Part shown: positions 1-64,000 of the stretch, one piece after another | Layout: the number at the start of each line of letters is the position of its first letter | Numbering within the stretch: the first letter of the stretch is position 1 | Assembly (NCBI RefSeq): GCF_037976325.1 | Contig: NZ_CP150265.1 | Coordinates: forward strand, 3,653,501-3,717,500 | Direction: 5' to 3' | DNA from: Paenibacillus sp. FSL K6-3182 | Lineage (GTDB): Bacteria; Bacillota; Bacilli; Paenibacillales; Paenibacillaceae | DNA length: 64,000 nt | The notes under the pieces: generated by a model | Told to the model about the DNA's origin: nothing | Database searches by the model: none | The model's input: only the letters and a program-made list of their open reading frames with translations | Program-made: the position numbers and the translations under genes

Positions 1-6
1 CTATAA

Positions 7-2511
7 TTACTGCCTTTTAGCCAACATTTCCTTTAAGAACATACCCGTATAGGACTCTGCTACTTCCGCTACACGTTCAGGAGTGCCTTCTGCTACTAAT
101 GTGCCGCCGGCTGCGCCCCCTTCTGGGCCGATATCGATAACCCAATCGGATTCTCGTATCAGTTCCAGACTATGCTCAACAACGATGACCGTATTGCCTG
201 TATCAACCAGCTTACTGAGTAAAGTATGGAGCTGCTTAATGTCAGATGGATGGAGGCCTGTCGTCGGTTCATCCAGCAGGTAGAGCGTATGGTTTTTGGA
301 AGGCTTGCTCAGCTCTTTCGCCAGTCTGATCCGCTGTCCTTCGCCGCCAGATAACGTTTTGACCGATTGACCCCATTTCAAGTAGCCTAGTCCGACTTCA
401 CAAAGCATCTCGATTATACCTGTTATTTTAGTTTCTTTTTTGAGAATAGCTAGGCTTTCCTGTACAGACATATTCAGCAAATCCGATATAGAGCATCCTT
501 CATACTGAACCTGCAAAACCTCATCCGTAAATCGTTTTCCTTTGCAGTCAGGACATTTTACCTCCAGATCAGGCAGGAAGTTCATATCAACGGAAAGCAC
601 GCCTAACCCCTGACATGTCTCACATCGGCCACCAGAAGTGTTAAATGAGAAATGTTTGGTTGTCAGTTTTCTTTTTTTAGCTTCTGGCAAACTAGCGAAC
701 AACTGGCGCAGCTGCGTAAACACATCTGTATATGTTGCTACGTTGGAGCGCTGCACTCTTCCCATGGGTGTCTGGTCAAATATAACGACATTGCCGACAT
801 GCTCTAAGCCCGTAATTTCCTTGCACCCTATTCGCTCCAACTCCTTCTGACTTCCTTGTGCAAGGATATCAAAAACTAGCGTGGATTTGCCGGAGCCAGA
901 TACACCAGTAACGGAAACGAGACAGCCAAGCGGGAAGGCTACAGTTGGAATTTCAACATTACGGAGTTTAGCCTGCTCGATTGTAATAAATTGACCGTTG
1001 CCTGTCCTGCGAACGCGTACAGGAGTTGAGCCATTCTCTTCTCTCAAATAAGCGCCTGTAACCGAAAGCGTACTCGACATTAGATCCTCCAGACTTCCTT
1101 CGCCTACGACGGTTCCACCGTGCAACCCAGCGCCAGGACCTATATCGATGATATGGTCTGCTGCACGCATCATTTCAACATCGTGCTCGATTACGAGTAC
1201 TGTATTGCCTAAATCACGAAGCTGCTGAAGTACTCGTATGAGACCGGATGTATCACGGGGATGGAGACCCGTGGTCGGTTCATCCAAAATATAAAGTACT
1301 CCGGTGAGGCCAGAACCGAGCAGCGATGCGAGCCGCAGCCGCTGTGCTTCGCCGCCGGATAGCGAAACGGTTTGCCGATTCAGGGAAAGATAACCTAGGC
1401 CAACATCAATGATTCGTTTTAGCCTAGTAGGCATATCGTGCAGAATGGGTTCGAGCAGATAATGACCTTCAGGCGGAAGCGTCTCTTGTAATTCCTCGGT
1501 CCACTTAAATACATCACTGAGCGACCATTCCGATACGTCTGAGATGGTTGAGCCAGCTACTTGAACGAGACGAACCTCTTTCTTAAGGCGTGCGCCTAGG
1601 CATTCCGGGCAAAGCTGTTCATGAAAAAAACTTCCCTCTTTTTCCGCAGTGCCTGTTTCTCCTTCTTTTTCTTTGTAACGCCGCCATAAACCAGGGATGA
1701 CCCCTTCGAATTTTGTACCTTGGACAGGCTTCACATTTGGATAATGCCGCTTGAAGGCTTCACTCTCGACACCATAATATAACAAATCGCGCTGTATCTC
1801 TCCGAAATCCTTTAAAGGCTGATCCGGATCAAATGCAAAGCCGTAATGCTTTCCTGCCGCCATCAAAATACGAATTTGAATATCGCGATGAACCCCGTTC
1901 AAAGAAGCCACTCCCCCATCGCGCAAACTGAGCTCCGAATTGAAAACGGCTGCTTCATTAATGCTTGCCACATGTCCAAGTCCACTGCAAGCTCCGCAGG
2001 CTCCTTCTGGCTTGTTGAAGGAAAAGTGCGACATTCCTAGCTGCTCAAGCGCTGCTCCGCAGTGAGGACATCCTATCATTTGATGATCCATTTCCTCATC
2101 TTCATCAGCCATTGCACCTTTGGGCTCAAATGAAGGAGCAATGTGACCGCTGCAAGCTAGGCAAATCCTCTCCCCTAGTCGCGAGAAGATAAACCTTACA
2201 AACGTATAGATATCGGTTACTGTTCCGACTGTTGAGCGTGGATTTCGATTGGTAACATGCTGTCCAACGCTGATGGAAGGTGACAATCCTTCGATAGACT
2301 CAACCTTCGGCTTCCCTATCGAATCCGAGGTCATGCCCATGGAATCCAAATACTGCCTTTGGCACTCTCTTTGAAGTGTATCCATAGCCAAAGTTGATTT
2401 GCCAGATCCTGATGGACCTGTAAGAACGACCAGCTTGTACTTGGGAATTGAAAGGGAAACATTTTTCAGGTTGTTTTCACGTGCACCTTTAATAAAAATG
2501 GTATCTTTCAT
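7..2511 (-). CDS. UvrA-like ABC excinuclease subunit (short UvrA2 type)
   Basis: Tandem ABC ATPase of the UvrA family, about 834 aa, against roughly 950 aa for housekeeping UvrA. First Walker A GPSGSGKST near residue 32 and second GVSGSGKST near 540; signatures SLSGGEAQR and TLSGGEGQR, each followed by a LDEPTTGLHP Walker B. Cys pairs of the UvrA zinc modules are visible (CPHC/CGAC and CETC/CPDC). The short form is typical of UvrA2 paralogues, which are often linked to drug or DNA-damage tolerance rather than core excision repair. The upstream start at 2526 is unlikely because the AGGAGG ribosome binding site lies inside its first codons; ATG at 2511 has ideal spacing. It is divergent from a MarR gene with an operator between them, so repression by that MarR is likely. 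Confidence 0.9.
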   Translation of the reverse strand: MKDTIFIKGARENNLKNVSLSIPKYKLVVLTGPSGSGKSTLAMDTLQRECQRQYLDSMGMTSDSIGKPKVESIEGLSPSISVGQHVTNRNPRSTVGTVTDIYTFVRFIFSRLGERICLACSGHIAPSFEPKGAMADEDEEMDHQMIGCPHCGAALEQLGMSHFSFNKPEGACGACSGLGHVASINEAAVFNSELSLRDGGVASLNGVHRDIQIRILMAAGKHYGFAFDPDQPLKDFGEIQRDLLYYGVESEAFKRHYPNVKPVQGTKFEGVIPGLWRRYKEKEGETGTAEKEGSFFHEQLCPECLGARLKKEVRLVQVAGSTISDVSEWSLSDVFKWTEELQETLPPEGHYLLEPILHDMPTRLKRIIDVGLGYLSLNRQTVSLSGGEAQRLRLASLLGSGLTGVLYILDEPTTGLHPRDTSGLIRVLQQLRDLGNTVLVIEHDVEMMRAADHIIDIGPGAGLHGGTVVGEGSLEDLMSSTLSVTGAYLREENGSTPVRVRRTGNGQFITIEQAKLRNVEIPTVAFPLGCLVSVTGVSGSGKSTLVFDILAQGSQKELERIGCKEITGLEHVGNVVIFDQTPMGRVQRSNVATYTDVFTQLRQLFASLPEAKKRKLTTKHFSFNTSGGRCETCQGLGVLSVDMNFLPDLEVKCPDCKGKRFTDEVLQVQYEGCSISDLLNMSVQESLAILKKETKITGIIEMLCEVGLGYLKWGQSVKTLSGGEGQRIRLAKELSKPSKNHTLYLLDEPTTGLHPSDIKQLHTLLSKLVDTGNTVIVVEHSLELIRESDWVIDIGPEGGAAGGTLVAEGTPERVAEVAESYTGMFLKEMLAKRQ

Positions 2512-2639
2512 AAAAATCCTCCTCATAATAAATAATTATTCTATGTCTTAAAGCATTTCGATCTCAAATATGGGTTAAAATTGTTTAGCCATCATGACTA
2601 AAGTTTTTGCAAAGTACGAATGATTTCGATAGAATGAAC

Positions 2640-2668
2640 TTGATTATATTCATTTCATCTAATATCTT
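2640..2668 (+). promoter_or_regulatory. Candidate promoter of the MarR gene
   Basis: TTGATT (2640-2645), 17-nt spacer, TATCTT (2663-2668). The predicted start of transcription falls at the left edge of the inverted repeat at 2678, which fits autorepression. Weak -10 match, so only tentative. Confidence 0.35.
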
Positions 2669-2677
2669 TATAACAAA

Positions 2678-2698
2678 GTATCTCGATAACTGAGATAC
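2678..2698. promoter_or_regulatory. Inverted repeat, likely MarR operator
   Basis: Perfect 7-nt arms GTATCTC and GAGATAC separated by 7 nt, in the intergenic region between the divergent uvrA-like and marR genes. MarR proteins usually bind such short palindromes of ATCTxGAxA type. Position just upstream of the marR ribosome binding site suggests control of marR itself and possibly of the divergent gene. Confidence 0.6.
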
Positions 2699-2724
2699 CC
2701 ATATCTTAAAAGGAGGTTTGTCCT

Positions 2725-3219
2725 TTGTCAAGCGAGCAACAAGTGCAAGCGACCGATAAGCAGGAACAATTCGTCGCACGTATGCGCGGACTAGGAAGCC
2801 GAACAGTTTTGTACCAACAAAATGTAGCTGGTGCTCTCGGCTTATATAATAATGATTTTTTATCTGTGGATATTTTGCGTGAAAAAGGTCCGATCACAGC
2901 CGGTGAGTTGTCCAAACTAACTGGCCTTGCTACAGGAAGTGTGACAGCATTAATTGACCGCCTTGAAAAATTCGGTTACGTACGCAGGCAAAACGATCCC
3001 AATGACCGTCGCAAAGTGATTATTGTTCCCCTCTATGAAGAAAAAGAAGACGTCAGCAATACGTATATTCCACTTCATAACGAGATGGTGAAGCTGGCTT
3101 CTTCCTATACAGATGCAGAGCTGGAACTAATTACACAGTTTTTAGAAAAAGCCAGCAAAGTACTCGATAATCAAATTGATCGCCTCAGCTCTGCAAAAAG
3201 CACTAAATCTTCATCTTAA
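2725..3219 (+). CDS. MarR family transcriptional regulator
   Basis: 164 aa winged-helix regulator. The DNA-binding region (about residues 45-100) has the MarR pattern: ILREKGPITAGELSKLTG helix, then TGSVTALIDRLEKFGYV recognition helix and the wing with the family motif NDPNDRRKV. It starts at TTG 2725, 8 nt after a strong AAAAGGAGG; no ATG gives a better start. The ligand is unknown. The gene faces the uvrA-like ATPase and shares its upstream region, with an inverted repeat in between, so local regulation of that gene and of itself is inferred. Confidence 0.9.
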   Translation: MSSEQQVQATDKQEQFVARMRGLGSRTVLYQQNVAGALGLYNNDFLSVDILREKGPITAGELSKLTGLATGSVTALIDRLEKFGYVRRQNDPNDRRKVIIVPLYEEKEDVSNTYIPLHNEMVKLASSYTDAELELITQFLEKASKVLDNQIDRLSSAKSTKSSS

Positions 3220-3239
3220 ATATAGGGTACATCAATTGA

Positions 3240-3289
3240 AAAGGACGATATCCAGAAGTCTAATGACCTCAGGATACCGTCCTTTATTG
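3240..3289 (+). terminator. Rho-independent terminator after marR
   Basis: Stem AAAGGACG-A-TATCC (3240-3253) pairs with GGATA-C-CGTCCTTT (3272-3285) with one mismatch and an 18-nt loop. It lies between the convergent marR and dehydrogenase genes and may work in both directions. Confidence 0.7.
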
Positions 3290-3334
3290 TAATTCATATG
3301 ATTATCCGTCTCTTACTTGTGACATGAGCTGCCT

Positions 3335-4408
3335 TTAATCGAAGTAGATCGTTTTGCCGGTTTCGGCTGATAAGTATACCGCTTCCAGAATTGCCGATAC
3401 CACCATCGCCTCTTCAGGCTTAACGAGCGGATCGGTATCGTTAACAATACTGCTGATCCACTGCTTGGCTTCATACTCGAAATCAGTCAGGTTTTCTCCA
3501 CGGAATTGCTCTCTCTCGGTTGCTTTGACGTCGATGACGTTTAGAAATAAGCTGCCGTCCCTCTCACCGTTAATGCGCAGACCATCGTGAAAATCAGCGC
3601 CGCCCTTCGTACCGCACAAATATGATCCTTCAGATTTGGCGATATTAAGTGCCCAGCTGGTTTCAATTGAAACGACAGCACCGTTTTTGAATTTTACATA
3701 ACCAAAAGCGGAATCTTCTACTTCAAACTGCTCTGGGTCCCATGATCCCCATTCATTAGCTGCATTTTCAGTATCCTTCAGCTTCTGGAACACACTGCCT
3801 ACTACACTGTGAGGTTCATAATTGTTCATCAGCCAGAGGATGAGATCCAGTGAATGGGTGCCAATATCGATCAAAGGTCCGCCGCCTTGCTTCTCTTTAT
3901 CCAGAAATACTCCCCATGTAGGAACGCCTCTACGCCTTGTTGCAACCGCTTTGGCATAATAGATCTCGCCAAGCTCATCATTCTCGATCATTTTTTTTAA
4001 CAGCAACGACTGAGCTTTGCTGCGGTTCTGGTAGCCAACGGTCAGCTTTTTACCGGTTCTAACATGAGCTTCGTACATCGCTTTCGCTTCGGCACTGGTC
4101 TTGGCCATCGGCTTCTCACACATAACGTGTTTGCCTGCTTCCATGGCATCGATTGAAATGACAGCATGCGAAATATTTGGCGTCAATACATGAATGACTT
4201 CAATATCCTCCATGGCTAATAACTGCTTATATTCGGTAAAAACCTTTGCGCCGGGAACTCCATACTGCTCAGCTGCTTCGCGTGCTCTTTCTTCGATCAG
4301 ATCGCAGAATGCGACCATCTCTACATTACCCACCTTGGCTAAGCTTGGCATATGTTTGCCGCCAGCAATCATACCGCATCCGATAATACCTACCTTTACT
4401 GTTCGCAT
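3335..4408 (-). CDS. Gfo/Idh/MocA family oxidoreductase
   Basis: 357 aa. N-terminal Rossmann fold with GIIGCGMIAGG at residues 8-18, the family CEKPMAKT motif near 97, and the alpha/beta C-terminal domain with GGGPLIDIGTHSLDL, typical of dehydrogenases acting on sugars, inositols or related polyols with NAD(P). Substrate cannot be read from sequence. It is the last gene of a three-gene unit, 4 nt behind a second Gfo/Idh/MocA protein, both downstream of a PhyH-type dioxygenase. The pair is consistent with sequential oxidation of a cyclic polyol or sugar acid. Confidence 0.88.
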   Translation of the reverse strand: MRTVKVGIIGCGMIAGGKHMPSLAKVGNVEMVAFCDLIEERAREAAEQYGVPGAKVFTEYKQLLAMEDIEVIHVLTPNISHAVISIDAMEAGKHVMCEKPMAKTSAEAKAMYEAHVRTGKKLTVGYQNRSKAQSLLLKKMIENDELGEIYYAKAVATRRRGVPTWGVFLDKEKQGGGPLIDIGTHSLDLILWLMNNYEPHSVVGSVFQKLKDTENAANEWGSWDPEQFEVEDSAFGYVKFKNGAVVSIETSWALNIAKSEGSYLCGTKGGADFHDGLRINGERDGSLFLNVIDVKATEREQFRGENLTDFEYEAKQWISSIVNDTDPLVKPEEAMVVSAILEAVYLSAETGKTIYFD

Positions 4409-4412
4409 CTCA

Positions 4413-5411
4413 TTAATTTCCTCCTTGCCGTTTAAAATCTACGGTTCTTCTCTCGCGATGTGCGATATATGCCGTTTCAAGAAGTTCCGTCAGCTTTGTT
4501 CCGTCCTCGAGTCCAAATGGCATCGGCTTGTCGTTCAGAATGCCATCCACCCATTGTGTTAGTGGAAGCGGCTGCTCCTTTGGAAGCTGTCGAGGTGAAA
4601 TCCAGCCTTGGAGCGGTGAATCGGTATGTTTGGAAGCAAATTTAACATCTTCCCCGGAAATGATCAGTGTCCCTTCAGTACCGTATAGTTCAAACGCAGA
4701 AGGCGTCGAGTAAGTAACGAGGCTAGTTTCCAGCAGCGCAACCGCGTTGTTAGCAAACTCAATCGAGCATTGTGCATTATCTTCAACAGCCCGGCCCGTA
4801 AAATAATTAAACATGGATGTAATTCGTCTCGGCTCACCAAGCAGCCAGCTTGCCAAATACATCGGATGGCAACCAAGATCCATCATAGCTCCGCCGCCTG
4901 CCTGTTTCTCATCGTACCAGTATTCAGGCAGCCAATTGTTTAATGCTCCGTCGTGACCATTTCGGATTCGCAGCAGCGTAATGGCACCAAGCAGCCCATC
5001 ATCCAGAAGCTGTTTAGCGAATATATGGTGAGGCCTTGTTCGAGCGGGAAAAGAGATACAAAACTTCACGCCGGATTTTTGTACAGCAGCCGTAATTTTG
5101 TCGCATTCGGCTACCGTAAGCGCCATCGATTTCTCTGTGAAAATATGTTTTCCAGCTTGCGCAGCAGCAACCATGACTTCCGCGTGCATGCTGGTAGGGG
5201 CATCGATGACAACAGCATCTACATCTGCCCTTTGAAGCAGCGTATCTAAATCAGATTCAAAAGCAGCTCCGAGCTCCGCTGCCCACGTTCGCCCTCTCTC
5301 CGTTATTTCATCCCAAACTGCTGTTATGTTTACGTTTCCAAGTGATTGCAGGTGTTTGGCATACCCATCAGCATGAACATGCCATTTGCTAATCATCGCT
5401 ACATTTAACAT
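4413..5411 (-). CDS. Gfo/Idh/MocA family oxidoreductase
   Basis: 332 aa dehydrogenase. The family motif is present as TEKSMALT near residue 93 (Ser in place of the usual Pro), and the C-terminal domain has AGGGAMMDLGCHPMYLASWL. The N-terminal glycine motif is degenerate (no clear GxGxxG after the first strand, which reads MLNVAMISKWHVHADGY), seen in a subgroup of this family, so cofactor binding may differ from its neighbour. AGGGATTTT precedes ATG 5411. It sits between the PhyH gene (46 nt upstream) and the second dehydrogenase (4 nt downstream), so co-transcription is expected. Confidence 0.85.
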   Translation of the reverse strand: MLNVAMISKWHVHADGYAKHLQSLGNVNITAVWDEITERGRTWAAELGAAFESDLDTLLQRADVDAVVIDAPTSMHAEVMVAAAQAGKHIFTEKSMALTVAECDKITAAVQKSGVKFCISFPARTRPHHIFAKQLLDDGLLGAITLLRIRNGHDGALNNWLPEYWYDEKQAGGGAMMDLGCHPMYLASWLLGEPRRITSMFNYFTGRAVEDNAQCSIEFANNAVALLETSLVTYSTPSAFELYGTEGTLIISGEDVKFASKHTDSPLQGWISPRQLPKEQPLPLTQWVDGILNDKPMPFGLEDGTKLTELLETAYIAHRERRTVDFKRQGGN

Positions 5412-5457
5412 TCGAAAATCCCTCCATTATTCAAATATTTGCTTAAGCTACGCATTA

Positions 5458-6264
5458 CTAATCTTTAAATGCCGTTGCGGGGTACCCGGCGCCAAATGGC
5501 GCGTCTGGCCGCTCATATTCCCCTGCTAAATAACGGCGCATAGGCGTTGTACGCTCCAAATAGTCCTTGTTGTTTGCAAAGCGATCGGAGAATCGAACCC
5601 AAGGCGGACTATAAATATAATGTGCGGTATAACGGTCGTAATCTCCGTCATGATAATATGTACGATGCCAAACCGCGTTATGGAAGAGCAATACAGATCC
5701 GGCAGGTGCGCAAATGACATGTCCTACTGGCAAATCACCTTTATCGCGGCGGATGTCTGCCGGGAGTGGAACTTGGGCTCTATGGCTGCCTGGAATCATC
5801 TCCATGTTGCCCATCCTAGGCAGCGATTGGTCAGTAAGCAAATAGGAAGCGCGCAGCTGCAGCAGAGGAATGGGATAAGCTAGTTGATTAAAATCGTAAG
5901 CTCCTGAGCCATCCTGATGCCAGCCGCCTGCTCCTCCAAATGCCGGCTGCTTCGTGCACCAAGCGGATTGAAGAATAAAACGATCGCCATATAATGCTCT
6001 CACTTTTGGGAGTACCGCAGGGTGATCAATCAACTGGTCCAGCGTAGGTTCACTTTCAAATCCTCGGCCAACCTGAGCCCATCCGGTTGTCCCTTCTCTC
6101 TCATGCAGGCGAATAGATGCCTCCAGGCATTGCTGTGCTTGGTCAGCGGTTAATACATTAGGAATGATCAAATAACCCCAAGACTCGAACATGAAACGGT
6201 CAAGCTCTGTGAATTCACCAGGTTGCGAAATGGCATTAAGTCCTTGACTGTGCTCGGCATTCAT
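5458..6264 (-). CDS. Phytanoyl-CoA dioxygenase (PhyH) family protein
   Basis: About 268 aa Fe(II)/2-oxoglutarate-dependent oxygenase. The HxD part of the iron-binding triad is seen in WHQDGSGAYDF and the distal His in LLFHNAVWHRTYYH. Start at 6264 is chosen because AGGAGG lies 7 nt upstream; an extension to 6330 has no ribosome binding site. The substrate is unknown. Being first in an operon with two Gfo/Idh/MocA dehydrogenases points to catabolism or modification of a small hydroxylated compound rather than of phytanoyl-CoA. Confidence 0.85.
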   Translation of the reverse strand: MNAEHSQGLNAISQPGEFTELDRFMFESWGYLIIPNVLTADQAQQCLEASIRLHEREGTTGWAQVGRGFESEPTLDQLIDHPAVLPKVRALYGDRFILQSAWCTKQPAFGGAGGWHQDGSGAYDFNQLAYPIPLLQLRASYLLTDQSLPRMGNMEMIPGSHRAQVPLPADIRRDKGDLPVGHVICAPAGSVLLFHNAVWHRTYYHDGDYDRYTAHYIYSPPWVRFSDRFANNKDYLERTTPMRRYLAGEYERPDAPFGAGYPATAFKD

Positions 6265-6416
6265 GCGATAACCTCCTGCTTTCTGGAGTGAATTGCTTCT
6301 TTTATATATAAAATATGAACGGTAATTCATTTAATGCATAGAATGCTTGGATTATTCCGATTATTTTTATTTAAATCATGAACATTTTGGTTAACTATTC
6401 GCTTTGTGTTATCTAA

Positions 6417-6429
6417 ATAACGACGTTAT
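6417..6429. promoter_or_regulatory. Palindrome upstream of the PhyH operon
   Basis: ATAACG-A-CGTTAT, arms of 6 nt, about 150 nt upstream of the PhyH start, in an AT-rich 270-nt intergenic stretch with no gene. It could be an operator, but no regulator gene is adjacent. Confidence 0.25.
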
Positions 6430-6538
6430 CAACTAATTGCTCATATAATTGTTTGTTTTTCACATTCATTTTCTAAAATCGTATATATTTAATATGTATT
6501 TTTAGATTCCTCATTTTCGTTGTATAGCTTTGATAAAC

Positions 6539-6575
6539 ATAAAAAAAGTGGAAGAGTTCCGAAGAACTCCCCCAC
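6539..6575 (-). terminator. Terminator of the GH87 gene
   Basis: Read on the minus strand: GTGG and GAGTTC segments pair across a UUCG-type loop (6548-6574), followed by seven or more T residues (6540-6547). Confidence 0.8.
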
Positions 6576-6611
6576 ACAGCCATTTCTTATTGTTACTGAA
6601 TGATCCATCTG

Positions 6612-9600
6612 TTACTGAATGATCAAACCAAATCCATTCTGAATGTAATTCGTGTTGGGATGAGCGATATTGCTAGTCGTCAGGTTGTTGAACGTTGCTG
6701 ATCCATTCCCCGTATAGGTGTAAATTGCCGCACCTGGATGCGGTGATGTGAACCGCGATGTAAGGATTCCATCACGTCCTGTACCATTAATATTGATATT
6801 GTTGAACACGATATTTTCAAAGCCGCCGCCATATCCAAACTGGATAGCACTGCGCTGGGTATTGATAATATCAATGTTGGTAAACGTCACGTTTTTGATG
6901 GAATCGTTAGATGCCTCCAAATCGATAGCTCCGCGTTCACCATTGTAGAGGTCTTTACTAGTTCCGCTGTTTATAATTGTTGTATCCGAGAACAAAATGC
7001 CGGTATTGTTCTGGAAATGGTAGCCTGGGAATACAGTGTTCATTCGAATACCAGATCCGCCGACAGTGTCGATGATCAAGTTGTTAGTAGCCTTATGTCC
7101 TCCCCCGCCGAAAAATGCAATAGCAGCCGCACGCCAGTTATTCTCAATCGTATTAAACGAGAAAGTATTGTTGACACCCGCGCGAGCACCATTTACATTA
7201 CTCGTCCATACGGCAAGACCATCATCACCGTTATTTCGGACGCTGCTGTTGCGAACAGTCGAATTACTTGTGCCTTGAGCGAAGTTGACACCATCAGCAA
7301 GATTATTTCGGATACGGCTATTTTCGATCACCAGCCCATCCGCATAAATTGCTGGTGTATGTGCATAATCCCCTACCCAAAAACCGCATTCAAAGTGCTC
7401 AACCCATACATTGTGTACCTTTGAATTTTTTCCGAAATTGTCCATAAAGCCCTTGTAAATAGCACCCTCGTGATAGCGTGACCGCAGCTTGGAATTCATA
7501 TAGATATTGCTAAAATCAAGCTTGCCTTCGACACGGAATGAAATGCCGCCCGATGCTACATTAGGGTTGGTAAACTGGATGTTTGTATGCCAGATGCCTG
7601 CACCCATGATCGTAATATCATTAATCATGCTACTGACAGAACCGACCTTCCACATGTTTCCGAGATGGAATGTTCCTTCCGGTATATACATGATTTTCCC
7701 AGTAGAAACCGCTGATGTTACAGCAGCTTCGAAAGCTGCAAGATCATCGAGGCCATCGTTTGCAACAGCGCCAAAATCCGTTACAGAAACCGAGTTGGCT
7801 GGGCGGGCAATCGCAGCAGGAACCTGCTCGATTTCAAGGAAGTCTACACCATATTCGAGATTGTCTGCATTGCTTTTTTGGATACGTATGGTATCGCCAG
7901 GTTGAAGGGCTGTGTCTAGTTTCCAATGCACCTCATCAAATCGGAAGAGCGGACGTCCTCCGGATGGAGTGTCAGCTGGTTGATCACTCGCGAAATACTG
8001 CCAGTTGTAGTAAGATGTGAGCGAGATGGTCTTGGCTTTGACACCATTGACGTAAACATCAAGTGATCCGCTGAGCCCCATGCCATCTGACGAGTCAGGC
8101 ATCGTAAATCTCATCGTAACGCCTGCTCCGCCCTCCCCTTGCCTTACGTTCCACTGAAGATATGAGCCATTCGATGGAAGTGACACGTAGCTCTGACCAG
8201 ATGCCTCGGATGCAATCAGCGCCTGATCGAATGTCGGTGCAGATTGTAAAGTTGCCCCTCCACCACGAGTCGCATCCTGCGTATCGTACCTGTTGTAAGG
8301 CACGCTAGCACCTCGAGCAGAATAAACGACTAGACTTGTTGAACTCGTGTTATTTGCTTGCTTAATTCCTAATTCATTTGCATCAACAGCAACGATTGTT
8401 GATACGGTATAGTTGCCTGTTACTGCTGTCCATGTTCCAGGAATACTGACATTTGCAGATGCGCCAGCTGCTAAAGTACCGCTATATGACCCGTTGTAGG
8501 TCTGAATGGTAGAGCCGGCTGAATTTTTAAGAATAACGGTTACGCCATGGGTGCCGCTTGCTGAAGAAATGTTTCCTTGATTTTTAAGGATAACGTTGAA
8601 AGCGACTGTATTGCTGGCAACTGGATTACTAGGTGTCCAGGATACAGTTCCAATTAAATCGGAACTGGCTACAGGAGTGACAATGAGTGATGATGGATTC
8701 GTATAGCTGTTGTTGGCATCATTTTGCTCAATAATTGCATTGTTCTCATCTACCTTCGAGCTTACTGAGTACGTAGCTGCTGTTTTGGCGCCAACATTAA
8801 GTGACACTGTTGCTGAAGCACCGGCCGCTAGTGCGGCTACTGGAGCAGAGCCGGCAAGCGTATTGTTAAGGTAGAAGTTGACTGTAGTCGCCGGGGCACT
8901 GGCGTTGCCGATATTCTTAACTGTTGCGTTCAGTGTAATTTCGTTAGTCTCTATTGGTGAGACCGGTGCCCATGACATGCCTGTAATCGTCAAATCAGGG
9001 TTTGGAGCAGGCGTTCCGTAGACTTGAAACTCAGCGATTTGACCGGCAGGTGCGCCGGAGTTCGTCGTAATATTCAACTGCAGACGTTTAACCGTCGAGG
9101 TAATCGGAATCGTTACCGTATTGCCCGAAGCTGGATTAAACGTATAAGCTTGTGCCGACACTAAGCTGCTGAAGGTTGTTGTACTTTGGTTATGGCCTAG
9201 TACTTGAATCGTTTGTGTACGAGTGCCCCATTCTGTAGAAGGATTCAGCTTAAGCACGATGGATGTAATGTCATGATTCGCCCCAAGATCGAGAGTTAAG
9301 GTGCTCGAAGCGCTGCCGCCTTCCCAATAAGTGGCGGTGTTATTGTCGTTTGCATTCGCTGCGATAAACGTTTGTGTACTGGATGATGCGCTAATAGCTT
9401 TGCCAATAGCGATGTTTCCACCTGGAGGAGTCGTAGGCGTTGCTGTTGGAGTTGGTGTCACTGTTGGCGTAGGAGTTGGCGTCACCGCTGGCGTAGGAGT
9501 AGCTATTGGAGTAGGAGTTGCCGTTGCTGTAGGAGAAGGTGTAGGTGTAATGATCGTTGAATCAACCGTGATTTGGTCAAGATTGACATTGCCGGAATCA

Positions 9601-10490
9601 CCTGCATCGTATTTATAAGCAATCGTATTGGAGCCTGCATTTAAAGGGAGAGCTTCTGCTTTCGTTCCCCACGTATCCCAGTTCGCAAGGTTTGGAAGTG
9701 AGGTTTGGCGGATTTTTGTTCCGTTAACGTAGATGCTTATTGTTTTTGTGCTTCCGCTCGCATTGGCGTACTTGAGTGTCACGTTGCGGCTGCCTGCCGC
9801 GGCTGCATTGACCGTAAACGTTGTTGTCGCACCTTGTGCTAAGTAGCCGTCAACAAATCCAGTGCCGGCATAGCCGGTATGATCCGTATTTACACTCGCT
9901 CCGCCGGACAGTGCAGCAGACTCAGCCTGATAGATGCCCGTAGGCGTTGACGTAGGAGTTGGTGACGGTGTAAGCGCAGTGCCATAAATTTCGAATTCGG
10001 ATAACTGTGCCGCTGGCCAGCCTGTATTGCCTGTAAAATTCAAGCGAACATAACGTGTGTTCGTTGAAGTGAAGTTAATTGTGACCGAATTGCTTGCAAC
10101 CGCCGGATTAAATACATAACCGTTAGAAGCTGCAATATTCGTAAACGTTGTTCCATTAACACTGCCTTGAACCGCAAGCGTTTGCGTCCTTGTTTCCCAG
10201 CCAGCAGGCAGCTTTAATACGATCTGGTCGATGCTAGTACTTGAGCCGAGATCGACTTGAATCCATTGTGGAAATGCGTTATTTGCACTTTCCCAATACG
10301 TTCCTTGGTTGCTGTCTTTCACATTGCTTGGACTGTAGGTTTGAGATTGGCCGCTTGCTGTAACGTCTTTGCCGATTGACAGATTTGATCCACCTGCAGC
10401 AGAAACGGGAGTAAACGGTCCAGTAGATAGGAGCAAGGTCGAGAATAGCATGGTAACGATAAGCGACCATGCAACATACTTATTGCGCAT
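6612..10490 (-). CDS. Secreted multi-domain alpha-1,3-glucanase (GH87)
   Basis: About 1292 aa exported enzyme predicted to cleave alpha-1,3-glucan (mutan, fungal wall glucan). Order: Sec signal peptide 1-31 ending PVSA, F5/8 type C (discoidin) domain 35-170, CBM6/35-like domain 186-311 (begins IYQAESAALSGG), Pro/Thr linker 316-358, second discoidin domain 362-495, two CARDB domains about 500-715, then a beta-sandwich and a right-handed beta-helix catalytic part about 740-1292. Discoidin-CBM6-linker-discoidin-catalytic is the order known for Bacillus and Paenibacillus Agl enzymes. D1066, D1089 and D1090 (LADGVNF, NNGDDGLAVW) have the same spacing as the three catalytic Asp reported for Paenibacillus glycanilyticus GH87. 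Start at 10490 follows GAGGAGG; the upstream TTG frame start contains that site. Confidence 0.88.
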   Translation of the reverse strand: MRNKYVAWSLIVTMLFSTLLLSTGPFTPVSAAGGSNLSIGKDVTASGQSQTYSPSNVKDSNQGTYWESANNAFPQWIQVDLGSSTSIDQIVLKLPAGWETRTQTLAVQGSVNGTTFTNIAASNGYVFNPAVASNSVTINFTSTNTRYVRLNFTGNTGWPAAQLSEFEIYGTALTPSPTPTSTPTGIYQAESAALSGGASVNTDHTGYAGTGFVDGYLAQGATTTFTVNAAAAGSRNVTLKYANASGSTKTISIYVNGTKIRQTSLPNLANWDTWGTKAEALPLNAGSNTIAYKYDAGDSGNVNLDQITVDSTIITPTPSPTATATPTPIATPTPAVTPTPTPTVTPTPTATPTTPPGGNIAIGKAISASSSTQTFIAANANDNNTATYWEGGSASSTLTLDLGANHDITSIVLKLNPSTEWGTRTQTIQVLGHNQSTTTFSSLVSAQAYTFNPASGNTVTIPITSTVKRLQLNITTNSGAPAGQIAEFQVYGTPAPNPDLTITGMSWAPVSPIETNEITLNATVKNIGNASAPATTVNFYLNNTLAGSAPVAALAAGASATVSLNVGAKTAATYSVSSKVDENNAIIEQNDANNSYTNPSSLIVTPVASSDLIGTVSWTPSNPVASNTVAFNVILKNQGNISSASGTHGVTVILKNSAGSTIQTYNGSYSGTLAAGASANVSIPGTWTAVTGNYTVSTIVAVDANELGIKQANNTSSTSLVVYSARGASVPYNRYDTQDATRGGGATLQSAPTFDQALIASEASGQSYVSLPSNGSYLQWNVRQGEGGAGVTMRFTMPDSSDGMGLSGSLDVYVNGVKAKTISLTSYYNWQYFASDQPADTPSGGRPLFRFDEVHWKLDTALQPGDTIRIQKSNADNLEYGVDFLEIEQVPAAIARPANSVSVTDFGAVANDGLDDLAAFEAAVTSAVSTGKIMYIPEGTFHLGNMWKVGSVSSMINDITIMGAGIWHTNIQFTNPNVASGGISFRVEGKLDFSNIYMNSKLRSRYHEGAIYKGFMDNFGKNSKVHNVWVEHFECGFWVGDYAHTPAIYADGLVIENSRIRNNLADGVNFAQGTSNSTVRNSSVRNNGDDGLAVWTSNVNGARAGVNNTFSFNTIENNWRAAAIAFFGGGGHKATNNLIIDTVGGSGIRMNTVFPGYHFQNNTGILFSDTTIINSGTSKDLYNGERGAIDLEASNDSIKNVTFTNIDIINTQRSAIQFGYGGGFENIVFNNININGTGRDGILTSRFTSPHPGAAIYTYTGNGSATFNNLTTSNIAHPNTNYIQNGFGLIIQ
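9422..9552 (-). repeat. Low-complexity Pro/Thr linker repeat inside the GH87 gene
   Basis: Degenerate hexanucleotide-like repeats encode alternating TP units (PTPTPTVTPTPTATPT and similar). This is a flexible interdomain linker. A shorter one lies at about 9940-9972. The antisense open frame over this stretch is a by-product of the repeat. Confidence 0.8.
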
Positions 10491-10770
10491 TATATTCCTC
10501 CTCAATAATGTGGGGGTGCGAGAAAATGTGCGATCTACCGAGAAACGTACGAATGGCAGCGTTTACAAAAAAGATTGTTTCACTTTTATGCGATTTCCGT
10601 ATAGCCTTCCGTTCACTTTCCTAGTTCATTTTAGAATGATAGACATCCCTCCTCACGTTGTCACACCCTTACATTATAAAGACATATTTGACCGAGCTAT
10701 AAGATGTAATATTACGGAAATCGTATGCGATTCAATGATAATAAAACTAATCTAAGCTTCTTTCCTCTAA

Positions 10771-10812
10771 AACAAAAAACCAGTTCAACACATGGGATGT
10801 GTTGAACTGGTT
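10771..10812 (-). terminator. Strong orphan hairpin, minus-strand terminator
   Basis: Perfect 16-bp stem (10778-10793 with 10797-10812), 3-nt loop, followed on the minus strand by six T residues. It lies 160 nt downstream of a second terminator (10911-10955). The 10491-10971 intergenic stretch otherwise holds only AT-rich sequence upstream of the GH87 gene; no coding frame with a ribosome binding site was seen between the two hairpins. Confidence 0.7.
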
Positions 10813-10910
10813 ATGTTCATTTTCTTATTTTGAAACTTATTTGATGCTCATTTTAATGTCTAATTAGGATTAGACGCCATTATTTGTAAAAAAGTTTCGT
10901 TTTCCTGTAC

Positions 10911-10955
10911 AAAAAAACGACGATTCTCTCTAATATTAAGTAAGAATCGTCGTTT
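10911..10955 (-). terminator. Terminator of the YdhK-type gene
   Basis: Stem AAACGACGATTCT (10915-10927) pairs with AGAATCGTCGTTT (10943-10955), with seven T residues after it on the minus strand. Confidence 0.85.
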
Positions 10956-10971
10956 GTTCAGAAACGGTTGA

Positions 10972-11523
10972 TCACTTCGGTGAAAGCTCGCTTTCCGTTA
11001 CCCATTTATGGTTTTTCATTTTTTCTCCCCCAGTGGTTGGAACGTAATCAAACATATAAACCGTCGTTTGCTCTGTGGTATCAATTGTTGCGGTTGCGCC
11101 GTTCATACCCGCCATATGGTCTGCTTGAAGGATAACTTCTGTACCTGGCTCATAGGGTTTGTCGCCTGCATCTTTAATTTCTTCTTGAATAACCCACTTA
11201 TGATTGGTCACTTTTTCGCCGCCCGTTGTTGGGGTATAAGATACGGCGTATACAGTAGTCGTATAGGCGCCCACAATTGTTGCTGTAGCTCCATTCATTC
11301 CTGCCATGTGGTCTGCTTTTATAATCGCTTCACTTCCCACCTTGTAGGTCGGATTCGTTGCTTCTTTTAACCCTTTAGGAAGCTGGCTGCTATTGGAGTG
11401 ATTCATTTGTGAGTGGTCTTCACCTTGATTGCTGGTCATAGCGTTCTCAGCACTTTCGTTTTTACCGCATCCACTTAAAGCGATTACCGCAGCAACACTA
11501 ATTAAAAGCAATTGTTTTTTCAT
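10972..11523 (-). CDS. YdhK family (DUF1541) lipoprotein with two repeats
   Basis: 183 aa. Lipoprotein signal with lipobox LSGC (residues 16-19), a polar linker rich in His, Ser and Asn, then two DUF1541 repeats of about 60 residues, each with ADHMAGMNGATATI and PTTGGEK plus NHKWV. The Met/His content resembles metal-handling proteins, and relatives occur near copper or metal resistance genes; the biochemical role is unknown. Start at 11523 is preceded by AGAGGAG; a GTG four codons earlier overlaps that site. A CsoR/CstR-type palindrome lies 48 nt upstream, so control by a CsoR-family repressor, perhaps the one at 54727, is inferred. Confidence 0.82.
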   Translation of the reverse strand: MKKQLLLISVAAVIALSGCGKNESAENAMTSNQGEDHSQMNHSNSSQLPKGLKEATNPTYKVGSEAIIKADHMAGMNGATATIVGAYTTTVYAVSYTPTTGGEKVTNHKWVIQEEIKDAGDKPYEPGTEVILQADHMAGMNGATATIDTTEQTTVYMFDYVPTTGGEKMKNHKWVTESELSPK

Positions 11524-11570
11524 TTTATATAACACTCCTCTGTTTTTTCGTTCAGTATGTTATTCGCATT

Positions 11571-11587
11571 ATACCCCCAATGGGTAT
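11571..11587. promoter_or_regulatory. CsoR/CstR-type operator upstream of the YdhK-type gene
   Basis: ATACCC-CCAAT-GGGTAT, a perfect 6-nt inverted repeat with 5-nt spacer. The same motif occurs at 49904, 57637 and 57683 in front of sulfur-related operons. Confidence 0.65.
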
Positions 11588-11731
11588 TTCGGAAACGTTT
11601 TTTCATTTCTTTTTTTAAAAAATTTGTTCTTGTGTCCTCCTATCCACTATTCCTTATCCTCATTGTAACTTACACTTTTGAAGAACTTGTGTAGACTGCA
11701 ATCAGATATACTGGAGGAAGCAAATCACCAT

Positions 11732-11768
11732 GAAAAAAAGAAGCATCAGAATTTCTGATGCTTCTTTT
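11732..11768 (-). terminator. Terminator of the FusB-type gene
   Basis: Perfect 12-bp stem (11739-11750 with 11754-11765), 3-nt loop, A7 on one side and T4 on the other, so it may act on both strands. It starts directly beyond the stop codon of the FusB-type gene. Confidence 0.85.
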
Positions 11769-11772
11769 CATT

Positions 11773-12438
11773 TTATGATTCATGTTTTCCGATGAAGTTG
11801 CTGAAGAATTTCTCTAAAACGGTGACATCGGTTATATTTGCGTTGCAGGCTTCGCTGTTTACGCACATATAATTTCCAATCGCCTTGTAGTAATCCGGTG
11901 AAGCATTAGCAGGCCTTGATTTCGTAATCGCCGTGAATAACGCAACTTCTTCATGTCTATTGCACAAAAAACAGTTGCTTTTCTTATTTGTTGGCGTAAA
12001 CTTTCCTTCAATGCCGATAAGCTGTCCGTCTTGACGGTAAATAAGAAACAGCCTATTAGATGCGATATCGGTCCAACCCAAATACGTGACATAACGGTAG
12101 TCAATATCAGCTAAATCGGGTACCTTTAGCTTTTTTACTTTTGGAAACAGCTTTTTTATTTGAGCTGCCGTTACTTGAGTGAATTCCGACATCAAAAGCT
12201 GCAGCGATTGCAAATAGGATTGAATTTCTTCCGTCCTATTTAACGTTGCAAGCTTCTCTAACTCATGCTTTTGAAGATCAGTTGCGTCTTGGAACGCTTC
12301 GGTAATTTTTGTTTGTGTACTATACCTAACCGCTTCAACTACTTTCGGATCGGATACCGTGTTGCATGCAGTTTGAAGCAGATGTGCTTGTTTCTTAATT
12401 AAATTATATTGATGGTTTCTAATAAATGGTTTATTCAT
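11773..12438 (-). CDS. FusB/FusC family EF-G-binding protein
   Basis: 221 aa. All-helical N-terminal half followed by a C-terminal treble-clef zinc finger: CFLCNRH near residue 157 and YMCVNSEACN near 190 supply the four Cys. FusB-type proteins bind elongation factor G on the ribosome and release it from fusidic-acid-stalled complexes; chromosomal homologues in Firmicutes share the fold. The gene has its own promoter, a 15-codon leader frame and a hairpin covering its AAGGGG ribosome binding site, which together look like translational attenuation. Whether it gives fusidic acid resistance here is inference. Confidence 0.87.
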   Translation of the reverse strand: MNKPFIRNHQYNLIKKQAHLLQTACNTVSDPKVVEAVRYSTQTKITEAFQDATDLQKHELEKLATLNRTEEIQSYLQSLQLLMSEFTQVTAAQIKKLFPKVKKLKVPDLADIDYRYVTYLGWTDIASNRLFLIYRQDGQLIGIEGKFTPTNKKSNCFLCNRHEEVALFTAITKSRPANASPDYYKAIGNYMCVNSEACNANITDVTVLEKFFSNFIGKHES

Positions 12439-12450
12439 AGCTGTTCAGCC

Positions 12451-12477
12451 CCTTATTTTTAATGAAAAAATATAAGG
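12451..12477 (-). promoter_or_regulatory. Hairpin sequestering the fusB-type ribosome binding site
   Basis: CCTTATTTTT (12451-12460) pairs with the AAAAA-T-ATAAGG arm (12466-12477), one bulged base, and includes most of the AAGGGG ribosome binding site 10 nt upstream of ATG 12438. Occlusion of the start region until a ribosome stalls upstream is inferred. A second stem, GCAAAG with CTTTGC around the palindrome CCTAATATTAGG (12542-12570), overlaps the end of the leader peptide and could be the competing structure. Confidence 0.55.
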
Positions 12478-12560
12478 TGCAAAGCTTTTATTAGAAACGA
12501 TATGAGCTCCATTGGGCGAAAATATTTCAGTCCGGCCCCACGCAAAGTATCGCCCTAATA

Positions 12561-12608
12561 TTAGGCTTTGCATGAGCAGTTACTTTTCCCGGCAATTTGA
12601 TTTGCCAT
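12561..12608 (-). CDS. Leader peptide of the FusB-type gene (15 aa)
   Basis: MANQIAGKSNCSCKA, preceded by GGGAGGTGATAGGA, an excellent ribosome binding site, and lying about 20 nt into the predicted transcript. It ends 120 nt upstream of the FusB-type start. Short translated leaders of this kind serve as sensors of ribosome stalling in inducible antibiotic resistance genes. No homologue is recognised. Confidence 0.6.
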   Translation of the reverse strand: MANQIAGKSNCSCKA

Positions 12609-12633
12609 TCCTATCACCTCCCTGCCTCTTTAC

Positions 12634-12663
12634 ATTATAAAATGAATTCAGATGTTGTTACAA
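12634..12663 (-). promoter_or_regulatory. SigA-type promoter of the fusB-type transcript
   Basis: On the minus strand TTGTAA (12663-12658), 18-nt spacer, TATAAT (12639-12634). Inverted repeat GAATTCA/TGAATTC (12644-12650, 12668-12674) straddles the -35 and may be an operator or the end structure of the upstream flavin reductase gene. Confidence 0.6.
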
Positions 12664-12693
12664 CGTGTGAATTCCTCTAAATTTACATTTTGA

Positions 12694-13230
12694 TTAAGTA
12701 TGCCACTTTTTCCGGATTTCCTCCACAGTGGCCAAAGCAATGGTATCTTGCAAAATATCGCCAGGCTTGTTGCCTCTCCCAAGGATGTAACCTGCAAAAT
12801 TTGTGCCCGTATAGTCGAAAATATATTGAAATTGCTGAACAAGCGGAATTCCTTTCAGATGGGGCTCGTCATCGCCTATACCGATGACCCAGGCTGTTTT
12901 TGACGCAAAACTAGATAGAAACTCGGCCTTATTCTCTCTTAATGATTGGGACCATCTGTCAATGAATGTCTTCGTAAGGCCTGATGCGCCATACCAGTAG
13001 ATAGGTGTCGCGAACACTAATACATCTTGTGCCTTTACGCGTTCGATCAGATGATGGTAATCATCATTTGGGTAAGGCTCTTTCTCACAATGCCGATAAT
13101 CGACTATAGGCTTGATGTTATAGTCAGATAAGTGAATTTTATCTGCTTCAAATCCTTCAACTAATAAATTCGCTAGTTGGTCCGAGTTTCCATTTTTGCG
13201 GGAGCTTCCATAAATCACTGCAATTCCCAT
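12694..13230 (-). CDS. NAD(P)H-dependent FMN reductase / flavodoxin-fold protein
   Basis: 178 aa. Flavodoxin-like fold with the FMN phosphate loop GSSRKNGNSDQLA at residues 8-20 and FATPIYWYGASGLTKTFIDRW (split over residues 73-93), typical of NADPH-dependent FMN reductases and multimeric flavodoxins. The enzyme would transfer reducing equivalents from NAD(P)H through FMN to a small acceptor. GGAGGTGATT precedes ATG 13230. It lies 37 nt downstream of a lipoprotein solute-binding gene; such pairs occur in sulfur compound uptake units, but no other sulfur gene is adjacent. Confidence 0.82.
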   Translation of the reverse strand: MGIAVIYGSSRKNGNSDQLANLLVEGFEADKIHLSDYNIKPIVDYRHCEKEPYPNDDYHHLIERVKAQDVLVFATPIYWYGASGLTKTFIDRWSQSLRENKAEFLSSFASKTAWVIGIGDDEPHLKGIPLVQQFQYIFDYTGTNFAGYILGRGNKPGDILQDTIALATVEEIRKKWHT

Positions 13231-13267
13231 AGTGAATAATCACCTCCACATTTAAATTGGTAAGCCT

Positions 13268-14077
13268 TTATTTTGAAAAGTCCTGACCAAGCCAATCCGT
13301 GCTAAGCTTTGCGAGGGCTCCATCCGCTTTCATTTCTTTTATCGTTTGATCCACAGCGTCGGCAAGTTTCTTTGACTCGGGGTCGTCTTTACGGAGTACA
13401 TACTGGATATGCCCCTCATTAAGCGCATCTCCTACTGCTTTGAGCTTACCTTGCGGATCTTTGATCGGAAGAAGGAAGTCTGCGCTTATTGTTGCGTCAA
13501 CCCGTCCGTTAGTGATTTGAAGAACTTCATCGTTAGCATCGTTTTGCTGGTACACGATTTTTATTGCGCCATCATGCTCCTTATTGTAATTTTCAAGGAT
13601 TTGAGCTTGAGCGCTGGTCGGGCCAATCAGCACTTTTTTTCCTTTCAAATCATCTAAGGACTTGATCGATTCATTGTTTACTGCTGCAATAATAATTTTG
13701 TTCCGCCAATAAGCGTAAGGTTCTTCGTTAAAATAAAACTTTTGTTCACGCTCAGGGTTTTTCTCGAATAGATGAGCGGCTATATCGATCTTTTTCGTTT
13801 CTAGACTTAATAGAATGTTGGAAAATTCCATCGTTTGAAACTCAAATTCATACTCTTTTAGACGTTTGTCTATCTCTCTGATAACCTCAACGTCGTAGCC
13901 TGTTAACTTTCCGTTATCATCGAGAAAAGCTACTTGTTCGAAATCATTGCCAGTGCCGACAATAACTTTTTTAACCCCAGCGGTTGATTCTCCTTTATTG
14001 CTGCTGCCATTATTGGCGCATGCTGTAATAACAAATAAGAAAACAAGGGCAAACGCAAATCCATTAAACTTTTTCAA
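13268..14077 (-). CDS. Family 3 amino acid-type ABC solute-binding lipoprotein
   Basis: 269 aa. Lipoprotein signal with lipobox ITAC at about residues 16-19, then the bilobed family 3 solute-binding fold (VGTGNDFEQVAFLDDNGKLTGYDVEVIREI, split over the N-terminal lobe; DLKGKKVLIGPTSAQAQIL; FLLPIKD). Members bind polar amino acids or cystine. TTG 14077 is chosen because GGAGG lies 7 nt upstream and the resulting signal peptide is normal; a frame start at 14113 would put the signal peptide internally. No permease or ATPase gene follows, only a flavin reductase, so partner subunits must be elsewhere. The 170 nt upstream contain an inverted repeat TAATCC/GGATTA (14113-14118, 14134-14139) of unknown role. 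Confidence 0.8.
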   Translation of the reverse strand: MKKFNGFAFALVFLFVITACANNGSSNKGESTAGVKKVIVGTGNDFEQVAFLDDNGKLTGYDVEVIREIDKRLKEYEFEFQTMEFSNILLSLETKKIDIAAHLFEKNPEREQKFYFNEEPYAYWRNKIIIAAVNNESIKSLDDLKGKKVLIGPTSAQAQILENYNKEHDGAIKIVYQQNDANDEVLQITNGRVDATISADFLLPIKDPQGKLKAVGDALNEGHIQYVLRKDDPESKKLADAVDQTIKEMKADGALAKLSTDWLGQDFSK

Positions 14078-14245
14078 AATCGTTTCCTCCAATTTGGTAT
14101 GTATTAAACTCATAATCCCTACGGGTTAAGTGAGGATTAAAGGCTGAGATAACTGTAGCATTCACACCTGCTTACGGTCAATCGATTACATAATAGATAA
14201 ATTTTATATAAGAAACCAAAAATGTTATATAAATATAAATATTGT

Positions 14246-14287
14246 AAAAAATCAAAGACCCTCGCCAATTGAATGGGAAGGGTCTTT
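14246..14287 (-). terminator. Terminator of murB
   Basis: AAAGACCCT (14254-14262) pairs with AGGGTCTTT (14279-14287); on the minus strand the stem runs into a T6 tract. Confidence 0.85.
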
Positions 14288-14305
14288 GAACATTAATCAT
14301 TTGTT

Positions 14306-15229
14306 TTAGTTTTGGTTGTCTTCCCCAATGACAATGACTTCTGTTTCTAAATCTATGCCAAAGTTTTGTTTTACCGTCGACTTAATAACTTCGATCAAAT
14401 CAATGTAATCTTGGGAAGTAGCATGATCCACATTTACAATGAAACCTGCATGTTTCGTGGATACCTCTGCTCCTCCGATTCGTTTCCCTTGCAAACCGCT
14501 GTCTTGTATCAGTTTTCCAGCAAAATATCCGGGCGGGCGTTTGAATACACTGCCGCATGAAGGATATTCCAATGGCTGTTTACTTTCTCGCGCAAAAGTG
14601 AACTCATCCATTTTTTCTTTAATATCGGCATATTCAGCTTGTTTAAGATTAAATACAGCTTCGAGAACGACATATTTATTTGCAGAAATATTACTCTTCC
14701 GATAACTTAATGACAGATCCTCACTTGATAATGTGAGAAGCTCGCCTGCTTCGTTCATGACTAAAGCTTTGACTAATACATCCGAAATTTGTCCGCCATA
14801 GGCACCTGCATTCATATACAATGCACCACCGACCGTACCTGGAATGCCGCATGCAAACTCAAGTCCAGACAGATGCTGTTCTAATGCTTGCTTAGACACA
14901 TCTATAATCGAAGCTCCAGCCTGCGCAATAATTGTACAATTTTCGGTACGAACTTCATTCAAGTTTTTTAGATGCATCGTAATCCCGCGAAGGCCGCCAT
15001 CCTTCACGATAAGATTGGAGCCATGTCCCAAGAGGGTAACTGGAACATTTTCTTCTTTCGCAATTTTATAGACAGTGCTTATTTCATCATATTTATTTGG
15101 AGTAATGAATACATCTGCATTCCCCCCTAATTTTGTATATGCGTGATTTTTAACGGGTTCAGCAAGCTTAATATTCAAGTCGGGCAGTTTATTTAAGATA
15201 CGTTTATAAAGGTTCAATTCATTATTCAT
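14306..15229 (-). CDS. murB: UDP-N-acetylenolpyruvoylglucosamine reductase MurB
   Basis: About 307 aa FAD enzyme that reduces UDP-GlcNAc-enolpyruvate to UDP-MurNAc with NADPH in cytosolic peptidoglycan precursor synthesis. FAD motif LLGHGSNLIVKDGGLRG near residue 66, CGIPGTVGGALYMNAGAYGG near 125, and the catalytic Ser region YPSCGSVFKRP near 223; the C-terminal catalytic Glu is in ETEVIVIGE. Length and the SCGSVFKRP form match type IIB MurB of Firmicutes. ATG 15229 overlaps by ATGA the stop codon of a 10-codon frame that has the only good ribosome binding site; ATG 15244 lies too far from it. Monocistronic apart from that frame. Confidence 0.93.
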   Translation of the reverse strand: MNNELNLYKRILNKLPDLNIKLAEPVKNHAYTKLGGNADVFITPNKYDEISTVYKIAKEENVPVTLLGHGSNLIVKDGGLRGITMHLKNLNEVRTENCTIIAQAGASIIDVSKQALEQHLSGLEFACGIPGTVGGALYMNAGAYGGQISDVLVKALVMNEAGELLTLSSEDLSLSYRKSNISANKYVVLEAVFNLKQAEYADIKEKMDEFTFARESKQPLEYPSCGSVFKRPPGYFAGKLIQDSGLQGKRIGGAEVSTKHAGFIVNVDHATSQDYIDLIEVIKSTVKQNFGIDLETEVIVIGEDNQN

Positions 15230-15258
15230 AAAAGTTGTTCCCATTCGTTCATTATCAT
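15226..15258 (-). CDS. Ten-codon minicistron overlapping the murB start
   Basis: MIMNEWEQLL, preceded at 6 nt by AAAAGGTG and ending in TTATGA, where TGA overlaps ATG 15229 of murB. It may couple translation of murB. Conservation is not known, so it remains a candidate. Confidence 0.45.
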   Translation of the reverse strand: MIMNEWEQLL

Positions 15259-15427
15259 TCGTTTCACCTTTTCTTGTTGTTGTTAAAGCTTTGAAATTTC
15301 AACTTTAAATTATAGCACATTTTTCCGATTAATATTACCTTTTAATCAAAAGTTGTTATTTATAAATGTAATCAATCCTATTTCCCACATATCATTAAAT
15401 TATCGTTTCTCCTTATTAAATATGCAA

Positions 15428-15463
15428 CAAAAAAGAGCAGGTTACGATCCTGCTCGCTTTTTT
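15428..15463 (-). terminator. Terminator of the sigma/anti-sigma operon
   Basis: GAGCAGG (15435-15441) pairs with CCTGCTC (15449-15455), with A tract before and T tract after, so usable from either side. The rest of 15259-15522 is AT-rich and holds no gene. Confidence 0.8.
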
Positions 15464-15522
15464 AATGGCTTAATTTGAAGCAACCATAGCATGTCATCTC
15501 ACTAGCCTTAATGACTTATCAT

Positions 15523-16641
15523 TTATTTCTTTATTTCAATGACAATATCATCTAATTTAATTTGTTCTCTACCTCTACCTGATTTTTTAGGCAATACAAT
15601 TTCTTTTGAACCTTCTTCTCTCGTTATTTCTAATGATCCATGATTTTCGGCAGTGTGTTCATACAAGTTTATTTGAGATGTCAGTATAAGCTTGGTAGCA
15701 TTTGGGTCTAATTTTTCGAAGGTTTTACTCCAGTTCATGTTATAGCCGCTTCGCTCACCTGCTCCTCCATTGCCTTTACCTACATAATGATTGCCTAAGT
15801 CGTCTTTAATTTCGATATCCACATCTACAGCATCCCATTCATTTCTTGTCTCATCCGAAATCACTTGATTGTAATAAACGATAAAGCTCATGGGGGTGTA
15901 GGATATATGGTTTATGTTCACTTTTACTCCCTCATGTTCAATACTTTGATTTATGATCTGTGTTTGATTCGCCGTTGCGTCTAAAGAAAGAGCAAAGTTC
16001 CATTTACCTTGTATTTTCTCTTCGTTATTTTGATCTGTTATATTTTCAATAGTCCAATTTAAATTTACGTGATCCAATTCCTTTTGATTACGAAAATCGA
16101 TATTGCTTTGCACTAAACCTACATAACTATTCTCATCCACTTTTGTAATTTCAGAGCTTTGACTACCACCGAGTGCTCCTTTTGCAAATAATAAACCATG
16201 TAACTTTGGTTCGTCACCCAAGTCTTGTTTACTTTCTAATGCATAGGTTAAGGTAACCGATTTCCCATCAAAAATCGCATCTTCTATCGTCACTTTTATG
16301 CCGCTGCTCTCCTTTGACATGTTAATTTCGCTGGAATATTTCTTATAGTCATCATAAAATCCGACCCTTCCGGTATCCAATAACCTGAATATATTTCTTA
16401 TAACGGGGATTTCACTAGCATAAGCAGGGAACGTAATGCCAAAGGTAGCAGTCGTTAAACCGATTAGAATGACTGCAGCAGCAGCATTCTTTTTCCAACG
16501 CTGTGTTTTTTTATTTTCAGCTAAGGACTGCTTTAATGCTTTCATGACCTTGGTCTTTTCAAATTCAGTTACTTCCATTTCCACAAACTGCTTGTCGTCT
16601 AGATCTATATCGTTTAATAATTCATATATATCCTTCATCAT
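15523..16641 (-). CDS. DUF4179 domain protein, probable membrane anti-sigma factor
   Basis: 372 aa. Cytosolic N-terminus of about 48 residues, one membrane segment at about 50-70 (AAAAVILIGLTTATFGITF), then a large extracytoplasmic DUF4179 region. Proteins of this plan follow ECF sigma genes in Bacillales and hold the sigma factor at the membrane. ATG 16641 overlaps the stop codon of the sigma gene by 4 nt (ATGA), which indicates coupled translation. The signal sensed is unknown. Confidence 0.82.
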   Translation of the reverse strand: MMKDIYELLNDIDLDDKQFVEMEVTEFEKTKVMKALKQSLAENKKTQRWKKNAAAAVILIGLTTATFGITFPAYASEIPVIRNIFRLLDTGRVGFYDDYKKYSSEINMSKESSGIKVTIEDAIFDGKSVTLTYALESKQDLGDEPKLHGLLFAKGALGGSQSSEITKVDENSYVGLVQSNIDFRNQKELDHVNLNWTIENITDQNNEEKIQGKWNFALSLDATANQTQIINQSIEHEGVKVNINHISYTPMSFIVYYNQVISDETRNEWDAVDVDIEIKDDLGNHYVGKGNGGAGERSGYNMNWSKTFEKLDPNATKLILTSQINLYEHTAENHGSLEITREEGSKEIVLPKKSGRGREQIKLDDIVIEIKK

Positions 16642-17201
16642 ACACTACCTTTCCAATTCAGCTGCATCGCTTTGGTGTAAAGTGTCTTTTTCCCTCTATA
16701 AATTCGATTATCGATGGAAGATTTCGTTAAATCGAGTTTCGCTGATATATCCTCTGTTTTTAATCCAAGAAAAAATTTCATTATAAAAATATCCCGATCC
16801 ACAGGCTCTAATAAATGGATTAATTGAATTAATTCCGTTTTATCCTCCAGCATAATCAACTCTTCTTCTGCCGATTTTTCGGAGCTCAATTCCATTTCAT
16901 TAGTGGTGAACTCAACTCTTTTACTATTTTTTCTGTAATAATCAATAGACTTAAACTTGGCTATAGCACAAATCCATTTCCTGAAATCAGTCGAATCGCC
17001 ATGGAATTTATTCGAATTGTTCCATATGGATAACAAAATATCGTTCATACATTCTTCAATAACTCCCTCGTTCTCAAGCGGGGACAGCACTTTATAAGTT
17101 ACCCCTTTTATTAAGGGCAAATAGGTATCAACGATATATTCTAAAGCATCTTCTTTCTGGCGCTTTAAGCGTTGGATGAAATTTTTATCATTAGACTTCA
17201 T
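16638..17201 (-). CDS. ECF-type RNA polymerase sigma factor
   Basis: 187 aa sigma-70 family protein. Region 2 spans about residues 20-95 (EECMNDILLSIWNNSNKF, then FRKWICAIAKFKSIDYYRK) and region 4 about 125-180 (LEPVDRDIFIMKFFLGLKTEDISAKLDLTKSSIDNRIYRGKK, split), with the helix-turn-helix in the latter. It directs RNA polymerase to a small stress regulon. The overlapping DUF4179 gene downstream is its likely antagonist. CAACTT about 20 nt upstream of the GTAAAAGCTTTTAC palindrome could be an ECF -35 element, which would give autoregulation. Confidence 0.9.
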   Translation of the reverse strand: MKSNDKNFIQRLKRQKEDALEYIVDTYLPLIKGVTYKVLSPLENEGVIEECMNDILLSIWNNSNKFHGDSTDFRKWICAIAKFKSIDYYRKNSKRVEFTTNEMELSSEKSAEEELIMLEDKTELIQLIHLLEPVDRDIFIMKFFLGLKTEDISAKLDLTKSSIDNRIYRGKKTLYTKAMQLNWKGSV

Positions 17202-17223
17202 TAGCGATTCTCCTTATTTTTTT

Positions 17224-17237
17224 GTAAAAGCTTTTAC
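17224..17237. promoter_or_regulatory. Perfect 14-nt palindrome upstream of the sigma gene
   Basis: GTAAAAGCTTTTAC lies in the leader just before the AAGGAG ribosome binding site of the sigma gene. It may be an operator or a small RNA hairpin. Confidence 0.3.
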
Positions 17238-17308
17238 ACTATATACAACGAAGTTGAAAATTTTTATTCTCATGTTTAGATTAATTATATTTTTAGGCCA
17301 TTTATAAT

Positions 17309-17350
17309 AAAAAAAGTCGATTCCTTAATCGTACAGGAAATCGACTTTTT
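17309..17350 (-). terminator. Terminator of the defence operon
   Basis: AAAAAGTCGATT-CCT (17311-17325) pairs with AGG-AAATCGACTTTTT (17336-17350), followed by T7 on the minus strand; directly beyond the stop of the SMC-like gene. Confidence 0.85.
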
Positions 17351-17362
17351 ATGATTGATTTT

Positions 17363-20209
17363 TTATGAGTCTGCTTTCGAAAATATGGCAATCGGCTTCT
17401 TATCCGTAGCTTCTACTACACGCTGCTCAAATGTAGGGCCTGCTTCTGAATAGGAATCATATTCAATAATGCCTACATTCAGCATTCTGAACTTCTTTCT
17501 CATCACCTGATAGAAGGTCGAATCATGTGTTGAGATAATAAATTGTTTATGATTTTGCAATTTGGAATCAGCTAAATTACGTATAAGATCAATTAATGCA
17601 GCTACATTCAAGTCATCCATGCTTTGTACAGGGTCATCCATTGCGACAAAGGACAGTGGGGACCAAGATTGCGTAAGCGCCATGGCCAAAAAGAATGAAA
17701 TCGCAGTGGCATTCACCTGGGCTGCGCTAAATATGTACGAGGGATTTGCTTCTTGGTGGCCAAGGGCCGCGTCTTCTCTCGTCATCACTTTGAGAAATAA
17801 GCGATTGCTGTTGAATTTTTTCCCCGTATCATAATCGATCTCGGTAAATACGGGATGAGAGTTGATTCTGACAAAGATGGAACGCATAGTATCGAACATT
17901 TGATCCATGACTCGTTCATTCAAGCCGCGAATGGCATCTGGCACGGCCTGCTCGGCATCCTTTAGAGCGGCAACCATGTCTTCGATGGTTCGAAGACCTT
18001 CTTCCACTCGTTCTATGACCTTATGCTTGGCAGTTTTTTGTTGCTGTAATTGTTCGAGCAGTGCGAGATCTGTGTTTGCTCGGAAAGCATCTAATAATTG
18101 TGTTGCTGCTCCGTGCTTACGAGTATTTTCAAGCAATGACTCATCAATCAAACTAGCCTTTGCGTCTAACTGATCTGCAACTGCGCTCCAATCCGTTGTT
18201 TGAGCACTGGCACCAATAATTCCTTCTGCCGTTAGTTTACCTAGCCAAACAACGACATCATCTTGTAGATGCTTAAGTTCTCTCTCTTTGCTCTTCCTTG
18301 TCAGGGATGAAAACGATGTAGCAATCGTAATAAGCTGCTTGCGTAAATGATCTACTTTTTTATTGCCTTCATCCAGCTTAGTCAGCAACAGCTCTTTCAG
18401 AGCTGGCGTATGAATAGGGATATCCAACTCATCAGCCAATGCTTTGAAATCATTGTAGCTCTTGTCCATTAACTGCATTTTTTTGTGCAAATCGTAGTGC
18501 TTTGCTTGTAAATCTGCCACTTGATCGAGCAATTGAGTATGCTGATCACTCCATTCCTGCATGGTGGCTTGAAGTATGGTTAGACTTTCTTTAACATTTG
18601 CTTTTGCTTCAAACAGCTGGTCATTATAGATTTGTCGTTGTAATTCAAGCTCGAGGCTCTTTTTTTCTGCACGAGCTAGATCAGGATGAATGGCATCCAT
18701 CTGGGTGCTGACATAGTTTTGCAGGCGTAATGAATCAACATCTTCTATTCCACAGGCAGGGCAGCATTCTAGCTCTGGCTGTTCAATAGCAACCTGTAGA
18801 ACATGCTTTAGAAAAGCTTTATGTTTCTTTTCATGAAGCACAAGCTGCTGTACAAATTCCAACTGCTGCTTGTGTAAACGATCAGCCTCCATAAAGGAGA
18901 TTTCCAAATCTGTTTGTTCACGAAACCGCAGCTCTAACTCTCGTAATGAATGATAGAGTGCGAGTCGAGGAGACTCCTCTAAGCGTGGATAAGCCATGGC
19001 AAAGTTACCGCTCATCCCATCAAATTTTTTACGGTTTTTTGCCTGAAGCAATAATTTTTTCACTTCATTTAGCGCTTCAAATAAGTGATCGGCTCTATGC
19101 TGAATTGCCGTTGTTTGCTGCTGTAAATCCTCATACAGCTGTTCGTTTTGGAGCTTGATCTGTTCGTTTTGCAAAAAACTATCTGCTTCTTCATTGAGCC
19201 TTAGCAATTTTTGAATTGTATTTAAGTGTTCATCTAGCGTTTGAGTAAGATGATTTTCTCGTTCCCATTGCATCAGAAGCGGAAGCTTTTCCTGTAATGA
19301 GGTCATAGCATCTTTTGCTAGATCTAGCCGTCTGATTGTATCATTTTCCAAAAGATTTCGTTCCTGAACTAGAGCTTCTATTTGCTCCTCGGCTTCTTTG
19401 ATCAATGAAATAACCTGATCTTCATCTTCTGAAACCGCTGCTTTTTGGAAGACAGCTTCATAGTTATGAAGTGCTGTTGACCATTGATTATTTCGTGATG
19501 CAGGCGAGAATTCTGAGATTTCTAGCTTAATGCCTTGAATACGGTGCTCCAGCGTTTCTTCCTCCGCAATCAGCTGCCCACGCTTTTGGCTAAATGCTAG
19601 TCTTCTTTCTTCCAGCTCCATCCTTGCTTTATGTACGAGTTCTCCATAGCTCGAAAATTGCTCTGTGCCGAAAATTCGGGAAACCGAATTGTAGCGTTCC
19701 TTCTCCTTCATGCCTCTTAGGATGCCATTCATCCGTTCTTGACATAGAAGATGAGTAAGAAACAAGCTGTTGTTTAAATCCACTTTATCGAGCCATTCCG
19801 CGTGGACGAGCTTCTCTTTTAAAACGGCTTCTGCCTCCTTGGCAGGTACCTTCTCACCATTAATCTCAACTTCAAGCAAATGGGCTCCGCTATCTGTCCT
19901 TACATTCGTATTGGCGATCCCCGTACGTGTTACTGTGATTTGTATGTCTGAATTTCCTAGCTCAATGATTACTTTTGGAGCTCTATCCCCGGCAAAATGA
20001 TTCCCAATGTATCGATATAATTTTCGTTCGGGGTCTTGCTCATAACGATAAATGCTACCGGTTAATCCCCATTCGATCGCGTCAAAAAAAGAGGTTTTTC
20101 CGTAACCATTTGGGCCATGTAAAATGACAATGCTTGTATTGGGAAATTCAAATCTTCGCTTCTCATTAAACCCGCGGAATGCTTCTATTGTGATTGCATT
20201 AATCCTCAT
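17363..20209 (-). CDS. lmuB: SMC/Rad50-like ATPase with zinc hook (Lamassu LmuB / ABC-three-component)
   Basis: 948 aa. N-terminal ATPase half with Walker A HGPNGYGKTS (residues 31-40), long coiled-coil arms about 190-470 and 500-800, a zinc-hook type CPAC at C483-C486 in the middle, degenerate signature FSAAQVNA near 827, Walker B LSFVAMDDP (D858, D859), D-loop QSMDD and switch His STHDS near 893. This is the plan of the SMC subunit of Lamassu (DdmC-like) systems, which senses foreign DNA and releases an effector. Its ATG overlaps the previous gene by 11 nt; gene order effector-small-SMC equals that of known Lamassu operons. A DNA repair role (SbcC-like) is the alternative, less likely because no SbcD nuclease is present. 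Confidence 0.82.
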   Translation of the reverse strand: MRINAITIEAFRGFNEKRRFEFPNTSIVILHGPNGYGKTSFFDAIEWGLTGSIYRYEQDPERKLYRYIGNHFAGDRAPKVIIELGNSDIQITVTRTGIANTNVRTDSGAHLLEVEINGEKVPAKEAEAVLKEKLVHAEWLDKVDLNNSLFLTHLLCQERMNGILRGMKEKERYNSVSRIFGTEQFSSYGELVHKARMELEERRLAFSQKRGQLIAEEETLEHRIQGIKLEISEFSPASRNNQWSTALHNYEAVFQKAAVSEDEDQVISLIKEAEEQIEALVQERNLLENDTIRRLDLAKDAMTSLQEKLPLLMQWERENHLTQTLDEHLNTIQKLLRLNEEADSFLQNEQIKLQNEQLYEDLQQQTTAIQHRADHLFEALNEVKKLLLQAKNRKKFDGMSGNFAMAYPRLEESPRLALYHSLRELELRFREQTDLEISFMEADRLHKQQLEFVQQLVLHEKKHKAFLKHVLQVAIEQPELECCPACGIEDVDSLRLQNYVSTQMDAIHPDLARAEKKSLELELQRQIYNDQLFEAKANVKESLTILQATMQEWSDQHTQLLDQVADLQAKHYDLHKKMQLMDKSYNDFKALADELDIPIHTPALKELLLTKLDEGNKKVDHLRKQLITIATSFSSLTRKSKERELKHLQDDVVVWLGKLTAEGIIGASAQTTDWSAVADQLDAKASLIDESLLENTRKHGAATQLLDAFRANTDLALLEQLQQQKTAKHKVIERVEEGLRTIEDMVAALKDAEQAVPDAIRGLNERVMDQMFDTMRSIFVRINSHPVFTEIDYDTGKKFNSNRLFLKVMTREDAALGHQEANPSYIFSAAQVNATAISFFLAMALTQSWSPLSFVAMDDPVQSMDDLNVAALIDLIRNLADSKLQNHKQFIISTHDSTFYQVMRKKFRMLNVGIIEYDSYSEAGPTFEQRVVEATDKKPIAIFSKADS

Positions 20210-20783
20210 GGCTGAGCACCTCAGCTAACACTGGAATATTTAAAGATGACAATAGCTTGTCCACAGACTGCTCATCAGCTTTAAACAAAGCTTTATTTAA
20301 CTGGTCTTTCGTCGATTGTTGAACACAGGATTGCCATTGCTGGAGAAAATGCCGATCATGAAACCAAAGGCGCTCGAGCTGGTGCTCGGGCAGCTTAGTT
20401 TGAAAGTCTAAAGGCAGTTTTTCAGCTAAACGATTTAAATCAGAGCTCGTGATGATTATCTTGCGAAAGAAAAAGCGGTTTGACTCGATGCGTTTTTTCA
20501 AAACATTGCTTAGCTCTTGCGCGTCTACAAAGAGGACTAAATACATGTCCCAACGCAAATCATCTAGTTCGCTGGGCAGCTGATTCTGTACCCGGTAAGC
20601 AAATTGATAAGCTGCTCGCTCCCAGTGATTCTCGAGTGATGATGGAGAGTCATAGGAAACGACAGCAAAAATTTGCTTCGCAGAAAAGTAAAGGGCATCT
20701 ATATGCCTAATCGATACATTTGTTAGCTTCTCAAGGTCAGATTGTTGGTCAAAAAAGTCAAATATCTGTTGCACCATTTTCAA
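20199..20783 (-). CDS. lmuC: Small middle component of the Lamassu-type module
   Basis: About 194 aa, no recognised catalytic motif; predicted mixed alpha/beta with aromatic-rich helices. Position between effector and SMC genes, length near 200 aa and strong overlaps identify it by context as the middle component (LmuC/DdmB class, ABC-three-component middle component). AAGGAG lies 6 nt before TTG 20783, which overlaps the effector stop as TTGA; ATG 20777 is the alternative start. In characterised systems this subunit links the SMC protein to the effector. Assignment by sequence alone would not be possible. Confidence 0.65.
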   Translation of the reverse strand: MKMVQQIFDFFDQQSDLEKLTNVSIRHIDALYFSAKQIFAVVSYDSPSSLENHWERAAYQFAYRVQNQLPSELDDLRWDMYLVLFVDAQELSNVLKKRIESNRFFFRKIIITSSDLNRLAEKLPLDFQTKLPEHQLERLWFHDRHFLQQWQSCVQQSTKDQLNKALFKADEQSVDKLLSSLNIPVLAEVLSHED

Positions 20784-22417
20784 ATCACACTCCTTAGTCG
20801 CGTGCAAATTTCTTCATAACTCACTTCATGTCTAACTTGACGCAAGCAAGAGGAACAACTGATACTGACCGTTCCGGATAAGCGATTAGATTCTAAACCT
20901 TCGAAGATGGTTAACTTTGTGTCTTGAGCAAATTGTAGTAATATTTTGGAAAAGTCAGCTTTACGGCCATTGTTGCAATGCTCGCATAGGTTTTCTGGGT
21001 TGCCTTTTGCGAGTGATTCCGTATTAATATTTTCGAGCAGCAAGCGATATGGGAATAAATCCGAATGGTCTCTGGACTTCATATAAGATTGAAAAGAATT
21101 GGTATAAAGTTTAGTCATAAATCCGATGACGACCTCAGGCATCGTTTCTTTAGCCTGTGAGTAGAGCATACGCACCCAGCGATCGGAATCCAGCTGAAGA
21201 TTGGACAAATGAACCCACTCCTCAGGATCGATAAAGTTCCAATCGGGATATACCAAATTGACGAGAGCCAGCAGCTCCCACAGCTCGCGCAGGCCGGGTT
21301 CTCCTTCAGGAAGACGAATGTTTGCAAATTGGTACAGCTTTAGAAACAGCTGTAATCTGCTTTCTTCCATCTCCTTCAGCTTTCGAAGAACATCATTCAT
21401 AGAAGCAATAAGCTTTGTTCTTATTTCGTCATCATTTTTGAAACGTCGTATGAAGATGGTATCCAGCGCGTGTCGGTGAATCTCAAATTGATCGTTTAAT
21501 CGAGCCTGCATCTTAGATACATTAGCTGATCCTGCTGGCTTGTCCGACAGGTCTAAGGAAGTTGTAATCTCTGGGGGGTTATCTTGTACACCTAATGGTG
21601 AAGGATTAAAAGGGCCAAGTACGTCTAGTAAAAGTCCTTTTAGAATATCGTAGTTCGTTGAGAGATGCCCTTGCAGCAGATCTAGAATGGTGCCATGATC
21701 ACCGGGCAGAGACCTGGCAAGCGCGTACTTGGTTGAATGTCCCATCGTAGGAACAGCACTTCCCTCCTCGACTACGGTGTCCTTGTCTCCGAAGCAGTAA
21801 ATGGACGTGAAGAAGCTCTTAAGCTCTTCTTGAGCATCAAAAAAGCTGCGGTTCATATCATCCAAAAAAGCGTTGTTTGAACGCAGCTGATCGATTTGCT
21901 TATGATTCTGAAAGCGCTTTATTAAATGGTGGAATTCAGCGAATTTAGAGCCGTTATAAGGTGTTGCATAGCTAATAAAGCCACCGATCCGTTCTAATCC
22001 TTTTTTGCGATGCAAATATTCGTTGAGTAGGAATCGTTTACCGATTAATCCTCCCATACTGTGGCCGACGATAACGATTTTCTCATATTTTCTATAGGTA
22101 TACCCATCCAAAATAGCCTTTAATTGAATAGCAAGCTGGTCTATGGACAGAGGACTTTTTTTACTGACACTAATTTTTTGACCTAAAACTTCAAACTCTC
22201 CTTCGATTCCAAAGATGCTGCTGATGAGCTTAGAGGTGTCATATGTAACGATACCAATATCCGTATCCGTGATGTCCGGATCTGATGCGATGAGCTCCGC
22301 CCAGTCTCTGCCTGGCTTTACCCACGTTTCAGGAGCGCCCAAACCATGAATCAGCAAGACTAGCATCTTGCCATTGCTTCCCGGTTTTCTCGGTTTCAGT
22401 TCGATCTGCATCGACAT
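20780..22417 (-). CDS. lmuA: Alpha/beta hydrolase (lipase-like) effector of the Lamassu-type module
   Basis: 545 aa. N-terminal alpha/beta hydrolase: oxyanion segment LIHGLG (residues 22-27), nucleophile elbow GHSMGG with S120, acid in GDKDTVVEEG and His in PGDHGTI. The middle part (about 300-470) is helical and unrecognised; the C-terminus has a zinc-ribbon pattern C478-x2-C481 and C521-x2-C524. Lamassu operons carry exchangeable effectors, lipase- and hydrolase-type among them; membrane or small-molecule hydrolysis leading to growth arrest is the expected outcome. AAAGGGG precedes ATG 22417. Substrate cannot be told from sequence. Confidence 0.78.
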   Translation of the reverse strand: MSMQIELKPRKPGSNGKMLVLLIHGLGAPETWVKPGRDWAELIASDPDITDTDIGIVTYDTSKLISSIFGIEGEFEVLGQKISVSKKSPLSIDQLAIQLKAILDGYTYRKYEKIVIVGHSMGGLIGKRFLLNEYLHRKKGLERIGGFISYATPYNGSKFAEFHHLIKRFQNHKQIDQLRSNNAFLDDMNRSFFDAQEELKSFFTSIYCFGDKDTVVEEGSAVPTMGHSTKYALARSLPGDHGTILDLLQGHLSTNYDILKGLLLDVLGPFNPSPLGVQDNPPEITTSLDLSDKPAGSANVSKMQARLNDQFEIHRHALDTIFIRRFKNDDEIRTKLIASMNDVLRKLKEMEESRLQLFLKLYQFANIRLPEGEPGLRELWELLALVNLVYPDWNFIDPEEWVHLSNLQLDSDRWVRMLYSQAKETMPEVVIGFMTKLYTNSFQSYMKSRDHSDLFPYRLLLENINTESLAKGNPENLCEHCNNGRKADFSKILLQFAQDTKLTIFEGLESNRLSGTVSISCSSCLRQVRHEVSYEEICTRLRSVI

Positions 22418-22537
22418 GTTCAGCTTCCCCTTTCTCCTAATGCTTTCCTATTATTTTATATCAAGCATATATGGTTTCCAAGGGTTGTACTACATGTTCT
22501 GGAAGATCTTTTTTTGTTATTTTCCATTTTATGAGTA

Positions 22538-22565
22538 TTGTAATTGATTCGGATATGTGTATAAT
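22538..22565 (+). promoter_or_regulatory. Promoter of the guanidine riboswitch operon
   Basis: TTGTAA (22538-22543), 16-nt spacer, TATAAT (22560-22565), about 25 nt upstream of the conserved riboswitch core. Confidence 0.65.
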
Positions 22566-22589
22566 ACAAGGTAATTGAATAAACGAAAT

Positions 22590-22681
22590 GTTTTCTAGGG
22601 TTCCGCAGCGTAACCGTTGGTCTGGTCCGAGAGAAAACTCACAGCGATGCTGTGTCACGGAAGGATAAAAGCCTGGGAGAA
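22590..22681 (+). ncRNA. Guanidine-I riboswitch (ykkC leader)
   Basis: Contains the hallmark segments CTAGGGTTCCG, GGTCTGGTCCGAGAG, CACGG and GGATAAAAGCCTGGGAG in the order of the ykkC/guanidine-I consensus, directly upstream of an SMR gene pair. Binding of guanidinium disrupts the overlapping terminator and turns the operon on. Confidence 0.93.
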
Positions 22682-22718
22682 ACTGTTAAACAGTTTACTC
22701 TTGGGCTTTTTTTTTATG
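22668..22718 (+). terminator. Riboswitch-controlled terminator
   Basis: AAAGCCT and GAG-A-AACTG segments pair with CAGTTTACTC and GGGCTTT, followed by nine T residues. The 5' arm overlaps the conserved 3' end of the guanidine-I aptamer, as expected for a transcriptional ON switch. Confidence 0.88.
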
Positions 22719-22753
22719 TTTTTTGGCAACAATAAAATTGGAGGTGTATTTTG

Positions 22754-23095
22754 GTGAATTCGAATTGGATTAAAGTATTTATTGCCGCTTTTTTCGAGGT
22801 TTTTTGGGTGATTGGCTTAAAACACGCGGATGATTTCTGGACGTGGGCAGGAACTGTTATTTCTATTATTATCAGCTTCTATTTAATGATCGCTGCAGGC
22901 AAAAAACTGCCCGTCGGAACGGTATATGCTGTTTTTGTAGGAATGGGTACGGCAGGAACTGTTTTTTCCGAAATCATATTTTTTGGAGAACCATTTAAAT
23001 GGACCAAAATGTTGTTGATTTTACTTTTATTAGCGGGAGTCATGGGCTTGAAATTGGTTACGAAGGATAAAGATCAGAAAGGAGCTGTATCCTAA
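22754..23095 (+). CDS. ykkC: SMR guanidinium exporter subunit (YkkC-like)
   Basis: About 113 aa, four membrane segments, with the conserved membrane Glu in [14 protein letters not shown] (about residues 12-25). In B. subtilis YkkC and YkkD form a paired transporter; guanidine-I linked SMR proteins export guanidinium in exchange for protons. GTG 22754 is chosen because GGAGGTG lies 7 nt upstream; TTG 22751 is closer than usual. Its TAA overlaps the next ATG by one base. Control by the riboswitch is clear from position. Confidence 0.9.
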
Positions 23096-23409
23096 TGGCT
23101 TGGATTTCTCTCATATTTGCAGGATTGTTTGAAATGTTTGGTGTTGCGATGATAAATAAATTGCATAAGGATCGCAATTGGCAATCCGTTGTATTATTAA
23201 CGATCGGATTTTTAGCAAGCTTCCTATTTCTTGCTTATTCCATGAAAACACTGCCTATGGGAACAACGTACGCCATTTGGACGGGGATTGGAGCGTCAGG
23301 CGGAGCTATATTGGGAATGCTTTTATATGGAGAATCGAAAGACTGGAAAAGGGTTGTTTTTATAACGATGGTATTAGGTTCAGCCGTAGGGTTGAAGCTT
23401 GTCTCTTAA
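23095..23409 (+). CDS. ykkD: SMR guanidinium exporter subunit (YkkD-like)
   Basis: 104 aa, four membrane segments, Glu in AGLFEMFGVAMINKLHKD (residues 9-26), WTGIGASGG in the third helix. Lengths of 113 and 104 aa and their order match ykkC-ykkD. Start overlaps the stop of the first gene (TAATG), implying coupled synthesis of the two halves of a heteromeric antiporter. Confidence 0.9.
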   Translation: MAWISLIFAGLFEMFGVAMINKLHKDRNWQSVVLLTIGFLASFLFLAYSMKTLPMGTTYAIWTGIGASGGAILGMLLYGESKDWKRVVFITMVLGSAVGLKLVS

Positions 23410-23465
23410 AGGCTTTCATTTGATATGATTAATCGTGGAATTATTTCTACATTCTATTTATGGAA

Positions 23466-23492
23466 GGAACAGGCTCATTAAGAGCCTGTTCC
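23466..23492. terminator. Hairpin between convergent operons
   Basis: Perfect 11-bp stem GGAACAGGCTC/GAGCCTGTTCC with 5-nt loop, between ykkD (+) and the last gene of the biosynthetic operon (-). T tract is weak on either side. Confidence 0.6.
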
Positions 23493-23524
23493 CTGCTTAT
23501 TCAGACTCAATTCTTTTCTTGCGT

Positions 23525-24787
23525 CTACCCCGCTGCACTCACTGTTTCATGCTGGTGATACACGACCGTTAACGTTTCTTTAAGGGCAAGGGCTAGTTCT
23601 TTTGCTTCTTGAGGGGTGTTGCCAACTGTAATGAAATAACCCAATCGATCATCCGAGCTTTTTGCTTCTGAGACCAAATCTCCTTCAGCTGCCGTTAGCT
23701 GTGCTCGGATAACATTTGTATGTTGTTCTAAATCGGCAAAACCTTCAATTCCATCGAAAATACCCTCTCGATCGGCGGTCACATAAGCAATTGAAGCTGC
23801 GCGGTTAAACCTTTTCTGAATATTGATCGGGTGGTTTAAATAATAGTTAACGGTTGCTTCAAATATATCGACACCGAACGCTTGCACTAATAAATCAGAA
23901 GAAATGTTGTCGCCTCCTGGCCTGCCGTTCACCTCGATAATTCGTGGCCCCGTACTTGTAAGCTTCACTTCTACGTGACTTGGTCCATTCACTATCCCAA
24001 TAGCTCTCAAAGCATCAACAGCCGTACGAACGATGTGATCCTCATGCTCTACATGCACTGAAGTAGGTAATGTATGAAGGATCTCAACAAAATAAGGAAG
24101 CGGCGAGGTCAATTTTTCAGTAACGGCCGAGAAAATGGGCTCCCCATCTTTTACGAACAATTCGACACTGAATTCTGGACCATCCAAGTACTCTTCAATT
24201 AAATACTCGTCGCGGACTTTAAAGTCCATATAAGTTACTTTAAACGCTGAGATCGCATCTATTGCATGCTTCAGTTCAATTGTATTGTTGATGAAATAAA
24301 CATTTTGACTGCTTGCGCAATTCGTCGGTTTTAATACGATAGGAAATCCGATCTCTTCCGCAGCTGCTAAAGCATCTTCGTAAGTTCTCACTTTTTTGAA
24401 TTTTGCACTCGGAACTTGATGTTCAGCATAAGCTTCTCTAGCCAAATCTTTGTTTCTCGACTTTAAAGCTGCTTCGTAGGGTACTCCTCTAAGTCCAATC
24501 CGCTCCGCAACCTTCGCAGTTACGTGAGAGGCGTAATCCGTAGCAGGAATTAACGCATCCAGTTGATTCGCATAGGGGGAGCTAACAATCGCTTGATAGA
24601 GTGACTCTTCATCTCGAATATCTGCGACAATCAAATCATGGTAGATCACTTCATATCCATACTTTTGCGGATTTTCCGTTGAAGAAACGATGGAAATAAC
24701 TTTATGTCCCTGTTCAAAAGCGACTCTCGCAAAACTAACGCCATAGAAACTTGGTTCAACAAAAGCTACCGTTTTAATTGCTGTCAT
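23525..24787 (-). CDS. ATP-grasp ligase (amino acid ligase-like)
   Basis: 420 aa. Pre-ATP-grasp N-terminal domain (about 1-110), then the ATP-grasp core: FPIVLKPTNCASSQNVYF near 150-165, EEYLDGPEFSVELFV near 198-213, and the metal site IIEVNGRPGGDNIS near 285-298. This resembles carboxylate-amine ligases such as the L-amino acid ligases and carbamoyl-phosphate-synthase-like proteins that form dipeptides via an acyl phosphate. AAAGGAGG precedes ATG 24787, 51 nt after the MFS gene. As the last gene of the carrier-protein operon it could couple the released amino acid to a second residue; the substrate is inference. Confidence 0.82.
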   Translation of the reverse strand: MTAIKTVAFVEPSFYGVSFARVAFEQGHKVISIVSSTENPQKYGYEVIYHDLIVADIRDEESLYQAIVSSPYANQLDALIPATDYASHVTAKVAERIGLRGVPYEAALKSRNKDLAREAYAEHQVPSAKFKKVRTYEDALAAAEEIGFPIVLKPTNCASSQNVYFINNTIELKHAIDAISAFKVTYMDFKVRDEYLIEEYLDGPEFSVELFVKDGEPIFSAVTEKLTSPLPYFVEILHTLPTSVHVEHEDHIVRTAVDALRAIGIVNGPSHVEVKLTSTGPRIIEVNGRPGGDNISSDLLVQAFGVDIFEATVNYYLNHPINIQKRFNRAASIAYVTADREGIFDGIEGFADLEQHTNVIRAQLTAAEGDLVSEAKSSDDRLGYFITVGNTPQEAKELALALKETLTVVYHQHETVSAAG

Positions 24788-24838
24788 CTTTTTATCCTCC
24801 TTTAATGGTTATGAAAGAAGTGGTTCGCAATGCAAATT

Positions 24839-26053
24839 TCAGGCTTCCAGAGTACTTTTTAGTGTCGCTTTACTATTCATCACAAAGTACACAACAAATC
24901 CGATGAACATTAAGCCGCTCATACAGATAAAACCCGCACCTGGAGAGAAATGATCAATGACAAGGCCAAGCCCTGTGGCGGACAAGGTCTGCAAGAGCAA
25001 GGAAATCGCCATCCAGACCGAAGTCGCTCGACCCATGTAGGATTTGGATACCGATTCCATCAGCGTCGTTGTCATCAAAATACGTAACGAAGAGTTCGTT
25101 AATCCGATCAACACACTGCCAAAATACAAAAGCAGAATCAAATGGTTAAACGCTACAGCGAGCAAGCTCAGCACGGATATCATAAAAAATAATAGTATGG
25201 TTCCATGTTGTGATATTTTTTTTGCCAAGGGTGCTGCAATAAATCCAGACAATAATCCCCCAATGCCATAAAACATATCTGACAAACCGAATACAACGGA
25301 ATCACCTTGCACCGTATTGCTCACATAACCAGGAAGAACGACATTGTAAATCATAGTGGAAACAAGTGGAATAATCGATACAATACCAAGCAAGAAAATA
25401 AATGGACGTTCCGCCAGATATTTTAGGCCATTCTTAAACGTTGCAAAAAAGGTCTCTTTATCATTTTCAAAAGGGATAGGTGTGTATTGAATTCGACTAA
25501 GTAAGAAGCTGCTCACGATAAAGGCGAGCGCATTTAGAAGAAGAATGATCTCAAAACCAACGAATTTGTACAACACTCCTGAAAGTGCACCAGCCATAAA
25601 CATCCCTACTTGCAAGCTGATTTCAATTAAGGAGTTGCCATGAATGAGATCCTTCTCCGTTAGAATTTCCTGAACCAGGCTTCGAGAAGCCGTCATGTAC
25701 ACGGTCCAGCCCATCCCGTTAATAATGGCAAAGGCATAAAGATATTCAATTCGGAATCCCGTCCATACAAAAGCTCCTGTAATGATTAACAAGGCGATCG
25801 CCCGAATGCCATTGGCCCATAAGATAATCGTTTTTCGATTCCATTTATCGATTAAGGTGCCTACGAATGCGGAGATGAGAAAACCTGAAATAACATTTAA
25901 GGAAAGCATGAACCCTATGGCGGTAATCGAATTTGTCTGATCCATGAGATACCAGTTCGCACCAATCGTACTCATGCCTACGCCGAACCCGGAAATAATA
26001 TCAGCGAAGGAATAATGGCGGAAGTTTCTTTGTTTAAGTACGCTAAAAACCAT
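24839..26053 (-). CDS. MFS transporter, probable product exporter
   Basis: 404 aa with about 12 membrane segments and the cytosolic loop LIDKWNRKTIILWANG between segments 2 and 3, the MFS signature in the form seen in drug exporters of the MFS_3 group. ATG 26053 overlaps the transketolase gene by 11 nt, with GGAGG upstream. Location inside the biosynthetic operon suggests export of the product or self-protection. Confidence 0.85.
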   Translation of the reverse strand: MVFSVLKQRNFRHYSFADIISGFGVGMSTIGANWYLMDQTNSITAIGFMLSLNVISGFLISAFVGTLIDKWNRKTIILWANGIRAIALLIITGAFVWTGFRIEYLYAFAIINGMGWTVYMTASRSLVQEILTEKDLIHGNSLIEISLQVGMFMAGALSGVLYKFVGFEIILLLNALAFIVSSFLLSRIQYTPIPFENDKETFFATFKNGLKYLAERPFIFLLGIVSIIPLVSTMIYNVVLPGYVSNTVQGDSVVFGLSDMFYGIGGLLSGFIAAPLAKKISQHGTILLFFMISVLSLLAVAFNHLILLLYFGSVLIGLTNSSLRILMTTTLMESVSKSYMGRATSVWMAISLLLQTLSATGLGLVIDHFSPGAGFICMSGLMFIGFVVYFVMNSKATLKSTLEA

Positions 26054-26981
26054 CCTTACCTCCTAGAATATTATGGATTTGTTGTTGCAGTGGTTCAAAC
26101 CCAAATCCTAAATAGTCTAGAACCTCAGCATGTGTACCGCCGTAGATTGGCCATTTCTCACCGCAATGATGTGAGTGAACTTGATGCTTTGGCAATAATA
26201 AGGCTAGATAGGACGCCGTACTGCCGGTTGCTCGATGCTCCTCAACGACCAGAAATTGGTCAGCTAAACCGCTTAATGGTTGAATATAAGGTTTCAAGCT
26301 TTGAATGTCGACGTAACATAAATGCGCATGTACGATATCGTCGTCTTCTTGAACGATCCGCTTGCAAAGTTCTGTTGCTTGTTCACCCACGGAAATCAAG
26401 CATAGTTTGGATCGGGCAGTACGTGCGCCTCCTTCAACAATTAAGTTTCTGCAGCTCTCGTCCTCTGCTCGATCCAAGCTGTCAAAAGCATCATTTCTAG
26501 AAAGGCGAATATAATACGGCTCCTCTGATGCTGCTGCTTCACGTATTACTCTTCGTGTTTCCTGCTCACCATGAGGGCAGGCGATCCGTATGTTCTGAAA
26601 CGATTGGAGGACTGCGATGTCCTCCAGTGCATGATGTGTCGTTCCAAACCAACCACCAGATACCCCTCCATACGCAGCTACAACCTTCACATTTTTTCCC
26701 ATATACCCCATCGTCAGCTTGATGCTTTCCGCTGCTCGCAATGCTGCAAAGGAAGCAAAGGTTGAGAAGAATGGCACATAACCTGCTTCAGCAAGACCGG
26801 CTGCCATATCAATGCCAGCTAATTCCGCGATGCCTAGATTAAAAAAACGCTGGGGATGCTGCTGTCCAAAAGGATGATTTTTGCCTCCTAGATCTGCTTC
26901 AATACATACAATTTGGTCGTTGCTGGAAGCAAGTGTAGTCAACTCATCTTTATAGGCATCTCTACCTGACTTCTTGGTCAT
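26043..26981 (-). CDS. Transketolase C-terminal subunit
   Basis: About 312 aa: pyrimidine-binding domain about 1-170 (NLGIAELAGIDMAAGLAEAGYVPFF, split; the conserved activating Glu of IAE is present) and C-terminal transketolase domain about 185-310. ATG 26981 follows GGAAGGTG and overlaps the stop of the N-terminal subunit gene by ATGA, so the longer frame start at 26999 is rejected. Split transketolases occur in secondary metabolism; in the vazabitide pathway such a pair adds a two-carbon unit to a carrier-bound glutamate semialdehyde. Confidence 0.9.
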   Translation of the reverse strand: MTKKSGRDAYKDELTTLASSNDQIVCIEADLGGKNHPFGQQHPQRFFNLGIAELAGIDMAAGLAEAGYVPFFSTFASFAALRAAESIKLTMGYMGKNVKVVAAYGGVSGGWFGTTHHALEDIAVLQSFQNIRIACPHGEQETRRVIREAAASEEPYYIRLSRNDAFDSLDRAEDESCRNLIVEGGARTARSKLCLISVGEQATELCKRIVQEDDDIVHAHLCYVDIQSLKPYIQPLSGLADQFLVVEEHRATGSTASYLALLLPKHQVHSHHCGEKWPIYGGTHAEVLDYLGFGFEPLQQQIHNILGGKDGF

Positions 26982-27778
26982 GATAAATTCACCTTCCATT
27001 TATGGGCGAGCTTCTCCGGGATTTTAACATAATGCGCTTCGGGGTTTCCTTCAATCGCTGCAACACCTTTTCCTTTTATCGTATTGGCTAGGACGGCTAC
27101 CGGTCTATCTGGATCTGGTTCAATCGCGGCAAGGATTTCTTCGAAATGATGGCCGTTGATTTCCTTGACAGCAAAGCCAAACGCTTCAAATCTTTGCCGG
27201 AGATTGCGAAGCGGTGATATGTCATGCACATAACCATCGTTTTGGCCTCCGTTGCAATCTACGATATATACAAAATTAGTGATCGACTGGGCTTGGACAA
27301 TCTGTGCGGTTTCCCAGCATAACCCTTCCTGCAGCTCCCCATCTCCACCGATCACAATCCCTAGTCCATTCGTTTGTTTCATCTTTTGCGCCAGTGCCCA
27401 GCCTGCTGCGTAAGGAATGCCATGACCCAAACTGCCTGTAGCGAAGGGGATTCCTGATAGTTTATGATTAGGATGACCTGTGAACAAAGAGCCTGCTTTT
27501 CCATAGCTATCCGCTGGGTTATCCTTGATAATCCCGTATACATGGAGCGCGGCATATAATGCTGCTGCAGCATGCCCTTTGCTAAGAATGATGAGCGTAT
27601 TGGGATCTTCAACATATTTCGAATACGCACCAATCAATAAGTCAATCGCAGAAAGACTTCCGCCGATATGGCATCCTGTAGGTGATGCAGCCATGTCAAT
27701 AATCAATTTCCTCGCTTCTTTCGCTTTATCAACCAGCAGGGAAATTTCTTCCCTTTGAATATCGATTGCCAGCTCCAT
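26978..27778 (-). CDS. Transketolase N-terminal subunit
   Basis: 266 aa thiamine-diphosphate-binding half: HIGGSLSAIDLLIGAY near 37, LSKGHAAAALYAAL near 65, and the ThDP-magnesium motif GGDGELQEGLCWETAQ at about 148 with the paired N in VDCNGGQNDG. ATG 27778 follows directly on the TAA of the LysZ-LysK gene, with GGAGG upstream, and its stop overlaps the C-terminal subunit start. Together the two subunits make one transketolase active site. Confidence 0.92.
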   Translation of the reverse strand: MELAIDIQREEISLLVDKAKEARKLIIDMAASPTGCHIGGSLSAIDLLIGAYSKYVEDPNTLIILSKGHAAAALYAALHVYGIIKDNPADSYGKAGSLFTGHPNHKLSGIPFATGSLGHGIPYAAGWALAQKMKQTNGLGIVIGGDGELQEGLCWETAQIVQAQSITNFVYIVDCNGGQNDGYVHDISPLRNLRQRFEAFGFAVKEINGHHFEEILAAIEPDPDRPVAVLANTIKGKGVAAIEGNPEAHYVKIPEKLAHKWKVNLS

Positions 27779-29626
27779 TTATTCCTCCAATCTCAGCCGA
27801 AACCATTCGTTTACGGCTTCCTTCAAAATTGTTCTGGTCTGCTCTACCTCACCGTAATGTAAATATTCATCATTCGTATGATCCAAGCTGGAATCCCCTG
27901 GACCATAAGCTACCATCGGGACGGAATCCCAAGTTGTGGCCAGCGTATTCATGTCGCTCGTTCCACGTTTTTTGATATAGTGAATCGATTTTCCCTGCTT
28001 TGCGAAACTGCGAACAAAAGCTTTGACTAATGAGCCTGTGCGAGAGTTCGAAAAACCTGGTGTTGCACGCAGGATTTCAACAGTCACATTTTCACCAAAT
28101 GACAAATCAATTTTTTTCCAATAATCGTTGCCTGCCGCAGGTGATATTCTAAAGTTTAACGTCCCTTTTACCGTCAAAAAGCCCCGTTCATTCTGATGCT
28201 CGATATCAATTAATGAGGATAGGGATTGCGGATCGATATCACGTACGAGAACACGAATATCTGATACGACACTGTACAATTCGTCGATAACACTCTGGCT
28301 ATCTTTGGCTGCGGTATGCTCCTGAGCTCGATGAATAGTAATTTCCAGCTTAAAGAGACCGTAATAACCAAGGGTTAAGCTCTCTACCCCGCTCGGCTCC
28401 CCAATAATAACCGCATCCGCTTTGTAATGATCTCGAATGAAATGAGCTCCTTTTGATGATGATATTTCTTCTTCGACGGCTCCAATTACAAGTAAAGATC
28501 CCTGCTCTGGCACATCAACTTCTTGCAGCAAATGAATGAAATTTACAAAGCAGCCTTTAGCATCCACGATTCCCCTGCCCGTAATGCCTTTGGAGTCGGA
28601 TCGAACAGGCCAAACATGCGGAACCGTATCTATATGCCCTAACAAGAGCAGCGTATGGGGACCATTCCCTTTGCGGAAAACGATGTTCCCAGCGTGGTCA
28701 ATTTCCCCCGAAACCGGAGGTTGCTTTATCGTCTCTAATAAGTAGTGTGAAAGCACATGCTCATCTTGAGAGACCGAAGGAATGCGCGCGACTTTATTCA
28801 ATAAATCGAATGCGCCGAGTTCCCGATCCATGTTCCAGAACCACGTTTTGCCGGGTGCTTCCAAGGTATGAGGACCGGATATATTCACATCACAGACGCC
28901 CTGTCGGATTGCTAATTGGGCTGCGCGTACTTTTTGCTTCATGCGCCCTTTTACAAAGCTTAATTCATCATTCGTATAGACACTTTGTATCGTTGAATGT
29001 TTATCTTCAATATCTTCCAGTAAACCTGCAGTTCCAGTAACAAAGCGCAGGTGATGCGCTTCTAAGTCCACTGCTAAGTGAGCAGCAAGCACGTCTGCAT
29101 CAATGTTTATGTACACATCCAGTTCTGGATCTAATATTGGTGGAGAAACACATACAACATCAAAGGCCTGTAAAGCAGATTTGAGAAATGCCACATGACT
29201 GCCCACAAAATGACCGAACATCGAATCACGGACAATAATTGATTTTTGATTCTTAATCACTTTAAGGGGTTTCGCTTTCTCACCATAGACGAGACCTTGA
29301 TCTCCACCAAGCTGTGAGAAAACAGAAAGACCGTATGCCTTCAGCTGTGTATGTATAGTGGGCAAAATAATCTCATGATAGGCTGCACGGATAATCGGCA
29401 TCTCTTCGGGTGAACAGTACCGCACTTCATCCCCTGACGGCAATGTAAGAAAAGGCATCGCACGAGGAATGGATTCATATTTTTGCTTAATGGCTTCGGC
29501 ACCGCCTGCCACAAGCAGCACTTGATTTCCTCGCTTTACGATACGGCTAATTTCTTCGAAAATGTGAGGATGGTTTACAATCGTACTGCTCCCGAGTTTA
29601 ATTACAAATAAGCTGCCGCTGCTCAT
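27779..29626 (-). CDS. LysZ-LysK fusion: carrier-glutamate kinase plus M20 carboxypeptidase
   Basis: 615 aa. Residues 1 to about 262 form an amino acid kinase of the LysZ/ArgB type: FVIKLGSSTIV near 8, LLVAGGAEAI near 38, and FVTGTAGLLED near 195. Residues about 265-615 form an M20 metallopeptidase of the LysK/ArgE type: H331-x-D333 in LGHIDTVP, D355 in GIVDAKG, catalytic E385-E386 in GAVEEEIS, and the terminal His in HTNDEYLH. LysZ phosphorylates carrier-bound glutamate; LysK releases the product from the carrier. These are normally separate proteins. ATG 29626 overlaps the LysY-like stop (TGATG); GTG 29635 is the alternative. Confidence 0.88.
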   Translation of the reverse strand: MSSGSLFVIKLGSSTIVNHPHIFEEISRIVKRGNQVLLVAGGAEAIKQKYESIPRAMPFLTLPSGDEVRYCSPEEMPIIRAAYHEIILPTIHTQLKAYGLSVFSQLGGDQGLVYGEKAKPLKVIKNQKSIIVRDSMFGHFVGSHVAFLKSALQAFDVVCVSPPILDPELDVYINIDADVLAAHLAVDLEAHHLRFVTGTAGLLEDIEDKHSTIQSVYTNDELSFVKGRMKQKVRAAQLAIRQGVCDVNISGPHTLEAPGKTWFWNMDRELGAFDLLNKVARIPSVSQDEHVLSHYLLETIKQPPVSGEIDHAGNIVFRKGNGPHTLLLLGHIDTVPHVWPVRSDSKGITGRGIVDAKGCFVNFIHLLQEVDVPEQGSLLVIGAVEEEISSSKGAHFIRDHYKADAVIIGEPSGVESLTLGYYGLFKLEITIHRAQEHTAAKDSQSVIDELYSVVSDIRVLVRDIDPQSLSSLIDIEHQNERGFLTVKGTLNFRISPAAGNDYWKKIDLSFGENVTVEILRATPGFSNSRTGSLVKAFVRSFAKQGKSIHYIKKRGTSDMNTLATTWDSVPMVAYGPGDSSLDHTNDEYLHYGEVEQTRTILKEAVNEWFRLRLEE

Positions 29627-30678
29627 CAGGGCCACGCTCCCTCAAATTCAAATGTCAATCCCGCCTCCTCAGAGTATCCAAAATAATTGTTTGCTGCCTG
29701 TATGGCTTGCCCCGCAGCTCCTTTAATTAAATTATCGATGGTTACGATGGAAACACAATTTCGTCCATCCACATAAGCACCGATTTCTGCATAGTTTGTT
29801 CCTACCACTGTTTTGATCATAGGTGAACCATTGCCCGAGTTAAAATAATGAAGAAAGGGTTTGGATGAATACGTGCTGTAGAATGCTTTTTTTACATCTA
29901 CCTCTGTTACATGCTCTTTGAGCAAGGAATACGAGGTTGTCATAATTCCTCGGGGAAGATCAAGACTATAGACCGAAAATTGCAAATTTACCGTTTGATT
30001 CAAATGATAGGATAATGCATACACGACTTCGGGCTGATGACGATGACCATGAACTTTATATGCTCTGAAGTTATGGGAGCGCTCCGCATGATGTTCTGTT
30101 GTCGATTTTCCGCCGCCGCTGGAGCCCGTCTTGGCATCAGTGACTATACGTCCTTCAATTAAGCCATGCGCCACAAGCGGATAAAGTGTATACAGCGTCG
30201 CCACCGCCATACAGCCCGGAAGATTGACTACCTTTGCTTCAGTATTGATTTTGCTGAACTCTGGAATATAGTAGTGCCATCCGCCTTCATATGCATGTTT
30301 TAATGTTTCTGGATAATGTTGATGCAATATATCGGGGTCGGATATACGATAATCCCCGCTTAGATTAAAGATATAGTCTGTATGCTCTGCAATATGCTGG
30401 ATGATCTTAGGCAAGGAGCCTGTAGGCAAACAGGAGAAGACCGCATCGTAATGACCGTCTAATTCGGATATTTTTTTAAACTTTAACGAGCTGAGCTTTT
30501 TCTTATGAATAGAACCAATATAGAACTTATCCACCGGGTATCCCGCCTTGGATTCGGAGGACACAAACTGAACTTCAAAATGAGGATGCTTATTTAGCAG
30601 CCTGTATAACTCAGCGCCAGTGAACCCGCTGCCGCCTAAAATGGCTACTCGTTTCGTTTGTTGTTCTGCTGTACTCAT
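29626..30678 (-). CDS. LysY/ArgC-like carrier-glutamyl-phosphate reductase
   Basis: 350 aa. Rossmann motif AILGGSGFTGAELYRLL at 12-28 and the active-site Cys in VVNLPGCMAVATLY near 153, with catalytic His region HGHRHQPE near 212, as in N-acetyl-gamma-glutamyl-phosphate reductase. In carrier-protein operons such proteins (LysY) reduce the acyl phosphate to the semialdehyde with NADPH while the substrate stays on the carrier. ATG overlaps the aminotransferase stop as ATGA. ArgC of arginine synthesis is the alternative, but no arginine genes are nearby. Confidence 0.88.
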   Translation of the reverse strand: MSTAEQQTKRVAILGGSGFTGAELYRLLNKHPHFEVQFVSSESKAGYPVDKFYIGSIHKKKLSSLKFKKISELDGHYDAVFSCLPTGSLPKIIQHIAEHTDYIFNLSGDYRISDPDILHQHYPETLKHAYEGGWHYYIPEFSKINTEAKVVNLPGCMAVATLYTLYPLVAHGLIEGRIVTDAKTGSSGGGKSTTEHHAERSHNFRAYKVHGHRHQPEVVYALSYHLNQTVNLQFSVYSLDLPRGIMTTSYSLLKEHVTEVDVKKAFYSTYSSKPFLHYFNSGNGSPMIKTVVGTNYAEIGAYVDGRNCVSIVTIDNLIKGAAGQAIQAANNYFGYSEEAGLTFEFEGAWP

Positions 30679-32000
30679 CCTAATCTAGCGTCTCTTTCGT
30701 ACAGCACTTTAAGATCGCTGCCTCGCTCTACCAGTTCTCGAATTATATGCGGGTTCGCATCAATTTTTTTGAAAGCTAAGGCGTAAGCTTGAATTCGCTC
30801 ATATTCTATAGGCGTTCTTAATTCTCTGCATATCGTTAAGCTGTTTCTAAGCATCTTCAATGTTTCAGGGAAATGGTTCAAATCGTAACCAAAATCTTGA
30901 CGGTCCGATAACGTAAACGGATAACCATTTCCAAAGCCTTTCCGATTTTTGAATGGCAGATGCCCTGGTATCGGTACATTTTGCCACTCTCTAGCAAATA
31001 CCCCTTCAGAATTAATGAGCTGCTGAACGGCATCTTTTATAAGATAATCCTCCAAATCCTCAAGCCCAAGTCGCTCGGGTGAGAGTTTAACGCGATACAT
31101 ATTATAACTGTGCTTATACCCATCCGGTACGAATGGTCCGCTAAACAGCTTAGTCTCTGAAAGCGCATTGGTTAGATAGGCTGCATTCCGTGCACGAATG
31201 GCATCATAATAAGGAAGTCGGGAAAGCTGGCTCAAACCGAAAGCAGCTGCGATCCACGACATGCGGTAATCAATACCTGATGAATCAAGGAACGCGAGTG
31301 CGCGCTCATAATCCTCTTTTTCTTTGAAAAAGGCGATGCCTCCTTCCCCGCCTACAGGAAAGTTTTTGTCGGCCATTAAGCTTTGTCCTGCACTGTCTCC
31401 GATCGAACCGGCGAGTTGTTGATGGATCGATGCGGAATGCGCATGGGAGGCATCCTCCACTAGACGAAGGGAATACTTGTCAGTCAGATGTCTCAATGCA
31501 GGTAAATCAGCAGGCAGGCCATGTACATGCACAGGCATGATTGCCTTTGTCTTGTTCGTTATGGCTTGCTCTGCTTTTAGTGGATCCAAGCAATAGGTTA
31601 TAGGGTCAATGTCCACAAAAATGGGGATCGCTTTCGCTGCAACAACGGCTTGAGCGGTTGCTATGAATGTGAATGCAGGAACGATCACCTCATCCCCGGG
31701 CTGTACACCTGCCCCAACTAATGCGAGGTGCAGGCTGGATGTACCGCTCGCTGTAGCAATCGCATAATTCGCCCCTACATAATTGCGGTACGTTTCTTTG
31801 AACTCATCGACAACTTGCTCTCCATCCTGCTGGATGGAGATAAGCATTTGGATGACATCTTCCTTCGTAATGATTGGGAAATTCGTCTTCCTTACATCCT
31901 CTGGAATAATCGATGGTCCTCCCAGAAAGGCTAATGGCGCTTGAACCCAATCGTCTGATGGCAGCGCTAACGGCTTGCGAATAAAATCCGACTTCATCAT
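30675..32000 (-). CDS. DegT/DnrJ/EryC1 family aminotransferase
   Basis: 441 aa PLP enzyme. ASGTSSLHLAL near 85, PAFTFIATAQAV near 108, PLP-stacking/Asp region LVEDASHAH (D183) and the Schiff-base Lys K212 in MADKNFPVGGEGG. Family members aminate keto groups of sugars or cyclitols; here the likely substrate is the keto product of the transketolase step on the carrier. ATG 32000 follows AAGGAGG and overlaps the preceding gene stop by ATGA, so the frame start at 32036 is rejected. Confidence 0.88.
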   Translation of the reverse strand: MMKSDFIRKPLALPSDDWVQAPLAFLGGPSIIPEDVRKTNFPIITKEDVIQMLISIQQDGEQVVDEFKETYRNYVGANYAIATASGTSSLHLALVGAGVQPGDEVIVPAFTFIATAQAVVAAKAIPIFVDIDPITYCLDPLKAEQAITNKTKAIMPVHVHGLPADLPALRHLTDKYSLRLVEDASHAHSASIHQQLAGSIGDSAGQSLMADKNFPVGGEGGIAFFKEKEDYERALAFLDSSGIDYRMSWIAAAFGLSQLSRLPYYDAIRARNAAYLTNALSETKLFSGPFVPDGYKHSYNMYRVKLSPERLGLEDLEDYLIKDAVQQLINSEGVFAREWQNVPIPGHLPFKNRKGFGNGYPFTLSDRQDFGYDLNHFPETLKMLRNSLTICRELRTPIEYERIQAYALAFKKIDANPHIIRELVERGSDLKVLYERDARLG

Positions 32001-32662
32001 GATTGGTTCCTCCTTAAGAGTGTTAACTTCACGCATGCTGCCACGAGCGGGCTAAGCCTATAGTTGAACTGTAAGGCTGGCTGCAGGTCAGGTTCACTTT
32101 CTTCCTGTGTCCACATTGTTTGTAGATCAAATGCACCAAAAATCTTCAAGCGCTCTGCTTTTTTCCAAATGTTCTCATCATTTGCTGCGATGGCAGCTAC
32201 CGGACCAAAGCCTAATCCCGTAAAATCCAAAACGAGAACGGGAGCGCGGTCGCTGACTTTAAAAATGATCTGGTCCAACTGCTGAAGATTATCCCAATTA
32301 ACTTCAACGGTCACATAAGCCTGCTTTATGTGTTGATCTGAAATGAGTGTGATTCCTAACCAATGAATAAACTTTTTTTCCTGCTCACTCGGATGATCCA
32401 GTCGTGCAGATGTATGGTAGCCTAAGTCCTGTCCCCACAGCGCACCATGAATCGCACCCGTGTAACTATTAAATAAGGAGACATATTTCTTGTTGGTCAG
32501 CTTGGCTATCCCTTTCTCCAATCCTTTTAATTCAAGATCATTTTTTTCAATACTCATAATGACGCCTGAATTTAGTACTCTCGATAATACAAAAGACAAT
32601 GAAAAATAGTTTTCTTTTTGGATGACAGCTTCTGGTTTCGTTAATGTTTCTCCCATTTCCAA
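31997..32662 (-). CDS. Degenerate DegT-like protein, no PLP lysine seen
   Basis: 221 aa. Weak DegT resemblance: KKYVSLFNSYTGAIHGALWG (about 57-76) matches the N-terminal substrate loop of the family, and FNYRLSPLVAACVKL near the C-terminus matches the NYRMSELQAAL helix. The stretch carrying the PLP Asp and Schiff-base Lys is shortened and the TKN/DKN lysine motif is absent, so catalysis is unlikely. It overlaps the active aminotransferase gene by ATGA; a heteromeric structural or substrate-binding partner is inferred. Start TTG 32662 or ATG 32656, both behind GGGAGG. Confidence 0.6.
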   Translation of the reverse strand: MEMGETLTKPEAVIQKENYFSLSFVLSRVLNSGVIMSIEKNDLELKGLEKGIAKLTNKKYVSLFNSYTGAIHGALWGQDLGYHTSARLDHPSEQEKKFIHWLGITLISDQHIKQAYVTVEVNWDNLQQLDQIIFKVSDRAPVLVLDFTGLGFGPVAAIAANDENIWKKAERLKIFGAFDLQTMWTQEESEPDLQPALQFNYRLSPLVAACVKLTLLRRNQS

Positions 32663-32676
32663 TTTAACCTCCCTAT

Positions 32677-33573
32677 TTACCGCGATATAACAGTTAAGTT
32701 GGCCTTATTTTTTCGTTCAATCGCAGCTTTTACATATTGTGCAATATGGTAGGCCACATCGACACCATGAATTTTCCAAGACTTTGCGAATTCCGGGTTT
32801 TGATTCACTTCACAAACGACATACCGTTGCTGCTTGTAATCAAAAAACAAGTCTGCACCATAAATGCCTTCGCCCAAAACCTCAATTATTTGTTTGCAAA
32901 TGGATGCCATTTCTTCATTAATTTCTAGAGGATCGATCTCCGCGCCTAGATGCGTATTCGTCTTCCAGTTGTCTGCTGAAACTCGGCGGAACGCAGCAAT
33001 CGGTTTGCTGCCTACGATGACAACACGGATATCAAAATCGCCTTTTTCCACATATTCTTGCACTAATACAGGGAACGATTGATGCCCAGGATCTACAGAT
33101 TCCCTTGCAGCTATCCACCCATCTAAGCATTCTTTGCCGGTGATTCTAGCTATTCCTCTTCCCCAAGATGAGGTTGCCGGCTTAATGACACATAAATCTC
33201 CAAATGTCTGCAAAGCTTGGAAGAGCTTCTCAGGTGTAAAAGCTACTTTATATTGGGGCTGGGGAATGCCATGTTTTTGAAACACAATCGCTTGATGTAT
33301 TTTATTTGTACAAATAGTAATTGCTTTGACCGAATTCAACGTTTCAAGACCGGCTAATTCAAGCAGATGGGCTCGATTCAACGCGTTTTTCTGTGAGAGA
33401 CAACGAATGAGAGCAAGTCCGAAGGAATGGACATCAGGCTCGCCTAATGGTAACTCCATGGAATCCAAGTTCACCTGCACTTGTACGCCTAAAGCTCGAA
33501 GATGATCGATAATTCGTTGTTCTTCTTCCCGCAACTTTGTAACACATAATAAAATCACACGATTCTGCTCCAT
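32677..33573 (-). CDS. LysX-like ATP-grasp ligase (glutamate to carrier protein)
   Basis: 298 aa RimK/LysX-type ATP-grasp enzyme: FGDLCVIKPATSSWGRGIAR near 125-144, LVQEYVEKGDFDIRVVIVG (about 172-190), and the metal site VCEVNQNPEFAKSW near 255. LysX and ArgX join the alpha-amino group of an amino acid to the C-terminal Glu of the LysW carrier using ATP. The gene starts 9 nt after the carrier gene, and its own stop is 14 nt before the next start. The substrate is probably glutamate, by analogy with related pathways. Confidence 0.87.
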   Translation of the reverse strand: MEQNRVILLCVTKLREEEQRIIDHLRALGVQVQVNLDSMELPLGEPDVHSFGLALIRCLSQKNALNRAHLLELAGLETLNSVKAITICTNKIHQAIVFQKHGIPQPQYKVAFTPEKLFQALQTFGDLCVIKPATSSWGRGIARITGKECLDGWIAARESVDPGHQSFPVLVQEYVEKGDFDIRVVIVGSKPIAAFRRVSADNWKTNTHLGAEIDPLEINEEMASICKQIIEVLGEGIYGADLFFDYKQQRYVVCEVNQNPEFAKSWKIHGVDVAYHIAQYVKAAIERKNKANLTVISR

Positions 33574-33582
33574 GTTCGGTTC

Positions 33583-33756
33583 CTACTCTCCCCAAGTTTC
33601 TTCTATTTCTGGAGCTAAAGCGATGCTGACGAGATTAGATTCGACCTGCACTTCATGCTCTTGACCGCATGAACCGCATTCCAAAATTTCACCCGTCGTT
33701 ACACTCTCTTCCACCTCGATATCCGACTTGCATACAAGACAATTCAAATCTGCCAT
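33583..33756 (-). CDS. Amino-group carrier protein (LysW-like, 57 aa)
   Basis: Small acidic protein starting MADLNCLVCKSD and ending EIEETWGE. CxxC (C6, C9) and CxxC (C27, C30) form the zinc ribbon of LysW; the C-terminal E-x-W-G-E corresponds to the EDWGE tail whose last Glu side chain carries the amino acid. GGAGGTGCAAGGAAA gives a strong ribosome binding site. First gene of the operon, immediately upstream of the LysX-like ligase, as in lysine and vazabitide-type pathways. The protein protects the amino group and presents the substrate to each enzyme. Confidence 0.93.
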   Translation of the reverse strand: MADLNCLVCKSDIEVEESVTTGEILECGSCGQEHEVQVESNLVSIALAPEIEETWGE

Positions 33757-33862
33757 TTTCCTTGCACCTCCTATAAGTTTTAAAAATATATATAAATGGA
33801 ATAAATTCCGTAAAACCGAGTAATAACTTCAAGGCATGCAGCTTTATTAAAACCGTGTGCTG

Positions 33863-35527
33863 CTATTTCGTTTCTATATCCCACTGGTTTACATTATTGA
33901 ACGTACCTAGATTAAGCGGTTTTCCAACCAGAACGTTTTTTGATACGACCTGCAAACGTTTCTCGGAATAAACAGCTAAAGTGGCAACCTCATCATGCAG
34001 TACCTCTTGCAGTTGGTTATAAATCTCGTGACGTTTTTCCTCTATAATTTCTTGTTCGCCCTTTTTAATCAGCTCATCGACTAATGGATTCTTAAATCGA
34101 ATCACACTCTCGGGATCATCACTTTTATAGGTTGTAAAATAGAGGCTCGGTTCGATATAGTAATCTCTTGTGAATATGGTAATGTCATGCTCGCCCTTCT
34201 CCACTTTATCGATTAACGTTGGGAAATCGAATTTCTGAACGTCTACTTTAATCCCAACAGATTCTAAGTTTTGTACGAGAATATCAGCAGCCTGCTCACG
34301 AACCTTATTCCCAACTGGAATAATAAATGTAATGGTACGTTTGGGATCCCAGTTCGCTTCTTTTAAAAGCTCTTTTGCTTTTTCAGGATTGTAATCATAA
34401 TTGGCAATATTTTTATTAAAATAAGGATGCGAGCTTGGGATGCCTCCATCAATAATTTCGGCCTGCCCTTTGAGCAGTTGCTCCACAATGAGTGGACGGT
34501 TCAACGCATAGGCGATCGCTTGGCGCACTTTTTTATCTGGCAGCTTCTCCGTATTGAAGAAAATTTCGGCCGGCTCAGAAGCTGGAGCAGAGGTTACATT
34601 TACATTCTCAAAGCCCTTGACCTTATCATAATCCGTAATCGGTACAAGCCCGACCGGCAAAGAATTCATTTGAATTTCTCCCGTCTGCAGCTGTGCTACA
34701 AGATTTGCCGCGGGATGCACCTTTATGAATATCGTGTCAATCTTAGGTACATCGAGGTAGTACTTTTCATTTTTTGTCACCTCGACAAATTGCCCCTGCT
34801 CATAATTCGCAAACTTATAGGGACCAATGGTGACTAATGGTTTTTGAAAATATTCGTTCGTTGAAAGCTGCTCTGGATTGGCATCTTTCAGAATATGCTC
34901 GGGCAAGAAATTAACCTTAACACCGAAACGTTCATTAAATACGAGCGGATCGATCGGTGTTTTTGTTTTGATCTCGAAGGTCGTTGGATCGATGATTTTT
35001 AATCCGGATAGCTCTGTCTTCCCTTCATCCAGTTTCCCAATGTCATTTAAACCTTCGATAAAATCCAGCTTGAAGGATGATTCTACTTTGGCATGGAGGG
35101 CAAGCTTTAAGGTGAAAGCCACATCTGCCGTTGTAAAAGGGTTGCCATCGTTCCATTTGGCATTCGCTTTGAGTTTGATACGGTAAGTTTGCTTATCCTG
35201 CGTCTCGATAGATTCCGCCAGCTTCGGAATAAATTGTGCGGTATCCGTTACATCGAGCAAAGAATCGTTAAGTAAATTAATGGGCGCCAGCGACGCCGAG
35301 CTTCCTTGCGTATTGATTTGATTTAAAGTAACAGGAGCATTAACGATGCCAATGTATAAGGTTTTTTTTGCTTTGGCATCGTTGGTTGTTGCCTTAACAT
35401 AAAACTCCTCCTTGGCTGGTTCTGCTGTTGCTTCGACATTCACCTGCTTCGTTTCACTGCAAGCCGATAGGAAAATCAAGAAGATGGTTAATACTATGAA
35501 ACCTTGTACTCGAAACCTTGTTTTCAT
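33863..35527 (-). CDS. Family 5 ABC solute-binding lipoprotein (oligopeptide type)
   Basis: 554 aa. Lipobox LSAC at about residues 20-23, then the family 5 fold (IETQDKQTYRIKLKANAKWNDGNPFTTADVAFTLK, split; DKKVRQAIAYALNRPLIVEQLLKG, split). Binds peptides, nickel complexes or sugars. ATG 35527 is chosen since AAAGGAG lies 10 nt upstream and the signal peptide then starts normally; the frame start at 35629 would bury it. Last gene of a five-gene transporter operon and only 106 nt upstream of the carrier-protein gene, so the two operons may be read together. Confidence 0.87.
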   Translation of the reverse strand: MKTRFRVQGFIVLTIFLIFLSACSETKQVNVEATAEPAKEEFYVKATTNDAKAKKTLYIGIVNAPVTLNQINTQGSSASLAPINLLNDSLLDVTDTAQFIPKLAESIETQDKQTYRIKLKANAKWNDGNPFTTADVAFTLKLALHAKVESSFKLDFIEGLNDIGKLDEGKTELSGLKIIDPTTFEIKTKTPIDPLVFNERFGVKVNFLPEHILKDANPEQLSTNEYFQKPLVTIGPYKFANYEQGQFVEVTKNEKYYLDVPKIDTIFIKVHPAANLVAQLQTGEIQMNSLPVGLVPITDYDKVKGFENVNVTSAPASEPAEIFFNTEKLPDKKVRQAIAYALNRPLIVEQLLKGQAEIIDGGIPSSHPYFNKNIANYDYNPEKAKELLKEANWDPKRTITFIIPVGNKVREQAADILVQNLESVGIKVDVQKFDFPTLIDKVEKGEHDITIFTRDYYIEPSLYFTTYKSDDPESVIRFKNPLVDELIKKGEQEIIEEKRHEIYNQLQEVLHDEVATLAVYSEKRLQVVSKNVLVGKPLNLGTFNNVNQWDIETK

Positions 35528-35591
35528 TTGTTTCTCTCCTTTTGTTTTATTGCTTTTTCTATTTAAATAATTAAATAGCAGCTTCATGTAC

Positions 35592-36515
35592 TTAGGCTCT
35601 TGCATCAAACGCATCTCGAAGGCCGTCACCTACAAAGTTAATCGCAAGAACGGTAATGAGAATAACGATGCCAGCGGGTACCCATAACCATTGCTGCTCC
35701 GTTAAAACCGTTAGCGATTGTGCATCATGCAGCATATTGCCAAGGCTCGCCTGAGGGGATTTGACCCCCATCCCAAGGAAACTAAGTCCAGCTTCACTAA
35801 GAATTGTGCTGGCAACGCCAAACGTTGCATTCACAATGATTGGCCCCAATACATTTGGAAAAATATGCTTCAATAGTATTCGCGGGGTGTTGTATCCAAG
35901 CGCAACGCCGGCGCGGACAAAATCCATTTGTTTCATGGATAATACGCTTCCCCTGACAAGCATTGCTATTGTTGGCCATTTGAATAGTGCGAGAACAAGG
36001 ATGATCGTGGTTGCACTTGCACCAAGCACGCTCACGATGACCAACACAACCATCATGTAAGGAAAACTTAAGAAAATATCAGTCAAACGCATAAGTGCCA
36101 TATCCAGCCATTTTCCATAGTAACCAGCAATTAGTCCAATGAATGTTCCGAAGGTTACGTACAAAGCAACTGTAAAAAAACCAATCATTAAAGATACCCG
36201 TGTTCCATAAATCAACCGGCTTAATACATCCCGCCCTACTTGATCAGTGCCTAACCAGTGTGTAAGCGAGGGATGGGCTGAGAACACATCTGTAATTTCA
36301 TTAGGCTGACTCGGAGCAAGCCACGGAGCAAAAAGCGCGATACTAAGCAGCAGCAAGGTAGTTACAAGTCCCCATACCGCCAGCTTGTGCTTAATAAACT
36401 TACGCCTCACTAATTGGGCATGACTCTCCATTACATCCAAGGACAGTTCGTCTTCATCGCCATGATCTGAAGAAAATGTATCTTTCCTCATCCATGGCAT
36501 TTCACTAACGGACAT
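35592..36515 (-). CDS. ABC transporter permease (DppC/OppC type)
   Basis: 307 aa; cytosolic N-terminus, membrane segment at about 45-65, then five to six further segments. HWLGTDQVGRDVLSRLIYG (about 90-108) is the N-terminal signature of DppC-type permeases, and the EAA loop is EAGLSFLGMGVKSPQASLG. It forms the channel with the DppB-type protein, whose gene ends 16 nt upstream. Confidence 0.9.
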   Translation of the reverse strand: MSVSEMPWMRKDTFSSDHGDEDELSLDVMESHAQLVRRKFIKHKLAVWGLVTTLLLLSIALFAPWLAPSQPNEITDVFSAHPSLTHWLGTDQVGRDVLSRLIYGTRVSLMIGFFTVALYVTFGTFIGLIAGYYGKWLDMALMRLTDIFLSFPYMMVVLVIVSVLGASATTIILVLALFKWPTIAMLVRGSVLSMKQMDFVRAGVALGYNTPRILLKHIFPNVLGPIIVNATFGVASTILSEAGLSFLGMGVKSPQASLGNMLHDAQSLTVLTEQQWLWVPAGIVILITVLAINFVGDGLRDAFDARA

Positions 36516-36531
36516 TCGCTATCCCCTCCAA

Positions 36532-37482
36532 TCAGCTGTATTTAATGCGTGGATCAACTATTGAATAAACGATGTCGGTGAACAAATTCGTGAGGAGTAT
36601 AACGCATGCAGCAATCAAATTAATGCCCATTAAAGTCGGATAGTCGCGTGAGAGAATGGCTTCCATCGTTAATTGCCCGATACCCGGCCATTGAAATACT
36701 TGCTCAATAATAATGCTGCCGCCTAATACCAAAGGAATTTCTGCACCGATGATCGTTATGATTGGGATTAAGGCATTGCGAAGCGCATGCTTATTCGTAA
36801 CCAGAAATTCACTAAGGCCTTTCGCCCTTGCTGTACGCAGATAATCCTGATGGAGTACATCGAGCATACTGGCGCGAACATAACGAACCTTTTTACCTGC
36901 AATCGTAATACCAAGCACTATGACAGGAAGAATCATATGCATGAGGATATCTCCGAAACTTCCAGAGCCACCTAACGTTGACATTCCCCCTGTTGGAAGC
37001 CACTTCAGCTTAATTCCAACCAAATAGATGAATCCAAGGCCTAGGAAAAAGGGAGGAATCGAGGTGCCTAGGAAGGATAACCCTGTCATGACATAGTCTA
37101 ATTTTGAATTCTGTTTGACAGCACTGATTACCCCTACGGGTACGGCAATCAATATCCCAACCAGCATCGATGCTGCAGCCAGCAGCAAGGTAGGTCCGAT
37201 TCTGGCGCCAATCAGCTGTGATACGGGGGCGAAGCTGCTAAATGAATAGCCGAGTTCTCCTCTAAAAAAACCGCCCAGCCATTTTACATACTGTATATAC
37301 AATGGGTCATTCAGACCAAGCAGCTCTTTTTTAATCTCTAGCAGCTCTTTCGGGATATTAGGATTGATTAACATATCCACGGGATTCCCTGGAGCCATAT
37401 TCATGATAAGAAAATTAAGCAATGTGATTCCAAGAAATACTGGTATGGAAATCAGCAGCCTTCGAACGATATAATGGCCCAT
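36532..37482 (-). CDS. ABC transporter permease (DppB/OppB type)
   Basis: 316 aa, begins MGHYIVRRLLISIPVFLGIT, the typical DppB N-terminus, with six membrane segments and the LRNALIPIITIIG/EQVFQWPGIGQLTMEAI regions. ATG 37482 follows AAAGGAG by 9 nt; the 46 extra residues of the frame start at 37620 overlap the end of the ATPase gene and look spurious. Channel subunit of the peptide-type importer. Confidence 0.9.
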   Translation of the reverse strand: MGHYIVRRLLISIPVFLGITLLNFLIMNMAPGNPVDMLINPNIPKELLEIKKELLGLNDPLYIQYVKWLGGFFRGELGYSFSSFAPVSQLIGARIGPTLLLAAASMLVGILIAVPVGVISAVKQNSKLDYVMTGLSFLGTSIPPFFLGLGFIYLVGIKLKWLPTGGMSTLGGSGSFGDILMHMILPVIVLGITIAGKKVRYVRASMLDVLHQDYLRTARAKGLSEFLVTNKHALRNALIPIITIIGAEIPLVLGGSIIIEQVFQWPGIGQLTMEAILSRDYPTLMGINLIAACVILLTNLFTDIVYSIVDPRIKYS

Positions 37483-37511
37483 CGATGCCTTCTCCTTTCC
37501 TAGCCTTTGTG

Positions 37512-38483
37512 CTATGCAAGCGGATAGTGGCATGCAACAGAGTGATGCTCTTCCGTAATCACCGGTTCTGCTGTTCGGCACAGCTCTTGCACATAAGGAC
37601 AACGAGTATGAAATCGACAACCAGATGGGGGCTCAGCTGGACTAGGCACATCTCCTTGAATGATGTGACTCTTCGTTGCTCGAAGCGTTGGGTCCGGCGG
37701 AGGATACGCATTTAATAGAAGCTGCGTATACGGGTGCTTCGGCTTGCGGAATAGCTCCTCTGTAGGTGCCAATTCTACGATTTTTCCCAAGTACATGACG
37801 GCGATTCTCGTACTGATCTGTTTAACCGCTCCAATGCCATGGGCGATAAATAAATACGTCAGCTTCAACTCATTTTGCAAATCCTGCAATAGATTTAAAA
37901 TTTGAGCTTGGATGGAGACATCAAGCGCTGATACTGGCTCATCGCATACGATCAATTTGGGTTTGAATGAAATGGCTCTAGCGATTCCGATCCTCTGGCG
38001 CTGCCCCCCGGAAAATTCATGAGGATATCGATTGGCAACGGAACGCGGCAATCCAACTAATTGAAGCAGGTTATCAACCTCATGCTGCACCTCACTGCGC
38101 TTCACCAGCTTGTGAACAATTAAAGGCTCAGCAAGCGTATCGTATATTCGAAGCCTTGGGTTTAAGGAAGCATACGGGTCCTGAAAAATCATCTGCATTC
38201 GTGTCCGCAGCGGTTTTAACTGTCTCTGAGAGGAAAATATAATATTCTGATTTTCAAAAAGAATACGTCCAGCTTGCGGATTCTCAAGTCGAATGATTGA
38301 ACGACCAATCGTCGACTTGCCGCATCCCGATTCGCCAACTAAACCGACGGTTTCCCCTTCATACATCGTTAGGCTCACATCATCAACCGCCTTGATATGG
38401 CTGACTTGATTCGAAAATACGCCACTACGAATGGGGTAATACATTTTTAACCGTTCAATTTGTATTAGTGTGTTGAGGCTCAT
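37512..38483 (-). CDS. ABC transporter ATPase (DppF/OppF type)
   Basis: 323 aa. Walker [10 protein letters not shown] near 50, signature FSGGQRQRIGIARAI near 160, Walker B LIVCDEPVSALDVS, and the C-terminal oligopeptide/dipeptide domain with the Cys cluster GCRFHTRCPYVQELC that can hold an iron-sulfur centre. Start overlaps the DppD-type stop by ATGA. Energises import together with the DppD-type ATPase. Confidence 0.92.
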   Translation of the reverse strand: MSLNTLIQIERLKMYYPIRSGVFSNQVSHIKAVDDVSLTMYEGETVGLVGESGCGKSTIGRSIIRLENPQAGRILFENQNIIFSSQRQLKPLRTRMQMIFQDPYASLNPRLRIYDTLAEPLIVHKLVKRSEVQHEVDNLLQLVGLPRSVANRYPHEFSGGQRQRIGIARAISFKPKLIVCDEPVSALDVSIQAQILNLLQDLQNELKLTYLFIAHGIGAVKQISTRIAVMYLGKIVELAPTEELFRKPKHPYTQLLLNAYPPPDPTLRATKSHIIQGDVPSPAEPPSGCRFHTRCPYVQELCRTAEPVITEEHHSVACHYPLA

Positions 38484-39502
38484 AATCTAACCGCCTGAGT
38501 ATGTTCTTCATTCGATACGTTTGGAAGGTCCATCAGCCAGCAGCGTACATGATGTCCCTGTCCATTCGTCGTAAGATCAGGCTGTTCTTGCTGGCATCGT
38601 GCGATTGTATGTGGACAGCGTGGGTGAAAGCGACATCCTGCAGGCATCTTCTGGAAAGATGGAACTGAACCTGGAATCGTCTGCAGCCGCTCCCTGTTGA
38701 CTTGATCGAGTCGGAGGGTTGATTTCATTAAGCCTTGCGTATACGGATGCTTTGGTGCTCGAAAGAGAGTGAAAACGTCAGCTGATTCGACGACTTGCCC
38801 CGCATACATGACGACCACCTTATCAGCCATTTCAGCTACAACTCCTAAATCATGCGTAACTAGCAAGATAGCAGCACCGCTTTCTGCTTGCAGCTGCTTC
38901 ATTAATGCAAGGATTTGTGCTTGAATCGTAACATCGAGTGCCGTCGTTGGCTCATCGGCAATGAGCAACTCAGGCTGGCATGCCAGCGCCATTGCTATCA
39001 TTACCCGTTGTCTCATGCCTCCTGAAAGTGCGTGAGGGTATTCCTTTATAATCGATTCAGCTCTAGGAATACCTACTTTCCTTAACAAATCTACGGCTAG
39101 GAGCTTCACTTCCTTGCGAGACAGGTTCAAGTGCTGACGAATCGTTTCTTCAATCTGTTCTCCGATCGAGAAGACTGGATTTAGAGAGGTCATCGGCTCC
39201 TGAAAAATCATCGCGATTTCGCTGCCTCGAAGCTTACGAAGCTGAGCTTGCGAGCAGTTGATTAAGGATGAGCTGTTGAACTTGATGTCTCCGTGACGAA
39301 CTGAACCATTAGCACCGAGCAATCCCATGATGGAAAGGGATGTTACACTCTTTCCGCAACCGGATTCGCCAACAATAGCGATGGTTTCCCCATGTTCAAG
39401 TGTGAAGCTCACATCATCTACAGCGATCACTTCTCCTTGATCCATCCGAAATGCCACCTGTAATCGATCAACTTCTAATAGCTGTCCTATTGCATTCACC
39501 AA
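38480..39502 (-). CDS. ABC transporter ATPase (DppD/OppD type)
   Basis: 340 aa, first gene of the operon. Walker [10 protein letters not shown] near 50, signature [15 protein letters not shown], Walker [15 protein letters not shown] and the C-terminal [15 protein letters not shown] cluster. Start TTG 39502 or GTG 39499; no strong ribosome binding site is seen, so the start is uncertain. The order ATPase-ATPase-permease-permease-binding protein is less common than binding protein first. Confidence 0.9.
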
Positions 39503-39608
39503 CTTTTTATCATTTGGTATACATACTTTACAAGTAATCCATATAATTCCTATGTGTTTTATGAACTTTGATTATCCCTAGCATACAGAATTTTGAAAAG
39601 TTTGAATA

Positions 39609-39623
39609 ATAGAATAATTCTAT
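39609..39623. promoter_or_regulatory. Palindrome upstream of the peptide transporter operon
   Basis: ATAGAAT-A-ATTCTAT, 7-nt arms, about 110 nt upstream of the first transporter gene in a 220-nt AT-rich gap without genes. Possible operator. Confidence 0.3.
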
Positions 39624-39720
39624 ATATAAATAGAAAATTGTTCCAATCCATACATAAATAGCTACGGAAGCTCGTTATGACTAGCTATTTAGCGGGGTTA
39701 TTAGGATGATCTGGAACATA

Positions 39721-39755
39721 AAAAAGTGCCGCAATAAATCGTCGCGGCACTTTTT
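39721..39755 (-). terminator. Bidirectional-looking terminator
   Basis: AAAAAGTGCCGC (39721-39732) pairs with GCGGCACTTTTT (39744-39755). It lies beyond the stop of the oxidoreductase remnant and ends that minus-strand transcript. Confidence 0.85.
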
Positions 39756-39790
39756 ATAAGTTAAATGATGAAATTGATTTTAATTGCAAT

Positions 39791-39985
39791 TTAGTTTTTA
39801 GCGGTATGTTTCTTAATTGCGGGCATAATTTCAGTAGCGATAAATTCTATATTTTTTGCAATTCTTTCAAACGGAACACCGCCAAAATCAATTTGAGTGC
39901 CCGTATGCGGGTTAGGCAAATGATCCCCAATGGAATACAATCCGAGTTCTAATCCTTTTTTTTTATCGATTCGATATTTTTCCAT
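39791..39985 (-). pseudogene. Internally deleted LLM-class flavin-dependent oxidoreductase
   Basis: 64-codon frame. The N-terminal part LELGLYSIGDHLPNPHTGTQ matches the start of luciferase-like monooxygenases, and the C-terminal part GGVPFERIAKNIEFIATEIMP matches their last helix, where GGVP(x)E is followed by the terminal segment. About 250-280 residues between are missing while the frame stays open. It is read as a gene with an in-frame internal deletion. It lies 22 nt downstream of the ring-cleaving dioxygenase, so the intact enzyme was probably part of that operon. Confidence 0.7.
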
Positions 39986-40007
39986 GCGTACTCTCCCCTT
40001 TTGCGTA

Positions 40008-40949
40008 TTAATTCAGCGGTATTAATTTTGCTTCAATATCCGCCCGTCTGGCTTCTAAAAATGGCGGTAAATCCAGTGCTTTGCCCAGCTCTGCGACGGA
40101 TGAATCTTTCGTAAACCCAGGCCCATCCGTCGCTATTTCAAACAAAATGCCATTTGATTCTCGGAAATATAAGCTTTGAAAATAATAACGATCCACAATG
40201 CCGGAGGAGTGGAAGCCGCGTTTTTTAACGACCTCATCCCAATAACGCAGTTCTTCTTCATTTTTAACACGGATCGCTAAATGATGAATGCTTCCTCTTC
40301 CAGGCTTCTCGATTGCTCCATCTGCTTGTTTGACCAAAATTTCTCCATAGGAACGGCCGGCAACGGATTGATAAACGGCTTCATTATCCGTACGTGACAC
40401 TTCGCTATAACCTAACATGCTCGTCAATGTAGCGGCTAAACGATCTAAAGATCGAACAGTAATTTCGACAGTTCCCATGCCAAGAATGCGATGATTTTGC
40501 AAGGCGATTGATTCCTCCCATGCTGCCCATTTCTCAGGGACTTCCTCACCGTTATTGTTTAGTAGAACCATTCGCAAACCTTCTGTATCTTCAAAATGGA
40601 GCGCATCTCGTCCTGCATATTTTGTGATTTCGCCGTGTTCTACCTTTAATAATTCAAAACGTTTTTTCCAATAGGCTAAACTTTCTAAAGAAGGCACGAG
40701 TAAGCCAATTTGAGTAATCGCATTAGTACCGCGCACAGTTCTTCCTGCATTTGTCATTTCAAAGAAGGATAGCTCCGTTCCCGCACTGCCCGTTAAATCA
40801 CCGTAAAATAAATGATACATGGATGGATCGTCTTGATTGACCGTCTTCTTCACTCTGCGTAGTCCTAGTACTTCTTGATAAAAATGATTATTAATTTTTG
40901 CGTTTTTTGTAATCATCGAAATATGATGATGTCCAGGGATGGTATACAT
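40008..40949 (-). CDS. Ring-cleaving dioxygenase, VOC family (MhqO/MhqE-like)
   Basis: 313 aa with two vicinal-oxygen-chelate halves. Metal ligands appear as GHHHISM (His near residue 8), GSIHHLAIRV (His near 218) and the Glu in GILFEIATDG near 270. Length and motifs match hydroquinone-linked dioxygenases of the B. subtilis MhqR regulon, which cleave quinone-derived aromatics with Fe(II). It is 51 nt downstream of a MarR gene, with the putative operator between them, which supports quinone- or electrophile-induced expression. Confidence 0.85.
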   Translation of the reverse strand: MYTIPGHHHISMITKNAKINNHFYQEVLGLRRVKKTVNQDDPSMYHLFYGDLTGSAGTELSFFEMTNAGRTVRGTNAITQIGLLVPSLESLAYWKKRFELLKVEHGEITKYAGRDALHFEDTEGLRMVLLNNNGEEVPEKWAAWEESIALQNHRILGMGTVEITVRSLDRLAATLTSMLGYSEVSRTDNEAVYQSVAGRSYGEILVKQADGAIEKPGRGSIHHLAIRVKNEEELRYWDEVVKKRGFHSSGIVDRYYFQSLYFRESNGILFEIATDGPGFTKDSSVAELGKALDLPPFLEARRADIEAKLIPLN

Positions 40950-40974
40950 AATTGTTCCTCCTCTTTTTAACTTG

Positions 40975-40989
40975 ACTAGTCAATTGATA
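40975..40989. promoter_or_regulatory. Putative MarR operator, copy 1
   Basis: ACTAGTCAATTGATA, partly palindromic (TTGACTAGTCAA at 40972-40983), between the marR stop and the dioxygenase gene. A near-identical 15-mer lies upstream of marR at 41480. Confidence 0.5.
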
Positions 40990-41000
40990 TTGCAAAAAAA

Positions 41001-41444
41001 TTACTCTGACGGCAATTTCTTTTTCTGGCTATGTTTATGGATGCGAGTCATCAATGCGTATAGTGTTTTTTGTTCGTCCTCATTTAATACATCTTCAAAA
41101 AATGAAGTTTGAAAAGCAAGCTGGCTCGGCATTGCGTTATCCAATATGGCTTCGGCTTTTTCTGTTAAACTAATCGTTTTGGTTTTCCAGTCTTGCTTGC
41201 GCACAATATAACCTTCGTTCTCAAGTCGTACGAGCATGCGAGATATACCGCCTTGCGTAACCGTTACTTTCTCGGCTAAAACCATTTGGGTTAGAGGCTG
41301 ATAGACACGAATCTGCATGAGTACATCAAATTGAGCAGTCGTTAAATCAAATTGTTTTAAAAATTCATTTGACATCTGGTTGCTCTGATTCGTAAAACGC
41401 ATCAGCCGAAGCCAAATTAACGAACCTAACGTATTATTCTGCAT
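41001..41444 (-). CDS. MarR family regulator (MhqR-like)
   Basis: 147 aa winged-helix protein; recognition region [22 protein letters not shown] (residues about 55-76 in two parts) and wing [15 protein letters not shown] Cys-free core suggests ligand or quinone adduct sensing as in MhqR cannot be proved from sequence. GAGAGGGGG precedes ATG 41444. Copies of the ACTAxTCAATTGATA motif lie both upstream and downstream, so it likely controls itself and the dioxygenase. Confidence 0.88.
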
Positions 41445-41479
41445 TTCGTTCCCCCTCTCAATGACTATGCCATCACTTT

Positions 41480-41494
41480 ACTACTCAATTGATA
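41480..41494. promoter_or_regulatory. Putative MarR operator, copy 2
   Basis: ACTACTCAATTGATA, 14 of 15 positions equal to the copy at 40975, 36 nt upstream of the marR start. Confidence 0.5.
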
Positions 41495-41572
41495 AAATGG
41501 CAAGTGTGAATGTTTAAGTTTGAAAAGCTACAATTAATGGAAAGATTAATGCACTTAATTAATTATAGTTAC

Positions 41573-41601
41573 TTGACAAAGAAAATTATATTCGCTATTA
41601 T
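41573..41601 (+). promoter_or_regulatory. SigA-type promoter of the flavin reductase gene
   Basis: TTGACA (41573-41578), 17-nt spacer, TATTAT (41596-41601). The resulting leader is about 215 nt; no known riboswitch was recognised in it. Confidence 0.65.
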
Positions 41602-41822
41602 TATCTCATATTAAAGATACTCAACGTAAAGGAAGTTGGCGTATTTTTATTATCCATCTTTTTAAGAATAACCCTTCCTTGTTTAAGAAATACTGATCAT
41701 TAACTATTTGTTATTCTAAGGACGGTTCTTGTTCTAAAGCTTTACAACATGATTTGGCAGTGTCTGCAAAAGGTTTTCTAGACAAATGATTTGGTAGAAC
41801 AACTATTGAGGAGGAAAAAACA

Positions 41823-42362
41823 GTGTCAAAATTAAATATCGGTATTATTTTAGGAAGTACTCGTCAAGGTCGTCTTAGCCCGCAAGTTGGTGAATGGGTG
41901 AAGAAAATCGCTGATCAACGCGGAGATGCTAATTATGAAATCGTTGATATCGCGGATTTCAAGCTCCCGCTCTTGGGAGAAAGCGATGCTACTGAGCAAG
42001 CAACAGCTTGGAATACTAAGCTTGCTAGTTTGGATGGATTCGTATTTATCGTACAAGAATACAACCACAGTATTTCAGCATCACTGAAAAATGCGCTTGA
42101 TTATGCACGTGACGCATGGAACGATAAAGCAGCAGGTATCGTAAGTTACGGTTCTGTAGGAGGTGCTCGTGCAGCTGAGCATTTACGTGGAATTTTGGGT
42201 GAATTGTCTGTAGCTGACGTTCGTGTACATCCTGCATTGTCACTCTTCACTGATTTTGAGAACGGTTCTGTTTTCAAACCAGCTGATCTTCATCTTACTA
42301 ATTTGAACGGTATGTTAGATCAAGTACTCGCTTGGAGCGGTGCATTGAAAACATTGCGTTAA
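41823..42362 (+). CDS. NADPH-dependent FMN reductase (azoreductase/chromate reductase-like)
   Basis: 179 aa flavodoxin-fold enzyme: LGSTRQGRLSPQVGEWV at residues 10-26 binds FMN phosphate, QEYNHSISASLKNALD near 76 is the second FMN loop, and YGSVGGARAAEHLR near 104 follows the family pattern. Such enzymes reduce quinones, azo dyes or metal oxyanions by two electrons. GTG 41823 follows GAGGAGG by 7 nt. It is divergent from the MarR/dioxygenase unit, and quinone reduction would fit that context. Confidence 0.88.
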   Translation: MSKLNIGIILGSTRQGRLSPQVGEWVKKIADQRGDANYEIVDIADFKLPLLGESDATEQATAWNTKLASLDGFVFIVQEYNHSISASLKNALDYARDAWNDKAAGIVSYGSVGGARAAEHLRGILGELSVADVRVHPALSLFTDFENGSVFKPADLHLTNLNGMLDQVLAWSGALKTLR

Positions 42363-42376
42363 TCGTCACTACCAAC

Positions 42377-42405
42377 AACCACCTCTTTATGAAGAGGTGG
42401 TTTTT
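42377..42405 (+). terminator. Terminator of the flavin reductase gene
   Basis: AACCACCTCTT pairs with AAGAGGTGGTT across a TATG loop, followed by T residues on the plus strand. Confidence 0.88.
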
Positions 42406-42416
42406 CTTTGTGTCAT

Positions 42417-43046
42417 TTAATGGAGCAGATCATTGCCAGGTGAAAAGGGATATAAATTTCCTTCCAAGCTGAAGGAAGCTTGTCCGGTTTCTTCTGATAC
42501 GATGATAACAAGTGCATCACTTAATTCTGATAAACCAAGACCGGCACGATGTCTAGTTCCAAGCTTCTTCTGCTCGCTGTCTCTTTGCGTTAACGGGAGG
42601 ACATTGCCAGCAGATATAATTTTATCATTTTGGATTAAAACTGCGCCGTCGTGGAGCGGACCGCCAGGCGTGAAAATAGATTCTATTAACGAATGCGTCA
42701 GCATGGCAGAAATTAATACGCCATGAGTAATATACCTATCGATTGAATCTGATCTTTGCACGACGAGAAGCGCCCCATGGCGCCGTTTCGATAAATGGGA
42801 TATTGCATGGGACAACTCGTCATATTTAGCGGTATAAGGTGCAAGATAACATTTTAAATAAAAGGTTGTTGCAATCGATTCCGTCTCAAAAACTTGTTCT
42901 TTCATAGAATGGAACTCGTTTAGCAAGCAATTGCCAGCATCATGATCCAAATCCTTTATCAAAGATTCAAGGGATTCACGCAAATGTAGAAGCTTGCCTT
43001 TCACTTCAACTTTCATTGGAGAGAAATCACATTTTATATCATCCAT
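42417..43046 (-). CDS. cdaS: Diadenylate cyclase, sporulation type CdaS
   Basis: 209 aa. N-terminal helical regulatory part (about 1-65) and a DAC domain (about 70-205) with both catalytic motifs, DGA in GGPLHDGAVL and RHR in GTRHRAGLG. It converts two ATP to c-di-AMP. Soluble, without membrane segments, and of the length of CdaS (about 207 aa), which acts in sporulation and germination; CdaA would carry three N-terminal helices in the membrane and DisA would be longer. Confidence 0.9.
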   Translation of the reverse strand: MDDIKCDFSPMKVEVKGKLLHLRESLESLIKDLDHDAGNCLLNEFHSMKEQVFETESIATTFYLKCYLAPYTAKYDELSHAISHLSKRRHGALLVVQRSDSIDRYITHGVLISAMLTHSLIESIFTPGGPLHDGAVLIQNDKIISAGNVLPLTQRDSEQKKLGTRHRAGLGLSELSDALVIIVSEETGQASFSLEGNLYPFSPGNDLLH

Positions 43047-43144
43047 ACGTCCACCCCACTCAAGTGACTACCGCAAATTGAAGTTGAATACTTCCTTTAT
43101 TTTGCTTAGCCCCTCTTTTTTTATACATAATGGCTGATGGCAAC

Positions 43145-43178
43145 AAAAAGACTAGCCCTATAATAGGAACCAGTCTTC
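43145..43178 (-). terminator. Terminator of the beta-propeller gene
   Basis: AAGACT arms pair around an inner CCTAT/ATAGG stem; the minus strand runs into T5. Confidence 0.65.
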
Positions 43179-43212
43179 TTAAAGTTCTTGTCAGTATATC
43201 TGCGATTGCAGC

Positions 43213-44346
43213 TTACTGATTGTTTTCAGGAATGCTTATTTTTTTGGACCATGTTTTGCCGCCATCAGTTGTTCTGTACACAGCAGCATTAGCTAGGCTT
43301 GTATCTGCCATCCAGCCTAGCTCCTTGCTTGTAAACGAAATAATGCTTTCTCCCCCTGCGATCGGTGTAAGATTATTCCACGTTTTCCCCGAATCAACCG
43401 AACGACCAACGCCAATGACTCCAGCGGCTGGAGAGTAACCTCCGAGAATCGCTGCTCCATCAACAAGCTCCATATTACTAGGGTGTCCGCCAGGCGCAGC
43501 CGGTCCTTCCTTAACAAGTCCTGCAGCACCGCCTGGTGCTGGTCCACCGCCTGCTGTTTCCTGACTAATTACTTTCCTCCAGCTTGAACCACTATCTGCA
43601 GAGGCATAAAGGGAATAAGATTGCTGGGACATCCCTACTCCACCGTAAAATTGTGCCCATATTTGATTTCCCTTTGTGTAAAGCTTTCCGTCTATGCTCT
43701 CCTCAGATTTAACCGTTAGTTTCGTGGACCAATTCATACCACCATCTGTGGTTTTTGATAGTCGATAGCCAAATCCAGGTACTACGATAAGTGACCATCC
43801 ATGCTTCACATCTGTAAACTCTGCATAGCGGTTATTGGGAGGAGTAGAGATTTTGGTCCATGTTTTCCCGCCATTTGATGTTTTATAGGCAAAAGCCTTC
43901 GTATAGCCGAAGCCATTTGAAGCATCCACAAAATGAATACGTTCAAGCGCGAGCGGACTGGTTACTATTTTGGTGAACGTTTTTCCGCCATCCTTGGTGT
44001 GAATAAGGGCATTCGTTCCGGAAGCAGAAGATTTCGCCAATGCCCATCCGGTTGTGTTGGAAATAAAATCAAGCTGTGTAAATTGCCAAGTACCCTTATA
44101 GATCGGTTGCCATGTTGAGCCGGCATCAGAAGTACCAATGAGAAATCCATTGCCAGCAGCGCGTCCGGTTTTACCGTTCAAAAATTGAATATCACTGAAA
44201 TGGTATGCGGTATCCCCTGCTGGTGTTCCGCTGAAAAGATCCTTTGCTGTTGTGCTGACTGCTGCTTGCGTTAACGGTGTGATTACTGTAAGGCCAATCA
44301 TCAGTGCTGCTGCTACAAGACCGTACTTAAGTTTAGCTTTGATCAT
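43213..44346 (-). CDS. Secreted YCF48/BNR-repeat beta-propeller protein
   Basis: 377 aa. Signal peptide 1-28 ending TQAA, then six or so repeats of the sialidase/BNR type: GTSDAGSTWQPI, HTKDGGKTFTKI, KTSNGGKTWTKI, KTTDGGMNWSTK, ASADSGSSWRKV, RSVDSGKTWNNL and RTTDGGKTWSKK. The Asp-box motif SxDxGxTW marks a beta-propeller; proteins of this plan are adhesive or structural and no catalytic residues of sialidases are evident. Monocistronic, with AGGAGGAAAAAC before ATG. Confidence 0.8.
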   Translation of the reverse strand: MIKAKLKYGLVAAALMIGLTVITPLTQAAVSTTAKDLFSGTPAGDTAYHFSDIQFLNGKTGRAAGNGFLIGTSDAGSTWQPIYKGTWQFTQLDFISNTTGWALAKSSASGTNALIHTKDGGKTFTKIVTSPLALERIHFVDASNGFGYTKAFAYKTSNGGKTWTKISTPPNNRYAEFTDVKHGWSLIVVPGFGYRLSKTTDGGMNWSTKLTVKSEESIDGKLYTKGNQIWAQFYGGVGMSQQSYSLYASADSGSSWRKVISQETAGGGPAPGGAAGLVKEGPAAPGGHPSNMELVDGAAILGGYSPAAGVIGVGRSVDSGKTWNNLTPIAGGESIISFTSKELGWMADTSLANAAVYRTTDGGKTWSKKISIPENNQ

Positions 44347-44440
44347 GTTTTTCCTCCTCCTGCTGCTAAGTTAGTATTAGAGCCTTTATAGAAGAAAATA
44401 CCCTGCTTTGATCAAATTGAATCTTAAACGTTATTGGTCG

Positions 44441-44896
44441 TTATGCTGTAACTTTCTTACGAGCACCGCTTATTTTAAATACAATGATACCACAGACGAT
44501 TACAAGGACACCTAACCCTTTATTCGTTGTGAACGCTACTTTTTCGATACCTAGCCACCCTTGCGAGTCCCACAATAAAGCAGTTCCCAGCTGTGCGGTT
44601 AGAACGATAGAGATGGCATACGTCGGGCCAAGCCGCCTAATGCCTTGTACCAGACAAGTAACGACGCCTACGCCGATTAGACCGCTGAACCAGTACCATG
44701 GCTTCATATTTTGTAATACAAATAACTGTTCGCCTTCGAATACGAATCCGATAACAAATGAGGCAAGGAAGCCCATGCCTAATACTAAGGCAGTAGTTGT
44801 CCATGTATTTATTCGTTCATTGACTTTGCTATTGAATATATTTTGCAAACTGACCAAACAACCAGTGAGAACTGCGAATATAAGCCCGATCATCAT
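44441..44896 (-). CDS. DMT family transporter (DUF606)
   Basis: 151 aa, about five membrane segments; GLIFAVLTGCLVSLQNIFNSKV and LTAQLGTALLWDSQGWLG are the paired motifs of DUF606 proteins. Half-size relatives of EamA transporters usually work as pairs, and a second copy lies at 45702 with a Crp/Fnr gene between. Substrate unknown. Confidence 0.85.
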   Translation of the reverse strand: MMIGLIFAVLTGCLVSLQNIFNSKVNERINTWTTTALVLGMGFLASFVIGFVFEGEQLFVLQNMKPWYWFSGLIGVGVVTCLVQGIRRLGPTYAISIVLTAQLGTALLWDSQGWLGIEKVAFTTNKGLGVLVIVCGIIVFKISGARKKVTA

Positions 44897-44948
44897 GTTT
44901 TCTACTCTCCCATTGGCTTATTGTTTTGAAATAGCTCATGATATTGTA

Positions 44949-45647
44949 TTACTCATAAATATTTTGGCTGGCGAGTGCGCGTAGTCCATCCTTGTTTTTA
45001 ACAAGAATGCCTCCATTCTTCCGCTCAATTAAACCTTTTGCACAAAATTGCTGGACAACCCGATTGAGATGTCTATAGCTCGTTCCAATCAAGTTAGTCG
45101 TATCCTTTAAGCTGATTGTTTTTCGCTGCCCTTTAATTAGATATTCTGAATCATCATAGGAGACGGACAATAGATAGCTCGCCAATCGAACCTCTACAGG
45201 GTGCAAAATATTGAAGCTTAATGCATTCGAATTTTTTAAAAATTTCCGAGCTATAATTTTCAATAAAAATTGCAGCAGCGGTGAATGATCTTTGCCGTAT
45301 TTATTCAACCACTGATGATGAATTCCAATCATGTATACAGTCGACACGGCTTCAACCGTATTAATAATGTCAATGTCTTGCACATATTCAATATCCCCCA
45401 CTACATCAAGGGAGGTTTTGAAAGTAAGAATAAGTGTTTTCCCATCTTTTGAGGTTGTGTAGATCTTTATCTTTCCTTGAACGAGAAAATAGAGATATTT
45501 TGAAGATTGACCTTGGGAACAAATAAGCTCCTCATGATCAAAGCAGAATAGTGACAAATGGGGTAATAGTTGTTCCCCGAATGTTGCTTCCAATTGATGC
45601 GCTTGTAAAAAATGGTGGAGCTGCTCGCGATCTTTAATTTCTTGCAT
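44949..45647 (-). CDS. Crp/Fnr family transcriptional regulator
   Basis: 232 aa. Cyclic-nucleotide-binding fold about 15-130 (LICSQGQSSKYLYFLVQGKIKIY, in two parts) and a C-terminal helix-turn-helix about 165-215 (SLKDTTNLIGTSYRHLNRVV). No Fnr-type Cys cluster is present, so it is closer to YeiL/Crp-like proteins. It lies between two DUF606 transporter genes on the same strand, with gaps of 52 and 54 nt, and probably regulates them. Confidence 0.87.
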   Translation of the reverse strand: MQEIKDREQLHHFLQAHQLEATFGEQLLPHLSLFCFDHEELICSQGQSSKYLYFLVQGKIKIYTTSKDGKTLILTFKTSLDVVGDIEYVQDIDIINTVEAVSTVYMIGIHHQWLNKYGKDHSPLLQFLLKIIARKFLKNSNALSFNILHPVEVRLASYLLSVSYDDSEYLIKGQRKTISLKDTTNLIGTSYRHLNRVVQQFCAKGLIERKNGGILVKNKDGLRALASQNIYE

Positions 45648-45701
45648 CTGTACGAATCACCTCCAGTGGAATACGATCAAGGGCTTGGTATATTTTAACT
45701 A

Positions 45702-46127
45702 TTATAACCGCAATATGACCACCCCAGCTATCATCATCCCAATACCGATGAATTGAGGCAGCCTCATCTTCTGCTTTGCAACCCCGAACCATCCTTGACT
45801 ATCGACGATAAAAGCCAGGCTTAACTGGGCAATCAGCATGGCAGATATGCTAAGTGTAACGCCAATTTGTTGAATTGCAGTGACATTGCTGAAGATGATA
45901 ATAGCTGCAAAGGAACCGCCGATTAGATATAAGGGTTTTACTTGTTTAAAACCGGACCACTGTTTATCCCTGACGAATAACAGAATAATCAAGGCTGCTA
46001 TGAAGCCGGTGAACTGGGTAATCGTTGCGGTTTGCCAAGTGCCGATATCTTGACTAATTCTTGAATTAGCAACACCTTGCAGTGTAATTAAGACCCCGCC
46101 TAAAAATGCAAAAATGCTCCCTTTCAT
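45702..46127 (-). CDS. DMT family transporter (DUF606)
   Basis: 141 aa, five membrane segments, GSIFAFLGGVLITLQGVANS at the start and IAQLSLAFIVDSQGWFG near 105. Paralogue and likely partner of the protein at 44441. ATG 46127 follows GGAGGAG by 9 nt, replacing the frame start at 46145 that includes that site. Confidence 0.85.
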   Translation of the reverse strand: MKGSIFAFLGGVLITLQGVANSRISQDIGTWQTATITQFTGFIAALIILLFVRDKQWSGFKQVKPLYLIGGSFAAIIIFSNVTAIQQIGVTLSISAMLIAQLSLAFIVDSQGWFGVAKQKMRLPQFIGIGMMIAGVVILRL

Positions 46128-46230
46128 ATCATTGCTCTCCTCCATATCAATCTTTCCATCATTAAACGATACATTTCAAGGTTTAGGAAAGGACATATGT
46201 CCTAAATCAATGTAAAGCAGTTTTTTGCAT

Positions 46231-46264
46231 AAAAAAAGAACGAACGCTCGATCACTGTTCGTTC
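46231..46264 (-). terminator. Terminator of the IclR gene
   Basis: GAACGAAC (46238-46245) pairs with GTTCGTTC (46257-46264), followed on the minus strand by T7. Confidence 0.85.
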
Positions 46265-46288
46265 AATTTATTCGTTTGGGATCGCCAC

Positions 46289-47074
46289 CTATTCGCTCCA
46301 ACGTATCTTATTGCGGAACCCCAGTTCTTTGGAGATGAGATCCGCATACTTTTTTGCTTGCTGACCGTAGCTCTCGATTTTACTTGGCGTAAAGCGTATC
46401 GCGGGACCAGCTACATTCAGTGATCCAATAACGGTATTATCATAAGAAAAGATGGGAGCCCCGATGCCAGTTGTTCCATCCGTTGCTTCTCCTGATGTGA
46501 TGGCATAACCTCGGGAGCGAATGATCTCTAGAGCAGTCTGAATCATTTCTTTGGATAATGGAATCAGCGACGGTATTGTTGTCCAATCCACACCTTGCAA
46601 TATAGCTTCTTGCATCGTGGATGGCAAATGAGCAAGAATAGCGCGATTAGATGCTCCTATATAGAGTGGCAGCCTAAGTCCGATAGGTTCGGAAATTTTC
46701 AACATTTGCGGTGAATCGATGGAATCAATATAGACGCCTTCTTGGTTCTCTCTTGTAGCCAAATAAATCGTTTCTTTCGTTTTTTGCGATAGTTCGACCA
46801 TGAATGGTCTAGCCAGTGACCTGAACATTAGACTGTCCCACATCAAAAAACCGTATTTCATAATGGAAAGTCCTAATTTATATTTTTTCGATTTTTTATC
46901 TTGAGCAACAAATCCATGTTCGGATAAAGAATGAAGAATCCGATGCGCGCTTTGTACGGGCATGTCGAGTTCCCTGCTGATTTCTGTTGCACTCATTTCT
47001 TTCTCGCTGCCATGCGGTACAAGCAGATCCAATATGTGAATAGCTTTGGAAATGACCCCGGACATTTGCTGCAC
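46289..47074 (-). CDS. IclR family transcriptional regulator
   Basis: 261 aa. N-terminal winged helix about 8-70 (MSATEISRELDMPVQSAHRILHSLSEHGFV, in two parts) and the GAF-like effector domain with YLATRENQEGVYID, LPLYIGASNRAILAHLP and SGEATDGTTGIGAPIF, all typical of IclR. Such proteins regulate catabolic operons in response to small acids. No catabolic operon is adjacent, so its target is unknown. Confidence 0.9.
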   Translation of the reverse strand: MQQMSGVISKAIHILDLLVPHGSEKEMSATEISRELDMPVQSAHRILHSLSEHGFVAQDKKSKKYKLGLSIMKYGFLMWDSLMFRSLARPFMVELSQKTKETIYLATRENQEGVYIDSIDSPQMLKISEPIGLRLPLYIGASNRAILAHLPSTMQEAILQGVDWTTIPSLIPLSKEMIQTALEIIRSRGYAITSGEATDGTTGIGAPIFSYDNTVIGSLNVAGPAIRFTPSKIESYGQQAKKYADLISKELGFRNKIRWSE

Positions 47075-47458
47075 CTCCGATTAGGAATTGATGTTATATT
47101 GCTTAACATGATTTTAGCATATAGATCCTAGCAACGGATATATGTCAATCTTGGTTGGCATTATGGGTCCTGCTGTAACAGCGATCGTCAATTGCCATAA
47201 TATTCAAGCTTGCTATGCCGATTACGAAGATCTTTTTCAGCAATGTCTATCTTCAATAAATAACACGTACCTCCGATCGGAAAAGCATCAACGGTACGTG
47301 TTTGTTATGCTATTCATTTATAAACAATCTCACTCGGTTCAGTATCAGATTAGTAACAGCCTTTGCAGTTTATTGTCTTGTGAAGTAAGCCTTGGCTTGA
47401 ATTGTTTGACTCCAATAGCAGTATGATGTTTTCATTCATATACAAATAGACTCTTTAT
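47075..47458. other. Gene-free stretch with a long imperfect hairpin
   Basis: 384 nt between IclR and the histidine kinase. AACACGTACC (47262-47271) pairs with GGTACGTGTT (47293-47302), and the loop holds the self-complementary TCCGATCGGA. T tracts are weak, so terminator activity is uncertain. The 94-codon plus-strand frame at 47142 lacks a ribosome binding site. Confidence 0.45.
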
Positions 47459-48550
47459 TTAGTTATTCTTTACTGTATTCGGTAAATACACATGAAATAA
47501 AGTCCCTTCATCACTTTCAGCCCAAATTTGTCCTCCGTGACGTTCGACAAGCGTTTTCGTAATAGCCAGTCCTAAGCCCCCGCCTCCCGATTTCCGGTTC
47601 CGTGATTTTTCCACACGATAGAAACGTTCGAATACATGCGCGAGCTGCTCTGTTGGTATTCCGATTCCAGTATCCTTGACGGTTATTTGAACACCTTGTT
47701 GAACCAATTTCCCATATACCGATACCTTTCCACCATTAGAAGTAAACTTTAGAGCATTCGATAATAAATTTGTCCATATTTGAATGAGTCGGTATTTATC
47801 AGCATGGATAGTCATTTCAGGGATGAAACCTCTTTCCAATATAATTCCTTTGTCTGAAAAGGAGGGCTTCATAAGATCTATAACTTGTTCTATAGATTTT
47901 GTTAGAGGAGCATCTTTTAAGGTTAACGGCTGTGCTGTAGAAGTAAGTGTTTGCAGTTCTTCCAAATCATTAACCATTTGGACTAAACGGTGAATTTCTT
48001 CTCTGCATGATTGAATGCGTTCAGGAGTAGCTTCCCAAATCCCATCTTGAATCGCTGATAAATAACTATTTAATGTCGTTAAAGGTGTTCGAAGCTCATG
48101 AGCAATATTTTCGGTCATCGTCACCCGTAATTGTTCTTGCTGTTCAAGCTGTTCAGCTAAATGATTGATAGAGGCAGCCAGTTGATCGACTTCATCTTTT
48201 GGAGTTCCTTTTATAGGTAGTCGAACATCTCGTTTTCCTCTTGCCATAACGAGTGTTATGTTCTTCATTTTAACTAAAGGAGAGGAAATTTTTTTAGCGA
48301 TGTAAATGCTCATAATAAGCGTAATAATGAGTGCTCCGCCTACTGTCAGTCCAATGGATTGAAGAACGGCTTGCTCTAAATGTGAATTTAATGACTCTGT
48401 CTTATCGTGGCTACCTTGCGCTATCTCTTCACCATAAAGCTGGAAATGATGATGAGTGGCTGTAGCTAAAGCAATGGAAGCAATGATTAAGATGGCTGTG
48501 GTATAAAAGATAAGAAGAATACTAATCCGATAGGATAGTGTTTTTTTCAT
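47459..48550 (-). CDS. Sensor histidine kinase
   Basis: 363 aa. Two membrane segments (about 8-30 and 62-85) enclose a very short extracytoplasmic loop of about 32 residues, then a HAMP domain, H-box ENIAHELRTPLTTL near 150 and ATPase boxes (NLLSNALKF, VKDTGIGIP, GGGGLGLAI). It would phosphorylate the OmpR-type regulator whose gene overlaps by 4 nt. The small sensor loop suggests sensing in the membrane or cytosol. Third gene of an operon that begins with a NirB-like protein behind a CstR-type operator. Confidence 0.92.
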   Translation of the reverse strand: MKKTLSYRISILLIFYTTAILIIASIALATATHHHFQLYGEEIAQGSHDKTESLNSHLEQAVLQSIGLTVGGALIITLIMSIYIAKKISSPLVKMKNITLVMARGKRDVRLPIKGTPKDEVDQLAASINHLAEQLEQQEQLRVTMTENIAHELRTPLTTLNSYLSAIQDGIWEATPERIQSCREEIHRLVQMVNDLEELQTLTSTAQPLTLKDAPLTKSIEQVIDLMKPSFSDKGIILERGFIPEMTIHADKYRLIQIWTNLLSNALKFTSNGGKVSVYGKLVQQGVQITVKDTGIGIPTEQLAHVFERFYRVEKSRNRKSGGGGLGLAITKTLVERHGGQIWAESDEGTLFHVYLPNTVKNN

Positions 48551-49239
48551 TTGCCTCCTCCATGAAAGCGATAGCCGGCACCAAAAACCGTCTGAATGAA
48601 CATTGGATTTTTAGCATCCTCCTCTATTTTTTGCCGTAAATTTTTGACATGCTGATCAATTGTACGAGCATCCCCTTCAAAATCGATTCCCATCACCATA
48701 TCAATTAATTGTTCGCGGGAAAGTGTTCTTTCAGCATTTCTAGCCATAGCAACAAGCAGTTTATATTCATTGGGTGTTAAATTTATGGGTTCTTGATTGA
48801 TGTAAACCTGTTTAGCTTGGCTATCCAAACTTAATCGTCCATTACCGTATTCCAAACGATCAGCGAGAAGCTCTTGATGATTAGTACGCCGCAGGACAGA
48901 ACGAACTCTAGCCAATAATTCATGGGGATCAAATGGTTTCACGATATAATCGTCAGCTCCAGCAGATAACCCTTGGATGCGATGATTTAGAGAAGCTTTA
49001 GCCGTTAGCATGATGATGGGTACCGGATTAGTTCCTCGTATTTGTCTGCACAGCAGCTCTCCATTAATGTCAGGGAGCATCAAGTCAAGAATGATTAAAT
49101 CAAAGGGCTGCTTATCGATTTCATGCAACGCACTTTGGCCATCACTAGCTTCACATGCACTATAACCAGCCTTGTTTAGATAAGCGATTATAACCTCTCT
49201 AATTTTATCTTCATCCTCTACAACTAAAATTTTACTCAT
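48547..49239 (-). CDS. OmpR/PhoB family response regulator
   Basis: 230 aa. Receiver domain 1-120 with phosphoacceptor Asp in LIILDLMLPD (about D53), acidic pair ED near 9 and Lys in IVKPFDPHELL near 102; C-terminal winged helix with LTPNEYKLLVAM and GDARTIDQHVKNLRQKI. Overlaps both neighbours by 4 nt (ATGA), so it is coupled with the NirB-like gene and the kinase. Confidence 0.93.
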   Translation of the reverse strand: MSKILVVEDEDKIREVIIAYLNKAGYSACEASDGQSALHEIDKQPFDLIILDLMLPDINGELLCRQIRGTNPVPIIMLTAKASLNHRIQGLSAGADDYIVKPFDPHELLARVRSVLRRTNHQELLADRLEYGNGRLSLDSQAKQVYINQEPINLTPNEYKLLVAMARNAERTLSREQLIDMVMGIDFEGDARTIDQHVKNLRQKIEEDAKNPMFIQTVFGAGYRFHGGGK

Positions 49240-49868
49240 GGTTGCTCATTCCATTTCAAAGTTTTTAATTCGTCTAGTGAAATACGATTAATAAATTTGC
49301 TGAATTTTTCCTTTCCTTTAGCATGTTCTTTATAATAGTTAACGAGATTAATTATTGATGGTATTAACTTCTCTTCCGATAACCCTGAAATTAAAAGCTG
49401 GGCAAAGGAAGTTTTTATTCCCTTGGGCTCTCCGCCGACATAAACGTCAAACACATTCCGCATTTTTACGACCCCAATATCTTTTAATAAAGGTTCACTT
49501 GTACCTAATGCGCAACCAGCATAACCGACTTTCATTGGAGTTGGTGTTCCGATTCCCGCAATTGCTTCGTTTAATTTAATGGCAATATCTAAGCCTGCAT
49601 CCTGGGCTCCTTTGCAAAAGTTGCATGCAATCAAGCTTTTTGTCGTAAAGCCTGAAGGATTAACCTCGAGGCCGACTGCTCGTAATTGTTCGGTTATTTC
49701 ATTTTGTTGATCTAACGGTATTTCCACATAAAGCTGCTTAAAAGGTGTCATCTCTATATTTGCTTCTGTGTCAATAAGTGAACCTATGGTTACCAGTTGA
49801 TGAGGTGTGAACAGGCTGCCTCCAACCTGAATGGCTGGTGAGACTGCGATTTTTATTTTATCATTCAT
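49236..49868 (-). CDS. Nitrite/sulfite reductase-like protein (ferredoxin-like half only)
   Basis: 210 aa. Has a NIR_SIR ferredoxin-like N-terminal part (about 1-70: GGSLFTPHQLVTIGSL) and a shortened siroheme/4Fe-4S-like part with LIACNFCKGAQDAGL and MKVGYAGCALGTSEP. Of the four cluster Cys expected (CxxxxxC and CxxxC), only the first pair as CxxC and one Cys of the second are seen, so bound cofactor is doubtful. Full-size NirB or CysI is three times longer. It is first in an operon with a two-component system and lies behind a CstR-type operator, which hints at sulfur species sensing. Function unknown. Confidence 0.75.
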   Translation of the reverse strand: MNDKIKIAVSPAIQVGGSLFTPHQLVTIGSLIDTEANIEMTPFKQLYVEIPLDQQNEITEQLRAVGLEVNPSGFTTKSLIACNFCKGAQDAGLDIAIKLNEAIAGIGTPTPMKVGYAGCALGTSEPLLKDIGVVKMRNVFDVYVGGEPKGIKTSFAQLLISGLSEEKLIPSIINLVNYYKEHAKGKEKFSKFINRISLDELKTLKWNEQP

Positions 49869-49903
49869 TTGGCATCTCTCCTTTACATCATAACCATTAT
49901 AAT

Positions 49904-49920
49904 ATACCCCCTAAGGGTAT
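49904..49920. promoter_or_regulatory. CsoR/CstR-type operator upstream of the NirB-like operon
   Basis: ATACCC-CCTAA-GGGTAT, same 6-5-6 form as the site at 11571, 36 nt upstream of the start codon. Confidence 0.7.
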
Positions 49921-50001
49921 GTAGGTCAAGAGTTTTTACTATACCCGGGTTAAGTATCTTGATTAGTTTTAATGATGTCATTGCATCAGTTTAATTGTCT
50001 G

Positions 50002-50039
50002 CACAAAAAAAAGAGCGAGGCGAATAGTCGACTCACTCT
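50002..50039 (-). terminator. Terminator of the serine hydrolase gene
   Basis: AGAGCGAG (50012-50019) pairs with CTCACTCT (50032-50039) with one mismatch; the minus strand runs into T8. Confidence 0.8.
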
Positions 50040-50082
50040 ATATAAATATCACTAATGGCTGCATTCAAGTTTTATGCTTATT

Positions 50083-51225
50083 CTAAACCAAACTTGACCA
50101 TATAATTTGTTTGGTACCAAGTACCGATTCAGGTATCCATGAGTAAATGGAAGGTACCATGAATATAACAACGAGCTTCTCAACCGGGTCCACAAAAAAT
50201 CCGGTTCTTCCTGAACCCTCCAGCTGGTAGGTGCCTACTGATTCATATGAAAGATGATGAATAGCTAAATCTAAACCAAGAGCATGACCTTTATCTTTGA
50301 TTTTACCTCCCCAATGATAGGCGGGAACGTTAAACAGATGTCGGCGAGTCATCAGATCTACCGACTTTCTGCCAAGGATACGCTGACCTTCAAAGGTTCC
50401 GCCATTCAACAGCATTTGTCCGAATTTCCACATATCAAATAGTGTTGAATAAAGTCCACTATCCGAACGAGGCGGCATAGGGGAACCGTCATTTTCTCTG
50501 CTTAACCTTTCGATATCCATCTGATCTACACTGCATACTTCAGAGTGCAGATGCTCAGGAACATCAAAAAAAGTACGTGTCATTTGGAGTGGTTCGATAA
50601 TGTTCTCCGTAATGTAGTCCTCATACTGCTTACCAGATACTCTTGAGATGATCTCGCCCAGCAGAGCGAAGCCCACCGTAGAATAATTATAGGCATCCCC
50701 AGGTTGGCAAACGAGCGGGCCTTGCAACACTTTTCGAATCCAATTATCCATGCCGCTAGCCCCCCACCATTCTCTAGGATAGGGCTCATTGTAATATCCG
50801 GTGACTGGTAAAATACCAGACGTATGCGTTAATAAGTGGAACAAGGTGATATCTTTATGTACAGGATTATTGAATTCTTCCAAAATGCTGGACACAGTCA
50901 GATCGATATAAAGCTTACCGTCCTCTATGAGCTTCATGATTGCAACACTTGTGAATGCTTTCGTTATGGATGACATTTTACGCAAGGAATCCGGCTGCAG
51001 TTCACCTTGGTCTGTGGATCCATGAAGTCGACCCATTGATTTCCATGCGGCGATCTTTCCTTCTCGTGCAACGAGAAAACTGGCTGCTTGAATTTTTTTC
51101 TGTGCGATCAGATTCAGAAAGTGATTATCCAGCTTATTTAATTGATGTGAGCTGAGCCCAACCTCTTCGGGCACAACATCCAAGTGGCCCTCTGTTATTT
51201 TCCACTCGCTTAGCAATTCATTCAT
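50083..51225 (-). CDS. Beta-lactamase family serine hydrolase (class C/esterase type)
   Basis: 380 aa. SxxK motif in SSITKAFTS near residue 85, the Tyr motif as YNYSTVGF near 180, and HWGGKIKDKGHALG near the C-terminus in place of KTG. No signal peptide is seen at the N-terminus, so it is likely cytosolic; such proteins act as esterases or D-amino peptidases rather than beta-lactamases. ATG 51225 follows AAGGGG; the frame start at 51258 lacks a site. Confidence 0.85.
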   Translation of the reverse strand: MNELLSEWKITEGHLDVVPEEVGLSSHQLNKLDNHFLNLIAQKKIQAASFLVAREGKIAAWKSMGRLHGSTDQGELQPDSLRKMSSITKAFTSVAIMKLIEDGKLYIDLTVSSILEEFNNPVHKDITLFHLLTHTSGILPVTGYYNEPYPREWWGASGMDNWIRKVLQGPLVCQPGDAYNYSTVGFALLGEIISRVSGKQYEDYITENIIEPLQMTRTFFDVPEHLHSEVCSVDQMDIERLSRENDGSPMPPRSDSGLYSTLFDMWKFGQMLLNGGTFEGQRILGRKSVDLMTRRHLFNVPAYHWGGKIKDKGHALGLDLAIHHLSYESVGTYQLEGSGRTGFFVDPVEKLVVIFMVPSIYSWIPESVLGTKQIIWSSLV

Positions 51226-51382
51226 CTGTCTCGATCCCCTTCCATTAATTAGGAACAATGAATCTATACTACACGAGCCGCTCTAATTTCGTCCATATGG
51301 ATGTAAAGACTGCCGTTAAAATTATAAAAAATTGTTCGTTTGTATCAAGTTCAGAGCTGCTTTCCATTCATATAGTTTCTCA

Positions 51383-51934
51383 TCAATGAACCTTTGTTTT
51401 CGTGAGCTTTACCCTTTTTAATATTTCATTTATAAAATCCGTTTTACCTGCTGTATAACCGGACCGATCTTGAGCTTGCAATGCCAATTCCTTTTTTAAC
51501 TGTTCATACGCAATGACAGCTTCGGGATGCTCCCTAAGATAATCGCGGAATGCCAAATGTCTTGCTAATTCTTCGCTATCACGATTGCACACGTACAAGT
51601 GATGCTCCATCCATTTTTCACGCTGTTTATGCCAAGGAACCGACATATCTTTTCTGCCAAAGGCCTCTCTTCCTTCAAAACTCCAATCTTGTTGATGGAA
51701 ATAACCAATCTTCTCAAGCCCTTGGATGATCAGAGGCAGCATACTATAATCTTCAATGACGATATCTATATCCAAGATGGGCTTTGCACCAAGTCCTTTA
51801 ACAGAGGTGCTTCCTACATGTTCAACTGACCTAATGAATTGCCCAACTTCAGCTTCGATAGTAGATCGTATTTCACAAAATTCGTGCTCCCAAAGAGGAT
51901 TATAGTTTTCAATCTCAACTATTGTACTCATCAT
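51383..51934 (-). CDS. GrpB family (UPF0157) nucleotidyltransferase-fold protein
   Basis: 183 aa. EHVGSTSVKGLGAKPILDIDIVI (about 33-55, in two parts) has the GS and DxD pattern of nucleotidyltransferase-fold proteins, followed by HHLYVCNRDSEELARHLAFRDYLR, the GrpB signature. Family function is unknown beyond a dephospho-CoA kinase-linked domain. ATG 51934 follows AAAGGAATC and overlaps the stop of the preceding gene by ATGA. Confidence 0.87.
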   Translation of the reverse strand: MMSTIVEIENYNPLWEHEFCEIRSTIEAEVGQFIRSVEHVGSTSVKGLGAKPILDIDIVIEDYSMLPLIIQGLEKIGYFHQQDWSFEGREAFGRKDMSVPWHKQREKWMEHHLYVCNRDSEELARHLAFRDYLREHPEAVIAYEQLKKELALQAQDRSGYTAGKTDFINEILKRVKLTKTKVH

Positions 51935-52461
51935 ACTGATTCCTTTCTCTGCGCGGCAAAACCCATTCTGCACATCGACCAATTAAAGCTTGTGGTTGCA
52001 ATTTTATCATTCAAATCCCACAAATTATCGATCATGCGAACCTCGACATTTCTGCGTATGAGTTCTCCAAACAAATCATGAACAATTATTTTATTGATGG
52101 GGATCTGTGTTTTTTCGCTCACATAGTAACCAGCACTTTTATCTGTGCCATAGAAATCAACCGTATCGAATTCATATAAATACAATGTGGTTTCCCTCAT
52201 GATTTCAAACCATTTATGCTCAATCGCAACAACATGATCCAACGAATTTGAGCTTAAATAAAGTTTTTTATGCTCATCTGTGGTCGTTTCATGACTATGA
52301 TAAGTTACTCTAGGACAATTGCGAGGTGTTAGGAAATTCGGCAAGCATTGTTCATTTATTGCCCATACCAACCCTTTGCTTTGATCCATATCCACTCGAG
52401 AAGGTATTCTAGGTTCAAAAAGTGTAATATCACTTTCTTCGCTCACATGAAATAATCTCAA
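51931..52461 (-). CDS. DUF6886-like family protein
   Basis: 176 aa protein starting LRLFHVSEESDITLFEPR, followed by VWAINEQCLPNFLTPRNCPRV, a pattern shared by a conserved uncharacterised family in Bacillales. TTG 52461 lies 5 nt after an AGGGATC site and gives the family N-terminus; the 41 residues further upstream run across a terminator hairpin and are rejected. It overlaps the GrpB gene, so the two are co-transcribed. No catalytic motif recognised. Confidence 0.65.
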   Translation of the reverse strand: MRLFHVSEESDITLFEPRIPSRVDMDQSKGLVWAINEQCLPNFLTPRNCPRVTYHSHETTTDEHKKLYLSSNSLDHVVAIEHKWFEIMRETTLYLYEFDTVDFYGTDKSAGYYVSEKTQIPINKIIVHDLFGELIRRNVEVRMIDNLWDLNDKIATTSFNWSMCRMGFAAQRKESV

Positions 52462-52553
52462 ATGATCCCTGCTTTCTGATATAAAATGGTTGTGCACGAA
52501 CAGCATTATTTTCAACATACGAGGAAATTGTACCATAATCTGGTTTAGAGTGG

Positions 52554-52581
52554 ACGCAAAAAAACCGCGATATACGCGGTT
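52554..52581 (-). terminator. Terminator of the rhodanese gene
   Basis: AACCGCG (52563-52569) pairs with CGCGGTT (52575-52581), followed by seven T residues on the minus strand. It ends the rhodanese/sulfite exporter transcript. Confidence 0.85.
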
Positions 52582-52603
52582 CATCAGTCACTTGAAAAGT
52601 TAT

Positions 52604-52963
52604 CTATGCACATTGTTGGTTTCGTACAGTAAACAGCTGGCTGAAACCATGTTTTTCAAGGATTTTCGCAGCCTTTTTACTTTTATAGAAACTGTCCGAC
52701 AAAATTAAGACGGAGTCATTTGGTGCAAGCTCTTTGTTCCACAAATAAGGGAGCCGACCAATTGATATATTAATCGAACCATCCACATGACATTTCTCAT
52801 AATCAGTTGAATCGCGGACATCGAGTATTTTGCTGCTGTCAGGTATAACGCCTTTTTCATTTAGCGCTTTTTCGTCGACATAAGTTAAATTTTTTAGGGG
52901 CGAGAATCTTCTATAAATGAACCACATCGAGAATAAACCAGTTAGAGCAAGTAAAATCAACAT
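52604..52963 (-). CDS. Membrane-anchored rhodanese-like protein without active Cys
   Basis: 119 aa. One membrane segment at residues 2-17, then a rhodanese domain (KILDVRDSTDYEKCHVDGSINIS near 45-67 in two parts). The active-site loop reads LILSDSFYKSKKAA, where the sulfur-carrying Cys is replaced, so transferase activity is unlikely unless the C-terminal Cys (NQQCA) substitutes. It follows the TauE-type exporter gene by 40 nt on the same strand and may assist it. Confidence 0.78.
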   Translation of the reverse strand: MLILLALTGLFSMWFIYRRFSPLKNLTYVDEKALNEKGVIPDSSKILDVRDSTDYEKCHVDGSINISIGRLPYLWNKELAPNDSVLILSDSFYKSKKAAKILEKHGFSQLFTVRNQQCA

Positions 52964-53003
52964 ATCCTAACCTCCCCAATCCGTTTAATAAGGTACGCAT
53001 ATT

Positions 53004-53795
53004 CTATTGCAATATGGATGACCACACTTTAATCGCTGTGAAAATGAGTAATACAACAAGCCCATATCGCAAATATTTCACGTTTATTTTAGAGCTGATT
53101 CTAGATCCAATTGGTGCACCGATTAAGCTGCCCAATACAACAAATACAGTTGGCCATATCGGAATGGAACCAGCGGATAGCTTGCCGATGACACCACCAA
53201 TCGCCGATACAAATACGATCGCTAATGATGAGGCAATGGTTGTCCTTGTCGGAATTTTTAAGACCGTCAACATGATTGGGATTAGAATAAAAGCACCACC
53301 TGCTCCAACAACTCCTGACACAATGCCAACAATGAAAGCAGACGTTACCGCAATGAGCTTATTAAAAGTGATTTCATTTATATTTAATTGTTGTTTTCCC
53401 CGGTTTGGAACGAGCATTAAAACAACAGCAATAACCGATAATGTTCCGTATATAATATTAATGGCATCTTCATTAAGAAAACGAGATCCGAATCCGCCAA
53501 TTAAACTGCCCATTAAAATACTGCTGCCCATATAAATAACAAGACCTTTATGAATGACTGCTGTTTGATTGCTTTTTTGACGGAAAGCGATAATCCCAGC
53601 TAACGAAGCGAAGAAAACTTGAAACATGCTGATGGATGCCACTTCTTTTGCCGTAAACTGCGCTAAGCCAAGACTGGATGGAACATATAATAAAAGGGGA
53701 AAATTTATTATGGCCCCGCCTATGCCAAGTAATCCCGAAAAAAAGGAACCGACAAAACCGAGCAGCGTCATGATGATGTAAAGGATAATGTCCAT
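53004..53795 (-). CDS. TauE/SafE family sulfite/organosulfur exporter
   Basis: 263 aa, about eight membrane segments. GFVGSFFSGLLGIGGAIINFPLLL (16-39, in two parts) and the matching GVVGAGGAFILIPIM near 160 are the two internal repeats of the family, which moves sulfite, sulfoacetate or thiosulfate across the membrane. In persulfide-resistance loci such proteins remove sulfite or thiosulfate produced by persulfide dioxygenase. AAGGAGAG precedes ATG 53795. Confidence 0.9.
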   Translation of the reverse strand: MDIILYIIMTLLGFVGSFFSGLLGIGGAIINFPLLLYVPSSLGLAQFTAKEVASISMFQVFFASLAGIIAFRQKSNQTAVIHKGLVIYMGSSILMGSLIGGFGSRFLNEDAINIIYGTLSVIAVVLMLVPNRGKQQLNINEITFNKLIAVTSAFIVGIVSGVVGAGGAFILIPIMLTVLKIPTRTTIASSLAIVFVSAIGGVIGKLSAGSIPIWPTVFVVLGSLIGAPIGSRISSKINVKYLRYGLVVLLIFTAIKVWSSILQ

Positions 53796-53806
53796 AAAAA
53801 CTCTCC

Positions 53807-53835
53807 TTGTTGGAATGCAATAAGTAAGGTATAAT
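53807..53835 (+). promoter_or_regulatory. Promoter of the small zinc-finger gene
   Basis: TTGTTG (53807-53812), 17-nt spacer, TATAAT (53830-53835), about 40 nt upstream of ATG 53876. Confidence 0.55.
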
Positions 53836-53875
53836 TAAAACCAAGTAACTTCATGTGAAATGAGGTATTTAAAAA

Positions 53876-54046
53876 ATGAAAAGTATTTTCAAAAAAATAT
53901 TTGAAGATAAATGCCCGACCTGCAATGAACCCTTGCTGTCAATCAATGAAAGCTTGTCCAGCACCAAGTATTGTGAGCATGGACATTACAAAGAAGAAAA
54001 TTACAGCTCCCTAGGTGTAAGAATTATATATGACGTCTTAGAATAA
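53876..54046 (+). CDS. Small zinc-finger protein (56 aa)
   Basis: 56 aa, begins MKSIFKKIFEDKCPTC. C13-x2-C16 and C33-x-x-H35-type residues (YCEHGHYKEE) give a CxxC...C(H) zinc-binding pattern. GAGG lies 10 nt before ATG and a good promoter precedes it; a terminator overlaps the stop codon, so it is a complete one-gene unit. It points away from the sulfur genes on both sides. Function unknown; no family recognised. Confidence 0.7.
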   Translation: MKSIFKKIFEDKCPTCNEPLLSINESLSSTKYCEHGHYKEENYSSLGVRIIYDVLE

Positions 54047-54079
54047 GCGAACACGCTCTACCGTGTTCGCTTATTTTTT
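54042..54079. terminator. Bidirectional terminator
   Basis: Perfect 14-bp stem AATAAGCGAACACG/CGTGTTCGCTTATT with 6-nt loop and T tract on the plus strand, between the zinc-finger gene and the convergent YtaF-like gene. Confidence 0.88.
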
Positions 54080-54091
54080 GTTATCGGTCAG

Positions 54092-54655
54092 TTACAAAAA
54101 AATCTCCATAAGGCCTATTACAATGAGTATCATACCGCCGATGAGCGTAGAATATTTACCTAACCATGTTCTTGCAATCTCATGTCCAATCCGCAATCCG
54201 ATAGCAACGGTTATTAGTGAAAATGTACCAACTGAAATTGCAGTCATTATCGGTGACGCACCACTAACACCTGCTACAAATCCTGTAGCGATACAATTTA
54301 ATGATAAAGCAAAACCTAATGAGATCGTTTCCTGCCAAGTAATAGATCTTTCCGAATCACTTGTCTCACGTAATGGACTTGTTGCAACCCTTGTCCTCTG
54401 TTTAGGCAATATGCTCCAAAGACCTAGAAGTATGATGACAGAACCACCAATTAAATCTGCATGCTTTTGACTCATAAAACCAGATATAAGGTGACCCATT
54501 GTTATGGCTAAATATGCTGCAGCCATGGCCAATATGGCAATAAACAAGTTTGAGACAATTGGAATTTTTGTTAATCGCGTGCCAAAGGATACACCAATTC
54601 CTAAATTATCAATATTAGAAGCCAGTCCAATGAGAATGATTGAAATTAAATACAT
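54092..54655 (-). CDS. ytaF: YtaF/MntP-like membrane protein (DUF204 family)
   Basis: 187 aa, six membrane segments in two repeats. LIGLASNIDNLGIGVSFGTR near residue 7 and LGFALSLNCIATGFVAGVSG near 110 resemble the Asp-containing membrane motifs of MntP manganese exporters and of YtaF, the sporulation membrane protein. The DN in the first repeat supports a cation path. ATG 54655 follows GAGGAGG. It lies 71 nt behind the CstR gene on the same strand and could be in that operon. YtaF versus MntP cannot be settled by eye. Confidence 0.75.
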   Translation of the reverse strand: MYLISIILIGLASNIDNLGIGVSFGTRLTKIPIVSNLFIAILAMAAAYLAITMGHLISGFMSQKHADLIGGSVIILLGLWSILPKQRTRVATSPLRETSDSERSITWQETISLGFALSLNCIATGFVAGVSGASPIMTAISVGTFSLITVAIGLRIGHEIARTWLGKYSTLIGGMILIVIGLMEIFL

Positions 54656-54726
54656 AACTATTCCTCCTCTACCAACCATTCTACTAAGTAGAGTATGCTA
54701 GAGAAGGTTATTAAGCTTGTGTTCTT

Positions 54727-54993
54727 TTACCGACTTTTCACAAGTAGCTCAATCGCTTCTTTAACCAGCTTATTCGTATCGCCACCAGTTGACTGTTCTT
54801 CAATAATACATTGATGAAGGTTTTCCGCAACAATTTGGGCCATTGCTTTATCTGCTGCATTGCGTACTGCTGACAGCTGGCTCACTACGTCCTTGCAGGA
54901 TTGCTGTTCATCCATCAATCTCAATACGCCTCGAACCTGACCCTCTATTCTTCTTAGACGTGTTTTCATTTCATCAGTATAAACATATGCCAT
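54727..54993 (-). CDS. cstR: CsoR-family persulfide sensor repressor (CstR-like)
   Basis: 88 aa four-helix repressor with TRLRRIEGQVRGVLRLMDE at 11-29. C33 and C62 are 29 residues apart, as C31 and C60 in S. aureus CstR, and the position that holds His in copper-binding CsoR is Asn (AENLHQC). This dithiol pattern senses persulfide through a di- to tetrasulfide link instead of binding Cu(I). ATG 54993 follows GGGAGG; the longer frame is rejected. It is in the sulfur operon and likely binds ATACCC-N4/5-GGGTAT palindromes; a degenerate half-site GTATGGGTAT lies at about 55026. Confidence 0.85.
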   Translation of the reverse strand: MAYVYTDEMKTRLRRIEGQVRGVLRLMDEQQSCKDVVSQLSAVRNAADKAMAQIVAENLHQCIIEEQSTGGDTNKLVKEAIELLVKSR

Positions 54994-55068
54994 GTTCTTA
55001 ACCTCCCATTCGATAACGTGTACATGTATGGGTATATTATAAACCAAAAAAGAGTATCATTTCATTAA

Positions 55069-55551
55069 TTATATAAATAAATTCACTTTTGCATCGGTGG
55101 CGTCGCCTAAGTAACCGGCTACACCGGCAAGTTGAATGTCATCGATCAGCTCTTCACGCTGCAAACCAAGAAGATCCATTGTCATTGTACATGCAACAAG
55201 CTTAACCCCTTGCTCCTGCGCAAGTTCAATGAGCTGCGGCAGTGATAACGCATTATGTTTCTTCATAACATGCTTAATCATTTTAGGTCCCATGCCGCCA
55301 AAATTCATTTTGGATAAGCCTAGTTTTTGCGGTCCTCTTGGCATCATCCAGCCAAAGGCTTTTTCAAGAAGCCCTTTTTTGGTATGGATTGCTTCATCCT
55401 TGCGCAGAGCATTTAGTCCCCAAAAGGTGAAAAATATAGTTACCTCGTGATCATAAGCAGCTGCTCCATTTGCAATAATAAAAGCAGCTATCGCTTTATC
55501 AAGTTCCCCGCTGAAGAGGACTATCGTTGTTTTTTCAGTTACAGCTTCCAT
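55069..55551 (-). CDS. DsrE/DsrF/DrsH-like sulfur carrier protein
   Basis: 160 aa. DsrE fold with TTIVLFSGELDKAIAAFIIANGAAA at the start, FTFWGLNALRK near 43 and the conserved Cys in GVKLVACTMTMDLLG near 117. Such proteins accept sulfane sulfur from rhodanese and TusA and pass it on. Lies between tusA and the repressor gene; the peptide MMPRGPQKLGLSKMNFGG is a family-typical insertion. Confidence 0.88.
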   Translation of the reverse strand: MEAVTEKTTIVLFSGELDKAIAAFIIANGAAAYDHEVTIFFTFWGLNALRKDEAIHTKKGLLEKAFGWMMPRGPQKLGLSKMNFGGMGPKMIKHVMKKHNALSLPQLIELAQEQGVKLVACTMTMDLLGLQREELIDDIQLAGVAGYLGDATDAKVNLFI

Positions 55552-55581
55552 TTATGTTCTCCTCTCCATAATAAAATTCAG

Positions 55582-55809
55582 TTAAATTTTTTTCACTAGA
55601 AATGTGAACACGCCGTTTTCTTCCGTATGCTGCACGAGTTCATGATTTGTTTTTCTAATCCAAGCCGTAAAATCATTTAAAGAACCTTTATCGGTTGATA
55701 ATACCTCCATAAATTGTCCAGGTTTCAATCCATCCAGCGCTTTTTTTGCTTTTACGATTGGCATCGGGCAAGCCAGCCCTTTGGTATCAACGATTAGATC
55801 AGCTTTCAT
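55582..55809 (-). CDS. tusA: Sulfur carrier protein TusA
   Basis: 75 aa, length typical for TusA. DTKGLACPMPIVKAKKAL holds the sulfur-binding Cys in CPMP at about residue 14. It relays persulfide sulfur from rhodanese to DsrE-type acceptors. GGAGGAAATGAATA precedes ATG 55809, 15 nt after the preceding gene. Confidence 0.93.
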   Translation of the reverse strand: MKADLIVDTKGLACPMPIVKAKKALDGLKPGQFMEVLSTDKGSLNDFTAWIRKTNHELVQHTEENGVFTFLVKKI

Positions 55810-55824
55810 TATTCATTTCCTCCT

Positions 55825-56976
55825 TTAATTATCGTGAACGGCACAACGATTTGGACCGATTTCCATTTCGCGTTGCTCTTCTTCGTTAGGTGTGATTTTA
55901 CCCATATTCGTTAGGCGTATTTCTTGGTAAGCGTTCGGATGCTGCGGCAGATTGTTGGTAACCATGCTGCGAAACTCAGCTTCATCCGATATTTGCAAGC
56001 CTGTATTGTTTTTATATACATCGGATAAAACAGCGGCTACCCGCCCATCTTCTCCAAGCTCCGAGAACTTGCCGAAGTGTCCTGGAAGTACAATTAAATC
56101 CTGAGACAACTCCGGATAACGACTATATAACGTTTGGCGAAGATCACCAACCCAATCTTCAGCTAGTCCAGCCAAATCAGGTCGTCCAATGGATTCAATA
56201 AATAAAATGTCACCAGTTAGCAAATACTGATCATCTACTATAAACGATGTACTGCCGATCGTATGACCAGGTGAATAAATGGGTTGTATTTTTAAAGTGG
56301 TATTGCCTACCTCAATATCGTGACCGTTCTCAAGCTTCGCGTATTCAAATGTGACTTCTGCAGCATCTTTTGGAGGAAGCCAGTACGTTGCAGATTGTTG
56401 TTCTGCAAGCTTACGGCCGCCCGAGATATGATCCGCATGAAGATGGGTATCTATCGTATGCATAATGCGATACCCATTGTCCTTCGCAAATTGCTCCAAC
56501 ACATTCGTCATTCTAGGGGCATCTATGACAGCAGCTTCACCGTCTGATACGATCATGTAGGACAAGCAGCCTTTACCCATTCGTACAAACTGAAAAATAG
56601 TACCGCCTTGGCGCAAATCGCCAATTTTTACGGGCTCCAAATGCTCGCTCCACGACTTCATCCCGCCCTGCAAGTAATAAATATTAGACCTGCCTGCTGC
56701 GACGAGCAACTCTCCAACAAATATAGAAGAACCTTCTTTGGCGCATACAACCAGCACTTTTTTGTCTATTGGAATTTGTTCGATTATCTCCTCTACTCCC
56801 TCTAGCAGTTCAAAGTAAGGAATATTGAGAACCTCTATTCGACTTCCTTCGATTTTCCAATTCGCAAAGTCGCTTTCACTACGTACATCAAGGATGAAGA
56901 GGTCTTCTTTTTTGCTTAAAATAAGTTTTGCTAGCTGCCTGGCACTCATTTCATTTAACTGGTTTGATGAAATCAC
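55825..56976 (-). CDS. Rhodanese-MBL fusion, persulfide dioxygenase type
   Basis: 383 aa. N-terminal rhodanese domain (about 12-112) with LDVR and active Cys C78 in VVCAKEGSS, followed by a metallo-beta-lactamase domain (about 125-350) with H178-x-H180-x-D182-H183 in THLHADH, SPGHT near 245 and TGDILF, as in ETHE1-type persulfide dioxygenases. It oxidises low-molecular-weight persulfide to sulfite, and the rhodanese could turn sulfite into thiosulfate. S. aureus CstB has the opposite order, MBL then rhodanese, so this is a distinct arrangement. Confidence 0.87.
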
Positions 56977-57010
56977 GGTGTATTCCTCCTACTATGATGA
57001 GTGAATGGTA

Positions 57011-57592
57011 TTACTGTACATCATTCTCTAGTGGTCCTTCCCATTCGGACATACCTGGCAAGACATTGTACACGAGTTTGAACCCTTTATCAGCTAATAG
57101 CTGGCAAGCGATATCGCTGCGGGTGCCAGTGCGGCAAACGATATAAAGCTCCTGATCAAGATCGAGTTCACTCGTTCGAATATCAAGCTCTCCTAACGGA
57201 ATTGATTTGGCTCCAGGGATGTGGTTAAAAACATACTCTGCAGACTCACGTACATCTAAAATCATCATGTTCTCATTTGAAATAAGCTTCTTCATCAAAT
57301 CTCCGTTGTTCATTGTCTTCAAATATTTGATTTCTTCTTTTATTTCATTCGGGTCGGATTTTCTAAGGTAATGCTTCAATACCTCGCCCTCCGTAAGCGT
57401 ACCTAAGTATTGATGCCCCGCATTTCTGCTCCACCCTTGGATGTCTGCCAAAGATCCTTTGTCCGTGGCAACCACTTCAATGACTTGTCCAGAAAGAAGC
57501 TCATTCATTGCTTTTTTCGTCTTGATGATGGGCATAGGACAAGCCAAGCCTTTGCAATCTATTGTTTTGTCTGCTTGAATGTGATTCATCAT
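57011..57592 (-). CDS. TusA-rhodanese fusion protein (CstA-like)
   Basis: 193 aa. TusA domain about 8-75 with C18 in CKGLACPMP and a rhodanese domain about 95-185 with LDVRESAEY and active Cys in YIVCRTGTRSD near 153. This is the arrangement of the sulfurtransferase CstA in CstR regulons, which collects sulfane sulfur and hands it to other carriers. First gene of the operon, behind GGAGG and two CstR-type operators. Confidence 0.9.
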   Translation of the reverse strand: MMNHIQADKTIDCKGLACPMPIIKTKKAMNELLSGQVIEVVATDKGSLADIQGWSRNAGHQYLGTLTEGEVLKHYLRKSDPNEIKEEIKYLKTMNNGDLMKKLISNENMMILDVRESAEYVFNHIPGAKSIPLGELDIRTSELDLDQELYIVCRTGTRSDIACQLLADKGFKLVYNVLPGMSEWEGPLENDVQ

Positions 57593-57636
57593 TTCTTGAA
57601 CCTCCTTTGCGTTTATTAATAAATCATTTGAACAAC

Positions 57637-57652
57637 ATACCCATTAGGGTAT
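57637..57652. promoter_or_regulatory. CsoR/CstR-type operator, proximal
   Basis: ATACCC-ATTA-GGGTAT, perfect 6-4-6 inverted repeat, 45 nt upstream of the TusA-rhodanese start. Confidence 0.78.
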
Positions 57653-57682
57653 CGAAAAAGGCGAAAAAATGACGCCGTACAC

Positions 57683-57698
57683 ATACCCCTATGGGTAT
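57683..57698. promoter_or_regulatory. CsoR/CstR-type operator, distal
   Basis: ATACCC-CTAT-GGGTAT, perfect repeat with centre 46 bp from the proximal one. Paired operators of this form are known for cst operons. Confidence 0.78.
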
Positions 57699-57751
57699 AA
57701 GGCGTTGATAAAAATATACATGTTTTAAATGCAGATGTCAACGTGGCATCA

Positions 57752-57781
57752 CAAAAAAAAAGACCGTCATTCAGCGGTCTC
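57752..57781 (-). terminator. Terminator of the small membrane protein gene
   Basis: AGACCG (57761-57766) pairs with CGGTCT (57775-57780), with T9 downstream on the minus strand. Confidence 0.8.
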
Positions 57782-57940
57782 TTAGTAATCTCTTTCTTTA
57801 TCCCTTTTTCTTCTTTCCTGATCTCTCTTCAAAGCACGCCTCAATTCATCTTTGTTTCGATTTCTTCTAGGCAGCTTTCCATTTATTTCAAATAATAAAA
57901 TAACAATCATCGTTAGCAGTAAAACGATTATAAACTCCAT
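57782..57940 (-). CDS. Small membrane protein (52 aa)
   Basis: 52 aa: membrane segment at residues 3-18 (FIIVLLLTMIVILLFE) and a highly charged Lys/Arg/Asp tail (NRNKDELRRALKRDQER). AGGAGG lies 7 nt before ATG and a terminator follows immediately, so it is a complete gene unit. Too short for family assignment; function unknown. The bitopic plan with a basic tail resembles small regulatory membrane proteins of sporeformers. Confidence 0.7.
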   Translation of the reverse strand: MEFIIVLLLTMIVILLFEINGKLPRRNRNKDELRRALKRDQERRKRDKERDY

Positions 57941-58004
57941 CTCTTTCCTCCTAGGATAAAGCTATACTGGGCATCGCTCTGAAAATTAAAAGGTGAAATA
58001 AACA

Positions 58005-58058
58005 ATGAAAGATCTACTCTTTTTAGCAACGGACTCAGATCGCATAATGAAAGCATAA
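58005..58058 (+). CDS. Possible 17-residue peptide frame
   Basis: MKDLLFLATDSDRIMKA, with AAAGGTG 9 nt before ATG, ending 30 nt upstream of another small gene on the same strand. Could be a leader or chance; low support. Confidence 0.35.
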   Translation: MKDLLFLATDSDRIMKA

Positions 58059-58087
58059 GCATTGATTGGTAAGAGGAGGAATGGATT

Positions 58088-58267
58088 ATGTTGTTTCATA
58101 ACTATGTAGCAGAAAGTTTATGGAGGGATCAGCAGCAAGCTTTGGATAAGCGAATTCGTCGAGGGGATTTTATTGATTATGATATCAAAGCAGCTTCACC
58201 CGATAAATCAATGATTAAAAAATGGCTATTGACTCGTAAAAAAAAAGGGGTTAATCCTCAAGTATGA
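58088..58267 (+). CDS. Small hypothetical protein (59 aa)
   Basis: 59 aa soluble protein, begins MLFHNYVAESLWRDQQ, basic C-terminal part (KKWLLTRKKKG). AGAGGAGG lies 9 nt before ATG. Its last codons overlap a terminator hairpin shared with the convergent Bax-inhibitor gene. No family recognised. Confidence 0.62.
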   Translation: MLFHNYVAESLWRDQQQALDKRIRRGDFIDYDIKAASPDKSMIKKWLLTRKKKGVNPQV

Positions 58268-58278
58268 AGATTAACCTT
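58247..58278. terminator. Terminator shared by convergent genes
   Basis: GGTTAATC (58249-58256) pairs with GATTAACC (58269-58276); A9 on the left gives a T tract for the minus-strand gene. It overlaps the 3' end of the 59-aa gene. Confidence 0.75.
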
Positions 58279-58299
58279 ATTGGCAATTAGGATGAATGT

Positions 58300-58941
58300 T
58301 TAATCATCCAGCAAGGATTTCACAAAACGTAGGGCGAACAAAATGATATTAACCAAATCAAGATAAATATTAACGATCATCAGTGGAATATCTTTGTCTT
58401 CAAAACCTTCCTTGGACATACGGCTAAAGTCATAAAGTGTATAACCGATGAAAATGAGCAGTCCAAAGCCGGCATAAATGGTTTCCATCATCCCTCCGAA
58501 AGGGAAAATAAATTGCATAAGACCGATAAGGATGAGCCCAATTAATGATGCGAACAAAAACCCACCAAGAAAGCGAAAATCCTCTTTGGAGTATGTAGCG
58601 TAAATCGCAAGGCCTGCATAAACGAGTACAGCAACGGCAACGGTTTGAATGACGACCGATGTACCCATGGAGGCGATATAATAGCTTAAAGAAAACTGCA
58701 AGGTTGCACCAGATACAATCATAAACACGTACATCAGTGAGTAGCCAATTGCTGTTGATTTACGCAAAAACATGATGGCAATGATTAATCCAATCTCGAC
58801 AATAAACAGTGGGATTCGTGCGGCGCTGGGAAGCATTGTTCCTATGTACATGCCGCCTACTGAAACAATTAAGGCAAAGAAAAAGGTTAGCATTAATTTT
58901 TGCATCGGTTTACCATAACCGCTTGACTGCGTATAGCTCAT
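58300..58941 (-). CDS. Bax inhibitor-1 family membrane protein (YetJ-like)
   Basis: 213 aa with seven membrane segments. FIGYTLYDFSRMSKEGFED near 168 and IYLDLVNIILFALRFV near the C-terminus carry the two Asp residues that form the pH-dependent latch in the bacterial calcium leak channel YetJ. Likely an inner-membrane ion leak or stress protein. Monocistronic. Confidence 0.88.
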   Translation of the reverse strand: MSYTQSSGYGKPMQKLMLTFFFALIVSVGGMYIGTMLPSAARIPLFIVEIGLIIAIMFLRKSTAIGYSLMYVFMIVSGATLQFSLSYYIASMGTSVVIQTVAVAVLVYAGLAIYATYSKEDFRFLGGFLFASLIGLILIGLMQFIFPFGGMMETIYAGFGLLIFIGYTLYDFSRMSKEGFEDKDIPLMIVNIYLDLVNIILFALRFVKSLLDD

Positions 58942-59013
58942 ATTATTTTTCTCCTGTCATCCATATTTATGGATCAATAATAGCATGAAAAGCATGAATA
59001 CAAAATGTTCTTT

Positions 59014-59826
59014 TTATTTTTTCATAATGGATCTCGTCCATGCGATATGTAATCCGGCTCTTTCCATATTATGTTGACTGCTTGATCCGAAGCTAGCCTG
59101 TGCTACGACGAGCTCACAGCCTGCAAGATGCGCTTCATGTAGACGCTTGTTTAATAGTGCTGTTTGCAGACCTTGTTTTCTAAATGTAGGGGCAGTAGCC
59201 GCAAGAGCACATGATGCGATTCCATCCTCATTCATATGCATGACACCTACACCTGCAGGTATGTCATTTAAATACGCTAGATAGATTTTCCACCCTTTTC
59301 GATTCAGTAAACCAATATTGTTATTAACAAAATGGTGTTTATCGGACAATGACATGCCTGATCCTAGGCAATGGATTTCAGCATAATGATCGAAATCCTC
59401 CTCTGTAACGACTTCTGAAATCGTGATATGAGGAGGCAAAACAGGTTTATCTTCACTTGGCAGTCCATAAAGAACAGAATGAAAGCCATTCTGTCGAAAA
59501 CCGAGCTCTGCCAATTTTCCAAACAGAGCAGCTGTACATTTTATAGGATCCAAATCAATTTGAAAGCTTCTGTCTCTTGCTTCATAAAACTTGATAATCT
59601 CCTCCAGCTTGTCGCTGTCCTCATCGCCCAAACCTTTTACCGAATTAAAAATGCCCCAAGGCATTGTTTTTATATAGTAAGCTACAGCTTGGCCATAATG
59701 ATTAATTTCGACTCCTTCAGGATTGCCTAGTCTCTCCCCTATGGAACTAATTCTTGATGTAAGATATTCCATTTCTGATTGCTGTATTCGTTTAATTAAC
59801 ACTTCATTCAAAATGGGAAGTTTCAT
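59014..59826 (-). CDS. GNAT-like acetyltransferase
   Basis: 270 aa. C-terminal GNAT core about 140-265: AGVGVMHMNEDGIASCALAATAPTFRKQGLQTALLNKRL (motifs B and A in order, with the Q/RxxG/A coenzyme A loop FRKQGLQTAL) and QASFGSSSQHNMERAGLHIA. The N-terminal 130 residues are a poorly conserved second domain. Substrate unknown. ATG 59826 follows AAGG; ATG 59835 overlaps that site. Precedes or shares a transcript with the regulator upstream (54 nt). Confidence 0.8.
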   Translation of the reverse strand: MKLPILNEVLIKRIQQSEMEYLTSRISSIGERLGNPEGVEINHYGQAVAYYIKTMPWGIFNSVKGLGDEDSDKLEEIIKFYEARDRSFQIDLDPIKCTAALFGKLAELGFRQNGFHSVLYGLPSEDKPVLPPHITISEVVTEEDFDHYAEIHCLGSGMSLSDKHHFVNNNIGLLNRKGWKIYLAYLNDIPAGVGVMHMNEDGIASCALAATAPTFRKQGLQTALLNKRLHEAHLAGCELVVAQASFGSSSQHNMERAGLHIAWTRSIMKK

Positions 59827-59879
59827 CTCAACCATCCTTGCGTATTATAATGGGATTCATCTGAAAAGTGACATCTGCA

Positions 59880-60839
59880 TTAACATTCATAAAGAACATT
59901 TCCTGTCTGTGATAAGTCATAGCCGGAAATAGCTGCAAGCTCCTGTTGAAATGAAGCGGATTTCAAAATTTCGATAATTAAGTTAATGAGGTCGACATTC
60001 CCCGGATTTTTCATAATGACAAGATCATAACGTTCACTAACTAAAGGAATAAAGTCCACTCCAGTTACGATCGCTGCTGCTTTTTCTATCCCAACTCCAA
60101 CATCGGCCTCGCCACCCGCCACTTTGGCTGCAACGCCTAAATGATTTGTCAGTTCGTCCTCATAACCAAGAAGTTCGCGTGCCGAAATACGATGCAATCG
60201 AAGCTGTTCATCCAATAATACACGAGCCCCGGAGCCTTTTTCTCTATTAATAATACGTAAGTCTGGCTGAACAAGATCGCTCCATCCTTTTAGGTTTCGC
60301 GGATTCCCTTTTTGGACAAATAGCCCAGCTTTCCTAGATAGCAGATTAATAACAACGTATGACGAGCTGACGAGCAGCTTGCGTATGTACGGAATATTGT
60401 ATTCGCCCGTATCGCCGTCTAACAGATGGGTGCTTACGACATCGGATTGCCCATTGTACATGGAGATCAAACTATCTAGACTGCCAGCATTGGACCGTAG
60501 TGGGCGCAGTGCGTGTGTATATTTCTCTATATGCCTTCCGAGTATGTCGAGGCTGATGTCTTGTCCTGTGATGACAACGGAGCGAGCTCCAAGGTTATGG
60601 CGTGCTTTGCTTGCAGCATCTGGTTGAACATTTAAAGCGTCACGCAAGCTTTGCTGGTTACCCTTTGAGCGCTGCTTATAGGCTTCTAAATCAGAAGCGT
60701 CCACTCTCATTTGTTTACCTACTCGGTATGAGGCCAAATCCCCTTTTTTAATGAGATCATAAACGGTTAATTTGGATATTTTGAGCAGCTTAGAGATTTC
60801 CTCTGTCGTATAGGAAATATTTTCAGATATGTTAATCAC
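59880..60839 (-). CDS. HTH regulator with periplasmic-binding-like domain (molybdate type)
   Basis: 319 aa. N-terminal excisionase-type helix-turn-helix about 8-58 (SYTTEEISKLLKISKLTVYDLIKKGDL in two parts), then a PBP-like domain about 90-310 with SLDSLISMYNGQSDVVSTHLLDG and GVGIEKAAAIVTGVDFIPL, as in regulators that pair with molybdate or tungstate binding genes. It is divergent from modA across 149 nt, so control of modA by an oxyanion ligand is inferred. GTG 60839 is preceded closely by AAGAG, so the start is uncertain. Confidence 0.82.
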   Translation of the reverse strand: MINISENISYTTEEISKLLKISKLTVYDLIKKGDLASYRVGKQMRVDASDLEAYKQRSKGNQQSLRDALNVQPDAASKARHNLGARSVVITGQDISLDILGRHIEKYTHALRPLRSNAGSLDSLISMYNGQSDVVSTHLLDGDTGEYNIPYIRKLLVSSSYVVINLLSRKAGLFVQKGNPRNLKGWSDLVQPDLRIINREKGSGARVLLDEQLRLHRISARELLGYEDELTNHLGVAAKVAGGEADVGVGIEKAAAIVTGVDFIPLVSERYDLVIMKNPGNVDLINLIIEILKSASFQQELAAISGYDLSQTGNVLYEC

Positions 60840-60905
60840 CTCTTAAGGATTGTATGCAGTAATCATTATTGTAGCATAAACAACGGAAATACTGTGGTGA
60901 TTCGC

Positions 60906-60935
60906 TTTACAAATCTATTTCCTTCATCTTATAAT
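60906..60935 (+). promoter_or_regulatory. Promoter of modA
   Basis: TTTACA (60906-60911), 18-nt spacer, TATAAT (60930-60935). Confidence 0.6.
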
Positions 60936-60947
60936 CGGAAAATGGAC

Positions 60948-60965
60948 TATATCTATTTATATCTA
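60948..60965 (+). promoter_or_regulatory. Direct repeat downstream of the modA promoter
   Basis: TATATCTA at 60948-60955 and again at 60958-60965, one helical turn apart, just beyond the -10 element. Possible binding site of the divergent HTH regulator. Confidence 0.4.
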
Positions 60966-60988
60966 AACATAACGAAAGTGGGTATTGA

Positions 60989-61831
60989 ATGATTAATTTA
61001 CTTAAAAAAAGCTATGTTTTATTGTATTTGGTTATGATTATGGTCGTTGTAACGGCCTGTGGATCGAATCAAACGAATCAACCAAGCTCCACCAATCAAC
61101 CAGAAGCAACAGCAATTAGCACGGAAACACCTGCTGAAAATGTTGATTTAACGATTTCGGCAGCTGCAAGTTTAACGGATGCGTTAAAGGAAATTGAAAC
61201 ACAATTTAAGGTAATTCACCCTAATGTAAAACTGAATTTTAACTTTGGCGCTTCAGGCGCTCTTCAGAAGCAGATTGAAAATGGTGCGCCTGCGGATCTT
61301 TTCCTCTCAGCTGCTTCCAAAAACATGAAGTCACTAGTTGATGCGAAGCTGATTGCTGAGGATAGCCAAACAAATCTCCTCTCTAATGGACTCGTGCTCG
61401 TCACTTCAAAAACGTCAAAAACGCAGCTTGCAACGGTTAATGATCTGTTGAACGCTGATGTCAAAACGATTGCAATTGGCATCCCAGAGAGCGTACCGGC
61501 TGGAAGCTATACGAAAGAAGCCTTGGAACAAGCAAAGCTATGGGATAGCTTGCAACCGAAGGTTGTTCAAGCGAAGGATGTCCGTCAGGTTCTTCAGTAC
61601 GTTGAAACAGGCAATGCAGACGCGGGTTTTGTTTATAAGACTGACGCTTTAACATCAGATAAAGTCAATATTGTCCTTACCGTTGATCCTGCAACATACA
61701 CGCCGATCACCTATCCGATTGGTATCGTTACAGCAACAAAGCATCTTCCAGAATCGAAGCAATTTTATGATTATCTTCAAACGGCAGAGGCAATGGCTGT
61801 GTTTGAAAAATTCGGTTTTTCGAAGCCATAA
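60989..61831 (+). CDS. modA: Molybdate ABC transporter substrate-binding lipoprotein ModA
   Basis: 280 aa. Lipobox VTAC at about residues 22-25, a low-complexity Asn/Ser/Gln/Thr linker, then the ModA fold: TISAAASLTDALKEIE near 53 with the Ser that binds oxyanion, FNFGASGALQKQIENGAPADLFLSA near 80-104 and the Tyr region SVPAGSYTKEAL near 168. It delivers molybdate or tungstate to a ModBC permease, yet no modB or modC follows; a terminator comes next. Either an orphan or the rest lies elsewhere. Confidence 0.9.
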   Translation: MINLLKKSYVLLYLVMIMVVVTACGSNQTNQPSSTNQPEATAISTETPAENVDLTISAAASLTDALKEIETQFKVIHPNVKLNFNFGASGALQKQIENGAPADLFLSAASKNMKSLVDAKLIAEDSQTNLLSNGLVLVTSKTSKTQLATVNDLLNADVKTIAIGIPESVPAGSYTKEALEQAKLWDSLQPKVVQAKDVRQVLQYVETGNADAGFVYKTDALTSDKVNIVLTVDPATYTPITYPIGIVTATKHLPESKQFYDYLQTAEAMAVFEKFGFSKP

Positions 61832-61856
61832 TGCATGTAAGAAAAAGCAGTACTTA

Positions 61857-61898
61857 AAAAAACCTCTATTCTTCCACTGGGAAGAACGGAGGTTTTTT
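61857..61898 (+). terminator. Terminator between modA and the TerB-like gene
   Basis: AAAAAACCTC and CTTC pair with GAAG and GAGGTTTTTT across a CACTGG loop; T6 on the plus strand, A6 on the left so it may serve both genes. Confidence 0.85.
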
Positions 61899-61917
61899 AC
61901 TTATGTCTGCTATTTTA

Positions 61918-62325
61918 TTAGGGGTTCAAAATAAGCTTAAGTCCTTCAATTTTGAGCTGATCCATACGAATAACCCAGTTTTTAATGGATTCACAAGTTT
62001 CTTCGTCTAGATTAAGAAGCTCTTTCATATCCTTTGTTAACTCTTTTTCATCGTCATTGTAGTCGCCGTCAGCGAATATGAGAAGCAGAATTTCTGCGAA
62101 AAAGATTTTTTTTACATGATCATCATTAATATTTCCTAGTATATCTGCTAACTGCTTTTCGGATGAAAAGCTTATTACGGCTTGCTGCATATCCATCTCT
62201 TGCATATACGATTGAAGAAATCCTTGTTCTTTCTTGTGAATGAACCCATCAGCATTTGCTGCAAGATGTGCTAATTCGAGAAATGCTTCTTTTTGCTCCT
62301 TGGTTTGTAGAAAATGTAAAAACAT
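61918..62325 (-). CDS. TerB-like (tellurite resistance) family protein
   Basis: 135 aa helical protein. LELAHLAANADGFIHKKEQGFLQ near residue 15 and LLLIFADGDYNDDEKELTK near 80 are the paired acidic metal-binding helices (D-G-D/x-x-x-E) of TerB-like domains. ATG 62325 follows GGAGTG by 6 nt; the frame start at 62376 adds 17 residues without a site. Monocistronic; role in stress or metal response is a family-level guess. Confidence 0.78.
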   Translation of the reverse strand: MFLHFLQTKEQKEAFLELAHLAANADGFIHKKEQGFLQSYMQEMDMQQAVISFSSEKQLADILGNINDDHVKKIFFAEILLLIFADGDYNDDEKELTKDMKELLNLDEETCESIKNWVIRMDQLKIEGLKLILNP

Positions 62326-62477
62326 AAGGTCCACTCCCTTCATTCGAAAATATTTACTCATACTCTTATTCGACATGATTTGACTATTTCCTACTTACAG
62401 CTTATCTTTTCTATTTCAAAAAATGTTTTGTGCCCTTCTATTTTGTTTAGTTTTATATCAAAAGGATGGTGGTCTTG

Positions 62478-63380
62478 ATGAAACAAAAATTCAACACGAT
62501 GCAATTTATAAAATGCTTATACAGCCGTTTTCGTGAGGATGATGTGCCTGCGCTTGGCGCACAGCTAACGTATTATTTGATCTTATCGTTTTTCCCCTTT
62601 CTTATTTTTATGGTCAGTTTGCTTAGCTTTATCGAAATGTCTGGTGATAGCGTGATCGCAGAGTTTATTCGCCTTCTACCTGCAGAAGCAAGTGATACGA
62701 TTAGCGGAATTCTTGCTGAAGTTGTAGATAACAGCAGCGGAACACTGCTGTCAATCGGTATGATTGCGACCATTTGGTCTGCCTCAAACGGTATTAATGC
62801 GATTTTGAAAGGATTGAACAAAGCGTACGATGTTGAGGAAAAGCGGCCGTTTTGGAAGGTACGCGGTATTTCACTGCTATCAACAATTTTTTTAGTCGTC
62901 GTTATTGTTTTGGTCATGGTTATGCTTATTTTCGGTAAAGCTATTGGCGAATACTTATTTAAGTGGCTTGATTATCCAAATGGTTTCGAATGGATTTGGA
63001 ATGTCTTGAAGTATGTCATACCAATTTCGGCAATGATAGGCGCCTTTTCCTTGCTTTATTGGATAGTTCCTAACAGAAGGCTGAGCTTAAAAGAAGCTGT
63101 GCCAGGTGCTTTATTTGCAACTTTTGGTTGGATTGCGACTTCACTTGTTTTTCAATTCTATATGAACAATTTTGGGAACTATTCGAAAACATACGGCAGT
63201 CTCGGAGGAGTAATCATCCTGTTGATCTGGCTCTACATTAGCTCTATCCTCATCATGCTTGGCGGTGAAATTAATGCTACGCTCGCATCAGCAAAAAGCA
63301 ATATTCCACCCAATAACTCAGCTAGACATCGCTTTCGCATTCCGCTTAATCAGAATAAGGATATTAAAACGATAACATAA
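62478..63380 (+). CDS. YihY/virulence factor BrkB family inner-membrane protein
   Basis: 300 aa, six membrane segments. DDVPALGAQLTYYLILSFFPFL near residue 20, ATIWSASNGINAILKGLNKAYDVEE near 100 and YGSLGGVIILLIWLYISSILIMLGGEINA near 245 are the conserved YihY regions. A transport role has been proposed for the family; no ribonuclease activity. ATG 62478 is favoured because GGTGG lies 5 nt upstream; ATG 62466 overlaps that site. Confidence 0.9.
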   Translation: MKQKFNTMQFIKCLYSRFREDDVPALGAQLTYYLILSFFPFLIFMVSLLSFIEMSGDSVIAEFIRLLPAEASDTISGILAEVVDNSSGTLLSIGMIATIWSASNGINAILKGLNKAYDVEEKRPFWKVRGISLLSTIFLVVVIVLVMVMLIFGKAIGEYLFKWLDYPNGFEWIWNVLKYVIPISAMIGAFSLLYWIVPNRRLSLKEAVPGALFATFGWIATSLVFQFYMNNFGNYSKTYGSLGGVIILLIWLYISSILIMLGGEINATLASAKSNIPPNNSARHRFRIPLNQNKDIKTIT

Positions 63381-63479
63381 GTGGAAAATTTGCAGCCTTG
63401 TACAGATACTAGGCGATTATTAACCTTAAATGGATTATAGGCATATGCTGAATAATCTGATTTTGAGGAGTAATGCTGT

Positions 63480-64000
63480 ATGTATCAAATTGAACAAAAC
63501 ACGATTAACTACGCTTATCCATACTCGGATGTTTTCGCAACCAGTGTAAGATTGATGCAGAGCGAACAGCCTCTCACTTTTGTTCTCGTTCATGGCTCCT
63601 GGGCGGATGCGAGCTTTTGGAACGGCATCGGTTATGAATTAACCAAAATGGGCCATACCGTATTCGCGCCTGAATATCCTGGGCATGGTGCAGACCCTAA
63701 TAAAAACGTCACTCATGAAATGATAAGTCATTCTGTAGCCGCTTCTATTGTGTCAAGAAATCTTCAGCAAATCATACTTGTGGGTCACAGCTTCGGAGGC
63801 TCCGTTATCCAAAAGGTTGCAGAGCTTATTCCAGAGCGTATTAGGAGGCTCGTATTTTTGGATGCTTTTGTATTAAACGACGGTGAAATGGTCGCCGATG
63901 AATTTCCATCCCCTGTAAAAGCTAGTTTCCAGCAGCTTAGGGAAAGCTCGAAGGATGATACGATCATGCTGCCATTTTCGCTGTTTCGTGAAACATTTGT
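63480..64000 (+). CDS. Alpha/beta hydrolase, truncated by the window end
   Basis: First 173 residues seen, reading MYQIEQNTINYAYPYSDVF and so on. VLVHGSWADASFWNGIG near 35 is the oxyanion segment, and VGHSFGGSVIQ near 101 holds the nucleophile Ser. The pattern matches EstC/MekB-type esterases of about 235 residues; the acid and His lie beyond the window. GAGGAG lies 9 nt before ATG 63480. Confidence 0.85.
   Translation, partial: MYQIEQNTINYAYPYSDVFATSVRLMQSEQPLTFVLVHGSWADASFWNGIGYELTKMGHTVFAPEYPGHGADPNKNVTHEMISHSVAASIVSRNLQQIILVGHSFGGSVIQKVAELIPERIRRLVFLDAFVLNDGEMVADEFPSPVKASFQQLRESSKDDTIMLPFSLFRETF

Follow-up and report, generated by a model that had tools for sequence, protein, structure and literature searches.

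A ten-gene Paenibacillus operon predicted to build a DADH-type amino acid on a carrier protein with a two-gene aminotransferase

2,6-Diamino-5,7-dihydroxyheptanoate (DADH) and diaminopimelate have a common seven-carbon 2,6-diamino skeleton. Amino-group carrier proteins (AmCPs) are described as making lysine, ornithine and DADH, and DADH feeds products of nonribosomal peptide synthetases (NRPS) such as vazabitide A, according to one paper (PMC9303977, PNAS 2022). In the routes to azinomycin and vazabitide A, carrier- or acetyl-protected glutamate is extended by a transketolase and transaminated to DADH (PMC9570651, PMC9303977). A review presents this transketolase/aminotransferase route to DADH and an azinomycin pathway that ends in an azabicycle (PMC9570651). 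Among systems with experimental data, the closest to the operon analysed here is an aminotransferase from Serratia sp. ATCC 39006 that has two chain types and is known to us by its structures (PDB 8y96-8y98, titled 'heterooligomeric aminotransferase'). A search of mainly open-access literature listed no paper on this aminotransferase, its pathway or its product, nor on such an operon outside Streptomyces.

The window, a 64-kb stretch of Paenibacillus DNA, contains ten tightly packed ORFs on the minus strand (33756-23525). A preliminary description had named ten genes with their families, and all ten ORFs and family assignments were recovered with Pfam and NCBIfam profiles. The first gene encodes a LysW-type AmCP of 57 residues (33583-33756; PF21344, 42.9 bits, above the cut-off) with the tail EETWGE. 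Its two cysteine pairs, C6/C9 and C27/C30, were kept in 69/69 aligned loci and the C-terminal WGE in 67/67, and the protein is predicted to be a LysW-type carrier with the cysteine pairs of a zinc-ribbon fold and a terminal glutamate. No other carrier gene was detected at E 0.001 in the single-contig genome of 7.56 Mb. The carrier gene is followed by a LysX-type RimK/ATP-grasp ligase (32677-33573; PF08443, PF22626), a predicted glutamate loader of the carrier whose PDB homologues are of the LysX/ArgX type, and by dDegT, a short degenerate DegT subunit (31997-32662). Then come a DegT aminotransferase with the PLP lysine at position 224 (30675-32036; PF01041), a LysY/ArgC-type acyl-phosphate reductase (29626-30678; PF01118, PF22698, TIGR01850 argC) and a LysZ-LysK fusion of kinase and M20 hydrolase domains with a GTG start (27779-29635; PF00696, PF01546, TIGR01902). 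A transketolase is split into TktN (26978-27778; PF00456), with the split-chain transketolase 6yak as best solved match, and TktC (26043-26999; PF02779). The last two genes encode a predicted MFS exporter (24839-26053; PF07690, PF05977) and LAL, an L-amino-acid-ligase-type ATP-grasp enzyme (23525-24787; PF13535, PF18603). LAL carries the ATP-grasp_4 and LAL_C2 domains of the L-amino acid ligases BacD and BL00235, its best solved matches (3vot for BL00235), and ligase activity is predicted from these domains. No NRPS was found by Pfam among the ten genes.

Almost all of these genes had been said to overlap by 1-40 nt. Overlaps were found at five of the nine junctions (40, 4, 10, 22 and 11 nt), whereas one junction abuts and gaps of 9, 14 and 51 nt separate the genes at the remaining three. 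The likely start of DegT is Met14 (31997): all 15 aligned sequences have a methionine there, and 7 of them begin with it. With this start the 40-nt overlap with dDegT shrinks to 1 nt. Across the aligned loci, the positions that we take to be catalytic were kept in all 71-72, with the exception of one Glu and one Asn, each in one locus. The PLP lysine of DegT and Glu59 of TktC were each kept in 71/71 loci, and the metal-ligand positions of LysZ-LysK in 71-72 of 72.

The window DegT is 60% identical to chain A of 8y96. Apart from the Serratia complex, the structures nearest to it are those of Fic25 (8gyi and 8gyj, 33%), and 8gyj bears a PLP-(5S,6S)-N2-acetyl-DADH adduct. The dDegT protein gave zero Pfam or NCBIfam matches at E 0.001 and lacks the ADKN-type lysine motif. 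A fold search with Foldseek matched it to the small chains of 8y96 and 8y98 at 46-50% identity, and the profile comparison scored 327 bits, so what had been called a degenerate DegT represents a genuine family of subunits. The adjacent DegT and dDegT genes are thus homologous to both chain types of the 8y96-type complex, and their products are predicted to form such a hetero-oligomer. A direct profile comparison of dDegT with DegT reached a probability of 3.4%, though with an E value of 0.013; since this alignment failed, the kinship of the two rests on the fold search. A lysine lies near the expected place in one of 20 dDegT sequences, that of Serratia, so the status of dDegT as a pseudo-subunit is not proven. 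Probably dDegT completes or shapes the active site of DegT, or its docking to the carrier. The locus that matches the Serratia complex, L090 (Prodigiosinella confusarubida), has all ten genes in the same order as the window, LAL and MFS included. The proteins are 46-60% identical, with 51% for dDegT by tblastn, and the operon gives the solved Serratia aminotransferase a pathway setting.

AmCP, LysX, LysZ, LysY, a two-part transketolase, DegT and LysK stand together in the window and make up a gene set for carrier-bound DADH. We consider it likely that the operon builds DADH or a close analogue on the carrier, then probably ligates it to a second amino acid and exports the dipeptide. LysX would attach the amino group of glutamate to the C-terminal glutamate of the carrier, the LysZ half would phosphorylate the side-chain carboxyl of the bound glutamate, and LysY would reduce it to the semialdehyde. 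TktN/TktC would add a two-carbon ketol unit, the DegT-dDegT hetero-oligomer would transaminate the ketone and the LysK half would free the product from the carrier. The LAL-type ligase may then link this product with a further amino acid, and the MFS protein may export the dipeptide; dipeptide formation after release, as had been proposed, fits the gene content. Every one of these reactions is our inference, as is which amino acid is made and what the ligase joins to it, and DADH is the predicted product by homology to Fic25. Since DegT and dDegT match the Serratia complex and then the Fic25-DADH structures, carrier-bound DADH chemistry is a well-supported prediction for this locus.

To examine the distribution, the dDegT gene was used to gather 73 loci, which come from Bacillota, Pseudomonadota and Actinomycetota. 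In 68 of them the first eight genes lie on one strand in the order AmCP-LysX-dDegT-DegT-LysY-LysZK-TktN-TktC, as in the window, and the remaining five are cut by contig ends. The LAL-like ATP-grasp gene was present in 65/73 loci and an MFS homologue beside the core in 33/73. Within the Paenibacillaceae the operon is patchy (27/295 genomes), and all ten genes were ordered identically in 26/26 other loci of the family, an arrangement far beyond chance; the genes were thus not dispersed in close relatives, which would have counted against the preliminary account. The same gene set is carried by a staphylococcal plasmid. Thirteen loci from 295 Streptomyces genomes were chosen by a close LysX match, independently of dDegT and with at most 8 candidates per genome scored. 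In 12 of these dDegT adjoins LysX, and the other one ends at a contig edge. Among the distant LysX matches in Streptomyces, 17 of 42 were examined. The type-B neighbour X580 had no match in Pfam or NCBIfam.

The operon was then compared with L188, the putative ficellomycin locus of Streptomyces ficellus, whose DegT agrees with Fic25 at all of 425 residues (100% identity). Like the window, it contains AmCP, LysX, LysY, LysZ, LysK, TktN, TktC and a DegT, but LysZ and LysK are separate and the gene order is different. No match to dDegT was found in the L188 genome, and none to LAL or MFS in the 20 kb read around the locus. LysZ and LysK are in separate frames in all nine loci of the ficellomycin class that show both, and dDegT was found in 0/11 genomes of that class, where two weak partial matches coincide with full-length DegT genes or are close to them. 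A DegT tree separated the dDegT class from the ficellomycin-type class with a support of 100/100 and placed the window outside the latter; it omits L089, L124, L127, L183-186, L189 and L190, which had no stop-free match of at least 300 residues. The vazabitide/ficellomycin core logic that the preliminary description had assigned to the operon is supported by the gene content, the kept catalytic positions and the homology to the Fic25 DADH structure, but those pathways form a sister class and are not the closest system. As far as the literature searched shows, DADH-type synthesis on a carrier would thereby extend from Streptomyces to Bacillota and Pseudomonadota, with the dDegT class set apart from the ficellomycin type.

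An azabicyclic product with a sulfated intermediate, as in the vazabitide/ficellomycin kind, would draw on the core enzymes common to both classes. For its sulfotransferase PF00685 was the wrong family for the reference clusters (20 genomes gave four short matches, including a weak one in G351 that lies about 3 kb away from a distant LysX), and PF19798 worked. L188 has a PF19798 gene 0.4 kb from LysX, whereas the window genome has zero matches to either family, in agreement with the earlier claim that a sulfotransferase is absent. PF19798 was found in 7/10 genomes with dDegT-free clusters, cluster-linked in six, versus once in 15 dDegT-class genomes, beside a second, distant LysX. The window shows none of the azabicyclic-class features (linked sulfotransferase, a DegT unaccompanied by dDegT, unfused LysZ and LysK), the DegT tree parts the two classes, and this very improbable product was rejected. 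Still more improbable is a role in primary lysine or arginine synthesis via LysW, where the carrier, LysX, LysZ, LysY and LysK families recur and where the window LysY exceeds the argC equivalog cut-off (TIGR01850, 282.6 vs 233.6). To our knowledge that pathway has no transketolase, dDegT or ligase, and it offers no place for the hetero-oligomeric DegT or the exporter. Against their LysW cut-offs the carrier scored 25.5 vs 53.2 (TIGR01206) and LysX 206.3 vs 275.6 (TIGR02144); the LysZ and LysK equivalogs reached 252.6 vs 363 (NF003367) and 108.9 vs 223 (NF010659), and the LysZ-LysK subfamily TIGR01902 was above its cut-off (292.4 vs 163.1). With these four proteins below the LysW cut-offs and LysY above that of argC, functions are transferred from the LysW pathways by analogy. 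The sub-cut-off scores and another argC elsewhere in the genome (457.8 bits vs 282 with TIGR01850), together with the patchy occurrence, led us to reject the primary role, the LysY score notwithstanding. The same carrier logic might instead lead to another amino acid, through a different donor or stereochemistry or through release before transamination. The window proteins are 30-42% identical to the putative ficellomycin proteins, which leaves room for another C2 donor, for other stereochemistry or for another product; the DegT branch is distant from Fic25, and an FMN-reductase homologue without a pathway step occurs in 29/33 loci of type A, those similar to the window. On the other side, the dDegT that adjoins close LysX genes in Streptomyces suggests that transamination belongs to the route, and among solved enzymes not of this class the nearest one bears a DADH adduct, which makes another amino acid unlikely. 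An early-released 2-amino-6-keto compound would close to a hydroxylated piperidine ring.

The role of a DADH dipeptide can be weighed with the Opp-type peptide ABC transporter that lies directly upstream of the operon (A, C, B, F and D, 33863-39502, minus strand). Its A, C, B and F genes matched PF00496, PF00528 and PF00005, and D (38480-39502) was named by sight. Opp genes, arranged in more than one way, adjoin the operon in 19/28 Bacillota loci, and the full set is missing in the other nine. The transporter is possibly linked to the operon and not part of its core. A guanidine riboswitch was set aside, as it lies on the other strand upstream of small exporter genes. The recurring Opp neighbours would agree with a signal, osmolyte or shuttle that is re-imported and is not an antibiotic; this seems rather unlikely to us, given the nine loci that lack the full set and the shared ancestry that accounts for most of the 19. 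A bolder proposal, for which the chances are low, holds that the operons, marked by the two-gene aminotransferase, represent a second class of natural products built on carrier proteins, one that spans phyla and whose DADH dipeptides are smuggled in via Opp. The skeleton shared with diaminopimelate would make the dipeptide an antimetabolite of the cell wall or of lysine, and its uptake through Opp would explain the recurring neighbours. If the dipeptide does mimic diaminopimelate or lysine, the operons would encode a compact antibiotic family; the small size and fixed order of the class should allow a direct search for its product.

The preliminary list of ten genes was correct for those present but missed an eleventh, which is displaced in this strain. 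It encodes an FMN-reductase/flavodoxin-like protein (12694-13230, minus strand; PF03358, 74 bits) and lies 10.3 kb from the operon, past a Lamassu-like module. Among the type-A loci the homologue is immediately 3' of LAL in 23, and the window protein is 68% identical to the product of the gene directly after LAL in locus L079.

The operon was examined on the minus strand between 33756 and 23525, where ten open reading frames were confirmed, in agreement with the preliminary description. In gene order, Pfam and NCBIfam matched the products to a LysW zinc ribbon (the carrier AmCP), a RimK/LysX ATP-grasp enzyme, nothing in either database for the 221-residue degenerate DegT subunit (dDegT, 31997..32662), DegT, ArgC/LysY, a fusion of AA_kinase and M20 (LysZK), Transketolase_N, Transket_pyr, MFS and an ATP-grasp_4 protein with LAL_C2 (LAL). 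Almost all genes had been described as overlapping by 1-40 nt; five of the nine junctions do overlap (4-40 nt), but one abuts and the other three are spaced by 9, 14 and 51 nt. A DegT start at Met14 would shrink the 40-nt overlap to 1 nt, and this residue is Met in 15/15 aligned sequences and the first residue in seven of them. Upstream of the carrier gene, a ribosome-binding site was judged good by sight and a weak promoter-like match was present; such matches around this gene were no more frequent than in shuffled sequence. A search of the whole 7.56-Mb chromosome yielded one carrier gene.

The distribution of the operon was followed with dDegT. Within the genus 14 of 51 genomes had it, and within the family 27 of 295, from 6 of 19 genera, the window's own genome counted in both. 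The genes are not dispersed in close relatives, since all 26 other family loci fetched kept the ten genes in the same order at identities down to about 50%. The wider set comprised 73 loci, 70 from a scan of genome contigs with the dDegT alignment and three from a plasmid collection; as they were gathered via dDegT, its presence there is no independent finding. The eight core genes, AmCP to the second transketolase half, were ordered on a single strand in 68 of the 73, and contig ends cut the remaining five. Loci with dDegT occurred among the Bacillota in Paenibacillaceae, Bacillaceae, Thermoactinomycetaceae, Clostridium and Staphylococcus, and elsewhere in Chromobacteriaceae, Chitinibacteraceae, Enterobacterales and numerous Actinomycetota. 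The operon is a real and coherent unit that has been conserved. In Staphylococcus epidermidis the core recurs on a 54-kb plasmid (locus L055, NZ_CP043848.1), together with ligase, MFS and oxidoreductase genes, and a protein cluster with 129 dDegT members has Staphylococcus aureus as its source name. In Enterobacter sp. EA-1 (L124) the core genes were detectable by translated search, with several reading frames interrupted.

In an alignment of 20 sequences dDegT formed a conserved family with invariant MSIEK and FNxR residues, and the ADKN motif was absent from all 20. The expected place of the PLP lysine, located from weak alignments, is mostly DFTxLGFGP-like, and x is Lys in one of the 20, the Serratia protein. 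The PLP lysine of the partner DegT was kept in 71/71 aligned loci. The AlphaFold model of dDegT (pLDDT 79.9) best matched the small chains of 8y96/8y98, released 2024-12-18 under the title 'Crystal structure of a heterooligomeric aminotransferase from Serratia sp. ATCC 39006', and that of DegT (pLDDT 78.8) best matched the large chains at 60% identity. The next match of the DegT model was Fic25 (33-34% identity), including an entry titled 'Fic25 complexed with PLP-(5S,6S)-N2-acetyl-DADH adduct from Streptomyces ficellus'. Because the models match the Serratia large and small chains and then Fic25, DegT and dDegT most likely form one hetero-oligomeric enzyme acting on a substrate of the 2,6-diamino-5,7-dihydroxyheptanoate (DADH) type, an assembly predicted for the window proteins.

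LysX was searched for in 295 Streptomyces genomes, with at most eight candidates scored per genome and E < 1e-120 taken as a close match. The matches listed were 13 close and 42 distant, the latter from 39 genomes, of which two had a close match as well. dDegT lay within 1.5 kb of LysX in 12 of the 13 close loci, the thirteenth (genome G445) ending at a contig end, and in none of the 17 distant loci, out of the 42, that were read, up to 20 kb each. Eleven of these 17 held LysX, DegT and both transketolase halves, with no dDegT in the up to 20 kb read per locus; two (L185, L186) showed a third layout, in which AmCP, LysX, LysY and a split transketolase occur near a LysZK fusion (57%), with no DegT match; the remaining four had no cluster. 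Among the eleven, nine showed both LysZ and LysK, in separate reading frames in 9/9, and L175 and L187 gave a match to LysK only. A whole-genome search of the same 11 genomes with the dDegT profile returned no dDegT and two weak partial matches (E 3e-5 and 5e-4), both at or near full-length DegT genes; three positive controls scored 294-348 bits. In the dDegT-free class 7 of 10 genomes had the PF19798 sulfotransferase, six of them at 0.4-28 kb from LysX; of the 15 genomes assigned to the dDegT class, 14 had none. The exception, G445, was assigned by its LysX; there PF19798 lies beside a second, distant LysX and, judged by these LysX genes, the genome appears to carry both classes.

In a tree of 83 DegT rows, midpoint-rooted for drawing and carrying a long-branch warning (locus L182 above all), the 71 of the dDegT class were split from the 12 others at 100/100. 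L188 has a DegT with 100% identity to Fic25 across 425 residues, from which we infer that it is the ficellomycin locus. The proteins that the window shares with L188 are 30-42% identical to their counterparts there, and the 20 kb of L188 gave no match to dDegT, MFS or LAL. All ten proteins are 46-60% identical to those of Prodigiosinella confusarubida (L090), which matches Serratia sp. ATCC 39006. The operon thus belongs to the known carrier-bound DADH-type synthesis, of which it represents a class of its own, marked by dDegT and occurring in a new group of hosts.

Published work describes AmCPs as attaching building blocks to their C-terminal Glu through its gamma-carboxylate, with Lys, Orn and DADH as products (PMC9303977), and in azinomycin a two-part transketolase extends protected Glu semialdehyde, followed by transamination to DADH (PMC9570651). 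Each of these enzymes is present in the window with its catalytic positions kept, and every reaction of the operon is putative. Dipeptide formation is predicted from the LAL_C2 domain and from the closest ligases of solved structure, BL00235 and BacD. DADH is similar to diaminopimelate, differing by CH2OH in place of one carboxyl and by an extra hydroxyl. Speculatively, peptide transporters could smuggle a DADH dipeptide into cells, where wall or lysine enzymes would be its targets.

The tailoring genes differed among the 73 loci, 65 of which had a LAL-like ATP-grasp gene. Homologues of the window MFS and LAL define type A (33 loci; Bacillota and Enterobacterales). Type B (25 loci; Actinomycetota, Chromobacterium, Chitinimonas) has a different LAL, X580 and, in 24, a second MFS. 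Five loci have a FemAB-like gene and ATP-grasp, six an SDR without ligase, and four fall outside these groups. X580, a 580-residue protein with no family found in Pfam or NCBIfam, is fixed beside type-B clusters (L095:7938-9680 and 24 other loci). A homologue of an eleventh, FMN-reductase/flavodoxin-like gene was found in 29 of the 33 type-A loci, directly after LAL in 23 and, where the order of MFS and LAL is swapped, after MFS in two; it was missing from L058 (same species as the window), L076, L078 and L084. The homologues in the other four (L055, L088, L090 and L124), upstream of the carrier, are only 35-41% identical and may represent another gene of this family. In the window genome the eleventh gene (12694-13230, minus strand) lies 10.3 kb from LAL, and between them is a Lamassu/ABC-3C-like defence module (17363-22417, minus strand) of an LmuB-like SMC ATPase, an LmuC/MComp1-like protein and an LmuA-like serine-esterase/CTD5 protein.

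An Opp peptide transporter (33863-39502, minus strand) lies 106 nt upstream of the operon. Among 28 Bacillota loci, 19 had an Opp set in the 10-kb upstream flank; 16 of these share the window's arrangement, and the others are rearranged (L077), of low identity (L078) or inverted (L081). The window genome has nine PF00496 genes, counted from ten match rows, so that about 1% of loci would by chance have one no more than 5 kb away on either side. Since common ancestry explains most of the 19 loci, the linkage is only suggestive. On the other side, a Guanidine-I riboswitch (22584-22681, plus strand, 85.3 bits) and, behind it, two small SMR/Gdx-like exporter genes assigned by sight (22751-23409, plus strand) run convergent with the operon.
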